Shown one piece after another: positions 1 to 40,249 of a DNA stretch of 40,249 nt. Numbering within the stretch: position 1 is the stretch's first letter; each line of letters begins with the position of its first letter. Source of the DNA: Natronomonas aquatica. GTDB taxonomy: Archaea; Halobacteriota; Halobacteria; Halobacteriales; Haloarculaceae. The stretch spans positions 1-40,249 of the forward strand of contig NZ_JAHLKM010000019.1 of assembly GCF_024449025.1 (NCBI RefSeq), in the 5' to 3' direction. The translations under genes and the position numbers were made by a program. A model generated the notes under the pieces. It saw only the letters and a program-made list of their open reading frames with translations, had not been told where the DNA came from and did no database searches.

Positions 1-68
1 ACAATCACTACTCTCCCGCTTCAACGCCTTTGATCTCACGACGTGATCCCCCGCCCGCTAGTGATTAA

Positions 69-629
69 ACACAGGCGACTGAACATCTGGACACGACTAC
101 GCCAGTAGGACGATTTAATTTCCGAAATTTGGCATCAGCAGCGGAGTTGGAAAGCGACTTGACGAGTCAACGGGTTCAGATGGGGATGTACGGCTTGGCT
201 AAAGATCACAAGTGGCCGAACAACCAACCGCCACTAGGATATGATATGTTAGATGACGGGCGACTCCAAGTCAATGAGAGCGAGGCAGACCTAGTACGTC
301 GAATCTACAAAATGTATGTACGTGAGCGGTCGATGCCGCAAGTAGCGTTTCTGCTGAACGAGGATGGTATCCGGACGAAGTCTGGTGAGGAATGGTGCAC
401 ACAATCGGTGAAGAAGGTGGTAAGCAATGAACTCTACACTGGAGAATACTGTGTTGCAGGATACGAAGAACACGTTGAAGAATACAGAATCGTTTCCGAT
501 GAGCTATTCGAGCAGGTAGAAGATACGCGGTTTAGATTCCAGAGCCGAGAAATGGAAGCAGAACGGAAGGAGAGTAAATCGAAACGGATCCTTGAGCAAT
601 ACAAGCAGTACAATGGGTTTGATCAGTGA
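69..629 (+). pseudogene. Serine recombinase, C-terminal remnant (catalytic domain missing)
   Basis: The frame is open from a stop at 66-68. It reads through TTTPVGRFNFRN and LASAAELESDLTSQRVQMGM, which match the end of a resolvase catalytic domain and the helix E region of large serine recombinases. A Recombinase domain follows (PPLGYDML, then a second half near SVKKVVSNELYTGEY). The N-terminal half carrying the catalytic serine is absent: the three frames over bases 1-68 contain stops and nothing resolvase-like. A TTG at 129 could start a 166-residue DNA-binding fragment. The stop TGA at 627-629 overlaps the ATG of the next gene, so the two were probably translated together. Inference: a recombinase gene that lost its 5' end by rearrangement. 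A retained DNA-binding function cannot be excluded. Confidence 0.75.
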
Positions 630-1390
630 TGTCCTCGGAAGAGTCGATCAAGCAGTGTCCAGCCTGCGGTTCTGAGACTCTTGATACGGATAGAGACATC
701 CCAGGGGGAATATGTCGAGGTTGTGGGCTCGTCTATGATGGTAGTGAGTGGGCAGACAATCCGATCAGGAGTGGTAAAATTGGAGTGCAAAGTGAGCCCG
801 AAAGCGCAACTAGATCTGACTGGCGGGATGAGGTCACAATCCGAGATGCTTCAGACCAACAACTGGTACGAATTCTTTCTTGGACTGATGATCTAGCTAA
901 TCGCCTGTCGCTTCAATCAGAGGAACGGGAGACCGCGGTTGAGCTTGCGGTTGAAGTGTGGGACCAGAACCTTATGCATGGGCGAGAGTTGGAGTCGGTG
1001 ATTGCAGGGGTGGTATATACGACTTGCCGCAAATCTGGACAGCCCAGACCGAGTCATAGTATCGCTGATGCTGCGAAGGTAGGTGAAAGGAAGGTCCGGA
1101 ACGCATCTAGTATGATAACGCGTGAACTTGATTTACAAATAAATCCACCAGGTCCGAAAGAGTATGTCCCTCATTTGAATAGCCAATTTGAACTCCCTAA
1201 TCATGTCGAAAGAGAGGCTTTTGAGATACTCCGGGACACTGAAACTACGGGTGGTAATCCGGCTGCAATCGCAGCAGCTGCGTTGTACACAGCGACTCAG
1301 GACTCGGATTCACTAACACTCCAAACAGCAGGAAAAGCAGCAGGCGTTAGCAAAGAGACCGTTTGGCGACATTCCACAGAATTCAAATAG
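629..1390 (+). CDS. TFB (TFIIB)-like transcription factor
   Basis: About 253 residues. An N-terminal zinc ribbon is visible (CPACGSE, then CRGCGLVYDGSEW), followed by two short cyclin-like repeats of the TFIIB fold (about residues 70-160 and 165-253, the second ending in AAALYTATQ and a helix-turn-helix-like AGKAAGVSKETVWRH). Archaeal TFB recruits RNA polymerase to TATA/TBP complexes. This copy is shorter than the usual ~300-330 residues and its B-reader/linker region is abbreviated, so it is a divergent accessory TFB. GTG at 626 is an alternative start; ATG at 629 overlaps the recombinase stop in a TGATG junction, indicating translational coupling. It converges on the next recombinase with 17 bp between stop codons. 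Confidence 0.8.
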   Translation: MSSEESIKQCPACGSETLDTDRDIPGGICRGCGLVYDGSEWADNPIRSGKIGVQSEPESATRSDWRDEVTIRDASDQQLVRILSWTDDLANRLSLQSEERETAVELAVEVWDQNLMHGRELESVIAGVVYTTCRKSGQPRPSHSIADAAKVGERKVRNASSMITRELDLQINPPGPKEYVPHLNSQFELPNHVEREAFEILRDTETTGGNPAAIAAAALYTATQDSDSLTLQTAGKAAGVSKETVWRHSTEFK

Positions 1391-1407
1391 TAATGAGTAC
1401 CGCTCAA

Positions 1408-2940
1408 TTATAATTCCGACAAAGTTAGCTGTTTTTCAGACTGGCTCTGTCCGTTGGACGAGTTTTGGTCTTGCTCCTGCTCTGTCTCTCCACCGAGTTC
1501 AACACCGAGGTCCGGATTATTCAGATAGCGCTTAATTTTTCCGGGTCCCACCGGAGTGTGGAATTGGCGACTACAGTTACCACATTCGTATTTAGTCATG
1601 TCCAATCCGTGTTGCGATTTTTCAACTTCGAAATCACCAGCCTGATAACAGAACGGGCAACTAAGTGGAGCAGTCTGGTGAATCTCCCTGAATTCTTTCG
1701 CGGACAGCAGCGGTCCGTCATAATCGCAGCTCTCACAGCGAACCTTCTCAACAGGAATCCCGAATATTTCGGTCTTTGAATAGGGTTTGAGTTGACTACC
1801 GCACCGTTTGCAGCGCCGGAAAGAGATCTGTTCTAAGATGGATTGTACGTATTCGATACCAAACGTTGTCGTAGCGTCTACGATTGGTTCCGGTATTTTA
1901 CCGGCATCGTTTCTTGAGGTACTTTCCAGAATTGACTGAACGTTTTCGTACATTTCTTCCGGTACGGCCACTAGGTCTGGAATCTCTCGTTTGGTTACCC
2001 CCTCATACGTCAATTGGCCGATACAGAGTCTACTTGAGAGGACTGTCTGAATCCTACTGTAGGTCAGTCCATTATTCAGTTGATCTTCGAATCGATCGTT
2101 GATTTCCCTTTGCGTCTGAGCGATGTTATGTGTCCTCTCATAGATCTCGAATATCCGGTACAGTATCTCTGCTTTCGATTCATCTATGTAGATATTCCTA
2201 TCACCGTCATCTCGGTCATCGTCTTTTTCGTAGCCAAAATGCGTCTGTAGCGGCCATCTACCTTTTTCGAGTTGTTTGAAGACTCCAGCTCGTCTACCTT
2301 CTGAGATTCTCCGATACCATTCACGAGAGAAGAACATTCCTTGGGAGAGACGTTGGAAGTCATTCAGATCATCCCATGCGTAATACTGTTCAGGATGTTC
2401 GTAGAGGTTAACCCCTGTTTCTCGGAGTTTTAGTAAATAGCCGATAGTATCCCAAGGCTCAGCACGGGATAATCTATCCAAGTCCCGGACCGCTAAAACA
2501 TCGAATTTATCTGCTTCGGCCATCTCCAAGATTTCGTCCAAGCTTTCTCGATCCATCGTTGCTCCGGATTCTGATCCAGTGAATTCTTTCACCACAGTTC
2601 CGTTTCGCTCGTTTCGTGCGTGGTCACGGATGGGTTGGAGACGGTTCTCGAAGTCGGCATTCGGTAGCTGATCTTTGGTTGAAACTCGACCCAGGATTAC
2701 GAACCGGGTACCATCAAACTCGTCTGGAGCGATGAGGCCGATTGCGAGAAATTGTAAGATGAACCAGATATGCGGGTAGTACAGATCTTCCGGGATTATG
2801 GCGTATAAATCCTTGAAACCCCCAATTGCATATACAACACATAAAAAGGAGATAATCAACGCAGGTATACCCGCGTAGATATAGCCTTTAAGTTCAGATG
2901 TATATAGAGTATTTAAGTCAGGGATTATATCGAACCTCAT
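1408..2940 (-). CDS. Large serine recombinase with hydrophobic N-terminal extension
   Basis: 510 residues. The resolvase domain starts near residue 80 with VILGRVSTKDQ (catalytic Ser in RVS) and contains LAVRDLDRLSR. A Recombinase domain follows (about residues 230-350), and the C-terminus has two zinc-ribbon-like Cys pairs (CKRCGSQL/CESCDYD and CPFCYQAG/CGNCSRQF). The C-terminal tail is Gln/Ser/Glu-rich. Unusually, about 75 residues precede the catalytic domain and include two hydrophobic segments (residues about 21-41 and 57-70), predicting membrane attachment. The extension is A/T-rich relative to the rest of the gene. No in-frame Met lies close to the resolvase start, so ATG 2940 is the natural start, although a downstream non-ATG start is possible. 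Such enzymes integrate or excise mobile elements. Confidence 0.85.
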   Translation of the reverse strand: MRFDIIPDLNTLYTSELKGYIYAGIPALIISFLCVVYAIGGFKDLYAIIPEDLYYPHIWFILQFLAIGLIAPDEFDGTRFVILGRVSTKDQLPNADFENRLQPIRDHARNERNGTVVKEFTGSESGATMDRESLDEILEMAEADKFDVLAVRDLDRLSRAEPWDTIGYLLKLRETGVNLYEHPEQYYAWDDLNDFQRLSQGMFFSREWYRRISEGRRAGVFKQLEKGRWPLQTHFGYEKDDDRDDGDRNIYIDESKAEILYRIFEIYERTHNIAQTQREINDRFEDQLNNGLTYSRIQTVLSSRLCIGQLTYEGVTKREIPDLVAVPEEMYENVQSILESTSRNDAGKIPEPIVDATTTFGIEYVQSILEQISFRRCKRCGSQLKPYSKTEIFGIPVEKVRCESCDYDGPLLSAKEFREIHQTAPLSCPFCYQAGDFEVEKSQHGLDMTKYECGNCSRQFHTPVGPGKIKRYLNNPDLGVELGGETEQEQDQNSSNGQSQSEKQLTLSEL

Positions 2941-3330
2941 TTCACCGTCCCCCGTAGCTGCTGTAGTCCCGACGTGCGTAGTCTATTGTTCCACGATGCA
3001 GGTCGATCTGCTCTCGCTCACCGCACGCGTGGTGATGAGATAATACCGACCACGCTGCACATCTTATATTGCCTTCGAAGCGATACCTCTCAGCGCCTGT
3101 GTGATTATCGGACATCACGCTCGGGGAGAAACTTGAAAAGTTCGTCCTCTTCAGGGCGAAAGGCGGTTTTCTGAGAAGGCTTTATATACTACTAATCGGA
3201 GAGTACTGGATTCCCCAATCTGTATTATACGAAGATCCACTTTCGTGACGCAGCGGTCTACGAAAATCAATAATCCTTGGTTGGAAGTCTATATCAAAGG
3301 AGACTCGGCACAGAGCAGTTTTTCCATCTA
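2941..3330. other. Intergenic region with TATA-like element and shared 14-nt box
   Basis: 390 bases without a convincing gene. The minus strand has a TATA-like stretch near 3180-3188 that could give a ~215-nt leader for the recombinase at 2940. A 14-base sequence, gaaacttgaaaagt at 3128-3141, recurs exactly at 25995-26008 upstream of the integrase there. Short frames across this region have no recognisable product. Confidence 0.4.
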
Positions 3331-3711
3331 TTAACTATCGGCGTCACAGACCGACTGCAGGTACCTAATAATTGAGACAAGTGGAGCAGTCGCACCGGTC
3401 GGCCACACTCGCTTGGACTGATCATCATAAACAACTGCGCCGAGGTCATCAAGCGTGTCCAAGTGCACTTGGATTAGAGCGACGTAGACGCTCTTGCGAT
3501 CTTGTGCGCCCAACTCGTATCGCTTCTTCCCGGTCTCTAGTACCGTGATCGCTTCGGCAAGCTCATCCACACCGATCGGTGTTTCCAACTCATCGAGGAA
3601 CAACAAAACCAGTCTCCGTCGACTGTTCTGGATGGCTGTGATCGATTCATCGATGGATAGTGGGATAGAGTTATGACTATCCCACGAGTTACGTGTAGTC
3701 GCTGTCATCAT
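3331..3711 (-). CDS. DUF7344-type haloarchaeal winged-helix protein
   Basis: 126 residues. The sequence has the pattern of haloarchaeal DUF7344 proteins: a start helix (SIDESITAIQNSRRRLVLLFLDE), a helix-turn-helix-like stretch with VDELAEAI, then a basic YELGAQDRKSVYVALIQVH helix and the LDDLGAVVYD wing. These are probable small DNA-binding regulators; the target here is unknown. ATGATG at 3706-3711 gives two adjacent start choices. An A/T-rich promoter-like stretch lies at about 3780-3800 (minus strand), implying a leader of roughly 50 nt that contains a G/C hairpin (3729-3748). It has no operon partner. Confidence 0.75.
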   Translation of the reverse strand: MMTATTRNSWDSHNSIPLSIDESITAIQNSRRRLVLLFLDELETPIGVDELAEAITVLETGKKRYELGAQDRKSVYVALIQVHLDTLDDLGAVVYDDQSKRVWPTGATAPLVSIIRYLQSVCDADS

Positions 3712-3728
3712 ATTGGCAGCCTCAGGTT

Positions 3729-3748
3729 CCCGGCGCTGGACCGCCGGG
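3729..3748 (-). promoter_or_regulatory. G/C hairpin in the leader of the DUF7344 gene
   Basis: Arms cccggcg (3729-3735) and cgccggg (3742-3748) are perfectly complementary around a 6-nt loop. The hairpin lies 18-37 bp upstream of the start codon and downstream of the likely TATA region, so it would be transcribed in the 5' leader. A role in autoregulation or mRNA stability is inference. Confidence 0.4.
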
Positions 3749-3866
3749 GGCCGTTTTGATTAGGCCAGTTAGATGACTGTTCTTTATTAAAAAATAAATT
3801 TGGAAAACGATTAGCCTTGATAATATATCTCCTGACTCACCTGGTCAAAGAGGTATAGGAACAGAA

Positions 3867-3935
3867 GGCTCTGTTGAAATCTTCTGTCGCTGATAGTTTG
3901 TTGGGACTGTGCTGAATAGAGGGCGCGAGTCTTGT
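3867..3935. mobile_element. Solitary IS6-like terminal end (remnant)
   Basis: GGCTCTGTTGAAATC at 3867-3881 matches the terminal inverted repeat style of IS6-family elements and is identical to the first 15 bases of both ends of the element at 28751-29510. It is followed about 27 bases later by the subterminal pattern GTGCTGAATAGAG..GCG..AGTC, also shared with that element. No second end and no transposase were found nearby, so this is a decayed or recombined end. Confidence 0.6.
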
Positions 3936-4022
3936 ACGGCGATCTGCTAAGGATGAGTCGATTCGGTCAATACAGGGGATAGACCGTTTAATTGAGGAAA
4001 GCGATCTGCGACAAGTCATCGA

Positions 4023-4295
4023 TCATAATAGTAGGAGTTGTCCGAGGAAGATGACCGTGATGAACAGCGAAAGTGCTGTCATTCCATAGGTAAAAAGTCC
4101 GTACTCTGCTGGATTCTGGGCTTCCTCTTCGGGCCTTTTCAGTCTGAGAAGTCCGGCACCTAAAATAGAGAGTCCGACCCCGAGTTGGGCGAGACCTGCT
4201 AGTTCGAACGAAACGCCGTAAATTGTCACATACTGCGCGAGAAAAACTAATCCGCTGTATATGAAACAGAGCGTCACGAATCGAGCTGCTCGCAT
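4023..4295 (-). CDS. Small membrane protein, unknown function
   Basis: 90 residues from ATG 4295 (a GTG at 4301 is possible). Three hydrophobic segments are predicted: FVTLCFIYSGLVFLAQYV, an Ala/Gly-rich middle segment around GLAQLGVGLSILGAGLL, and ALSLFITVIFLGQLLLL at the C-terminus, with a charged loop LKRPEEEAQNPAEYG between the last two. I do not recognise the family. It lies downstream of the metal permease on the same strand, with about 140 bp between them, so co-transcription is uncertain. Confidence 0.6.
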   Translation of the reverse strand: MRAARFVTLCFIYSGLVFLAQYVTIYGVSFELAGLAQLGVGLSILGAGLLRLKRPEEEAQNPAEYGLFTYGMTALSLFITVIFLGQLLLL

Positions 4296-4438
4296 AATCA
4301 CGAATACTGTGCCCCATTAAATAACAGCCCCGGTCAATATGCACACTCTACAATACGGCTGATTCAACGAACCATGAATGTAAGGAACTCCTTGTGAATA
4401 GTTCTATGAAATCTTCTATGAACTATGTCGAAACTGTG

Positions 4439-5827
4439 TTAGTGGTCATGACCGTGAGCGTCAACCATTGGGGAGCTATCTGCGAATCTTTCGGGCTCCC
4501 CTTCGAACGTCTGCTTACAGTAATCAGAGCAGAAATAATACGTCTCATCACCATACGTTGTTGATGGTTCGCTGTCGTCCGTTCGCATTCCACAGACGGG
4601 ATCACGGTACTGGCCTGGAGCTCCGAGCCCACGAGAGTAGACATACAGCAAGAATCCTGAAACTGCAAATGCGATACCGTTGAGATAGAATGTATAATTG
4701 AGTTCGAAGTACGTCCGCTCGGTTGCCGTTTGCCCACTCGCCAGATTCGGAATGATGCCAAACGCGTCGAAGATTAACTCCATCAAAAATCCTGTAAAGG
4801 CCATCGTCACGAAGAACACGCCCAGAATATACAGCATGATTTTCCAGCCGTAGTACTTCCGATAGACGTTCAGCACGGGGATCGTGATCAGGTCAGCGTA
4901 CACGAAGGCGATGACTCCCGCAAAGCTGATGCCGCCGCCCCACAGCGCAACGGCGAACGGAACATTTCCCATACTGCCGACGAAGCTGATGACCGCAATG
5001 GCCACACCCACAACCGCGTTTTGCGCGGTCACGAACAGGCTATCGCCTTGCAGAAAGAGCGTGTTCCAGATCCACTGTGGAACGAATACTATGACGAACC
5101 CCGAAATCAGGAAGCCGGCGACAACGTCCTTCCAGATCATCGACCACTCCTTTCGATACTGATTTCCGAGCTTGTACCATCCGCCCCACGACAGGAGTTC
5201 CTCTCGCCAACCACCACGGCTCGCTAGTTCCTGCTGATAGGTCTCCATACAGCCTTTCGAGCAGAACTGTACCGTCTCTCCACCGTCGGTCGTGAGTGTG
5301 TACTCCGCTCTGCCTTCCATGCCACAGGTCGGATCTTCCGTGATACCTGCTTCGTGATCGTGTCGAGTGATTTCGTCTCGAACCCGATCGAAGAGATTCT
5401 CGGGGAGCGTCACGTGGACGATCCCCGCCATCACGACGATGAGGATGAGCCCACCCAACAACTCCGCGACAAGGAACTCCCAGCCGAGCAGGATCCAGAT
5501 CATCAATCCAAGTTCGACGATGAGGTTCGTCGAGGCGAACATGAATGCGAGGAAATTGACAGCGTGTGCACCTTTTTTGAAGAGTCCCTTGCCGATTGCG
5601 ACGGCTCCGAAACTACAGCCGCTGCTTGCAGCTCCGAACACAGTCGCTTTGGTAAGGCCGCGTAGATCTCCCTCTCCCAGCACGTCCGCCATCCGTTCTT
5701 TCGATACGTACACTTGAACGAGGCTCGTGACAAACAGTCCCATAATGATAGCCCACGCTGCCGTCCAGAGAAACCCGATGCCGATACGGAGCGCTTCGAA
5801 GACACTGTCAGCGAGAGCGACCACCAT
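4439..5827 (-). CDS. DUF318/UPF0718-family permease with two YHS metal-binding domains
   Basis: 462 residues. Two blocks of membrane helices have the permease signature (ASSGCSFGAVAIGKGLFKKG near residue 68; FVGSMGNVPFAVALWGGG near 285). A YHS/TRASH-like domain sits in the central loop (DPTCGME ... FCSKGC, about 165-195) and a second at the C-terminus (DPVCGMRTDD ... FCSDYCKQTFE, about 413-450), followed by a His tail DAHGHDH. YHS domains bind soft metals through Cys pairs, and related permeases export arsenicals or other metal species. The two Cys modules and the position beside CopZ and CopB make copper or another soft metal likely, but the substrate is not shown by sequence. It is divergent from the copZ gene. 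Confidence 0.8.
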   Translation of the reverse strand: MVVALADSVFEALRIGIGFLWTAAWAIIMGLFVTSLVQVYVSKERMADVLGEGDLRGLTKATVFGAASSGCSFGAVAIGKGLFKKGAHAVNFLAFMFASTNLIVELGLMIWILLGWEFLVAELLGGLILIVVMAGIVHVTLPENLFDRVRDEITRHDHEAGITEDPTCGMEGRAEYTLTTDGGETVQFCSKGCMETYQQELASRGGWREELLSWGGWYKLGNQYRKEWSMIWKDVVAGFLISGFVIVFVPQWIWNTLFLQGDSLFVTAQNAVVGVAIAVISFVGSMGNVPFAVALWGGGISFAGVIAFVYADLITIPVLNVYRKYYGWKIMLYILGVFFVTMAFTGFLMELIFDAFGIIPNLASGQTATERTYFELNYTFYLNGIAFAVSGFLLYVYSRGLGAPGQYRDPVCGMRTDDSEPSTTYGDETYYFCSDYCKQTFEGEPERFADSSPMVDAHGHDH

Positions 5828-6067
5828 ATGTGACTAATTGCACGCATCGGCTTTTGCGATTGTTCTTTGAAAAACAAGGACTATCGGAACCCAGACTATT
5901 GATTCGAAGGTTAGAGTTCAATAATCAGCTGTTTAGAGCTCAGAAATCCCAGTAGTTCAAACCACACTCCGTGAATTTGTGAGATTCGTTGGTTTATAGT
6001 CCGGACGCTGATGCTTTAGATTCAAAAGAGAAACCAGCAAAGTACTGTAACGCGTATGTTTACCCGT

Positions 6068-6265
6068 ATGACCGACACGATTACTGTTCGCGGAATGTCC
6101 TGTGAGGGATGTGAACAGACCGTCGAAGATGCACTGAACGACGTATTGGGCGTGGAATCAGCGGCTGCGGACCGAGAATCCGACACCGCGACTATCGAGG
6201 GCGATGCAGATGTCAGTGATCTCGTCGCGGCCGTTGACGAGGCAGGCTACGAGGCGACTTCCTGA
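6068..6265 (+). CDS. copZ: CopZ-like heavy-metal-associated (HMA) chaperone
   Basis: 65 residues from ATG 6068 (an ATG at 6056 would add four residues). It is a single HMA domain with the metal site GMSCEGCEQTVEDAL near residues 9-23 and the ferredoxin-like tail ending DEAGYEATS. HMA chaperones carry Cu(I) to the N-terminal domains or entry site of copper ATPases. It is the first gene of a + strand set: the SHOCT membrane protein starts 40 bp downstream and the CopB ATPase follows, supporting copper handling. The promoter lies in the 230-bp divergent region shared with the YHS permease. Confidence 0.9.
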   Translation: MTDTITVRGMSCEGCEQTVEDALNDVLGVESAAADRESDTATIEGDADVSDLVAAVDEAGYEATS

Positions 6266-6305
6266 TCGCCCCAACGAACAAATACCTCTTCACAAGACAT
6301 ATATT

Positions 6306-6659
6306 ATGACAACAAATGACGCGCTTACACGAACGCTGCTGATCATCATCGCCGTGATCGTTCTCCTGCCTGCACTCCTGATGGCGGTGATGATGCCGAT
6401 GATGGGAATGTGGGGCTGGGGCCATATGGACGGTGGGATGTGGGGCACTACTGGCGGAACTGGGATGTGGCTAGGTATGTGGCTCGTGGTACTGCTCGTT
6501 ATCGGCGGTATCGGCTACTTCGCCTATACTGGCGTTCGGAACTCCGCGGCTGCTGGTGCAGATCCTGCAATCGAGGAACTCCGGGCCTCATATGCCCGGG
6601 GTGACCTCTCCGATGAAGAATTCGAACAACGTCGAGAGCGTCTCCGACGTGAGGAGTAA
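6306..6659 (+). CDS. SHOCT-domain small membrane protein
   Basis: 117 residues from ATG 6306. Two membrane segments ([20 protein letters not shown] and [20 protein letters not shown]) flank a Met/Gly/Trp-rich stretch ([19 protein letters not shown]). The C-terminus is a SHOCT motif ([28 protein letters not shown]), a short domain common at the ends of small membrane proteins. The many Met and two His residues in the loop could bind Cu(I); this is inference. It sits between copZ and copB, 8 bp before copB, so it is probably in the copper operon. Confidence 0.85.
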
Positions 6660-6667
6660 TCGCGCTG

Positions 6668-8875
6668 ATGTCGGATCAAGACCATCATCACCACGACGAC
6701 CATGGGGATGCCCCCGTCGACGTTGAGACGAGTACCCCGACTGATCAGGACTGTCCGTGCTGTCGTGTCTGTGACTGTTATCGAGCCGACGCCGAACGTA
6801 CCTCACCCGCCACTGAAGCGCACGACCACGCGGATCACGGTCACGAACACGGTGGGATGGTCGATCATTCCGGTCACGAAGCGATGTTCAAACGGCGGTT
6901 TATCATCTGTCTCGTCCTCGCGCTCCCCGTGCTCTACTACAGCGCGATGCTTCAGGAGTGGCTTGGCTTCACGGCCATCACGTTTCCCGGCAGCGAATTC
7001 GTCGCCCCCGTTTTCGGATTGATTGTTTTCGCGTACGGGGGGATTCCGTTCCTACGGATGGGTGCTGTCGAAGCACGAAACCGAGAACCTGGGATGATGC
7101 TGCTTATCTCGTTGGCGATTACGGTCGCATTCGTCTATAGCCTCGCTGCAGTCGTCTTCGGACTCGGAGAACCATTCTTCTGGGAATTAGTGACGTTGAT
7201 CGTCATCTTCCTATTGGGGCACTGGATCGAGATGCGGAGCGTCCGTCGTGCATCGGGTGCGCTCGATCAACTCGCTGACCTGATGCCAAACACGGCCGAG
7301 CGCATCACCGACACCGGAGACACGGAAGAGGTCCCGCTTTCGGATCTGACAGAAGGTGATCTCGTGCTCGTTCGACCGGGTTCGAACATTCCAGCGGATG
7401 GTGTTGTTGAGGACGGCGAGTCGAACGTCAACGAGGCGATGCTCACCGGCGAATCTAGACCAGTCTCGAAGGAGCCCGGCGACGAAGTCATCGGCGGGAC
7501 GACGAATACGGATGGAAGTCTCCGGATTCGCGTGAGTGCTACCGGCGATGAGACCGCACTCTCGGGGATTATGCGGTTGGTTGAAGAAGCCCAGCAAAGT
7601 AAATCCCGGACACAGGTACTCGCTGATCGGGCGGCCGGATGGCTCTTCTATGCGGCGCTGGGCGTCGCCGGGATCACTGCTCTCGCGTGGACCGTTGCTG
7701 TCGGCTTCGGCTTTCCAGTCGTTGAACGCGTCGTCACGGTGCTCGTCATCGCCTGTCCACACGCGTTGGGGCTCGCCGTCCCGCTTGTGGTCGCTATTAA
7801 TACGTCGATGGCGGCACGGAACGGGATGCTCATTCGGGACCGGATAGCGATGGAAGACGCTCGGAATCTGGATACGATCGTCTTCGATAAGACCGGGACG
7901 CTCACGAAAGGTGAACAGGGCGTCGTGGAAGTCGCCACAGCTGAGGAGTGGGATGAAGAGGATGTACTCGCCCTGATGGCTTCGGTTGAAGCCGACTCCG
8001 AACACATGATCGCAGAAGCGATTCGTACGGAAGCCACGGACCGTGGCCTGTCGGTTCCCTCGGCACGTAAATTCGAGGCGCTTGAAGGGCGTGGCGTCCG
8101 CGCAACGGTCGATGTCGCATCAGTCGTGTCAGCCGGTGGTGAACGGGCATCCACGGAACACGAAACAGTCTATGTCGGCGGTCCGAACCTACTCCGTCAT
8201 CTGGGTGTCGACGTGGACGAGCAACTCGGTGAGTTCGCTGACCTGGCCGGATCGCGGGGCCAGGGTGTCGTATACCTGCTTCTCGACGGCGAAGCGATCG
8301 GTGCAGTCGCGCTCGCGGACGTAGTTCGAGACGAGAGCTTCGAGGCGATCGAGACGCTTCACCGGATGGGCGTCGAAGTAGCGATGCTAACGGGTGATTC
8401 AGAGGATGTCGCTCGCGCGGTGTCAGAGGAACTGGGGATCGATACGTACTTCGCTGAAGTCCTGCCAGAGGACAAAGACAAGAAAATTGTCGAATTGCAG
8501 GAGCAGGGGGATCTCGTTGCGATGGTCGGGGACGGTGTGAACGATGCTCCTGCCTTGACTCGTTCTGACGTGGGGATTGCAATCGGATCCGGTACCGATG
8601 TCGCTGTTGAATCTGCTGATGTGGTGCTTGTTGAGAACGATCCACGAGACGTGGTGAGCCTCGTCAAACTGAGTCGGAAGAGCTACCGGAAGATGCAAGA
8701 AAATATCGCCTGGGCTGCGGGATACAACGTGATCGCCTTACCGCTCGCAGCTGGCTTGCTCGCTCCAGTCGGTATTCTTCTTTCTCCAGCGGTCGGCGCT
8801 GTATTGATGTCTGCGAGTACGGTGATTGTCGCAGTTAACGCTCAGCTATTACGGAGAGCGGATATTACGTCGTAA
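6668..8875 (+). CDS. copB: CopB-type (CPH, P1B-3) copper-translocating P-type ATPase
   Basis: 735 residues. The N-terminus is His/Asp-rich ([22 protein letters not shown]) and has a Cys cluster [10 protein letters not shown] (Cys 29, 31, 32, 35, 37) instead of an HMA domain. The ATPase signatures are present: TGES in the actuator domain, CPH at residues 363-365 in the ion-path helix, DKTGTL with phosphorylated Asp 407, and [13 protein letters not shown] enzymes of the CopB group are linked to Cu+ or Cu2+ export. The nucleotide-binding HP motif reads SEHMIAEAI (His 446, Met 447), where most P1B ATPases have Pro. It is the third gene of the copZ, SHOCT, copB set. Confidence 0.92.
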
Positions 8876-9109
8876 GCCGATATATTCTATCGACGTTTGA
8901 TTTCATGGTGTCATTTTCGGTAGCCGTACCTCGTGACTAATTCAGTCGTAGACTTCTGAGTAGAACGTATCCGTTGTGCTGTATCCACGCTCTGTCTGCA
9001 GCTGATTGTTTGTGTCAACGTATTTTAACAGAGTCGGATAAAACAGTCTCAATACTGCTGTAGGCACTCTATTTGTTCCGTGGGAACCGAAGGAGTGTTA
9101 TCGGGTTAC

Positions 9110-9526
9110 TCAGTCGTCGGCTGGTGCCGTTCCGGTTGGGCCGCTCTGGGTGGTAGTTTCTTGAGATAGTGTTGCATACAACATGATCAGCATCGAGATG
9201 ATAAGGGCACCACCCCAGAGGAAGCCAGTTGGCATGAGGAACAGAAGGCCGAAGCCTTCGCCAAGCCAAACGATACCGGGGATTCCCCACTGACCCGCGA
9301 TAAATAGAATAGTGACTACGGTTCGAAGGGTACCAGTGACTTCGAGAGCGGGTACGGCGAATCCCATAACGATAGCGAGGATGGAGAGGACACCGAGGTG
9401 TGCATGTCCACCAATCATCCACGGTGGGACGGCGTTTCCGCCAGATAGCATCACAAATTGATGAAGTCCAACGGCCATCATCACAGCGAGTCCGAGAAAG
9501 CCTGAAGCTTTGAGTGCCTTCGTCAT
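9110..9526 (-). CDS. Four-helix membrane protein, unknown function
   Basis: 138 residues with four hydrophobic segments (FLGLAVMMAVGLHQFVML; GVLSILAIVMGFAVPAL; TVVTILFIAGQWGIPGIVWL; FLWGGALIISMLIMLYATL) and a polar C-terminal tail. Conserved-looking His residues occur in helix 1 (GLHQFVM) and before helix 2 (GGHAHLG). A TATA-like TTTTAAGG about 30 bp upstream on the minus strand suggests a leaderless transcript. The family is not recognised. It is convergent with copB, with 234 bp between them. Confidence 0.65.
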   Translation of the reverse strand: MTKALKASGFLGLAVMMAVGLHQFVMLSGGNAVPPWMIGGHAHLGVLSILAIVMGFAVPALEVTGTLRTVVTILFIAGQWGIPGIVWLGEGFGLLFLMPTGFLWGGALIISMLIMLYATLSQETTTQSGPTGTAPADD

Positions 9527-10086
9527 ATATCACGGAGTAACATATTCATCTTCCTTAAAATCTAGTGGCTTATTTGCGATCTCTAACAGATATGATTAAA
9601 TACATTTTGAGCAGTATTTACGCGAGATAAATTAAGACGGATGAGCATGACATTCTGATAGTAATCATTTCAATGGCCGATTGAGTATCTCCCTAACTCT
9701 GTAAGTTGCATCTACGAATCATAAGCCAGCGAGTCCCTCAACATGAATTATCGTGAAATGATGCTAAGTTGGTCATACTTCAGCGTCAATTCCGTTGTGA
9801 GAATGTGTACATATTTTTGGAACACTAACACGCGACAGAAGTACGCCCCACCCGGCAGTCGTCATTCAGGCTCGTTATCAGTAACAATTTCCCGAAAAAA
9901 CGACGATAGACGGCTCAATGCGTGATTATCTGACTCAGTCGTGGCTTGGACTTGATGTTATCTATATTATTTATATATAATGCACAAAATGTATGTCCGG
10001 AACATTACCGATTTTCTACTAGTAGTCTCGGTGAAAGTATATCAACCGAGATAAGGTTCTTAAACACGTAAAATCAACGTATCTGT
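9527..10086. other. A/T-rich intergenic region, no gene seen
   Basis: 560 bases. A 60-codon frame at 9743-9925 has no recognisable character. A/T-rich tracts occur at 9957-9985. A hairpin at 10026-10051 (arms tctcggt and accgaga, 12-nt loop) lies just past the stop of the broken toxin gene on the minus strand and could end that transcript. Confidence 0.4.
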
Positions 10087-10431
10087 TCAAATCCATGGAT
10101 CGAGTTCCTCACGTCCACCGAACGAATCTCGATCCTCGTACGCGTCGGTCATTGTAATGAGGCCAGCCGCAACCTGATACGCCGGCATCGTATCGTCGAA
10201 GAGGAGAACGACACCAGCGTGAGCCTCTGGTGGTAATCTACCGAAATCTTTCACATCGTTCGTTACGACGATCAGTTCGTGTTCTAGAGCGTACGGTAGG
10301 ACATCTGCTTCATCATCGGCTCCCTACCAGAGCGCATCACGGACGTGCTCGGCGTAGATTCCTTCCTTCTCCAAATACGTCGCCGTTTTCGGGTCGATGT
10401 TCTCGTCAAGCAGAAAACGACACTCGCTCAT
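10087..10431 (-). pseudogene. DUF5615 PIN-like toxin gene with in-frame stop
   Basis: Read on the minus strand from ATG 10431 it encodes MSECRFLLDENIDPKTATYL..., then codon 36 is TAG (10324-10326), then the same frame continues for 78 codons (GADDEADVLPYALEHELIVV, TNDVKDFGRL, ending DPWI) to TGA at 10087. The LLDENI start and TNDVKDF motif are typical of DUF5615 PIN-like nuclease toxins, with Asp residues for metal binding. One base change (for example GAG to TAG) explains the break. It starts 1 nt after the stop of the DUF433 gene, the standard order for this toxin-antitoxin pair. The product would be truncated to 35 residues. Confidence 0.8.
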
Positions 10432-10432
10432 C

Positions 10433-10726
10433 TCAGGCGGCATCGGGATCGACGCCTTCGGGACGATCGATCGACTTGCAGAAGTCGTCTATGGCATCCT
10501 CACGTTCCCGTTCGACCTCACGTATCTTCCGTGGGTGGTCGTGATAGTACGCCAGCGCGTGATACACGTCAGCTACGTCGAGATCGTACCGATCAGCAAC
10601 GGCCTCAGGATTCTCACCGCGTTCTTCGACGAGGGCGTACACCTGACGGACGCTGATTCGGCGGCCACGCACGTGTGGTTCGCTCATGAGATCACGTGCG
10701 ATCCGCCGGGAGTCTCCCTCAGACAT
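10433..10726 (-). CDS. DUF433 antitoxin
   Basis: 97 residues. It has the DUF433 helix-turn-helix arrangement: HVRGRRISVRQVYALVEERG, then PEAVADRYDLDVADVYHALAYYHDHP, then a charged helix. DUF433 proteins are antitoxins for DUF5615 PIN-like toxins; they bind DNA through the HTH and neutralise the toxin. The gene is intact while its toxin partner immediately downstream carries a nonsense codon, so this is an orphan antitoxin unless read-through occurs. It could still repress its own promoter or protect against related toxins. Confidence 0.8.
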   Translation of the reverse strand: MSEGDSRRIARDLMSEPHVRGRRISVRQVYALVEERGENPEAVADRYDLDVADVYHALAYYHDHPRKIREVEREREDAIDDFCKSIDRPEGVDPDAA

Positions 10727-10780
10727 ACCTACATATTGGTGCTACTCCCGCAAAAGCATACTGCTGATACGAATATCGGC

Positions 10781-11803
10781 TCAATTTCTGTTAAACAGTA
10801 CTGTTGTGTCGAACGGCCACCAGTTTCGGTCTCTAATTACAATATGAACCTGCGCGATTATACCGAGAAGCGGGAGTTCCAACAATGGCCCGATGACCAG
10901 CGCTAGAGGGATGAGCGGCTCGTTCGGGAACGCGACAACTGCAATTGCGAGGGCTGTCGGAGAGTTCCGTGAGAGGATCGTGTTGTTGAAACAGACCATC
11001 TCCTTGTACGAGAATGAGAACACTCGTCCGACCCCGAATCCGATTCCGAGATTGATCGCGTAGAAGACGACCACAGGGACCGCGATGAGTGCGAGCAGTC
11101 CAGGATTATTGAGTATCACCTTTCCCTGTGAGGCGAACATCGCACCGATAGCGAGGCTCAAAAAGACGATTTGAAGCGGGCTCAACTTCGGAAGGAACCG
11201 TCGATTAAACCACTGTTGACCCATCTGGCGAGACAATCCCACTCGGGTGATCCCGCCGAAAACGAGCGGAACGATGAGGACGAGAACGACGCTTTGGACT
11301 AACAGATTCACCGGTAATGCAACCAGTTGACCCGCGAAAACGTACAGATAGAGCGGAAGGAGTATTAATTGGAGAACGAGGTTGTATGGAAGAATCGAGG
11401 TCGCCAGTGGTACGTCTCCGTCCGCAATATCGGTGAAGATAAGATACCAATCGGTACACGGTGTCACCATTAACATGATAAGTCCCACCCACAGGGCAGG
11501 GTGGTTTCGAAGGAAGACCGCGCCGAGCGCCACCGCCAACAGAGGACTCCAGATGAAATTGATCAGGAGACTTGACCCGATCACCCGACGGTTCCCGAAT
11601 GCTGAACGGAGTCGGGAGAGTGGAATGCCGGTGAACGCGGCAAACAGCATTACCATTAGAAACGGGAGAATGAGTTGATCTGCAAGAGGGGCGACGCCAG
11701 ACACCTGCCCGAGTGCAAGGCCGCCAAGAATGGCGACAAGAACGAAGACAGATTGGTACTTCTCCACAAAATCCATCTTTGTCCCCCAATAGCTACCCGT
11801 CAT
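10781..11803 (-). CDS. Arsenic resistance protein, ACR3/SBF-type arsenite permease
   Basis: 340 residues with about ten hydrophobic segments of the SBF (bile acid:Na+ symporter) fold. The motif MLMVTPCTDWYLIFTDIA (about residues 118-135) carries the Pro-Cys-Thr signature of ACR3-like transporters, with the essential Cys in a membrane segment; a later CFNNTILSRNSPTALAIA resembles the second conserved stretch. These permeases export arsenite (and antimonite) driven by the membrane potential. A TATA-like ATTATCTAA about 29 bp upstream supports ATG 11803 and a leaderless mRNA. No arsR, arsC or arsA is in the window, so it may act alone within the metal island. Confidence 0.8.
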   Translation of the reverse strand: MTGSYWGTKMDFVEKYQSVFVLVAILGGLALGQVSGVAPLADQLILPFLMVMLFAAFTGIPLSRLRSAFGNRRVIGSSLLINFIWSPLLAVALGAVFLRNHPALWVGLIMLMVTPCTDWYLIFTDIADGDVPLATSILPYNLVLQLILLPLYLYVFAGQLVALPVNLLVQSVVLVLIVPLVFGGITRVGLSRQMGQQWFNRRFLPKLSPLQIVFLSLAIGAMFASQGKVILNNPGLLALIAVPVVVFYAINLGIGFGVGRVFSFSYKEMVCFNNTILSRNSPTALAIAVVAFPNEPLIPLALVIGPLLELPLLGIIAQVHIVIRDRNWWPFDTTVLFNRN

Positions 11804-12172
11804 CTAAACCGATGGTGATCCTGATTAGATAATTGGCCGCGATCCCTCACAGCGTCTGCTTCGGTCGTGCTGTGTATTCAGCAAGGCTATCAGAACCTTC
11901 TCTTGAATTGATAGAGATCTCGGCGAAAAGACGCACCATCTAGCCACATAGAGATTATGTGCTGCGAATACCATCGACCGACACGAGATTCACCGTAATG
12001 AGTGACTCGATTCGAGAGAACAACAACGACATAAACGCGACCCGCATACCGAGCCATAAGTGATTGACACTCTACCACCAGAGGCCTTTGGAAAATAAAT
12101 TGAACATGTACGACAGTCTCTATTCAGGTCTGTTTCATCTCCGACAGAGAGAACGGCTCGCCGCTATGGATT
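11804..12172. other. Divergent promoter region between arsenite permease and SPW ATPase
   Basis: 369 bases. The minus strand carries the TATA-like box of the permease near 11832. The plus strand has an A/T stretch aaaataaatt near 12091-12100, implying a ~50-nt leader for the ATPase. A frame at 11890-12078 on the minus strand has no recognisable character. Confidence 0.4.
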
Positions 12173-14674
12173 ATGACTACTAATTGTCACCTATGTGGTC
12201 GAGAGGTACGGTCTTCTACATCTGAAACTGTTGGTGAACGTTCGTTCTGTTCGAGTGGTTGCCACGATGTGTATACGACGCTTGGAGATTCCGGTTCCCC
12301 CGGTGCTGCTCCTACATCAACCGATAACGGGATCAACCAGAGAGACGATGCGGTTTTCCCCGATCAGAATAGTTCTCGGACGTTTTTCCGGATCGACGGG
12401 ATGTACTCTGCGACGTGTGAGGCGTACCTTGAATCTCTCGCCGAGCAACAAGAGGGGGTGAGCAGTGCGGAAGCAAGTTACGTCACGGAGACGATCCGTG
12501 TGGAACACGATCCTGGCGATATTTCGAAGGAGTCGCTGCGTGACACGTTGAGCACGCTCGGATATACGGCATACCTTCGTGAAGATGCCTCATCAGACGT
12601 GGGGGAGACAGGTGGGACGACGCGCCGAGCGCGCGAGATGGGGGGCATTCGAAAACGCCGAGACGACCAGCTCTTGGGAATGCGGTACTCCGTCGGGTTC
12701 CTCTTCGGTGCGTTTCTGCTCGTCCCGTATGTCGCAATCCTCTATCCCGCTCACCTCGCGTCGATATTTGACTGGCAAGCACTCGAAATATTCGAAGACG
12801 CGTTCCGGCTAGACAGCCAGGGAGCGTTCGTGTTTCTCCGATTGTACTTCGTGATGACCGGAATCATTCTCGTCTTCACCGGTCTCCCGGTGTTGCGCGG
12901 CGCGTATCTCAGCCTCAAAATGCGACGCCCGAACACCGATCTGTTGGTCGCTATCACCGCGATCAGCGCGTACGCGTACAGTACAGCCGCCGTCGTCCTC
13001 GGCCGGAACGATATTTTCTTCGACCTCGCAATCGTCGTCACAGCTGCAGTCACCGCGATGGTGTTCTACGAGTCGTCGATCAAACAGCGTGCCCTTGATC
13101 GACTCACCGAACTCACAATTTCTCAGGTTGAACGCACACGAACGTACGATTCGGACGGGGGGACTCAGGAAGTTCGAGTTGAAGCCCTCAATTCAGGTGA
13201 TGTCGTACTCGTTCGACAGGGTGAACGAGTGCCAGTAGACGGAGAACTGATCGAAGACAGCTGTACCGTCGACGAAGCGATCGTGACTGGCGAATCGCTT
13301 CCAGTGATGAAACGCGCTGGAGACGAGGTCATCGGGGGATCGATCGTCACGGATGGCGCGGCCTTGGTTCGTGTCGGTCCGGACGTGACGAGCAGTATCG
13401 ATCGGATAACGACTGCCGTCTGGGATCTTCAGAGCGCGACTCACGGTGTCCAGCGCCACGCCGACCAATTAGCATCGTACGCAGTGTTCGTCGTCGTCGG
13501 AGCTGCTCTTGCGATCGGTGGTACTGGCGCGATAGCGTTCGGTATGGGCGTACCAGACGCCGTTCTCTTGGCTCTCTTAGTTCTCCTCACCGGATCACCG
13601 TGGGCCCTCGGACTTGCGACACCGCTCTCGGTTGCCAAGTGTCTCGAAAGTGCGCTCCGTCGAGGGATCATTATCTTCGACGAGACGGTCTTCGAACGGC
13701 TCCGGAATGTGGACATCGTCGTGTTCGACAAGACGGGGACTCTCACGACCGGGGAGATGAACGTGATTGAAGCGGATGCCCCTACGGAACTACTTGACGC
13801 CGTCGCAGCGCTCGAACAACGAGCCTCACACCCCGCTGCAAACGCCATCACAACGGCTTTCGCTGACGGGAATACAGCCAATCAAGACCTCGATGAGCCG
13901 GCCTCAGCGAGTAATACCAACGACACAGATCATACCGGTAAGATAAGCGAGTTCACGAATCACCGATCCGGTATCGAAGGAGTGATCGATGGAACCTCGT
14001 ATCTTGTCGGAAACCTCGATCTCTTCGCAGAGCATGGATGGACCGTAGACGACGACATTCGGTCTCGTGTCGCCGATGCTCGGGGATTCGGTCAGCTTCC
14101 GGTCGTCATCGGTCGTGACGGCACAGCAGAGGGATTGATAATCGTGGGTGATGAGCCACGGGACGGCTGGGACGAGACGATCTCTCGTCTCGGAGCGCGA
14201 GACACGGATATTGTTGTCCTGACCGGCGATGACGAGGAAGCGACGGACTTTTTCAAGCAGCATAAGGACGTGACGCATGTCTTTGCGACGGTCCCACCGG
14301 AAGGAAAGACGGCGACGATCCACCGGCTCAAATCAGACGGCCAGGTCGCAATGGTTGGGGACGGTACCAACGACGCTCCGGCTCTCGCCGCCGCAGATCT
14401 CGGCATTTCGTTGGGTAGTGGCACGGCGTTAGCCGCCGACGCCGCTGATATTGCTATCGTTGACAACGACATCCGTTCCGTCGAAACTGCCTTTGACCTC
14501 GCAGGTGCAGCACGTCGCCGTGTGAAACAGAACAACATCCTCGCGTTTTCCTACAACGGAATTGCACTCTTCGTGTTAGCCGTCGGATTTTTCAATCCGC
14601 TCTCGGCCGTGTTTGCAGTCATTGTTGGTGGTGGTCTAGTAGCCGTGAACACTCAGCGAAAGTTGCTTGGGTAG
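12173..14674 (+). CDS. P1B-type ATPase with TRASH-like N-terminus and SPW ion-site motif
   Basis: 833 residues. Residues 5-30 form a TRASH/YHS-like Cys module (CHLCGREV ... SFCSSGC). Residues ~70-136 look like an HMA domain, but the metal loop is GMYSATC, with Ser 79 replacing the first Cys. Core ATPase signatures are intact: TGESLPV, DKTGTL (phosphorylated Asp 519), SHPAANAI and GDGTNDAPAL. The transmembrane motif normally CPC reads TGSPWALGLATP (Ser 475, Pro 476, Trp 477), so two classical metal sites are altered. Either this is a distinct haloarchaeal P1B subgroup with another specificity or electron/metal role, or a diverged copy. Its place beside metal genes supports soft-metal transport; the ion is unknown. 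Confidence 0.88.
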   Translation: MTTNCHLCGREVRSSTSETVGERSFCSSGCHDVYTTLGDSGSPGAAPTSTDNGINQRDDAVFPDQNSSRTFFRIDGMYSATCEAYLESLAEQQEGVSSAEASYVTETIRVEHDPGDISKESLRDTLSTLGYTAYLREDASSDVGETGGTTRRAREMGGIRKRRDDQLLGMRYSVGFLFGAFLLVPYVAILYPAHLASIFDWQALEIFEDAFRLDSQGAFVFLRLYFVMTGIILVFTGLPVLRGAYLSLKMRRPNTDLLVAITAISAYAYSTAAVVLGRNDIFFDLAIVVTAAVTAMVFYESSIKQRALDRLTELTISQVERTRTYDSDGGTQEVRVEALNSGDVVLVRQGERVPVDGELIEDSCTVDEAIVTGESLPVMKRAGDEVIGGSIVTDGAALVRVGPDVTSSIDRITTAVWDLQSATHGVQRHADQLASYAVFVVVGAALAIGGTGAIAFGMGVPDAVLLALLVLLTGSPWALGLATPLSVAKCLESALRRGIIIFDETVFERLRNVDIVVFDKTGTLTTGEMNVIEADAPTELLDAVAALEQRASHPAANAITTAFADGNTANQDLDEPASASNTNDTDHTGKISEFTNHRSGIEGVIDGTSYLVGNLDLFAEHGWTVDDDIRSRVADARGFGQLPVVIGRDGTAEGLIIVGDEPRDGWDETISRLGARDTDIVVLTGDDEEATDFFKQHKDVTHVFATVPPEGKTATIHRLKSDGQVAMVGDGTNDAPALAAADLGISLGSGTALAADAADIAIVDNDIRSVETAFDLAGAARRRVKQNNILAFSYNGIALFVLAVGFFNPLSAVFAVIVGGGLVAVNTQRKLLG

Positions 14675-14719
14675 CAAGCCACAAGCGCGGACCAGACGAA
14701 AACAGCCGGTATTGACCGA

Positions 14720-15916
14720 TTAATCTGCGCTGATGTTAGGTGTGGCTTCTTGGGAAAAGATTGACTTATCGATCGAATAGATGAGTGTCCCGGTGAACAG
14801 CGCGACACTGCCCAAGAGGAATATCGAGTTGAGCGGTGAGGCTGAATCGACGAATATCCAGTAAATTGGTGCCGCAATCGCCGGACCTGCTGCCACGACC
14901 GCGACTTGTGATACGAGGGGTCCACAGCATCCACACGTGCACGCGCCGACGACGGTCGCCGTCCCGGCGGTACTCTGCGCTGTACCTGCCTGCAATTCAG
15001 CACGCCAAGAATGAGCAATGACTGCAGCGTTCAAACCAACAAGGGTGCTGAGTAACCCGATTACGATGATCACGCCCGGTGAAATAGCGATGAAAAACGG
15101 TATCTCCGGAAGAACGACCTCAAGCGTCGGCCATCGCACGAGTTGGTAGAGGACGGACATGACGACGATAGTCGTTTCTTGAGGTGTCCCCTCTTCGCTA
15201 AAGAACGAGAGATAGCCCGTCGTCGACATGAAAAAGAGACCGATCATGGCTCCGATACTGAATCCGAACCGACGTGCTACCGGGTCTTTGAGGATCACGG
15301 ACAGCACCGAAGCCGCATCTTTCCAGAGGATGTATCCGACGAGGACTGGTGTTCCGAGGACGATCCCGTAGCCTATCGGATTCGTGTAACCGACTGTCCC
15401 CGGGAGTAGATATGGATACAGTATCCATCCACCCATTAGCATTCCGAGAAACATGTACCTGGGACGTGTCGTCCACCGAATGACACCAGTAATGAAACTC
15501 GCCACTACGACAGAGAGCCCTGTCAAGATAGCGAGAGGCTGATACCATGACCGCGAAAACGGCATCGAATCAGCCTGATACGTTGGATCTGGTGCCAGTC
15601 CTTCGAACAGGATCGCTCCGGCAACAGTGATTCCAATACCGATTGCAATTCCGTAAAGAGCGGTGGTTGGAGAAATACGTCCTGTTCGCTTGAGCAGTAC
15701 GAGAGCGGTTACTGATAGGACGCCGAGAAGAACGATTGCCAGTCCGTGCGATTGTGAGAGGCCCGACGCTTCGGAGCCACCGTGGGCGGAAACGGTTGGA
15801 ATCAGGGCTAAGACAATAAGCCCGAATGAAACCAACGTAAATAGGGATATAGGGCTACGACGAGACATGTTCCCACTCCCGTTTGCGTCCGGCTGTTTGC
15901 GTCCTCTCGGTTGCAT
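14720..15916 (-). CDS. Polytopic membrane protein with CxCxC motif, unknown function
   Basis: 398 residues. A signal-peptide-like start is followed by VSAHGGSEA, an Ala-His-Gly junction seen in periplasmic copper proteins such as CopC. About nine further membrane segments follow. Near residue 335 is VVGACTCGCCGPLVSQ, a cluster of four Cys and a Pro within or beside a membrane helix, which could bind metal or be redox active. A TATA-like CAAATAATTG lies about 29 bp upstream of ATG 15916, supporting that start; ATG 15868 is an alternative. The gene is convergent with the SPW ATPase (45 bp between ends). The family is not recognised; a role in metal handling is inferred from motif and context only. 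Confidence 0.75.
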   Translation of the reverse strand: MQPRGRKQPDANGSGNMSRRSPISLFTLVSFGLIVLALIPTVSAHGGSEASGLSQSHGLAIVLLGVLSVTALVLLKRTGRISPTTALYGIAIGIGITVAGAILFEGLAPDPTYQADSMPFSRSWYQPLAILTGLSVVVASFITGVIRWTTRPRYMFLGMLMGGWILYPYLLPGTVGYTNPIGYGIVLGTPVLVGYILWKDAASVLSVILKDPVARRFGFSIGAMIGLFFMSTTGYLSFFSEEGTPQETTIVVMSVLYQLVRWPTLEVVLPEIPFFIAISPGVIIVIGLLSTLVGLNAAVIAHSWRAELQAGTAQSTAGTATVVGACTCGCCGPLVSQVAVVAAGPAIAAPIYWIFVDSASPLNSIFLLGSVALFTGTLIYSIDKSIFSQEATPNISAD

Positions 15917-16051
15917 TATCGCTGCTTAGTAGTCTATCTACAATTATTTGTCTTCTCTGATCCGGCACTGTTCGAATTCGTATTGAACGGTAATGTCGGA
16001 CGAGTGTTCGCTGTTCATGGCAGTCCCCGTTCGCCTCAACGAAGCTGACAG

Positions 16052-16780
16052 TTACATCCCACCCGTCGCTGTCAGATATGCGCTCGTAAACTGTACCGCA
16101 TTGTACGCACCGTGAATCACGGCCGGAACAGCGAGGTTGTCGGTGTACTCGTAGGTTGCGCCCAGTACTAAGGCTAGTACGAATGCGATACCGATATACA
16201 CAAGTTTCCCTTCCCCAGTCAACGAGAAGAGATGGATCGACGCGAAGAGAACACTCGCAAGAACGATTGCACGGGTCGGATGCAGCGTTTCACGGAGCGT
16301 ACCCTGGATTATCCCCCGATACAACAGTTCTTCGAACGGACCGACTACCAGAAACGATAGGGGAATGAGAAGTAGAAACGCCGCTGGATTCTGCTGAGCG
16401 ATCGTCACTATCTGATTTTGCGCGGATTCGAGTCCGAGCGAGGAGATGATCATTGATGCAACAACGAGTAGACCGAGGAGCGCAACTATCCCCCCGATGG
16501 TCACTACAACATCGCGTTTATCCGGAATCGATAACGGGACGAATTCGACATCAAGATCGCGGAATCTGAGGTAGAGAACGGAAAGTCCCCCAAACGTCAC
16601 CCCTTGTAACAGAACTGTGCTCATCACGAGACGCAACGAAGGACGCGTGGTGATATTGATTCCAACGACGGTCAGCAGCATGGCAGCGACGGCGACGACA
16701 ATCGACCCAAGAATTGTGGAGCCGTACGTGAGTCCAATCGCAGTCACAACAGACCGGATGCGGGAAGTTGGTTCTATCAT
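16052..16780 (-). CDS. CPBP-family intramembrane metalloprotease
   Basis: 242 residues with six to eight hydrophobic segments. The three CPBP/Abi motifs are present: GPFEELLYRGIIQ (paired Glu and Arg, about residues 147-159), SVLFASIHLF (His near 178), and AVIHGAYNAVQF (His and Asn near 220). In the CAAX-protease family these residues form the metal-dependent active site in the membrane, and homologues process prenylated proteins or act as bacteriocin immunity proteins. A TATA-like CATATAGAT about 29 bp upstream suggests a leaderless mRNA. It is probably a single-gene unit; the target is unknown. Confidence 0.85.
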   Translation of the reverse strand: MIEPTSRIRSVVTAIGLTYGSTILGSIVVAVAAMLLTVVGINITTRPSLRLVMSTVLLQGVTFGGLSVLYLRFRDLDVEFVPLSIPDKRDVVVTIGGIVALLGLLVVASMIISSLGLESAQNQIVTIAQQNPAAFLLLIPLSFLVVGPFEELLYRGIIQGTLRETLHPTRAIVLASVLFASIHLFSLTGEGKLVYIGIAFVLALVLGATYEYTDNLAVPAVIHGAYNAVQFTSAYLTATGGM

Positions 16781-16962
16781 TTGAATGAATTGATAACGGG
16801 GTGATCTATATGAGCTATGCGCGGAACTTCGATACTCCGTCGTGTTAATACGTTGTTATTGGATGTAGTCATGGTTTGTGTGTTATCGGTTCCCACGTAA
16901 TCCCAGTAGAGTGGCAACTTCCACCTTCAGCTCCAGCTGCCAGTTCGAAGATACCGCGGGAA

Positions 16963-17376
16963 TCACGACTCATCACCGGCGTTGATCCACTGGAGTGCCG
17001 CGTCACGATTGTCGATTTCGAAGTACCGCATTTCTCCGGGTGCGGCCGGCCAGACAGGACGAATCATATTCCACCAGTCAAAGAGCAGTTTTGCCCAGAT
17101 CGAATCACCGACTGCGACGTAACGGCTGATAGTGAACTGCGATCCGAAGCGTAGGTCGGGGATGATGCCGTACACGTGGGATAAAAACGTCGAAAGCGTC
17201 CAGTCCGGGACTACTTCCAGAACACGGACAGCGCCATATTTGTCAGTCTTCTCGGCGAGCAATGAGTACAGTTCGTCGTAGCCCTGGCGGGTCCCCCGGC
17301 CGACTCGGATTGCGACGAGGTCTCCCTCAGTTTCATCGAGAACATCGAACATCTGCGTGCTTGTATTAGGTGTCAT
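16963..17376 (-). CDS. SpoIIAA/STAS-like (DUF3478) protein
   Basis: 137 residues from ATG 17376, chosen because the CDF stop codon ends at 17378, one base before it; the longer frame upstream overlaps the CDF coding region. The pattern matches STAS/SEC14-type SpoIIAA-like proteins: an N-terminal strand (DLVAIRVGRGTRQGYDELY), a central strand-helix (AVRVLEVVP), ISRYVAVGDSIWAKLLFDWW, and the terminal EMRYFEIDNRDAALQWI. These small soluble proteins bind lipids or act as protein-interaction modules. It is the last gene of the zntA, CDF, STAS operon. A role in regulating or stabilising the CDF transporter is inference. Confidence 0.75.
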   Translation of the reverse strand: MTPNTSTQMFDVLDETEGDLVAIRVGRGTRQGYDELYSLLAEKTDKYGAVRVLEVVPDWTLSTFLSHVYGIIPDLRFGSQFTISRYVAVGDSIWAKLLFDWWNMIRPVWPAAPGEMRYFEIDNRDAALQWINAGDES

Positions 17377-17377
17377 G

Positions 17378-18313
17378 TTAGTGGTCGTGACTTGTGCGGT
17401 CGACGATTCGCGTATCAATTTCCATCTCACCTTCAAGCTCGACGGTCGCGTGATCGATCCCACGGTTCGAAAGAAGCTGATGGACTTGAGAGCGAATCGC
17501 CTGTTGTTGGTCTAATGATGGTGGTTCATATTGAAGTCGCACCGTCGCTACCGTCAGCTGACTACAAACTTGCCAGACGTGCAGGTCATCAACGTCCACG
17601 ACGCCGTCGATAGTCGTCAGTTCGTCCCGAAGTCCATCCGGTGAAATCGGACTTCGCTCTAGGAGAATCGATGTGCTTCCGCGGAGCACTTTCCCTGCCG
17701 AAACCAGTATTAAGACGCCGATGAGGACGGCAGCGACCGGATCAGCGATGGGTAAATCGAAGATAACGACGGCTAATGTCGAGATGATCACCGCGACTGA
17801 GCCACCGGCATCGCCGAGGAGATGGTAGAATGCCCCGCGCTCGTTGAGGCTCATTTCCCCACCCTGAACGATATAGACCGACCCCAAATTGACAAGCAAG
17901 CCGCCGACGGCGATGATCAACGTCATCGTGGGATCGATCGAGACCGGATTCAAGAATCGATGATAGGATTCCCACAGAATATATCCGACCATCGGAACGA
18001 GCAGTATCCCGTTAAGAAACGCAGCGACTGGCTCCAATCGATGGAGACCGTACGACCACTCATCCCCGCCTTCGAACCGTTCTGCAGTGTAGCTAGCCCC
18101 GAATGCCATCGCGTATGCGAGCATATCGAACAGCATGTGAAGCGCATCACTGATGAGGGCGACCGAACCGAAGAGGAGCCCACCAGCCAGTTCAACCAAG
18201 AATCCAAGGAAATTGACGACCGCTACGAGCGCAAGCCGACGCGTACTACCACCTGTTTCAGATTCTGCTACGTGTTCTGCTGTCTGCTCCTGGATATGCT
18301 CGTGACGCCTCAT
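17378..18313 (-). CDS. CDF (cation diffusion facilitator) Zn/Cd efflux protein
   Basis: 311 residues from ATG 18313 (a TTG at 18322 is in frame). Six membrane segments carry the CDF metal site: DALHMLFD in TM2 (HxxxD) and HLLGDAGGS in TM5 (HxxxD), the Zn/Cd-type tetrad. A cytoplasmic C-terminal domain (about 215-311) follows, with DVDDLHVWQV. The termini are His-containing (MRRHEH; SHDH). CDF proteins export Zn2+, Cd2+ or similar ions by H+ antiport. The gene starts 33 bp after the CPC ATPase on the same strand and is followed after one base by the STAS-like gene, so the three form one operon. Confidence 0.9.
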   Translation of the reverse strand: MRRHEHIQEQTAEHVAESETGGSTRRLALVAVVNFLGFLVELAGGLLFGSVALISDALHMLFDMLAYAMAFGASYTAERFEGGDEWSYGLHRLEPVAAFLNGILLVPMVGYILWESYHRFLNPVSIDPTMTLIIAVGGLLVNLGSVYIVQGGEMSLNERGAFYHLLGDAGGSVAVIISTLAVVIFDLPIADPVAAVLIGVLILVSAGKVLRGSTSILLERSPISPDGLRDELTTIDGVVDVDDLHVWQVCSQLTVATVRLQYEPPSLDQQQAIRSQVHQLLSNRGIDHATVELEGEMEIDTRIVDRTSHDH

Positions 18314-18346
18314 ACGTTCCAATTGGATATGCTCGTGATTTCCGTA

Positions 18347-20776
18347 TTAGGACTCCAAAGTAATTTCACCCTCAGTCTCTGGCGTGATTCGAGAGAGTCG
18401 CATCGCGTTCCCGGTGACGGCCGTCGTCATCCCGGCGTCGCCAGCGAGAACGGCAAGCCAGATGGGGACGTATCCAAACGGGACTGCGACTGCTAGCCCG
18501 GCTTTGACAGCGAGACTCGACCAGATGTTCTGCCGGATAACCCCATTCGCATCATTTGCGAGTTCGTAGAGGTACGGGAGCTTTGCGAGGTCATCGCCCA
18601 TTAAGGCGATGTCGGCGGTCTCCAATGCGGTGTCAGTACCGGCAGCCCCCATCGCCACGCCGACTGTGGCGGTGGCGAGCGCCGGTGCATCGTTGATGCC
18701 GTCACCGACCATCGCAACGCCGTCATACTCCGCAACGAGATCCTCGATCGCAGTCACCTTCTCTTCGGGGAGCAATTCGGCCTGGTACTCGTCGACCTCG
18801 ACCTGTTCGGCGATCGCGCGGGCAGTCCGCTCGTTGTCCCCCGTCAACATCACCGTTCGGGAGACGCCGAGTTGCTTGAGTCGCGTCACTGTTCGCTTCG
18901 CTTCCTGACGGATCTCGTCGGCGACCGCGATGACGCCTTCGAGTTCGTCTTCGGTTCCAACGAGGACGACGGTCTTCCCTTCCGCTTGGAGTTCGGGCAC
19001 GGTCTCTTCGAGAAGATCGAGACAGTTGTTCCGGTCGCACATCTGCCGGGCCGTCCGAGTGACGACACCCCCGTCGGTCGTTGCGTGAACATGCGAGAGG
19101 TCGAAACCCAACTCCTCAAATAGCCCCGGCTTGCCAGCGAAGTGAGGCGTTCCATCGAGATCGGCACGCACACCCTTCCCAGTGATGCTCTCGAAATCAT
19201 CGATCTCACGCCCGGCAACCCCCATACTGCCGGCTTCAGCGACGATCGCCTCGCCAATAGGATGTTCGCTCCGCTGTTCGAGCCCACGTGCACAGCGAAG
19301 AACGTCTTCCTCTGAATTCTCGTTCAATGGAACAACATCAGTAACGGTGAGTTCACCTTTCGTGAGCGTCCCCGTTTTGTCGAAGGCAACGACTTCGACG
19401 GCTCCCATCGCTTCGAGATGGTTTCCACCCTTGATCAAGACGCCGTTCTTTGCGGCACTTGTGATTCCCGACACCACGGAGACAGGTGTCGAGATGACGA
19501 ATGCACACGGGCAGGCCAGGACCAGTAACGTCAGTCCGTAAACGACGGCTGTGGGCCAGGTCGTGCCGAGAACGTACGGGCTTCCCACTGTTGTCAGGAT
19601 GGCGAAGGCGACGACGACCGGCGTGTAGTACGTCGAGAAGCGTTCGACAAACTGCTCACGCTCGGTCTTGTTCGACTGGGCGTCCTCAACCATTTCCACG
19701 ATACGAGAGAGCGTGTTATCGCCGGCCTCAGAGATAACCTCGATTTCGAGATACCCTTCTTCGTTGATCGTGCCAGCGTACACCTCGTCGCCGGATGTCT
19801 TGTCAACGGGTACGCTTTCGCCCGTAATGGGGGCTTGATTGACGGCACTTTCACCGTCAACGACAGTCCCGTCCATCGGGATTTTCTCTCCCGGCTTTAC
19901 AACGACAATGTCTCCGATAGCGACCTCGTCGACGGGAACTGTCTCTGTGCTATCGTCCCGCTTGACGGTCGCCTCGTCGGGGGAGAGATCCATCAGCTCT
20001 CGGAGCGAGTTCCGCGCGCGATCCATCGAGTACCGCTCCAGCAGTTCGGCGACGCTGAACAGGAATGCGAGCGTGGCAGCCTCGAAGTAGAGCGCCTCAC
20101 CGAAGGCGAGGCTCGCAACGAGTGCCCCGAGGATAGCCACCGACATCAAGAAGTCTATATCGAGGTTCAGATTTCGTGCCGAGTAGTAGCCGTTCCTAAG
20201 GATCTCTTGCCCACCGGACGCGACGGCGACAAGAAATAGTACGTCGGCAACCAGCAGTTCCGTGCCGAGAAGACTTCCAATCTGTATATTCTGCCCAGTC
20301 AGGATGAACTCGAAGAGTAGTCCGAGGGCAACGAATCCACCGCTAATCCACGTCTTGAGTGCTCGTGGACTTGCCCAGATGCTCTTGCGTTCCTCAGTCG
20401 GTTTCTGACGTACTGATTCGTCGTTTGAGGTTTCTGTAACATCATATCCGGCACGTTCGATAGCACCGATAACATCGGTTTCTCCCGCCCTCGAAGAATC
20501 GTACGTGACAATGATGGTCCCGGTCGTCGGCTGGGTTTCGTATGCCGTGACACCACTGACCCTGTCGAGGGCATTTTCGATTTTGCCCGCGCACGAAGGA
20601 CAATCCATCTCCGGGACTGAGAGCTGTGCAACGTTTCCTTGGTCGATTGGTGATGAAACGCCATCAAAGCCCCGTTCTGGGTGTTGGGCGTGCTTGTGAT
20701 CCCTCTTTTCGTGATCGTGGGTGTGATCCGGTGGGTCACCACTTCTGCTGTGGGTATCGTCGTCAGGTGAGGTCAT
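18347..20776 (-). CDS. zntA: Zn/Cd/Pb-translocating P1B-2 ATPase
   Basis: 809 residues. The N-terminus is His-rich (HTHDHEKRDHKHAQH) and precedes an HMA domain with EMDCPSCAGK (Cys 59, Cys 62). CPC lies at 422-424 within ACPCAFVISTPVS, the form typical of the Zn/Cd group, and DKTGTL gives the phosphorylated Asp 466. SEHPIGEA, GDGINDAPALA and the MGDDLAKLP loop are present, with an Asp in the last membrane helix (AGDAGMT). All support Zn2+/Cd2+ export. A TATA-like TTTAATAAAT at about 20799-20808 lies 27 bp upstream of ATG 20776, predicting a leaderless transcript. It heads the operon with the CDF and STAS-like genes. Co2+ or Pb2+ cannot be excluded. Confidence 0.92.
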   Translation of the reverse strand: MTSPDDDTHSRSGDPPDHTHDHEKRDHKHAQHPERGFDGVSSPIDQGNVAQLSVPEMDCPSCAGKIENALDRVSGVTAYETQPTTGTIIVTYDSSRAGETDVIGAIERAGYDVTETSNDESVRQKPTEERKSIWASPRALKTWISGGFVALGLLFEFILTGQNIQIGSLLGTELLVADVLFLVAVASGGQEILRNGYYSARNLNLDIDFLMSVAILGALVASLAFGEALYFEAATLAFLFSVAELLERYSMDRARNSLRELMDLSPDEATVKRDDSTETVPVDEVAIGDIVVVKPGEKIPMDGTVVDGESAVNQAPITGESVPVDKTSGDEVYAGTINEEGYLEIEVISEAGDNTLSRIVEMVEDAQSNKTEREQFVERFSTYYTPVVVAFAILTTVGSPYVLGTTWPTAVVYGLTLLVLACPCAFVISTPVSVVSGITSAAKNGVLIKGGNHLEAMGAVEVVAFDKTGTLTKGELTVTDVVPLNENSEEDVLRCARGLEQRSEHPIGEAIVAEAGSMGVAGREIDDFESITGKGVRADLDGTPHFAGKPGLFEELGFDLSHVHATTDGGVVTRTARQMCDRNNCLDLLEETVPELQAEGKTVVLVGTEDELEGVIAVADEIRQEAKRTVTRLKQLGVSRTVMLTGDNERTARAIAEQVEVDEYQAELLPEEKVTAIEDLVAEYDGVAMVGDGINDAPALATATVGVAMGAAGTDTALETADIALMGDDLAKLPYLYELANDANGVIRQNIWSSLAVKAGLAVAVPFGYVPIWLAVLAGDAGMTTAVTGNAMRLSRITPETEGEITLES

Positions 20777-20882
20777 TACTCACCACTACCCACCACAGAT
20801 TTATTAAATCGGCTGCTATAAAACACCCTTTCTATAGTATACTCTAATAAAAAATCCAAATCTAGTTATTAATTCCGCCAAG

Positions 20883-21305
20883 TTATTCCACTCGAACTGT
20901 CCCGACCATCCCAGAACTCTCATGTGGAATACAATAGTATCCGTACGTTCCGGGTTGATCGAACGTGTACTCGTAGTTCTCGCCCGGAGCGATGAGTCCC
21001 TCAGCAATCCGGTTCCTTGCAACACTTTCTGACTCGAAGTCACCACTTGCGAAGTACGTCGCCTCTTCTGGAATCTCGTCTTCATACGCTGTGACCGTAT
21101 GCTGAATATCGCTCTCGTTCGTCCACGTTACCGTCTCCCCAGATTCGATCGTCGCAGTCTTCGGTTCAAACGTGTGGCTGTCGGGCATCGTGACGGTCTG
21201 GCTCGACGATGACAATCCGTTCAAACATCCGGCGGTGGTGAGCATACCTAGGGTGACAGTGCTAAGTCGCAATACGGTCCGTCGGTCGTAGACTTTGAGT
21301 GGCAT
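20883..21305 (-). CDS. Halocyanin-like blue copper lipoprotein
   Basis: 140 residues. The N-terminus has RRTVLR and a hydrophobic stretch, then a lipobox TTAGC with Cys 27 as the lipidation site, so export (probably by Tat) and anchoring to the outer face of the membrane are predicted. The mature part is a cupredoxin; the copper ligands are His 69 (IQHT), Cys 125, His 128 and Met 133 (YYCIPHESSGM). Such proteins shuttle electrons or bind copper. The start follows the ZIP stop by 24 bp on the same strand, so it is the third gene of the multicopper oxidase, ZIP, halocyanin operon. It may donate or accept electrons for the oxidase. Confidence 0.9.
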   Translation of the reverse strand: MPLKVYDRRTVLRLSTVTLGMLTTAGCLNGLSSSSQTVTMPDSHTFEPKTATIESGETVTWTNESDIQHTVTAYEDEIPEEATYFASGDFESESVARNRIAEGLIAPGENYEYTFDQPGTYGYYCIPHESSGMVGTVRVE

Positions 21306-21329
21306 TGGAACTGAGATAGGTGGTTCCTA

Positions 21330-22580
21330 TTAGAGCACCACGAAGAGGTCGGTCACGTACATAACGGCGAGGCCGAGCAGGAATGCAAGCAGATTCGTGG
21401 CGCTGGCAACACGACCGCCAGCATCCCGGACCATCCCCGCAATTTCCCAATTGACCTGCAGGATTGCACCCACCCCGATTGCGAGGAAGAAGGCACCAAT
21501 CGTCGGCGAGTATGCGAGACTGCCGATCCAACCACCGAGGATAACGGGCGCGCCGGCGATGATGCCGAGTGCGGTGAAGTGCTTGAGCGACGGGCGTTTT
21601 CCGCGGGCAACCGGCGCAACGACAGCCGGGCCTTCCGTCACGTTGTGAAGCATGAATCCGATCACGAGGAAAGCACCAAGCGACACACGCCCGAGTGCAA
21701 ACGAACTCCCGATGGCAAGCCCCTCAGCGAGGTTGTGCAGGCCGATCCCAACCGCGACCAGATACGCGATCCAGAGACCGCTACTCGCCCGATTATCACC
21801 GGCTGCAACACGACCTTCACGCCACGCGCTGATCGCCTGGACGAGCAGGAGTGCGCCGAAGATCCCGAAGACGACCAAGAGATTCCCTTCGTACGCGCCC
21901 GGAACTCGTTCGGCGAGTTCGAACGCTTCGAACCCGGCGTCAAACGCCAAGAAGCCCAGTACGCCGGCCGCAAACAAGAGCACGGCGTGTAGCCACCGAT
22001 CGCTCATCGTCTTGATGTAGGGGAACCAGAGCATCCCTAATGCGACCGGGATCACGCCCACGAACAGTCCAATTACTGCGAGTGTCCCAAGCAGTCCGAG
22101 GCTAAATCCGGGTGATTGGCTCGGAGCGACGATCGTATTATGGAAGGTCGCTCCCTCAGAGAGTACGAGAGCGACTTCGAGATCCCACCCTGGATTCCAG
22201 TGATACGGGATCACGACCTGTGCGCTTTCCATCGGGGCGAGCGTTCGGTCACCACCAGCTCCTTCGACACGGAAATCCCAGTAGGCTTCATCGACCAGGA
22301 CTTGCGAAATTGTCACGGACTCGGGCCCGTTATTCGTCACGTGAAGCACGACCGTTTCGTCGCTCGGAAGCGTCGTGTGCGTGACCGTTACGTCAGGAAG
22401 TGGTTCGCCGCTCTGAACCCCGGCGAGCGGTGACGTGAACGCAAACACGCCTAAAACGAGTCCGAGCAACACGATCGGGAGTAACGCACTGACCCATTTC
22501 GGAAGGCCGAGCGGTTGTGTTATCTCGTTCTCAGCTGGTACACTACCGTCCGTTGTCGAATCCCGTGTCTTGTCCGTCAT
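21330..22580 (-). CDS. ZIP-family metal transporter with N-terminal extracytoplasmic domain
   Basis: 416 residues. One membrane anchor (residues about 28-50) is followed by a ~110-residue soluble domain with beta-strand character (VTVTHTTLPSDETVVLHVTN; VVIPYHWNPGWDLEVALVL). Seven or eight membrane segments then carry the ZIP metal site: GIGLHNLAEGLAIG and GFMLHNVTEGPAVV (the usual HNxPEG replaced by HN-LA/VT-EG). ZIP proteins move Zn2+, Fe2+, Mn2+ or Cd2+ into the cytoplasm. The start codon lies one base after the multicopper oxidase stop, so the two are coupled. Ferroxidase-linked or copper-linked uptake is plausible; the ion is not fixed by sequence. Confidence 0.85.
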   Translation of the reverse strand: MTDKTRDSTTDGSVPAENEITQPLGLPKWVSALLPIVLLGLVLGVFAFTSPLAGVQSGEPLPDVTVTHTTLPSDETVVLHVTNNGPESVTISQVLVDEAYWDFRVEGAGGDRTLAPMESAQVVIPYHWNPGWDLEVALVLSEGATFHNTIVAPSQSPGFSLGLLGTLAVIGLFVGVIPVALGMLWFPYIKTMSDRWLHAVLLFAAGVLGFLAFDAGFEAFELAERVPGAYEGNLLVVFGIFGALLLVQAISAWREGRVAAGDNRASSGLWIAYLVAVGIGLHNLAEGLAIGSSFALGRVSLGAFLVIGFMLHNVTEGPAVVAPVARGKRPSLKHFTALGIIAGAPVILGGWIGSLAYSPTIGAFFLAIGVGAILQVNWEIAGMVRDAGGRVASATNLLAFLLGLAVMYVTDLFVVL

Positions 22581-22581
22581 G

Positions 22582-23841
22582 TTAGACCACCTCGAAGAAG
22601 CTCATCCAGCCGAGTTCGGCGAACTCCGACTGATGGGCGTGGAACATGTACAGCCCGGGCTCGTGGTCCGAGTAGTCAATCTCGATGATACCGCGCTGAG
22701 CCTGGCACTGCATGATCGTGTCCACGGTCTTGTTTGTCGGCGTCAGCGTCGTCCCGTGGTCGTAATAGTCGAAGAACTGTGAGTGCGTATGGAACGAATT
22801 GATGAGGTCGAATTCCGTTGCATTGGAGAGGTACACGCGCTGGCGTTCGTTCTTGTCGATTTGGATAGGCCGTTTCGTCTCGCCCGCCGTCCAGTTACCG
22901 TTGCCGTCGGTGCTACCGACCCCGTAGCCGAACGCCCGTGTGTTCGCCGCGTAGACCTCGTTGCCGCCGTCGAAGTTGGTGTCGAACGAGTTCATCACCA
23001 TCACCATCTCGTTGACGGCGTGGTTTTCGGCGTACTCGTGATTCCGGCTCTTCGCCTCTCCGACGAGCTGCTCTCGGAAGTCGTCGGTAATCGGACCCGG
23101 GTAATTGACGTACTCGCGTGGATTATCCCTGACGCGTTCGGGGTCCGGATCGACGATGATCGTGCCGTAGAGTCCGCGGTGGATGTGCTCTTTCAACGGG
23201 AGTGAGTGGCAGTGATAGAAGTGCGTGCCAGCGGGTTGAGCGATCCATTCGTAGGTGAATGACTCGCCCGTATCGAGTACGCCAGGCCCGTTCTGTGGAA
23301 TCCCATCCATTCGCGGGTTGAGATTCTTCAAGTGTGGATGAATCGTGTGGGCATGTCGCCCAAGGTTCGTAAATTTGACACGAATCAGGTCGCCCTCAAC
23401 CGCACGGATTGTCGGACCTGGCACCTGGCCGTTGAACGCCCACGCTTGGAACTCAACGCCCGGGGCGATGGTGATTGTCGTGTCGACGGCCGTGAACTCG
23501 AATTCCCGTACGGTTCGGCCATTCTCCTCGTAAACCTGTTGAGGAACGTTATCTTGCCCGCTGTCCCCGGTATTGAATGCAGTAAGGAACTCGTGCGGGT
23601 CGAAATCCAAATCCTGGTATTCACCTACCGCACCGAAGTTACCGTGTTCTTCCTCGTCCTCGTGGTCAGACGAGGCACTTACTTGAGTACTCCCGAGTCC
23701 GACTGCTGCACTCCCGGCGATACCGAGACTGCCGAGTACCGTGCGGCGACTGACGCTCGCTTCATCAGTGAGCGATTCGACCAGTCGCTGTTCGAGTCGT
23801 TCTGTGACATCCGCTGCACTACCGTAATCTATCGATGGCAT
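22582..23841 (-). CDS. Tat-exported two-domain multicopper oxidase
   Basis: 419 residues. A twin-arginine signal starts at SRRTVLGSLGIAG (Arg 32-33). Two cupredoxin domains follow. Copper-binding motifs are HTIHPH (near 165-170), GTHFYHCHSLPLKEHIH (about 205-221, type 1 Cys 211), NSFHTHSQFF and MFHAHQSEFAELGW near the C-terminus. The second domain lacks a type 1 Cys, so the layout is that of two-domain oxidases or NirK-like reductases rather than three-domain laccases. The typical nitrite reductase Met ligand segment is not obvious. It is the first gene of the operon with ZIP and halocyanin, preceded by a TATA box and a dyad operator at 23897-23938. Ferroxidase or cuprous oxidase activity is inferred. 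Confidence 0.85.
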   Translation of the reverse strand: MPSIDYGSAADVTERLEQRLVESLTDEASVSRRTVLGSLGIAGSAAVGLGSTQVSASSDHEDEEEHGNFGAVGEYQDLDFDPHEFLTAFNTGDSGQDNVPQQVYEENGRTVREFEFTAVDTTITIAPGVEFQAWAFNGQVPGPTIRAVEGDLIRVKFTNLGRHAHTIHPHLKNLNPRMDGIPQNGPGVLDTGESFTYEWIAQPAGTHFYHCHSLPLKEHIHRGLYGTIIVDPDPERVRDNPREYVNYPGPITDDFREQLVGEAKSRNHEYAENHAVNEMVMVMNSFDTNFDGGNEVYAANTRAFGYGVGSTDGNGNWTAGETKRPIQIDKNERQRVYLSNATEFDLINSFHTHSQFFDYYDHGTTLTPTNKTVDTIMQCQAQRGIIEIDYSDHEPGLYMFHAHQSEFAELGWMSFFEVV

Positions 23842-23896
23842 GATCTCCTCTGCCGGTCAAGCCTTCGGATACTCATAAGCGCTAGTTGATCCACAC

Positions 23897-23938
23897 AATA
23901 TATAAATTAGACGGCTCTAAATTTAGAATGAGTCTAAA
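23897..23938 (-). promoter_or_regulatory. Promoter and DtxR/SirR-like operator of the oxidase-ZIP operon
   Basis: On the minus strand the TATA box is taatttatata (23898-23908), about 60 bp upstream of ATG 23841, giving a leader of roughly 34 nt. Immediately upstream are two overlapping dyads: ATTAGA (23906-23911) with TCTAAA (23916-23921), and TTTAGA (23922-23927) with TCTAAA (23933-23938). The central CTAAATTTAG is itself palindromic. The TTAGA/TCTAA half-sites resemble operators of DtxR/MntR/SirR metal regulators, and a metal-dependent repressor would block TBP here. This is inference from sequence pattern. Confidence 0.6.
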
Positions 23939-23969
23939 CTAACGCAGGGGTGACGGGCTTTTGAGCAGC

Positions 23970-24260
23970 TTAGTTAGTATCCCTAGTGACCGATTTGGTG
24001 GATATAGAGCGTGCAACTTCTGCGGGTAGTGCAACTGGTTCGTCTTCATTACCTGGATCAAGTGTGACCATCCCAAACGATGTGATCTCGATGATTTCTA
24101 CTACAGTTCTGCGATGAATCCCGTGTGCGGACAGGTACCGGAGTAGAACTAGATCTTTGTCCAGCACCCGTTCATTTCGAACGCTGTCATCCACCTGATA
24201 ATCAGCAAGCGTGTCATGAATTATTGGATCCCCCCGGAGAGTCCGCGATCGCTTCGCACT
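23970..24260 (-). pseudogene. C-terminal fragment of a DtxR/SirR-type metal regulator
   Basis: A 74-residue frame from GTG 24194 carries LVLLRYLSAHGI, then VVEIIEITSFGMVTLDPG and PVALPAEVARSI, the pattern of the FeoA/SH3-like C-terminal domain of DtxR-family regulators. The frame stays open upstream to a stop at 24261-24263, with RGDPIIHDTLADYQ before the GTG, but no winged-helix DNA-binding domain is present in any frame. The normal protein has about 140 further N-terminal residues. It lies 129 bp from the oxidase start, just outside the operator, where the regulator gene would be expected. Inference: a regulator truncated by a rearrangement near 24250-24320. A free-standing FeoA-like protein is the alternative. 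Confidence 0.6.
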
Positions 24261-24799
24261 CTATCGCGGAAATGTGGCGTAATAGTTAAATATATGTTTA
24301 TAAATAGCAATTTTTATATATAATTATTCAGTGGTGGACTGTACATCGCAAAGTGGGTCGGATCCATTGATCCGGTAGTATTGTTGGGAATGGTCATATC
24401 GATGATCGGGTTGACCATTTTTATTGGGACTCTTAGCAAGATATGGGTACTGTATCTTGCACAGTACGTCCTAATAGCATCCAGAGAGGACTGTTTCACT
24501 ATCTTTGGTAAGAGCCTACGGAGTCTTACTGTATTCGGCAACAGTGGGTGTCCTCAATAGGCGATTGATTTAGTACTATCTCCCTTTCGAATATCACAGA
24601 AGCCCGGAAGGCACCGCCCCCCGTTTGGTGGCCGAGTGAACTCCAGAAGAAAATGACCGGTCAAACTCACGCTAAAACGAGAAATCGGCGGTAGAGAGAT
24701 TCTATCTACCGTTTAGGGCGGCTAAGAATCGTTCGGTGTTTGGATGGGCCCTGCCGGAATATTCCGTCTGAGATGAAGTAGTGTTGTTCGAATTATCGG
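24261..24799. other. Remnant-like region between DtxR fragment and integrase
   Basis: 540 bases. A very A/T-rich tract runs from about 24280 to 24325. On the plus strand a frame at 24390-24560 (56 codons) encodes a hydrophobic start, MVISMIGLTIFIGTLSKIW, and could be the tail of a lost membrane protein, because the frame is open back to a stop just upstream at about 24312. No homology is recognised. The minus-strand frame 24314-24541 looks like its shadow. The rest, to the integrase stop, shows no gene. Confidence 0.35.
24689..24711 (-). terminator. Possible hairpin terminator downstream of the integrase
   Basis: Arms cggtaga (24689-24695) and tctaccg (24705-24711) flank a 9-nt loop. On the minus strand the hairpin lies about 90 nt past the integrase stop and is followed by moderately T-rich sequence (tttctcgttttag). 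It could equally be an integrase-binding repeat. Confidence 0.3.
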
Positions 24800-25909
24800 T
24801 CAGAAATATCCGCCATTAGAATCAGATTGTTTTTGCAGTTCCCTACGGCGAAGATCTCGCTGTTCCTTCTCACTGAGTTCGCTGTAGTGTTCTTCTATGA
24901 TCTCCTCGCTCACATCGCAGCGATCACTGATTGTGTGTAGCGAAACACCTCGTCGAAGAAGATCTGAAATGTATCCATGACGAAGCGCAACCGGTGGTTT
25001 ACTCTCTGGACATTTCGAAGCGTGCCCCCCAGATTTCATCGCTTTGCAGTCATCGGGATTATTCCCAGCAGGGCACTCTTTGCCGACCACGCATGGGCGA
25101 CTCCATTTGTAGACATACTTGCGAATCGACGAGTCGGACAACCTTCCGTTAGTGCTTGCCAACAACGGAGACCTACCGTTCACCTCTACGTCAACCCGAT
25201 GCGTGTCGATATAGTCCTGAACGACTTGGGCAGCTTCATCATTCAGATACACGGTATTCTCGCTCTTAACGCCGTTCTTGAGCCGAGTTTCCCCTTCACG
25301 GTGCTGGAACTCTATGTATGTCTCATCTTCCGTGAAATGTACGTCACTACAGTCAAGCGACCGCAGACCGCTTGGACGGCGTCCTGTAGCCGTGAAGAGG
25401 ATCCAGACCACATGCTCACGCGTTGCGTACTCGTATTTCTCAAGATGAGTCAAAATCGAATCCAGCTCATCAGCAGTGAATTCTATGTCCCGTTTCCCTT
25501 CACCGGGATTTAGCGTCGGGATCTTGATTTTGGTATGGAGATGTTGAGGCGCAGCGTCAATTGACTCCAGGAAGCGAATGAACTTCCGAAGTAGGTACAT
25601 CTCGTCACGCATCGTCTTATTCGATAGTGAACCCTCTTTTTCGTGCGCTTCGTCACGTCGCCAGATTTTGAATTTCTGTAGCAGGCGTCCGTTGAATTCG
25701 GTCGTGTCTGTGGTGTCTTGTTTTTCGCAGAATTTCACGAACCGTTCCAGCTCATCTTCGTACTCAGAGAGGGTATTGGGTGCGAGCTCTGATCGTTCCT
25801 CGTCAAGAAACATTTGAACCGCTTCCGCGGGCGCGAGCGGTTCCAGTGAAGGACTCGAACCATCGATGACCTGCTGAATCTCGTCCAGCAATTCGCGGTC
25901 GGCCGTCAT
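24800..25909 (-). CDS. Tyrosine recombinase/integrase (XerC/D-like), first copy
   Basis: 369 residues. A SAM-like core-binding domain (about 25-130) precedes the catalytic domain. Catalytic positions seen are Arg in ATGRRPSGLRSLDCSDV, Lys in LKNGVKS, Arg in PPVALRHGYIS and Tyr in IEEHYSEL. The usual His of the HxxR box is Val here. An inserted Cys-rich segment (CVVGKECPAGNNPDDC, then ASKCPE) matches the four-Cys arrangement in the second integrase of this window and may bind zinc. Haloarchaeal elements use such enzymes for site-specific integration. It is divergent from the unknown gene at 26064, with a palindrome between them. The missing His may reduce activity. Confidence 0.85.
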   Translation of the reverse strand: MTADRELLDEIQQVIDGSSPSLEPLAPAEAVQMFLDEERSELAPNTLSEYEDELERFVKFCEKQDTTDTTEFNGRLLQKFKIWRRDEAHEKEGSLSNKTMRDEMYLLRKFIRFLESIDAAPQHLHTKIKIPTLNPGEGKRDIEFTADELDSILTHLEKYEYATREHVVWILFTATGRRPSGLRSLDCSDVHFTEDETYIEFQHREGETRLKNGVKSENTVYLNDEAAQVVQDYIDTHRVDVEVNGRSPLLASTNGRLSDSSIRKYVYKWSRPCVVGKECPAGNNPDDCKAMKSGGHASKCPESKPPVALRHGYISDLLRRGVSLHTISDRCDVSEEIIEEHYSELSEKEQRDLRRRELQKQSDSNGGYF

Positions 25910-25994
25910 TAGAGACGACCCCCGTAGATCTGCGTGTTTATCGCGTTGTACTGCTGTCGCTCACGGGTTGTTGTTCGTCGCATACAAGCGACGG

Positions 25995-26056
25995 GAAACT
26001 TGAAAAGTCCCTTTGGGTGAGCACCCAAACCACTTTAGGACCTGCCTTTTATAAGC
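25995..26056. promoter_or_regulatory. Divergent promoter/operator between integrase and unknown gene
   Basis: The palindrome tttgggtg-ag-cacccaaa (26012-26029) has perfect 8-bp arms. A TATA-like cttttataag (about 26046-26055) read on the minus strand would place the integrase transcript start inside the palindrome and give a ~114-nt leader; ctttagg (26033-26039) is about 28 bp before ATG 26064 on the plus strand. The box gaaacttgaaaagt (25995-26008) is shared with the recombinase leader at 3128. The layout suggests one regulator controlling both directions. Confidence 0.5.
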
Positions 26057-26063
26057 CGTCAGT

Positions 26064-27257
26064 ATGGGTGACAGTCTCTGGAATCTTGATGAAGTGAGCG
26101 CAGGTGAACAACGTGTCCTGAGCGAGAAAGAGCGAGAGTTCCTGATGAGTGGTGATCCTGGATCATACACAAGTGCGAAGATGGAACGGCGCGCTGCCGA
26201 AAAGGCCGAAAAATTACCTGATCGGATTCAACAACTTGTCGATGACGTTTGTTTGCTCTACTATCGCGGCTACGTAGGGACAAGTGAAACCCGTGAGATC
26301 TGGGAAGATTTGCTTACAATCACAAACCGATCTCAGATCGTTCGAGATTCACCCATAGTACAAACAGAACAAAGTTCAGAGATTGACCTCGGGTTTGAAA
26401 TTGGGAGCCTGATCCGGATGCTCCACGGTGGAGATTCATTTCCCGATTTCACATGGGGTACGATCGTCGGACTCGCCGGTGAATCATCTGAGAACTGGGA
26501 GACTGAAGCAAAGAATCTAGTAGAGCTATTCGATAACTTAGAAGAACGCTATGAATGGCGGTTGTTTTCCGCTGGTGCGGAAGCTCAGTTAGACGATGGA
26601 TTCACAGAAGAACGAGAGGAGATCAGGGAAATTTTACGTGACTACGGATTTGCTCCAGCTCCCCCACTCGTTCATTCGATACTCTTGGAGTCCACTGACG
26701 ACGGAGAACAGAGTCTGATAGAGCATACGGAGAGGTCATGGCGGGCAGATCCAGATCAGACTGACCACCCAACGCCACCAGATGAACACCCTTCTACAGA
26801 GGAAATGCGTCAATCAGGCTTTGAGTTGGTTGTTTCCCGGCTGGAAGAACAGACACACCTTCGTGATCTTGATCGCCTCGCCAAGGATCTAAGAGAAGAT
26901 GCGATACGAATCCAACAGCCAGGCTGGCGGAAAGTCGATATTGATCAAGCATTCCGTGTTATTGCAGAGAATGATGAGACACAGATTCAAGAGTTTGATC
27001 AGACAGAAGAGAAAGGGCAAAACAATATGACAACCGCACTTCGTAGACTTTCATATAAGGATTCACCAACGGTGAATCGGCCAGTAATTCAAGAAAACGA
27101 AGGAGACAACATCTACTGGAGTTTGACATCCTACGGAGAACTATTGTATGAAGTACGCGTCGTACACAACTGTTCCACGAACTGGATGTACGACTACATC
27201 GCAAACTCAGGGGAAATCAGCGATGAGATCAGCCAACTAATTTCAGAGCTTATCTAA
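26064..27257 (+). CDS. Hypothetical protein with C-terminal winged-helix-like domain
   Basis: 397 acidic residues. The N-terminus (LSEKEREFLMSGDPGSYTS..KMERRAAEKAEKLPDRIQQLVDDV) is a charged helical region. A middle part is rich in Glu and Leu (VELFDNLEERYEWRLFSAGAEA). The last ~80 residues (MTTALRRLSYKDSP ... NIYWSLTSYGELLYEVRVVHN) look like a winged-helix unit. No known family is recognised with confidence; similar N-terminal helices occur in haloarchaeal plasmid or element proteins. It is divergent from the integrase across a palindromic operator, so it may be a regulator or accessory protein of the integrated element. Confidence 0.65.
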   Translation: MGDSLWNLDEVSAGEQRVLSEKEREFLMSGDPGSYTSAKMERRAAEKAEKLPDRIQQLVDDVCLLYYRGYVGTSETREIWEDLLTITNRSQIVRDSPIVQTEQSSEIDLGFEIGSLIRMLHGGDSFPDFTWGTIVGLAGESSENWETEAKNLVELFDNLEERYEWRLFSAGAEAQLDDGFTEEREEIREILRDYGFAPAPPLVHSILLESTDDGEQSLIEHTERSWRADPDQTDHPTPPDEHPSTEEMRQSGFELVVSRLEEQTHLRDLDRLAKDLREDAIRIQQPGWRKVDIDQAFRVIAENDETQIQEFDQTEEKGQNNMTTALRRLSYKDSPTVNRPVIQENEGDNIYWSLTSYGELLYEVRVVHNCSTNWMYDYIANSGEISDEISQLISELI

Positions 27258-27429
27258 CCAGATGCGCTAACACAATCATCCCGACTAAGATTTCTTGATT
27301 TCGTTGGAATTCTATTGTTTCTACATAATGTCGAGTATAACAGCCGATCGCTGAAGATTGCATATTGAACGGTGTAGTCCGTGATAAGCAGATAAATCAT
27401 TAAGGAGCAGTGTCGCTCTATGTGTGGTT

Positions 27430-27846
27430 ATGAGTCAGGCAGAACCTCTCTATGTCCAAGAAGAGTATTCTAACTTTGAGGATGCACATCGAAACCTAAT
27501 AGACGTTATCAGCGGAATTAAAACTAACATTGAAAATAATAGTGGCCGGAGTTATTCGGTAGCGTGGGCCACTGAAACTCGTAATCACGGTTCTGAATAT
27601 GAGGTTGTTGGTGTGAAAGAGCGTACACCGGACGATACGCTTCAGATTGAAGGGGCCAGCCGTGGGGGAAAATATGATATTATTCCTCACTATGAGGAAC
27701 CCCCAAGAATTCGATACCATCACCCCAGCTTTGGTGATATTAAGTGGGAAGAAGAAGCGGCTGAACTCATAATTATGGCTGGTATGTTTGAGTACGACCC
27801 AGAGGAAGGATTCTTAGATTGGGCCAAAGAGAGGCTACCTTTGTAA
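27430..27846 (+). CDS. Hypothetical protein, element cargo
   Basis: 138 residues from ATG 27430 (a GTG at 27424 would add two residues). It is acidic and soluble, with YSVAWATETRNHGSEYEVVGVKE and RIRYHHPSFGDIKWEEEAAELI as distinctive stretches and no membrane segment. The family is not recognised. An A/T-rich stretch gataaatcattaa (27391-27403) upstream is a plausible promoter, so it may have its own transcript. It lies between the unknown gene at 26064 and a small minus-strand gene, inside the segment flanked by the two integrases. Confidence 0.6.
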   Translation: MSQAEPLYVQEEYSNFEDAHRNLIDVISGIKTNIENNSGRSYSVAWATETRNHGSEYEVVGVKERTPDDTLQIEGASRGGKYDIIPHYEEPPRIRYHHPSFGDIKWEEEAAELIIMAGMFEYDPEEGFLDWAKERLPL

Positions 27847-27887
27847 TGAAGCGGCAAGGATTCTCACACTGTTGAATATTCTTGTAT

Positions 27888-28199
27888 CTATTCACTCTGT
27901 GGCCAGTCATCTGGAAGTCGTGACAAGGTTGCCTTGATGGTGAGATCGTTGAGGTCTGTCTGCTCCCGCAACCACTCAGCCGCCTCAACGTGGGCGTCTT
28001 GGCCGTTCGGAATGAAAATCCCATCAGAGGTCTGTACAACGAATGGAAGGTCAAGTACTTCCATTTCGAGAACACGGATGAGTTCGTCGTGGTCCTCTGT
28101 TCCCGCTACCAATCGAATCAGTTGTTCAGCTGGAACCGGTGATCCCCACGAGTGACGGCGAGCCAGTTTCCAAACGAATTTCGCCGCAATATCCGACAT
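27888..28199 (-). CDS. Hypothetical small protein, divergent from a winged-helix gene
   Basis: 103 residues from ATG 28199. The start is chosen because a TATA-like TTTATAAA at 28225-28232 lies about 29 bp upstream, fitting a leaderless transcript; longer frames upstream would include the promoter. Notable segments are FVWKLARRHSWGSPVP and VVQTSDGIFIPNGQDAHVEAAEWL. Mostly helical and acidic; family not recognised. It faces away from the winged-helix gene at 28324, a layout seen in regulator-target or toxin-antitoxin pairs, but no such function is shown. Confidence 0.6.
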   Translation of the reverse strand: MSDIAAKFVWKLARRHSWGSPVPAEQLIRLVAGTEDHDELIRVLEMEVLDLPFVVQTSDGIFIPNGQDAHVEAAEWLREQTDLNDLTIKATLSRLPDDWPQSE

Positions 28200-28224
28200 T
28201 GCAGTAGACCTCGTACCGAAGATA

Positions 28225-28232
28225 TTTATAAA
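28225..28232 (-). promoter_or_regulatory. TATA box of the 27888-28199 gene
   Basis: TTTATAAA on the minus strand is centred about 29 bp before ATG 28199, the spacing of haloarchaeal leaderless promoters. Confidence 0.55.
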
Positions 28233-28323
28233 GTATTCAAACACAGAGAACACTCGTGTCCAATAGGTTTAACACACTCCGCGTTCAAGATAGGATACCA
28301 GAGTACCTCTGCTCGAACACACT

Positions 28324-28677
28324 ATGTCAAGCCAGAAACCCCCCGCCGACCCAGTTGAGAACCTCTCAATGGATGAACTCCGCGACGAGTATCCCAGTGG
28401 GTGGCGAATTCTCGTTCAGAACGAAAGTGTCGGCTATATCCTTGATGCGCTGATGGATGCGCTACCAGGATCTGAGTTCACGAAATCAGAACTTGCCGAC
28501 AAGTCAGGTGTGAGTCGCCAGTCCGTGTATTCCCATTTGGATCTCTTGCTGGTACTGGGAGTTCTCGAACCCGTTGAAGATTCCTCGCCAGAACGGTACC
28601 GGGTGAATGCTGATAATGAGCTCCTTGAGCTTCTGCACCAGGTTAATGGGGTAGTGAATGAACGACTGACCGACTGA
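28324..28677 (+). CDS. Winged-helix transcriptional regulator
   Basis: 117 residues. A helix-turn-helix is visible at about 47-75 (FTKSELADKSGVSRQSVYSHLDLLLVLGVLEPV), followed by a wing and a C-terminal helix ending in VNGVVNERLTD. The N-terminus (SMDELRDEYPSGWRILVQNESVGYIL) is typical of haloarchaeal small winged-helix proteins. It is divergent from the small gene at 27888-28199 across a 124-bp gap and may control that promoter. It is the last intact gene before the IS6-ended element. Confidence 0.75.
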   Translation: MSSQKPPADPVENLSMDELRDEYPSGWRILVQNESVGYILDALMDALPGSEFTKSELADKSGVSRQSVYSHLDLLLVLGVLEPVEDSSPERYRVNADNELLELLHQVNGVVNERLTD

Positions 28678-28812
28678 GAGAACCGCCTGCAGGGCCTAAA
28701 CTAAACGATCTCCGTTGAAGAGTTGGTACATCTTCGTTTTCGAATCAACAGGCTCTGTTGAAATCCTCAGCACCTGACACAAACGGCGTGCTAAATAGAG
28801 TGCGCTAGTCTG

Positions 28813-29004
28813 TTATTCCGCTTGTGAGTGCTGCCGTAGCTCGTTCACCAGTGTCGGAAGCACAATCCCGATGCCAAAGAGCGTCAGAAGTTCTAACACA
28901 TCGCTATTAGCGTACTCTGTTGCAAAGTACCACGCTGTGAGACCAAGAAACATGCACACGATCGTTATTTTTGTCTCTGTACTGAGCAACGGATCACGGG
29001 CCAT
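28813..29004 (-). CDS. Small two-helix membrane protein, IS6-like element passenger
   Basis: 63 residues from ATG 29004, with a TATA-like GATAATTATG about 27 bp upstream on the minus strand, so a leaderless mRNA is likely; the longer frame to 29058 would contain the promoter. Two hydrophobic segments (TIVCMFLGLTAWYFATEYA and VLELLTLFGIGIVLPTLV) are joined by a short loop. The family is not recognised. It lies wholly inside the element with IS6-like ends. Confidence 0.6.
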   Translation of the reverse strand: MARDPLLSTETKITIVCMFLGLTAWYFATEYANSDVLELLTLFGIGIVLPTLVNELRQHSQAE

Positions 29005-29164
29005 ACTGTGATTTTCTGTGCGGACTACATAATTATCTGTACCGCCTAAATGTTGCACGAGTGTTTTAGCAGTTTGTGGCTCGTTCGTCGTTCTCCGCGT
29101 TACTTCGATGGCTTAGATTTCGCATCAAGACTTTCCTGAACGCGGCATCACGATTGAACGACGG

Positions 29165-29443
29165 ATGACACCACGAGTGCAACTCACCGAGTGGGAGACA
29201 CTGATTGATGAACTACGTCGATTCGGTCGCAGAGGTGATATAACGGCTACTGATGATCGGATTCACATCGACTTCGGCTCTGCACGTGTCGAATTGTCGC
29301 GCGATGGGACGCTCCAGACGGGGATGCCATTGCACGATTTCACGCACGATGACACCGTTGCGGTTGTCGTGGATCACGACACTGGCACCCTCACAGTTGA
29401 CGCAGAGACCGTAAGCTACACGTTCAGGCGGCCAGGTGGGTGA
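29165..29443 (+). CDS. Small haloarchaeal protein, IS6-like element passenger
   Basis: 92 residues, beta-rich, with repeated strands (DDRIHIDFGSARVELSRDG; VAVVVDHDTGTLTVDAETVSYTF). The N-terminus is helical (LTEWETLIDELRRFGRRG). Family not recognised; codon use is G/C-rich and gene-like, and it is divergent from the small membrane protein at 28813. It is inside the IS6-ended element, ending 50 bp before the right repeat. Confidence 0.6.
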   Translation: MTPRVQLTEWETLIDELRRFGRRGDITATDDRIHIDFGSARVELSRDGTLQTGMPLHDFTHDDTVAVVVDHDTGTLTVDAETVSYTFRRPGG

Positions 29444-29557
29444 TGACTACATCCTCTATAGTCAGCACGCACTCCAGAACAGATCACCGCTCAAGGATTT
29501 CAACAGAGCCACCTCACGATAACATCGTGATATTCTGTTGCTCTATAGGATTGAAGA

Positions 29558-31213
29558 TCACTTCGTCTGATCGTGGTCTCTCTCAAGCCGTTGAACTTGT
29601 TCTAGCAACTCTTGGTTGAATTCATTACCATCCTCGCCATGATGAATTCTATAATGGCAATTAGGACAAAGTCCCACAACGGTATCTGGCGTATCAGATC
29701 CTTCATCGCTTAATTCGTGAATATGGTGTGCATGTAGATACGGTTCGCCAGTCTTACTAGTGAATGGGGCAGGATCGCCACATCCCTCACAAATACCATC
29801 GGCACGAGCCATTACGTATTCGCGGATTGCTGTGGAGCGTGAATACTGGGATTTCGTGGTTCTCGTCGTTGTTTCCTTCGTTACGGATTCAATAGCATCT
29901 TCCTTCGCTTTCTCTCGAAGTTCGTTTAGGTCATCTTTGACGAGCTCTTGGTCTTTAGCAGCATCGTGGCGGTCTTGGGACGCATGAGGTGCTTTGTTGT
30001 CTTCTACTATATCAGACGAACTGCGTGAGTTGCTAGTATCCTCTTTTGTTTCGTTTCGGTCTGTAGATGTATCCAAATCGCTATTTTCGGCTGTTGAATC
30101 TATGATCGAGTCTGTTTGATATTTATGTGGGGAGTCATCATCAGCTAACACTCCTTCTGGTTTCCTACTATTCGACTCATCTTCAGACTCATTCTGTTTA
30201 TGAGATGTGGATGATTCTGCTTGAGAATCAACTCTTGAGGACCGGGGCGCTGAGTCCCTATGTGCTTGCGAAGGATCGTCTCCGATTACTTCTAAACGCC
30301 CAGGTGGAAATGCATAGTGGTCAATATTATCATTAGAAAGAGTTTGCAACGGTATTGGTTTCTCACCAAGATAATCCGGATATTCTTCTGATAGCGTTTC
30401 TTCAAATAGAACCACGACCACAGAGGCATACTGATCGTACTGAGGATTCTCATCAGCAACCGAAACGCCTGTTTGCCCGTTGTGATATGCGATATAATCT
30501 TTGGCAGAGATCGGGGGGAGATTGACGATAACAGCGTTTTCTGGTTCACTTGCCTCACGATCTTGAACCCTCATGCCAACTTCAAAATGCTTCTCAGTAT
30601 CAACTAACGTCTCATCAATCGTTTTTATATGATCTGTGAAGTAGTCCTCTGCTCTCACAGAGACTGTCTTGCAGACACCGAATCCGTCTTCAATCTCAAT
30701 CACCGATACATCAGAACCGACAACATCATCTCGGACAGGACCAATATTCATCAATCCGTCACCGATAGGAACCATTCCATTACCGGCGTCACTTATACTC
30801 ACGATTGTTGTTTCAATTAACTCACTATCTCCATCCGCTTCATTTTCATCGGGTGGGACATACTCAAGAATCCCATACCCACTTTCATGCCTATCTAACC
30901 CTCGTTGGTGAATTGTTGCGTGAGCATCACCGTAGTCAATTGAAAATCCTGCATCATATGAAACAATATCCTGAAGCTCTTCAATATAATTTGAAGGCGT
31001 GATGCCTCTCGGTCTTTTAATTCTTGCAAATGGTCCCGGAAGCTTCAACGCCTCTATTCGTTCACCGACTGCGTCCGCTTCTACCGGACCGAGGATTATG
31101 TCATTCTGTCCTGTTGTTTCAACGATCCCATTTCCCGAACTATCGATTTTGTGTATACGGGCCTCGAAGGTTTTTCCATTAGGTCCGGCGTTCCCCACAA
31201 CGTCCCGATCCAT
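29558..31213 (-). CDS. HNH endonuclease with N-terminal TRAM-like repeats
   Basis: 551 residues. The N-terminal third has two repeats resembling TRAM-like beta-barrel nucleic-acid-binding modules (ARIHKIDSSGNGIVE ... NDIILGPVEADAVGERI and TTIVSISDAGNGMVPIG ... NIGPVRDDVVGSDV). A Ser/Asp/Glu-rich linker (about 315-430) follows. The C-terminus is an HNH nuclease: zinc Cys in CEGCGDPAPF and CPNCHYRIHHG, and the catalytic HAHHIHELS. This layout recalls modification-dependent restriction enzymes such as McrA, so defence against foreign DNA is plausible. The coding sequence is A/T-rich relative to the metal block, a sign of separate origin. It stands alone on its strand next to the IS6-ended element. 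Confidence 0.8.
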   Translation of the reverse strand: MDRDVVGNAGPNGKTFEARIHKIDSSGNGIVETTGQNDIILGPVEADAVGERIEALKLPGPFARIKRPRGITPSNYIEELQDIVSYDAGFSIDYGDAHATIHQRGLDRHESGYGILEYVPPDENEADGDSELIETTIVSISDAGNGMVPIGDGLMNIGPVRDDVVGSDVSVIEIEDGFGVCKTVSVRAEDYFTDHIKTIDETLVDTEKHFEVGMRVQDREASEPENAVIVNLPPISAKDYIAYHNGQTGVSVADENPQYDQYASVVVVLFEETLSEEYPDYLGEKPIPLQTLSNDNIDHYAFPPGRLEVIGDDPSQAHRDSAPRSSRVDSQAESSTSHKQNESEDESNSRKPEGVLADDDSPHKYQTDSIIDSTAENSDLDTSTDRNETKEDTSNSRSSSDIVEDNKAPHASQDRHDAAKDQELVKDDLNELREKAKEDAIESVTKETTTRTTKSQYSRSTAIREYVMARADGICEGCGDPAPFTSKTGEPYLHAHHIHELSDEGSDTPDTVVGLCPNCHYRIHHGEDGNEFNQELLEQVQRLERDHDQTK

Positions 31214-31429
31214 AATTCACGTCTATGTCGTCAGTGGTCTAATATTTTCACCACCAGATTAGGATAGAACCATAGCGTATCATACAAACAGCCATATGCG
31301 GTCAATCATCCTGTGAACTGACCAGCGAAGGAGCTACCAGATAAAATGATATTTGTGCTGGTATGCAAGACTGAATGCGCATATCCGTCACCACCTGCGT
31401 TCCGAGAAACATGTGCAATACTGAGCAGT

Positions 31430-31678
31430 CTACCAGCCACTGGTTAGCGATGAAATCAACCCGAAGACAGCTAGTACGTCAGCAACGCCTAGCAACCCAC
31501 CGATAGCCACCCATCCCGTCACGAGACTACTTGCTGCACCAGAGAACGGGCCGGAAAAGATGTCCATCGGGGCAAGACCGATAACCATTGATAAAATCAG
31601 AGTGAACAACAGGTACGCGACATTCCCGGCGATAAGTACGATGACTAGTCCTACTGGGTCGCCACCACCTCTATTCAT
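31430..31678 (-). CDS. Small two-helix membrane protein
   Basis: 82 residues with two hydrophobic segments (VGLVIVLIAGNVAYLLFTLILSMVIGL and WVAIGGLLGVADVLAVFGLISSL) joined by a Gly/Ser-rich loop (FSGPFSGAASS). The family is not recognised. It lies between the HNH gene and the second integrase, same strand, without close spacing. Confidence 0.55.
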   Translation of the reverse strand: MNRGGGDPVGLVIVLIAGNVAYLLFTLILSMVIGLAPMDIFSGPFSGAASSLVTGWVAIGGLLGVADVLAVFGLISSLTSGW

Positions 31679-31938
31679 AACTCCACATAAGGTGGGTCGC
31701 TGTCACAAAGCTATCGCTCAGTCACTTTGAATAGGATTATCGTGCTGAATAGATCCTCTGCATGTTTCACCGGTCTTCTGACGGATTCCAAATACATCGC
31801 CACTCCTCACGGTACCTGCACTCCCTCTGTTTACTGCTTTTCGATTGCTGCGAGAACCTTTCTCTGACACGCTTTAGAACCGTAGAGATGGTATGGGATA
31901 CGCTCTTGCGAGCGTCTATCTATGAGTTCTTTCGTGGA

Positions 31939-32952
31939 TCAAAGGTCGTCTAGATATTCGCGCCGTTGTTCCATTTTTTCTTCCTCAGTACGCGAATCGT
32001 AGTGCATCGATAGTACCTTTTCGCTAACATTAGCACGGTCCCCAACCGCTTTCATTGGCCAGCCTTCCTGCAGCGCGTGTGTAATCCCGCCCCTACGAAG
32101 GGCGTGTGGATTCACCGTTGAAGGGCACTCAGACGCTGAATCATACGAATTCGCCTCACATTCGTCGAGATTACGACCGTGGGGACATTCCCGCGTGACT
32201 ACACACGGGCGGGTATACCGGTAGCAGTCACCGCGCAGCGTCGTCGTGTGAGCTCGTCCTTCGGGGGTTGAGATCAGAGCGTTTCGTCCATTCGAATCGG
32301 CCACAGCTGGACGGTTGTTTTCCATCCAGTCGTCGAGTATCTCACAGACTTCGTCCGACAGCGCCACGAATCGTTCACCTTTCTTTTGATTTTTCAGTGT
32401 CGTTCCAGACTCTGGACGATGCACCACTTGTAGAGATTGGTTGACTGAGTCGTAGTCATCGCAATCTAACGCGTGAATTTCACCGACACGCATCATCGTG
32501 TGCCACATCAGGGTCAGCACGACGTGCGGCCGCGAGGCGTATTCATACTTTTCGAGGTAGGTAAGGATCTGCTCTGCCCGATCGGAATCCAGCATCTCAT
32601 CGCGGATATTATCGTCACCGCTCAACGTCGGGGATAGAACCTTTGTGTGGAGATCCTGCTCGACAGCGTCGATGGACTCCAACCACTTGACAAACACACG
32701 GAGTGTGTCCATCTGCGTCTTCTCTGTTGCAGGCGACAGATCGCCTTCCATCCGTCGCCAAATCCTGAATTCATGTAGTTGGCGACCAGACAGATCGTTC
32801 AGGTTCGTAATCTCAGCCTCGTCATTGCACCACCTGATGAAGTGTCCAAGCCGTGACCGGTGGGAGTAGATCGTCGCTTGGGAGACGTTGTTCTCGCGGT
32901 CAGCGATGTACAGTTCGAGTGCGCGTTCGGGTTCGATGGGTTCCAAACTCAT
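31939..32952 (-). CDS. Tyrosine recombinase/integrase (XerC/D-like), second copy
   Basis: 337 residues, related to the integrase at 24800-25909 by the same layout and by shared LEKYEYA..PHVV, HTK and Cys-rich segments. The catalytic set is complete: Arg in TMMRVGEIHALDCDD, Lys in LKNQKKGE, HALRRGGIT with His and Arg, and Tyr in SMHYDSR. Four Cys occur between the conserved boxes (CVVTRECPHGRNLDEC and SECPS), possibly a zinc site. A TATA-like box at about 33113-33121 implies a long leader (~138 nt) with three palindromes. It is likely the active integrase of the element next to it. Confidence 0.88.
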   Translation of the reverse strand: MSLEPIEPERALELYIADRENNVSQATIYSHRSRLGHFIRWCNDEAEITNLNDLSGRQLHEFRIWRRMEGDLSPATEKTQMDTLRVFVKWLESIDAVEQDLHTKVLSPTLSGDDNIRDEMLDSDRAEQILTYLEKYEYASRPHVVLTLMWHTMMRVGEIHALDCDDYDSVNQSLQVVHRPESGTTLKNQKKGERFVALSDEVCEILDDWMENNRPAVADSNGRNALISTPEGRAHTTTLRGDCYRYTRPCVVTRECPHGRNLDECEANSYDSASECPSTVNPHALRRGGITHALQEGWPMKAVGDRANVSEKVLSMHYDSRTEEEKMEQRREYLDDL

Positions 32953-33400
32953 TTGTCGGTCCCACGCGAACCCCCGTCAGAACACCTGTTCTGAGACGGC
33001 CGATTTCGGCCGCCTCACGCCTCAAAGGTCGATTCGTTCGACAGTCGAACAGGAGCCTGCAGCGCCCATCATTCTGCGTGACGGGCAACATTTGGCAGAC
33101 GGCGGTACGGCGCTTATAAAGGAACCCCTCTTCGACCGTTTTGATTTCATCACGCTGCGGAACGGGGGTCGCCGGTGTCATGCGATTCGCTTACATTTGA
33201 ATGACACTGTGAGGACATAATACTTGGGTAGAGAGTGTAATTGGCGGCGCGCGCGAGAGACTTTGGTCGTCTTCCCGCCACTCAACTCAGCAAATCAGAG
33301 GGCCTGTCCGAACTGAAGCAAGCCAGAATCCCCTCCGGAATTAACTATCTGATGTTGATTGTCCGTCGTATATACTTCCCTACGATTGGTGTTGGAGTAC
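32953..33400. promoter_or_regulatory. Integrase leader/promoter region with three palindromes
   Basis: 448 bases without a gene. From the integrase start outward: tcagaaca-cc-tgttctga (32977-32994), cggccg-attt-cggccg (32997-33012), gttcgac-a-gtcgaac (33036-33050), and a TATA-like cttataaa (33113-33120; minus strand tttataag). The first palindrome has the same geometry (8-bp arms, 2-nt spacer) as the one upstream of the first integrase. They could be operators, integrase arm sites or leader hairpins. The part from 33180 to 33400 shows no clear feature. Confidence 0.45.
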
Positions 33401-34792
33401 TCAGGACGGCGTGAGTAGGTCGTCGATGTCCGCGACAGTAAACAACGACCACGAGTCATCGAGTTGTGCTTCGAGACCGTCGACGAAGCCGCTTTTCGAA
33501 AACAGGGCGAACTGCTCGTCTCGATCCGACGGTCCCCATCGGACGTTCTCCGCCTTTGCTCGCAAACTCTCGACGAGGTCTTCCCCAACCGGATCTGTCG
33601 TCCACTTACATTCGGCGAGGAGGACTCGGTCGTCGTTCGGTGCCAGCCCGACGATATCGATCTCCTCTTCTCCGTACCACCAGCGACCGACTTCGGAGTA
33701 CGGTTCGAATGCACCGCGTCGAATCCCTTCCCAGACGGCTTCTTGACACACGTCCTCGAACGTGGTTGCGACGTGCGTTGGGAGGTCCGGTTCAATCGTC
33801 CCGTCGTACACGATCTCCGGTGCTTCCTCGATACTGGATCGATGCGGCTCGACATACCGAAACCAGAACCGAAGGAACTCGTCCGCAACCCGGTACCGTG
33901 ACCGCTTCGATTTCTTCCCCGAGGCCGTGACTGGGACATCTCGTTCGATGAGGCGGAGTCGGCGAAGTGTCTGTAAGTACTTCGAGAGCGGTCCCGAATC
34001 GATCCCCGTTGCGCCGGAGATCTCGTTCGGTGTCGTATGGCCCAATGCGACTGCTTCGAGGATACTCATGTACCGGGCTGGGTTTCGGAGCTCGGTGCGC
34101 AGGAGGAACTCGGGTTCGTTATACAGTACCGCAGACGGTGACAGGACGTGTGATCGAATGTTCGCTGCGAGCGACTGGTCGTAGTCGAACAGCGTGAGGT
34201 ACATCGGGGTACCACCCGTGACGGCATACGAGCGAACCGCGTCCGTGATGTCGTATGAGATGACCTCTCGTGCCTGTTGAAACGAAAACGGCGTTACGTC
34301 GAGTTGGGCCGTTCGTCGCCCGTACAGTGGGCTCTCGTGACCCAGGATCTCTGACTCCATCGTGCTCACGCTCGACCCACAGAGCACCAGCATCGAGTCC
34401 GTTCCGTCGAGCGCCTGGTCAACGAACGCTTGCATGTACGATGGAAGCGAGTCGTTCTCTTCGACGAGATACGGGAACTCGTCGATGACGACGACAAGAT
34501 CCTCTCGCTGGAGGTTCTCGCCGAGGTATTCGAACGCTTCGTCCCAACTGTCGATTCGCGGGACGCGTTCGTCGAAGTAGTCCGCAACTTGTTCGAGGAA
34601 CTTCTCGCGCTGTCGATGCCCGGCTTCCTGCGCGGCAAGGAAGTAAATGTGGGGACGGTCAGCACAGAATTCTTTGAGGAGTTCCGTTTTCCCGACCCGA
34701 CGCCGGCCATAGACGACAACGAAATCCGAACCGGAGGACTCCACCGCAGCGGTGAGTGTATCGAGTTCGTCCTCCCGGTCGTAGAAGGTCAT
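33401..34792 (-). CDS. Archaeal AAA ATPase with DUF234 nuclease-like C-terminus
   Basis: 463 residues. The start MTFYDREDELDTL is typical of the archaeal ATPase/DUF234 family. Walker A is GRRRVGKTELL (about 29-39) and Walker B is LVVVIDEFPYL (99-109). A winged-helix region follows (HTTPNEISGATGIDSGPLSKYL). The C-terminal DUF234 part has a PD-(D/E)xK-like core EEEIDIVGL ... VLLAECKW (near 375-395), with Asp, Glu and Lys as candidate catalytic residues. These proteins are abundant in archaea, often in mobile or defence contexts; function is not established. It is upstream in the same direction as nothing else; the PLD-ATPase gene ends 210 bp away on the same strand, so a link to that system is only positional. 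Confidence 0.85.
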   Translation of the reverse strand: MTFYDREDELDTLTAAVESSGSDFVVVYGRRRVGKTELLKEFCADRPHIYFLAAQEAGHRQREKFLEQVADYFDERVPRIDSWDEAFEYLGENLQREDLVVVIDEFPYLVEENDSLPSYMQAFVDQALDGTDSMLVLCGSSVSTMESEILGHESPLYGRRTAQLDVTPFSFQQAREVISYDITDAVRSYAVTGGTPMYLTLFDYDQSLAANIRSHVLSPSAVLYNEPEFLLRTELRNPARYMSILEAVALGHTTPNEISGATGIDSGPLSKYLQTLRRLRLIERDVPVTASGKKSKRSRYRVADEFLRFWFRYVEPHRSSIEEAPEIVYDGTIEPDLPTHVATTFEDVCQEAVWEGIRRGAFEPYSEVGRWWYGEEEIDIVGLAPNDDRVLLAECKWTTDPVGEDLVESLRAKAENVRWGPSDRDEQFALFSKSGFVDGLEAQLDDSWSLFTVADIDDLLTPS

Positions 34793-35002
34793 ACTTAGGA
34801 TAATGATTACTGCGATAATGACTTAAGAATTCGGGTGGCCACCCCCACCGGAATGATTCTCGCACTACGACCAAGACACCGAACCTGACGAGGGAACCAG
34901 GCGAGATAGAAACTATATGTACGGGGAACTATTTTCGCGTGGTCTTGGTTCGTTCAATCGACGGGTCGGGGTAAACTCCATAATATCATTTGAGCCGAAT
35001 AT

Positions 35003-37282
35003 TCAGCTGCCGAGTAGACGTCTGAAGAATCCCGGTGAATTTGTCTCCTCTGAACCAGTTGGTTGGTCAGCGGCTTCACCGTTTTCTGCTGGTCCGTCAA
35101 GTAGTTCTTCAACCGAGTAGCCAATCCACTCAGCGAAGTCTTCCGGTGCACCGATATAGACACTTGTCCCAGATTTATCGGACATAAACCGCTTGTCCAG
35201 GCGTTTCTCGTAGTCGTAGACTTCCCAATCCTCGCGGTCGAAGTCAGCGTTCATCCCATCGGGTTCCGATTCGAACTGGACACGACCACCTTGGATGTCG
35301 CGCTGCCATTTGAGCCGTCCCGTATCGTACATCTGTTCCGCTGGCTCATTAGCAGGGAAGTACTCCGGGGGTTCTCGACCAGCCTCCTCGTAGAAGTCAC
35401 AGAAGATCTGGCGGACGTCTTCCACTGTGCCATTACCTTCGGTCCACGGCTGCTCTGCTAGCATGCGGCGAGCCACGTAACTGAATATCGGATTCTCTCG
35501 CTCTAGCACTTCTGCGAGATCGTCTTGGGCCTCATGGAATCCCGGATCTTCTGGATTCGAGGGGAACGACACGTCCATACTGAGGATCTTCATTCGGTTC
35601 CGGAACTCCGACTTCGGCAGTGAATCGTTGGTCGTAAGAATCAGACACGGCTGATCGACACTGGTCGGCGTCCAATCACTCCAGTAATTTCGGATTGGGC
35701 TCCATCCCTGAATATTACTTTTTTCGGCGTCGATAATCGCATACGGGAAACTGGTGTCCCACTCCCGAACCCCGCGAATCTCATCAACACCCACATCGTC
35801 TGCATCGACTCCGGAAATGACGGTATTGTCCGAAACCAGCCGGAGAATGTATTCCGTGAGTTTGTCTTTTCCGGCGTCGCTGTTCCCTTCGATGTACAGG
35901 TGCTGTAGAACATTGTCGAGGGTCCGCGACGGGGAAGAGAGTTCCTCAGCGTACTGGTTGGCAAACGGGGCCCAGAATCCGTAGAGGAATGCTTCGTACA
36001 TCTGGGCCATCACGGCGGTCGGTGTCTGGGAATACCCGTGATTCTTGACGGTCTCGACATAAGCCTCGATAGTATCGAGGCAATGATCCAGAACCCCAGG
36101 GGTCGGGGGATCCGTAGCGACTAAGATCAGGTCCTCATCATCGCCGATGATGACCTGCTCGGCTTCGGGGACGACGGACATAGTGGGGATTTCCGTTGAT
36201 TCCCGAACTTGGTTGTTGTAGGCGCTCAGCGGCGCTGTAATACTATGATCCTCGACAGTCGCACCGCGAGAACGGAGCGTAGAACTGAACTCATCGGCGA
36301 CGTCTCTGTCCACTTTACTGGTCCCCATTCGGATTTTCTTCTCCGGCGTCCGAACCCGGGGCCGGTCTAACGTCTTGGTAAGGGCCGTTTCGTGGTCTGA
36401 TTCAACGAGCCCCACATCGGGTGATTCCTCGCTGTCGTCCTCCGCTTCTGAAGGTTCGTTCGAATCAGTGTCATCGTCGTCGCCTGATCCATCTGGTTTC
36501 ACGACCGTCCGGTCGGCCCTTTGGGGCTCATCGACGAATGCGACTGTTTCGTCCGCTTCCTCAGGGTCATCGACTGCTGCCGTTACTCGATCTGCAATCT
36601 CCTTCAGGTCCTCCGTCGCGTCTTGGTTGAGCGCGGCCGTATCGCTCACGTCTAAATCTCCTGACCCGACCCAGTACTCGATGCGGTTTTCGCGCTCTTC
36701 GGGAGTGTCTGCGTCTTCGATGGCTTCGACCAGCCCGTCAAGAAGCGTTTGGCTACTGTACCGTTCTCGGTATTCGTCGATGAACGCTGAAAACTCTTCA
36801 TCAAGCTCTGTTCCGGTCTCAGTGGTGATGATCGAGATCTGGTTCGTGTGGTACTCCCACGAGTTGACGGACAGGTTCGCGGATCCATGAACGAGCTTTA
36901 CCGTATCGTCATGCCGGACGATACGGTACATCTTTGAGTGGACAATCTTCCGATTCTTCAGTCGAACAGTCAGCCGGTCATCCTGCCGGAGCTGAACGAG
37001 CGACCGCGCGGTTGAGATATCTTTGACCTGATTGGCGTAGTCGTTAGCATTCCCGACCAGCACGTCGAGTGAATCGATGTCGTACTCGGTCAGCATCCGA
37101 ACCATCAGTTCCGGTGTCTCAGCATACGTCACCGCATCTACGTGGCGGGCTCCCTCGAACAGGTCGAGAAAGTCTTCGCGCTTTTTCACCATCGCTAACC
37201 GATACCCCGCCTCCCCGGAACCGTAGAATTCCGGCATATCAGCGTACTTGTCGAACGAAATCTTTGCTGTTATCTCATCCAT
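35003..37282 (-). CDS. PLD-type nuclease fused to an SF3/AAA-like ATPase domain
   Basis: 759 residues from ATG 37282 (ATG 37345 would add 21 basic residues and is possible). Residues 110-145 contain a single PLD/HKD motif, IVHSKMYRIV (His 115, Lys 117) with VHGSANLSVNSWE (Asn 136), as in PLD-superfamily nucleases, which work as dimers. An acidic linker (about 235-300) follows. The C-terminal half looks like a P4/SF3-type helicase ATPase: Walker A IEGNSDAGKDKL (464-475), Walker B-like FPYAIIDAEKS (512-522), sensor-1 CLILTTND (546-553) and EFRNRMKIL with candidate Arg fingers. It is encoded directly after HerA on the same strand, about 100 bp apart. A DNA-targeting defence role is inferred. Confidence 0.75.
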   Translation of the reverse strand: MDEITAKISFDKYADMPEFYGSGEAGYRLAMVKKREDFLDLFEGARHVDAVTYAETPELMVRMLTEYDIDSLDVLVGNANDYANQVKDISTARSLVQLRQDDRLTVRLKNRKIVHSKMYRIVRHDDTVKLVHGSANLSVNSWEYHTNQISIITTETGTELDEEFSAFIDEYRERYSSQTLLDGLVEAIEDADTPEERENRIEYWVGSGDLDVSDTAALNQDATEDLKEIADRVTAAVDDPEEADETVAFVDEPQRADRTVVKPDGSGDDDDTDSNEPSEAEDDSEESPDVGLVESDHETALTKTLDRPRVRTPEKKIRMGTSKVDRDVADEFSSTLRSRGATVEDHSITAPLSAYNNQVRESTEIPTMSVVPEAEQVIIGDDEDLILVATDPPTPGVLDHCLDTIEAYVETVKNHGYSQTPTAVMAQMYEAFLYGFWAPFANQYAEELSSPSRTLDNVLQHLYIEGNSDAGKDKLTEYILRLVSDNTVISGVDADDVGVDEIRGVREWDTSFPYAIIDAEKSNIQGWSPIRNYWSDWTPTSVDQPCLILTTNDSLPKSEFRNRMKILSMDVSFPSNPEDPGFHEAQDDLAEVLERENPIFSYVARRMLAEQPWTEGNGTVEDVRQIFCDFYEEAGREPPEYFPANEPAEQMYDTGRLKWQRDIQGGRVQFESEPDGMNADFDREDWEVYDYEKRLDKRFMSDKSGTSVYIGAPEDFAEWIGYSVEELLDGPAENGEAADQPTGSEETNSPGFFRRLLGS

Positions 37283-37384
37283 TGTCTTGACTGTGTTTAC
37301 TCGACACGTGAGACGCTCGTTCTGCTCACGGTGTCTCGACGGCACTCACGCTCTGCAGTGACTGTCTCGAACCGCCGATCTCGC

Positions 37385-39028
37385 TCAATCAAGGCTCCGT
37401 ACCCCCGTCGAATCCCCCTCACCGAAATCAGCGGACTCTGATTGGGTTGGTTCACGCTGTCGCTGATCGTACGCCTTACGCCAAGCATTGATGACGTCCT
37501 GGCTCTCTGCCCCGTGAGATGTGCGTCGACGCCGGACTTGAATCAGCGCTGGCGTGTTCATCGCGTCACCAGAGACCACCGCTTGTCCGGGCGTCAGGCC
37601 GGGTAACTCGCGGAGTACATCTTCACCTGCCGCCTCGACAGAGTTCTTGATCGCGTCTTGATCGTTCGGGTTCTTGATTTGCATCGAAATCTGTGTGCCA
37701 CACTGCGACAGCACGTCCTGATCAATCTTTGAAGGACGTTGACTGATGATGCCCAGCCCGAACCCGAACTTGCGCCCCTCGGACGTGATCGTACGCATAA
37801 TATCTAGCGAGGGAGCGTCGCCCGAAGCCGGTGCGAACCGGTGCCCCTCTTCGAACAGCGCGAAGATCGGGTGCTCGATCTGGGAGTCGCGGTCTCGGAC
37901 GGCATCGAGACGTTCCCGGTACATCCGTCGCAGGAGCACGGTCGTGATGAGTTGCTGGTTCCACCGATCCAGCGTATCCATCTGTAGGACGGTACACTGG
38001 CCAGGGTCCACGATTTCGTCCAGTGGGACGTTGTCTTCAGGGTGGAATAGATCGTTCCGCTCTATCGAGCGGCGGAGCCGCCACTCCAGTGCACCGACAC
38101 TCGCGTCATCGTCGTCGTATATCCGGTGCATCTGATCGATGAGTTCATCGACGCCCCACGTCCGACTCTCCTGTCGCTGCATCGCGCGCCATGCCGTCGA
38201 CAGCCGCTCTTGCATTCGGTTACTCGGATTGTCCAAGACGGCCATGACATCGCCAATGTCCAGTTCCGAAATGCGTACGCGAAGCCGCTCCGGATCGTAG
38301 TAGACGACCTCTGGTTCGTATCCGTCCTCGCCCTGGAATGCTTCGTGGCCCTGCATTTCTGCGAGAGTATCATACTCCCCGTGCGGGTCGAATACGAGCA
38401 GAGATGCACGGGAGCTTGGACGCATCATCTCTTCAATCAACACGGATACTGTGTACGATTTCCCGCTGCCCGTGGATGCTAGAATTGCCAGGTGCGTCGA
38501 GGCGAATTCCTTGATCGGAACGTGGATGTTCGTCGCTTCGGGCGACCGATTCAATAGCCACCCCAGGTACGCAGTTCCGTCCAGTTCTGTCACGTCTGTG
38601 CTGTCTGTCTCGCACCCGAGGTTCGGTAGGACTGTTTCGAGCTGCTGATCGGGTGCAATCGACAACGGCGTTCCCGGAGACGGGAGCTGCCGCGGGTTGG
38701 CGAACGTGGTCATATTGGTGTGGTAGTACCCGATGACCGTCGCCTTGAGTCGGTACAGTTCGGTGTCGTCGGTCTGGACGCCGAGCGTTGCTGCGACGGT
38801 GTCTGGACCGACTTCCGGGTCTGCGAGGAAGCCGTCCGGGAGTCCGCGAATCAATTCACGGTTCGTCACGCGGGCGAGCACCGACCGGTTCTCCCCATCG
38901 ACGGAGACCGTGTAGGTGATGAACTCCCCCGTTTTGATGGATTTGTCCGCAGGGGCGACGAAGACGAATTCGTTCGGATCCTCCCCGGGTCCGGCGACGG
39001 TGCCGACGACCGATTGCTTCCCAGACAT
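37385..39028 (-). CDS. herA: HerA-type DNA translocase ATPase
   Basis: 547 residues from ATG 39028. The frame continues to 39259, but that extension is the shadow of the transposase coding region. An N-terminal HAS-barrel-like domain (about 1-120) precedes the FtsK/HerA ATPase: Walker A ASTGSGKSYT (184-193), VFDPHGEYD (212-220), Walker B IFALFEEGHRF (387-397), sensor-like IISQRPSKID (427-436) and the QIKNPNDQDAI region. HerA forms hexameric rings that pump dsDNA and partners with a nuclease, NurA in archaeal repair or other nucleases in anti-phage systems. No NurA is seen; the next gene encodes a PLD nuclease. An IS1595-like element ends 42 bp upstream, so the native promoter may be lost. Confidence 0.88.
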   Translation of the reverse strand: MSGKQSVVGTVAGPGEDPNEFVFVAPADKSIKTGEFITYTVSVDGENRSVLARVTNRELIRGLPDGFLADPEVGPDTVAATLGVQTDDTELYRLKATVIGYYHTNMTTFANPRQLPSPGTPLSIAPDQQLETVLPNLGCETDSTDVTELDGTAYLGWLLNRSPEATNIHVPIKEFASTHLAILASTGSGKSYTVSVLIEEMMRPSSRASLLVFDPHGEYDTLAEMQGHEAFQGEDGYEPEVVYYDPERLRVRISELDIGDVMAVLDNPSNRMQERLSTAWRAMQRQESRTWGVDELIDQMHRIYDDDDASVGALEWRLRRSIERNDLFHPEDNVPLDEIVDPGQCTVLQMDTLDRWNQQLITTVLLRRMYRERLDAVRDRDSQIEHPIFALFEEGHRFAPASGDAPSLDIMRTITSEGRKFGFGLGIISQRPSKIDQDVLSQCGTQISMQIKNPNDQDAIKNSVEAAGEDVLRELPGLTPGQAVVSGDAMNTPALIQVRRRRTSHGAESQDVINAWRKAYDQRQREPTQSESADFGEGDSTGVRSLD

Positions 39029-39093
39029 CAGACCACCCCCCGGCGCTCGTGCGCCTGCCACTCGGTGTTTCGCTCTTCGGTAGACTGGCGGAA

Positions 39094-40062
39094 CTAGCGG
39101 AGTACGTTGACGGCGATGGAATCTACGAGACCGTGGATCGGTGCCCCAGTAAGGTTCAGTGACCGGAGGAAGCCGTAGGTCCGAGCGGCCTGCTCCAAGC
39201 CCTGCTTGGACAGGCCGCGGAACTTCGCCAACCACGGTTGGAGCAGTGACCAGAGACACTCTACCTGGTTCGTGTGGACGCCTTCGTCGGAGACGTACCT
39301 CTCGTCGTGGACAACGTATCGGTGATCATGCTCCATCCCTCGGTAAGCTGGCAGTCCATCGGTCCAGACCTCTCCCAGCGGCTGGGAGAGGTCGTCCGCT
39401 TCCTCGATAACTGGCCCAAGGTCATCTTCATAGTCGCTTCCTTCCTGAGCTGAGACCACGCGAAGCACGTCGCGGCAGGCCGCGACGAGCGTCAGTTCGT
39501 CACCCTGATCCCCTGTCCAGCGGGTACGTCCACCCTCGGGCGACCCGCCGCGGTCGAGTCCCTCCCGCGGCGGATCTTGGCCTTTGAAGCCCGAACACAC
39601 CTGCTGTGTTTCATCGACCTGTGTTGGCCCATCGACTGTCTGGGAGATGCGCTCCCAGACAGTCGGAAATCCCCGACAGAACGTGGTCTCAAACTCTCTT
39701 AGCTGGTCGTGAAGCGTCGTGTAACACGGTGAAAGGAGTTCAGCGATTTGGGTAATGCTGAGCAGTGTGTCAGCGTAGAGGATGAAGGCGATGAGGAACT
39801 CACCTGGGGTGAGTTCCGAATCGTAGAAGGGTGTCCACCGCGTGTACGTGGTTTTCCAGTCACAGCGGCCACACCAGATACGGTCAGAGCCGTTGAGAGC
39901 GTGGAGGCTGTCTGCACCGCAGTGTGGACAGGAGCGTTCTTCCCAGATCGTTTTGAGACGCCGCTCGACGATGGTGTCGAGCGGATCGGCCCGAAATTCT
40001 ATTACCCCAAGTTCCACAAGTTCCGATATCCTCTGGCCGAAGGCAGGACGGTCTTCATGCAT
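39094..40062 (-). CDS. IS1595-family DDE transposase
   Basis: 322 residues. An N-terminal zinc ribbon (CPHCGADSLHALNGSDRIWCGRCDW) is followed by a catalytic core with Asp in VDETQQV, Asp in WTDGLPAY and Glu in HTNQVECLWSLL, the ISXO2-like DDE arrangement of IS1595 elements. No in-frame stop or frameshift is seen, so the enzyme may be active. The stop codon TAG at 39094-39096 abuts the left inverted repeat. The coding sequence is unusually rich in perfect long inverted repeats (see the repeat entry). An N-terminal extension upstream of ATG 40062 is not needed. Confidence 0.85.
   Translation of the reverse strand: MHEDRPAFGQRISELVELGVIEFRADPLDTIVERRLKTIWEERSCPHCGADSLHALNGSDRIWCGRCDWKTTYTRWTPFYDSELTPGEFLIAFILYADTLLSITQIAELLSPCYTTLHDQLREFETTFCRGFPTVWERISQTVDGPTQVDETQQVCSGFKGQDPPREGLDRGGSPEGGRTRWTGDQGDELTLVAACRDVLRVVSAQEGSDYEDDLGPVIEEADDLSQPLGEVWTDGLPAYRGMEHDHRYVVHDERYVSDEGVHTNQVECLWSLLQPWLAKFRGLSKQGLEQAARTYGFLRSLNLTGAPIHGLVDSIAVNVLR
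39185..39984. repeat. Seven hairpin-forming inverted repeats inside the transposase gene
   Basis: Perfect or near-perfect inverted repeats: 39185-39218 (8-bp plus 7-bp stem with a 1-nt bulge), 39367-39378/39382-39393 (12-bp arms), 39468-39476/39479-39487 (9-bp), 39545-39553/39565-39573 (9-bp), 39633-39646/39652-39665 (14-bp), 39795-39804/39808-39817 (10-bp), 39961-39969/39976-39984 (9-bp). All fall in the coding sequence with intact reading frame. The density exceeds that seen by eye in other genes of this window. Confidence 0.8.
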
Positions 40063-40123
40063 ACCCGTTTTTGCCGGGCCAGAGGCACTAATGCTCCTGG
40101 TTCCGCCAGTCTACCGAAGAGCG

Positions 40124-40249
40124 TGTTCTCTATATTCTCGTACAGAACATTGGCGAAGACGAATTCTTTGATCGCTCATCTGTAGCAGTGAATACTTTGT
40201 AAGTGGAGTTCGTAACTGGCTCCAAGATGGTCAGCAGAGAGAGCGTGGA
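40124..40249. other. Sequence outside the IS, no gene identified
   Basis: 126 bases at the window end. A plus-strand frame through VLYILVQNIGEDEFF ends in TAA near 40190. It has gene-like character but its start would lie across the IS border, so it could be the tail of a gene interrupted by the insertion. Too short to assign. Confidence 0.3.

What the first reader, a model, noticed from the sequence alone, without database searches (positions are those of the whole stretch)
35003..39028. HerA translocase paired with a PLD-nuclease/ATPase fusion: candidate defence system
Seen: a HerA-type ATPase (Walker A at residues 184-193) is followed on the same strand by a protein with an HxK motif plus GSANLS (PLD superfamily) and a C-terminal SF3/AAA-like Walker A (464-475), Walker B-like and sensor-1 segments. 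Known: HerA works with a nuclease, NurA in archaea, and SIR2 or DUF4297 partners in anti-phage systems. Inference: here the PLD-ATPase replaces the usual nuclease, making a two-gene DNA-targeting defence module in an element-rich island. A DUF234 ATPase lies next to it.
Basis: partly seen in the sequence, partly recalled or inferred. Interest (0 to 1): 0.8.

Follow-up and report, generated by a model that had tools for sequence, protein, structure and literature searches.

The report
Truncated HerA operon with Argonaute-linked nuclease
In a salt-loving archaeon, a DNA motor (HerA) and a DNA-cutting protein of the family that works with Argonaute in antiviral defence are the surviving end of a larger DNA-degrading gene set that a mobile element cut short, which suggests that Argonaute-linked nucleases can team up with complete DNA-end-processing machines.

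Summary
The two proteins are real. HerA (37385-39028, -) is followed by a PLD nuclease fused to an SF3-like ATPase (about 35003-37282, -). They are not a stand-alone two-gene system in which PLD replaces the nuclease.

In related haloarchaea this HerA is the last gene of an operon Mre11-Rad50-NurA-G5-HerA, and in the closest relatives the PLD gene follows it. In the window a 1053-bp IS1595-like element abuts HerA and leaves only the last 12 or so codons of G5. A second operon copy elsewhere in the genome is intact except for HerA, which is split between two contig ends carrying IS ends.

The PLD-ATPase belongs to the AgaP family, the Argonaute-associated PLD proteins shown by others to restrict plasmid and virus DNA (Cheng 2024). 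Family members recur in several gene orders with Mre11-Rad50-NurA-HerA, AddAB-like helicase-nucleases and/or Argonaute. One operon is Ago-PLD-Mre11-Rad50-NurA-G5-HerA. The SF3-like ATPase half is invariant but not mentioned in the AgaP paper. The window's genome has no Argonaute.

Best reading: a defence nuclease that starts cleavage and hands ends to a processive degradation machine, here IS-truncated. The defence idea is partly supported; the two-gene idea is not. New variant of a known kind.

The parts
39071..40123 (-). IS1595-like insertion sequence, 1053 bp, perfect 24-bp terminal inverted repeats (39071-39094 and 40100-40123), transposase ORF 39094-40062
   Evidence: (DDE_Tnp_IS1595); no target-site duplication at its ends
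39026..39075 (-). remnant of gene G5 (221-235 aa in relatives): last codons ..(N)TEWQAHERRGVV-stop, overlapping the HerA start; its first bases coincide with the IS end
   Evidence: complete G5 in L002 5626-6291
37385..39028 (-). HerA-type translocase (547 aa), intact
   Evidence: 80-97% identical orthologues at the 3' end of Mre11-Rad50-NurA-G5-HerA operons
38456..38470 (-). HerA Walker A, GSGKS (residues 187-191)
   Evidence: sequence
35003..37282 (-). AgaP-family PLD nuclease / SF3-like ATPase fusion (759 aa from the conserved start M22; 780 aa from the upstream GTG at 37345)
36932..36940 (-). PLD motif part 1, H136-S-K138
   Evidence: invariant in 81 homologues
36875..36886 (-). PLD motif part 2, G154-S-A-N157
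   Evidence: invariant G, S, N in 81 homologues
35243..36100 (-). C-terminal SF3/D5-like ATPase domain region
   Evidence: (phrog_1139 DNA primase in 4 of 8 members, best 0.0018)
35867..35887 (-). ATPase Walker A, GNSDAGK (residues 487-493)
   Evidence: G487, G492, K493 invariant
35627..35629 (-). sensor-1-like N573 (followed by conserved R582 / invariant R584)
33401..34792 (-). DUF234/ATPase_2 protein (PADLOC PDC-S27-like); neighbour, probably not part of the system
   Evidence: recurs near several PLD or HerA loci

Best explanation
The pair is the surviving 3' end of a six-gene operon Mre11-Rad50-NurA-G5-HerA-PLD (shown in relatives), truncated here by an IS1595-like element (the IS end and the gene remnant are shown; the IS as cause is inferred). 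The PLD protein is a member of the AgaP family, a PLD nuclease fused to an SF3-type ring ATPase, which in other haloarchaea is the partner of long-A Argonaute (shown). Proposed mechanism (inferred): the PLD-ATPase assembles as a ring, recognises or is directed to foreign DNA and makes the first cut with its PLD sites. Mre11-Rad50 and the HerA-NurA pump-nuclease then load on the ends and degrade the DNA. In variants with Argonaute, the same pairing either gives guided targeting or supplies fragments as guides. AddAB-like helicase-nucleases take the place of Mre11-Rad50-NurA-HerA in other variants. In this genome there is no Argonaute, and the second operon copy has Mre11, Rad50, NurA and G5 but a HerA split by an IS, so the window's HerA might complete it.
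For: Orthologous HerA (80-97%) ends a Mre11-Rad50-NurA-G5-HerA operon in L002, L003, L006, L010, L012, L013, L017, L028, L031, L111, L115, L120 and others; NurA by Pfam 3e-24. In L002 and L003 all six genes run on one strand with small gaps, HerA-93 or 114 bp-PLD (in L003 Mre11 is read as two frames). PLD also leads the same kind of operon in L077 (Ago-81-PLD-223-Mre11-Rad50-NurA-G5-HerA) and L078, and with a split PLD in L079. It sits beside a divergent Mre11-Rad50-NurA-HerA set in L088, L099, L100, L117, L118, L127. Co-occurrence PLD/HerA: 20 genomes against 6.7 expected, 14 of 20 within 12 kb; PLD/Ago: 20 against 6.0, 15 of 20 within 12 kb. AgaP identity: L083 is N. pellirubrum NC_019963.1 at 100%, and H105, K107, G157 and N160 of the paper match its motif positions; window protein against it 31%, E 2e-61. 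Catalytic and Walker residues invariant. Truncation: the match to L002 stops at 39075 at the IS end. Second copy: C56 plus C2. T. kodakarensis HerA-NurA degrades both strands of dsDNA and is proposed to be antiviral (PMC12977600).
Against: About 29 of 65 distinct PLD homologues examined have none of these machines within the searched 10 kb (some loci are cut by contig ends), so the PLD protein must be able to work alone or with other partners, and part of the linkage could be defence-island clustering. In many loci the PLD gene is convergent with the HerA operon, not co-transcribed. No experiment exists on the window-type PLD or this HerA. The IS lacks a target duplication, so more than one rearrangement occurred and activity of the remnant is unknown. 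AgaP alone was toxic in the absence of Ago in H. hispanica, yet this genome has no Ago. P values ignore shared ancestry.
Confidence: 0.55

Rival explanations
1. One reading: HerA and the PLD-ATPase alone form a two-component HerA-nuclease defence complex, like HerA-SIR2 or HerA-DUF4297, with PLD as the nuclease.
For: Adjacent and co-directional in the window, L002, L003 and two surveyed genomes G276, G216; HerA relatives in solved anti-phage complexes; only these two genes are intact here.
Against: NurA, the canonical HerA partner, and Mre11-Rad50 lie in the same operon in relatives. HerA scores better against the NurA-type repair HerA models than against the antiphage models and is far below the cut-offs of both. 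PLD homologues also pair with AddAB or Ago without HerA.
Confidence: 0.12
2. Island neighbours: Mre11-Rad50-NurA-G5-HerA is an accessory DNA-repair or resection cassette and the PLD-ATPase is an independent AgaP-type defence gene; both accumulate in the same variable islands without acting together.
For: 29 of 65 PLD loci have no such machine nearby; many loci have convergent orientation and intervening genes; Eco57I-type methylase, Mrr_cat nuclease and other island genes recur around PLD.
Against: Tight co-directional operons in several different orders (MRNGH-PLD, PLD-MRNGH, Ago-PLD-MRNGH, MRNH-PLD-Ago) in separate branches of the PLD tree are hard to explain by passive clustering.
Confidence: 0.25
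3. In this particular genome the pair is a decaying, non-functional relic left by IS activity.
For: IS truncates G5 and separates HerA from an operon promoter; the second copy's HerA is also interrupted; no Ago.
Against: Both ORFs are full length with intact motifs and 93-97% identity to relatives, no internal stops.
Confidence: 0.3
4. The PLD-SF3 protein is a plasmid or virus replication/maintenance factor.
For: SF3/D5-type ATPases are typical of phage and plasmid primase-helicases.
Against: No relative in 50,697 phage records nor in the viral contig collection; the tested homologue restricts plasmids (PMC11442185); most copies are chromosomal without replication genes nearby.
Confidence: 0.05

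Closest known systems
APAP system (long-A Argonaute + AgaP), Cheng et al. 2024, PMC11442185
   Same: Window PLD protein is a full-length homologue of N. pellirubrum AgaP (31%, E 2e-61) with the same catalytic His, Lys, Gly, Ser, Asn; one 76% orthologue (L026, Halobaculum litoreum plasmid) directly precedes an Ago gene.
   Different: No Argonaute in the window or its genome; HxK to GSxN spacing is 18 residues here against about 50 in NpAgaP; partner genes are Mre11-Rad50-NurA-HerA; the paper does not mention the ATPase domain, HerA or Rad50.
Archaeal Mre11-Rad50-NurA-HerA operon
   Same: Same four families adjacent in one operon in relatives; the Rad50 has a CxxC hook and the Mre11 and HerA motifs are present.
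   Different: Accessory and patchy in haloarchaea (31 of 293 genomes), carries an extra gene G5 of unknown function, often linked to PLD/AgaP or Ago; truncated to HerA in the window.
HerA-SIR2 and HerA-DUF4297 anti-phage complexes
   Same: HerA-family hexameric ATPase beside a nuclease gene.
   Different: NurA, not PLD, is the operon's canonical HerA nuclease; HerA is far below the antiphage-HerA cut-offs.
PLD-family restriction enzymes (NgoAVII R protein, SauUSI)
   Same: Closest solved structures of the PLD half.
   Different: Their ATPase parts are of other types; here an SF3-like ATPase follows the PLD domain.

Membership tests
AgaP (Argonaute-associated PLD protein) | Homology over the whole protein to N. 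pellirubrum AgaP | tested here: met
   31% identity over 82% of the query, E 2e-61; alignment A1
AgaP (Argonaute-associated PLD protein) | Catalytic HxK ... GSxN | tested here: met
   H136, K138, G154, S155, N157 invariant in 81 homologues
AgaP (Argonaute-associated PLD protein) | Split motif with about 50 residues between HxK and GSxN | tested here: not met
   18 residues from H to G in the window; long spacing only in the NpAgaP branch
APAP system | Argonaute gene next to agaP | tested here: not met
   No Piwi domain in the window's genome
APAP system | Restriction of plasmid and viral DNA | not testable with these tools
   Shown only for N. pellirubrum (PMC11442185)
Mre11-Rad50-NurA-HerA operon | HerA domain with intact Walker A | tested here: met
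Mre11-Rad50-NurA-HerA operon | NurA, Mre11 and Rad50 in the same operon | tested here: not met
   Absent from the window (contig ends just beyond the IS); present in relatives and in the second copy on C56
Two-gene HerA-nuclease defence (HerA-SIR2, HerA-DUF4297) | HerA of the antiphage subfamilies | tested here: not met
   NF042943/NF042944 at 105-109 bits against cut-offs of 800-850; the repair HerA model NF040819 scores higher, 171 bits, also under its cut-off of 970
Two-gene HerA-nuclease defence (HerA-SIR2, HerA-DUF4297) | Only two genes, conserved as a pair | tested here: not met
   Relatives show five to seven genes
PLD superfamily nuclease | PLD fold with HxK | tested here: met
   (1byr 1.1e-4, NgoAVII 2.7e-7)
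SF3/D5-type ATPase | Walker A, Walker B-like acidic residue, sensor 1 and Arg in an SF3-like fold | tested here: met
   motifs; SV40 large T 3.5e-4 and phage primase-helicases in Foldseek; sequence-level support is weak

The most novel reading that the evidence does not exclude
A haloarchaeal defence architecture in which an AgaP-type PLD-SF3 nuclease is coupled to a dedicated DNA-end-processing machine (Mre11-Rad50-NurA-HerA or an AddAB-like complex), with Argonaute as an optional module: the machine either finishes off cut DNA or makes the short DNA guides for Argonaute, a step that in bacteria has been attributed to the host's RecBCD.
Probability: 0.35. Interest if true: 0.8.

Novelty: new variant of a known kind. 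Interest (0 to 1): 0.6.

Why it matters
How long prokaryotic Argonautes obtain DNA guides and how their PLD partner acts are open questions. Operons that contain Argonaute, the PLD-ATPase and a complete end-processing machine make both testable in one salt-tolerant host. It also places an accessory HerA-NurA set next to defence genes, which bears on the recent proposal that HerA-NurA is antiviral rather than a repair factor (PMC12977600). I found no paper in the searched library that describes this combination; that library lacks most subscription journals.

Tried and rejected
Two-gene HerA-PLD module: rejected as the general case once relatives showed the NurA-containing operon. Phage or virus origin: no phage or viral-contig relative. 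Reported internal TAG/TGA in many PLD hits: the open frame is full length in these hits, so the stop must lie just upstream of the true start M22; not recoding. G5 as a HAS-barrel like the HerA N-terminus: suggested by eye, no profile match (alignments were too shallow to exclude it). ATPase domain by sequence: Pfam and PDB profile searches gave nothing usable; only the structure comparison supported SF3. HerA-B survey hit nearly all genomes at 35-39% identity, so that HerA is a core paralogue and useless for co-occurrence statistics. DUF234 ATPase as a system part: it recurs near HerA or PLD in several loci but the linkage was not tested.
Full report
What is in the window. On the minus strand, an IS1595-like transposase (39094-40062) is followed by HerA (37385-39028), a PLD/ATPase protein (35003-37282 from the conserved start; GTG at 37345 gives 780 aa) and a DUF234 ATPase (33401-34792). 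HerA matches DUF87 at 1e-35 and solved HerA proteins down to 1e-40. The next protein has a PLD domain (PLDc_2 1.3e-5) with HSK and GSAN, and a Walker A GNSDAGK.

The pair is a remnant. The window is a complete contig, C21, of 40249 bases. The IS is 1053 bp with perfect 24-bp inverted repeats at 39071-39094 and 40100-40123. Between it and HerA only the last codons of another gene survive, read as ..(N)TEWQAHERRGVV-stop, which is the C-terminus of a 221-235-aa protein (G5) found upstream of HerA in relatives. The DNA match to the closest relative L002 (Halobellus inordinatus) stops at 39075, where the IS begins. The IS ends carry no target duplication, so this was not a single clean insertion; a deletion or recombination is inferred.

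What stood upstream. In 30 relatives of the PLD protein fetched from the genome collection, the same HerA, where it occurs and the locus is long enough, ends an operon of Mre11, Rad50, NurA, G5 and HerA. Identification: NurA by Pfam at 3e-24; Rad50 by Walker A and a CPTC hook; Mre11 by DxH, GDLF, GNHD, HIH. In L002 and L003 the PLD gene follows HerA by 93-114 bp on the same strand, although Mre11 in L003 is read as two frames. The window's PLD groups with those two in the tree. NurA is therefore the canonical nuclease of this HerA, and PLD is an addition, not a replacement.

A second copy in the same genome. Contig C56 carries Mre11, Rad50, NurA, G5 and the first 270 residues of a second HerA; the rest of that HerA (263-547) lies at the end of contig C2. 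Both contig ends carry ends of another IS, and the two HerA pieces share a 7-bp repeat CCAAGAT, as expected for an IS insertion in HerA. That the window's HerA replaces it in function is speculation.

The PLD protein is an AgaP. The N. pellirubrum locus L083 matches plasmid NC_019963.1 of strain DSM 15624 at 100%. Its motif positions H105, K107 and G157 are those mutated by Cheng et al. 2024 (PMC11442185). The window protein aligns to it at 31%, E 2e-61. [quoted passage not shown] The motif spacing differs: 18 residues here, about 50 in NpAgaP.

The ATPase half. In 81 homologues the PLD residues and also the Walker A glycines and lysine (G487, G492, K493), D539, N573 and R584 are invariant or nearly so. 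AlphaFold (mean pLDDT 70, both folded parts mostly 70-95, the linker disordered) and Foldseek give PLD nucleases for the first half (NgoAVII R protein 2.7e-7, SauUSI, Nuc) and SF3 helicases for the second (SV40 large T 3.5e-4; phage primase-helicases). Sequence profiles give only weak hints (phrog_1139 DNA primase in 4 of 8 members). The words ATPase, HerA and Rad50 do not occur in the AgaP paper.

Recurrent partners. In a survey of 293 Halobacteriales genomes, PLD-family genes occur in 63, HerA of this type in 31 and Piwi in 28. PLD and HerA co-occur in 20 genomes (6.7 expected) and lie within 12 kb in 14 of them; PLD and Ago co-occur in 20 (6.0 expected) and lie within 12 kb in 15 (not corrected for phylogeny). 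Operon types read directly: MRNGH-PLD (L002, L003); Ago-PLD-MRNGH (L077); PLD-MRNGH (L078; L079 with a split PLD); a divergent Mre11-Rad50-NurA-HerA followed by PLD (L088), by PLD then Ago (L100, and L099 with one gene between); PLD followed by that divergent set (L117, L118, L127); Ago-PLD-AddB-like-Cas4-like-AddA-like (L089-L092); PLD-Ago-PDDEXK protein-UvrD-like protein (L026, with a window-type PLD of 76%); Ago-PLD alone (L083, L101). One locus (L016) has a window-type PLD convergent with a metallophosphatase/SMC-like pair. These types lie on separate branches of the tree. About 29 of 65 distinct PLD loci have no such machine within 10 kb. The family was found only in Halobacteriales in a phylum-wide sample.

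Mechanism proposed. Shown by others: AgaP-dependent restriction, and double-strand degradation by HerA-NurA of T. kodakarensis, with an antiviral role suggested (PMC12977600). Shown here by sequence: linkage, intact motifs, truncation. Inferred: the PLD-ATPase makes the first cut or nick after ring assembly, and the Mre11-Rad50 plus HerA-NurA, or AddAB-like, machine degrades from the ends. Where Ago is present, products may serve as guides, by analogy with the cooperation of CbAgo and RecBCD mentioned in PMC9040764.

Earlier literature. Makarova 2009 and Ryazansky 2018 were checked: Ryazansky lists PLD, Cas4-type nucleases and UvrD-type helicases among Ago neighbours. Cheng 2024 notes an unspecified helicase near some ago-agaP operons. 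I found no description of the Mre11-Rad50-NurA-HerA link.

Limits. Gene calls in the loci come from a simple ORF filter of mine; starts are uncertain. The statistics ignore ancestry. Activity in the window's host is unknown.

Noticed in passing
L084, L085, L086, L087, L095, L098 (haloarchaeal plasmids): A conserved plasmid gene block: AddB-like, Cas4-like, AddA-like, an OB-fold/DnaQ-like exonuclease on the other strand, an AgaP about 81% identical to NpAgaP but no Ago, then (in most) E2-like and JAB/E1 ubiquitin-like genes and two DEAD helicases (L095 lacks the AddAB part and L087 and L098 lack the E1/E2 genes). Looks like an Ago-less AgaP variant.
   Followed up: partly
window 6668-23841: Heavy-metal block: three P-type ATPases (6668-8875, 12173-14674, 18347-20776), a cation diffusion facilitator (17378-18322) and a multicopper oxidase-like protein (22582-23841), judged from the translations only.
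   Followed up: no
window 1408-2940, 24800-25909, 31939-32952: A serine recombinase-like ORF and two tyrosine recombinase ORFs (the second confirmed as Phage_integrase); integrases of the same family also lie near PLD genes in several relatives.
   Followed up: no
window 29558-31213: 551-aa protein with a C-terminal HNH nuclease domain (9e-9) and a long unannotated N-terminal part.
   Followed up: no
G5, e.g. L002 5626-6291: Uncharacterised 220-235-aa gene between NurA and HerA in this operon type; no Pfam match.
   Followed up: partly
control, Haloferax volcanii: The NurA Pfam model matches the H. volcanii genome above cut-off, although a review (PMC7776575) says HerA and NurA are absent there; 277 of 293 Halobacteriales also carry a divergent HerA.
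   Followed up: no
L106 (G173): Ago gene split into two frames, directly before Mre11-Rad50-NurA-G5-HerA with no PLD gene in the locus.
   Followed up: no
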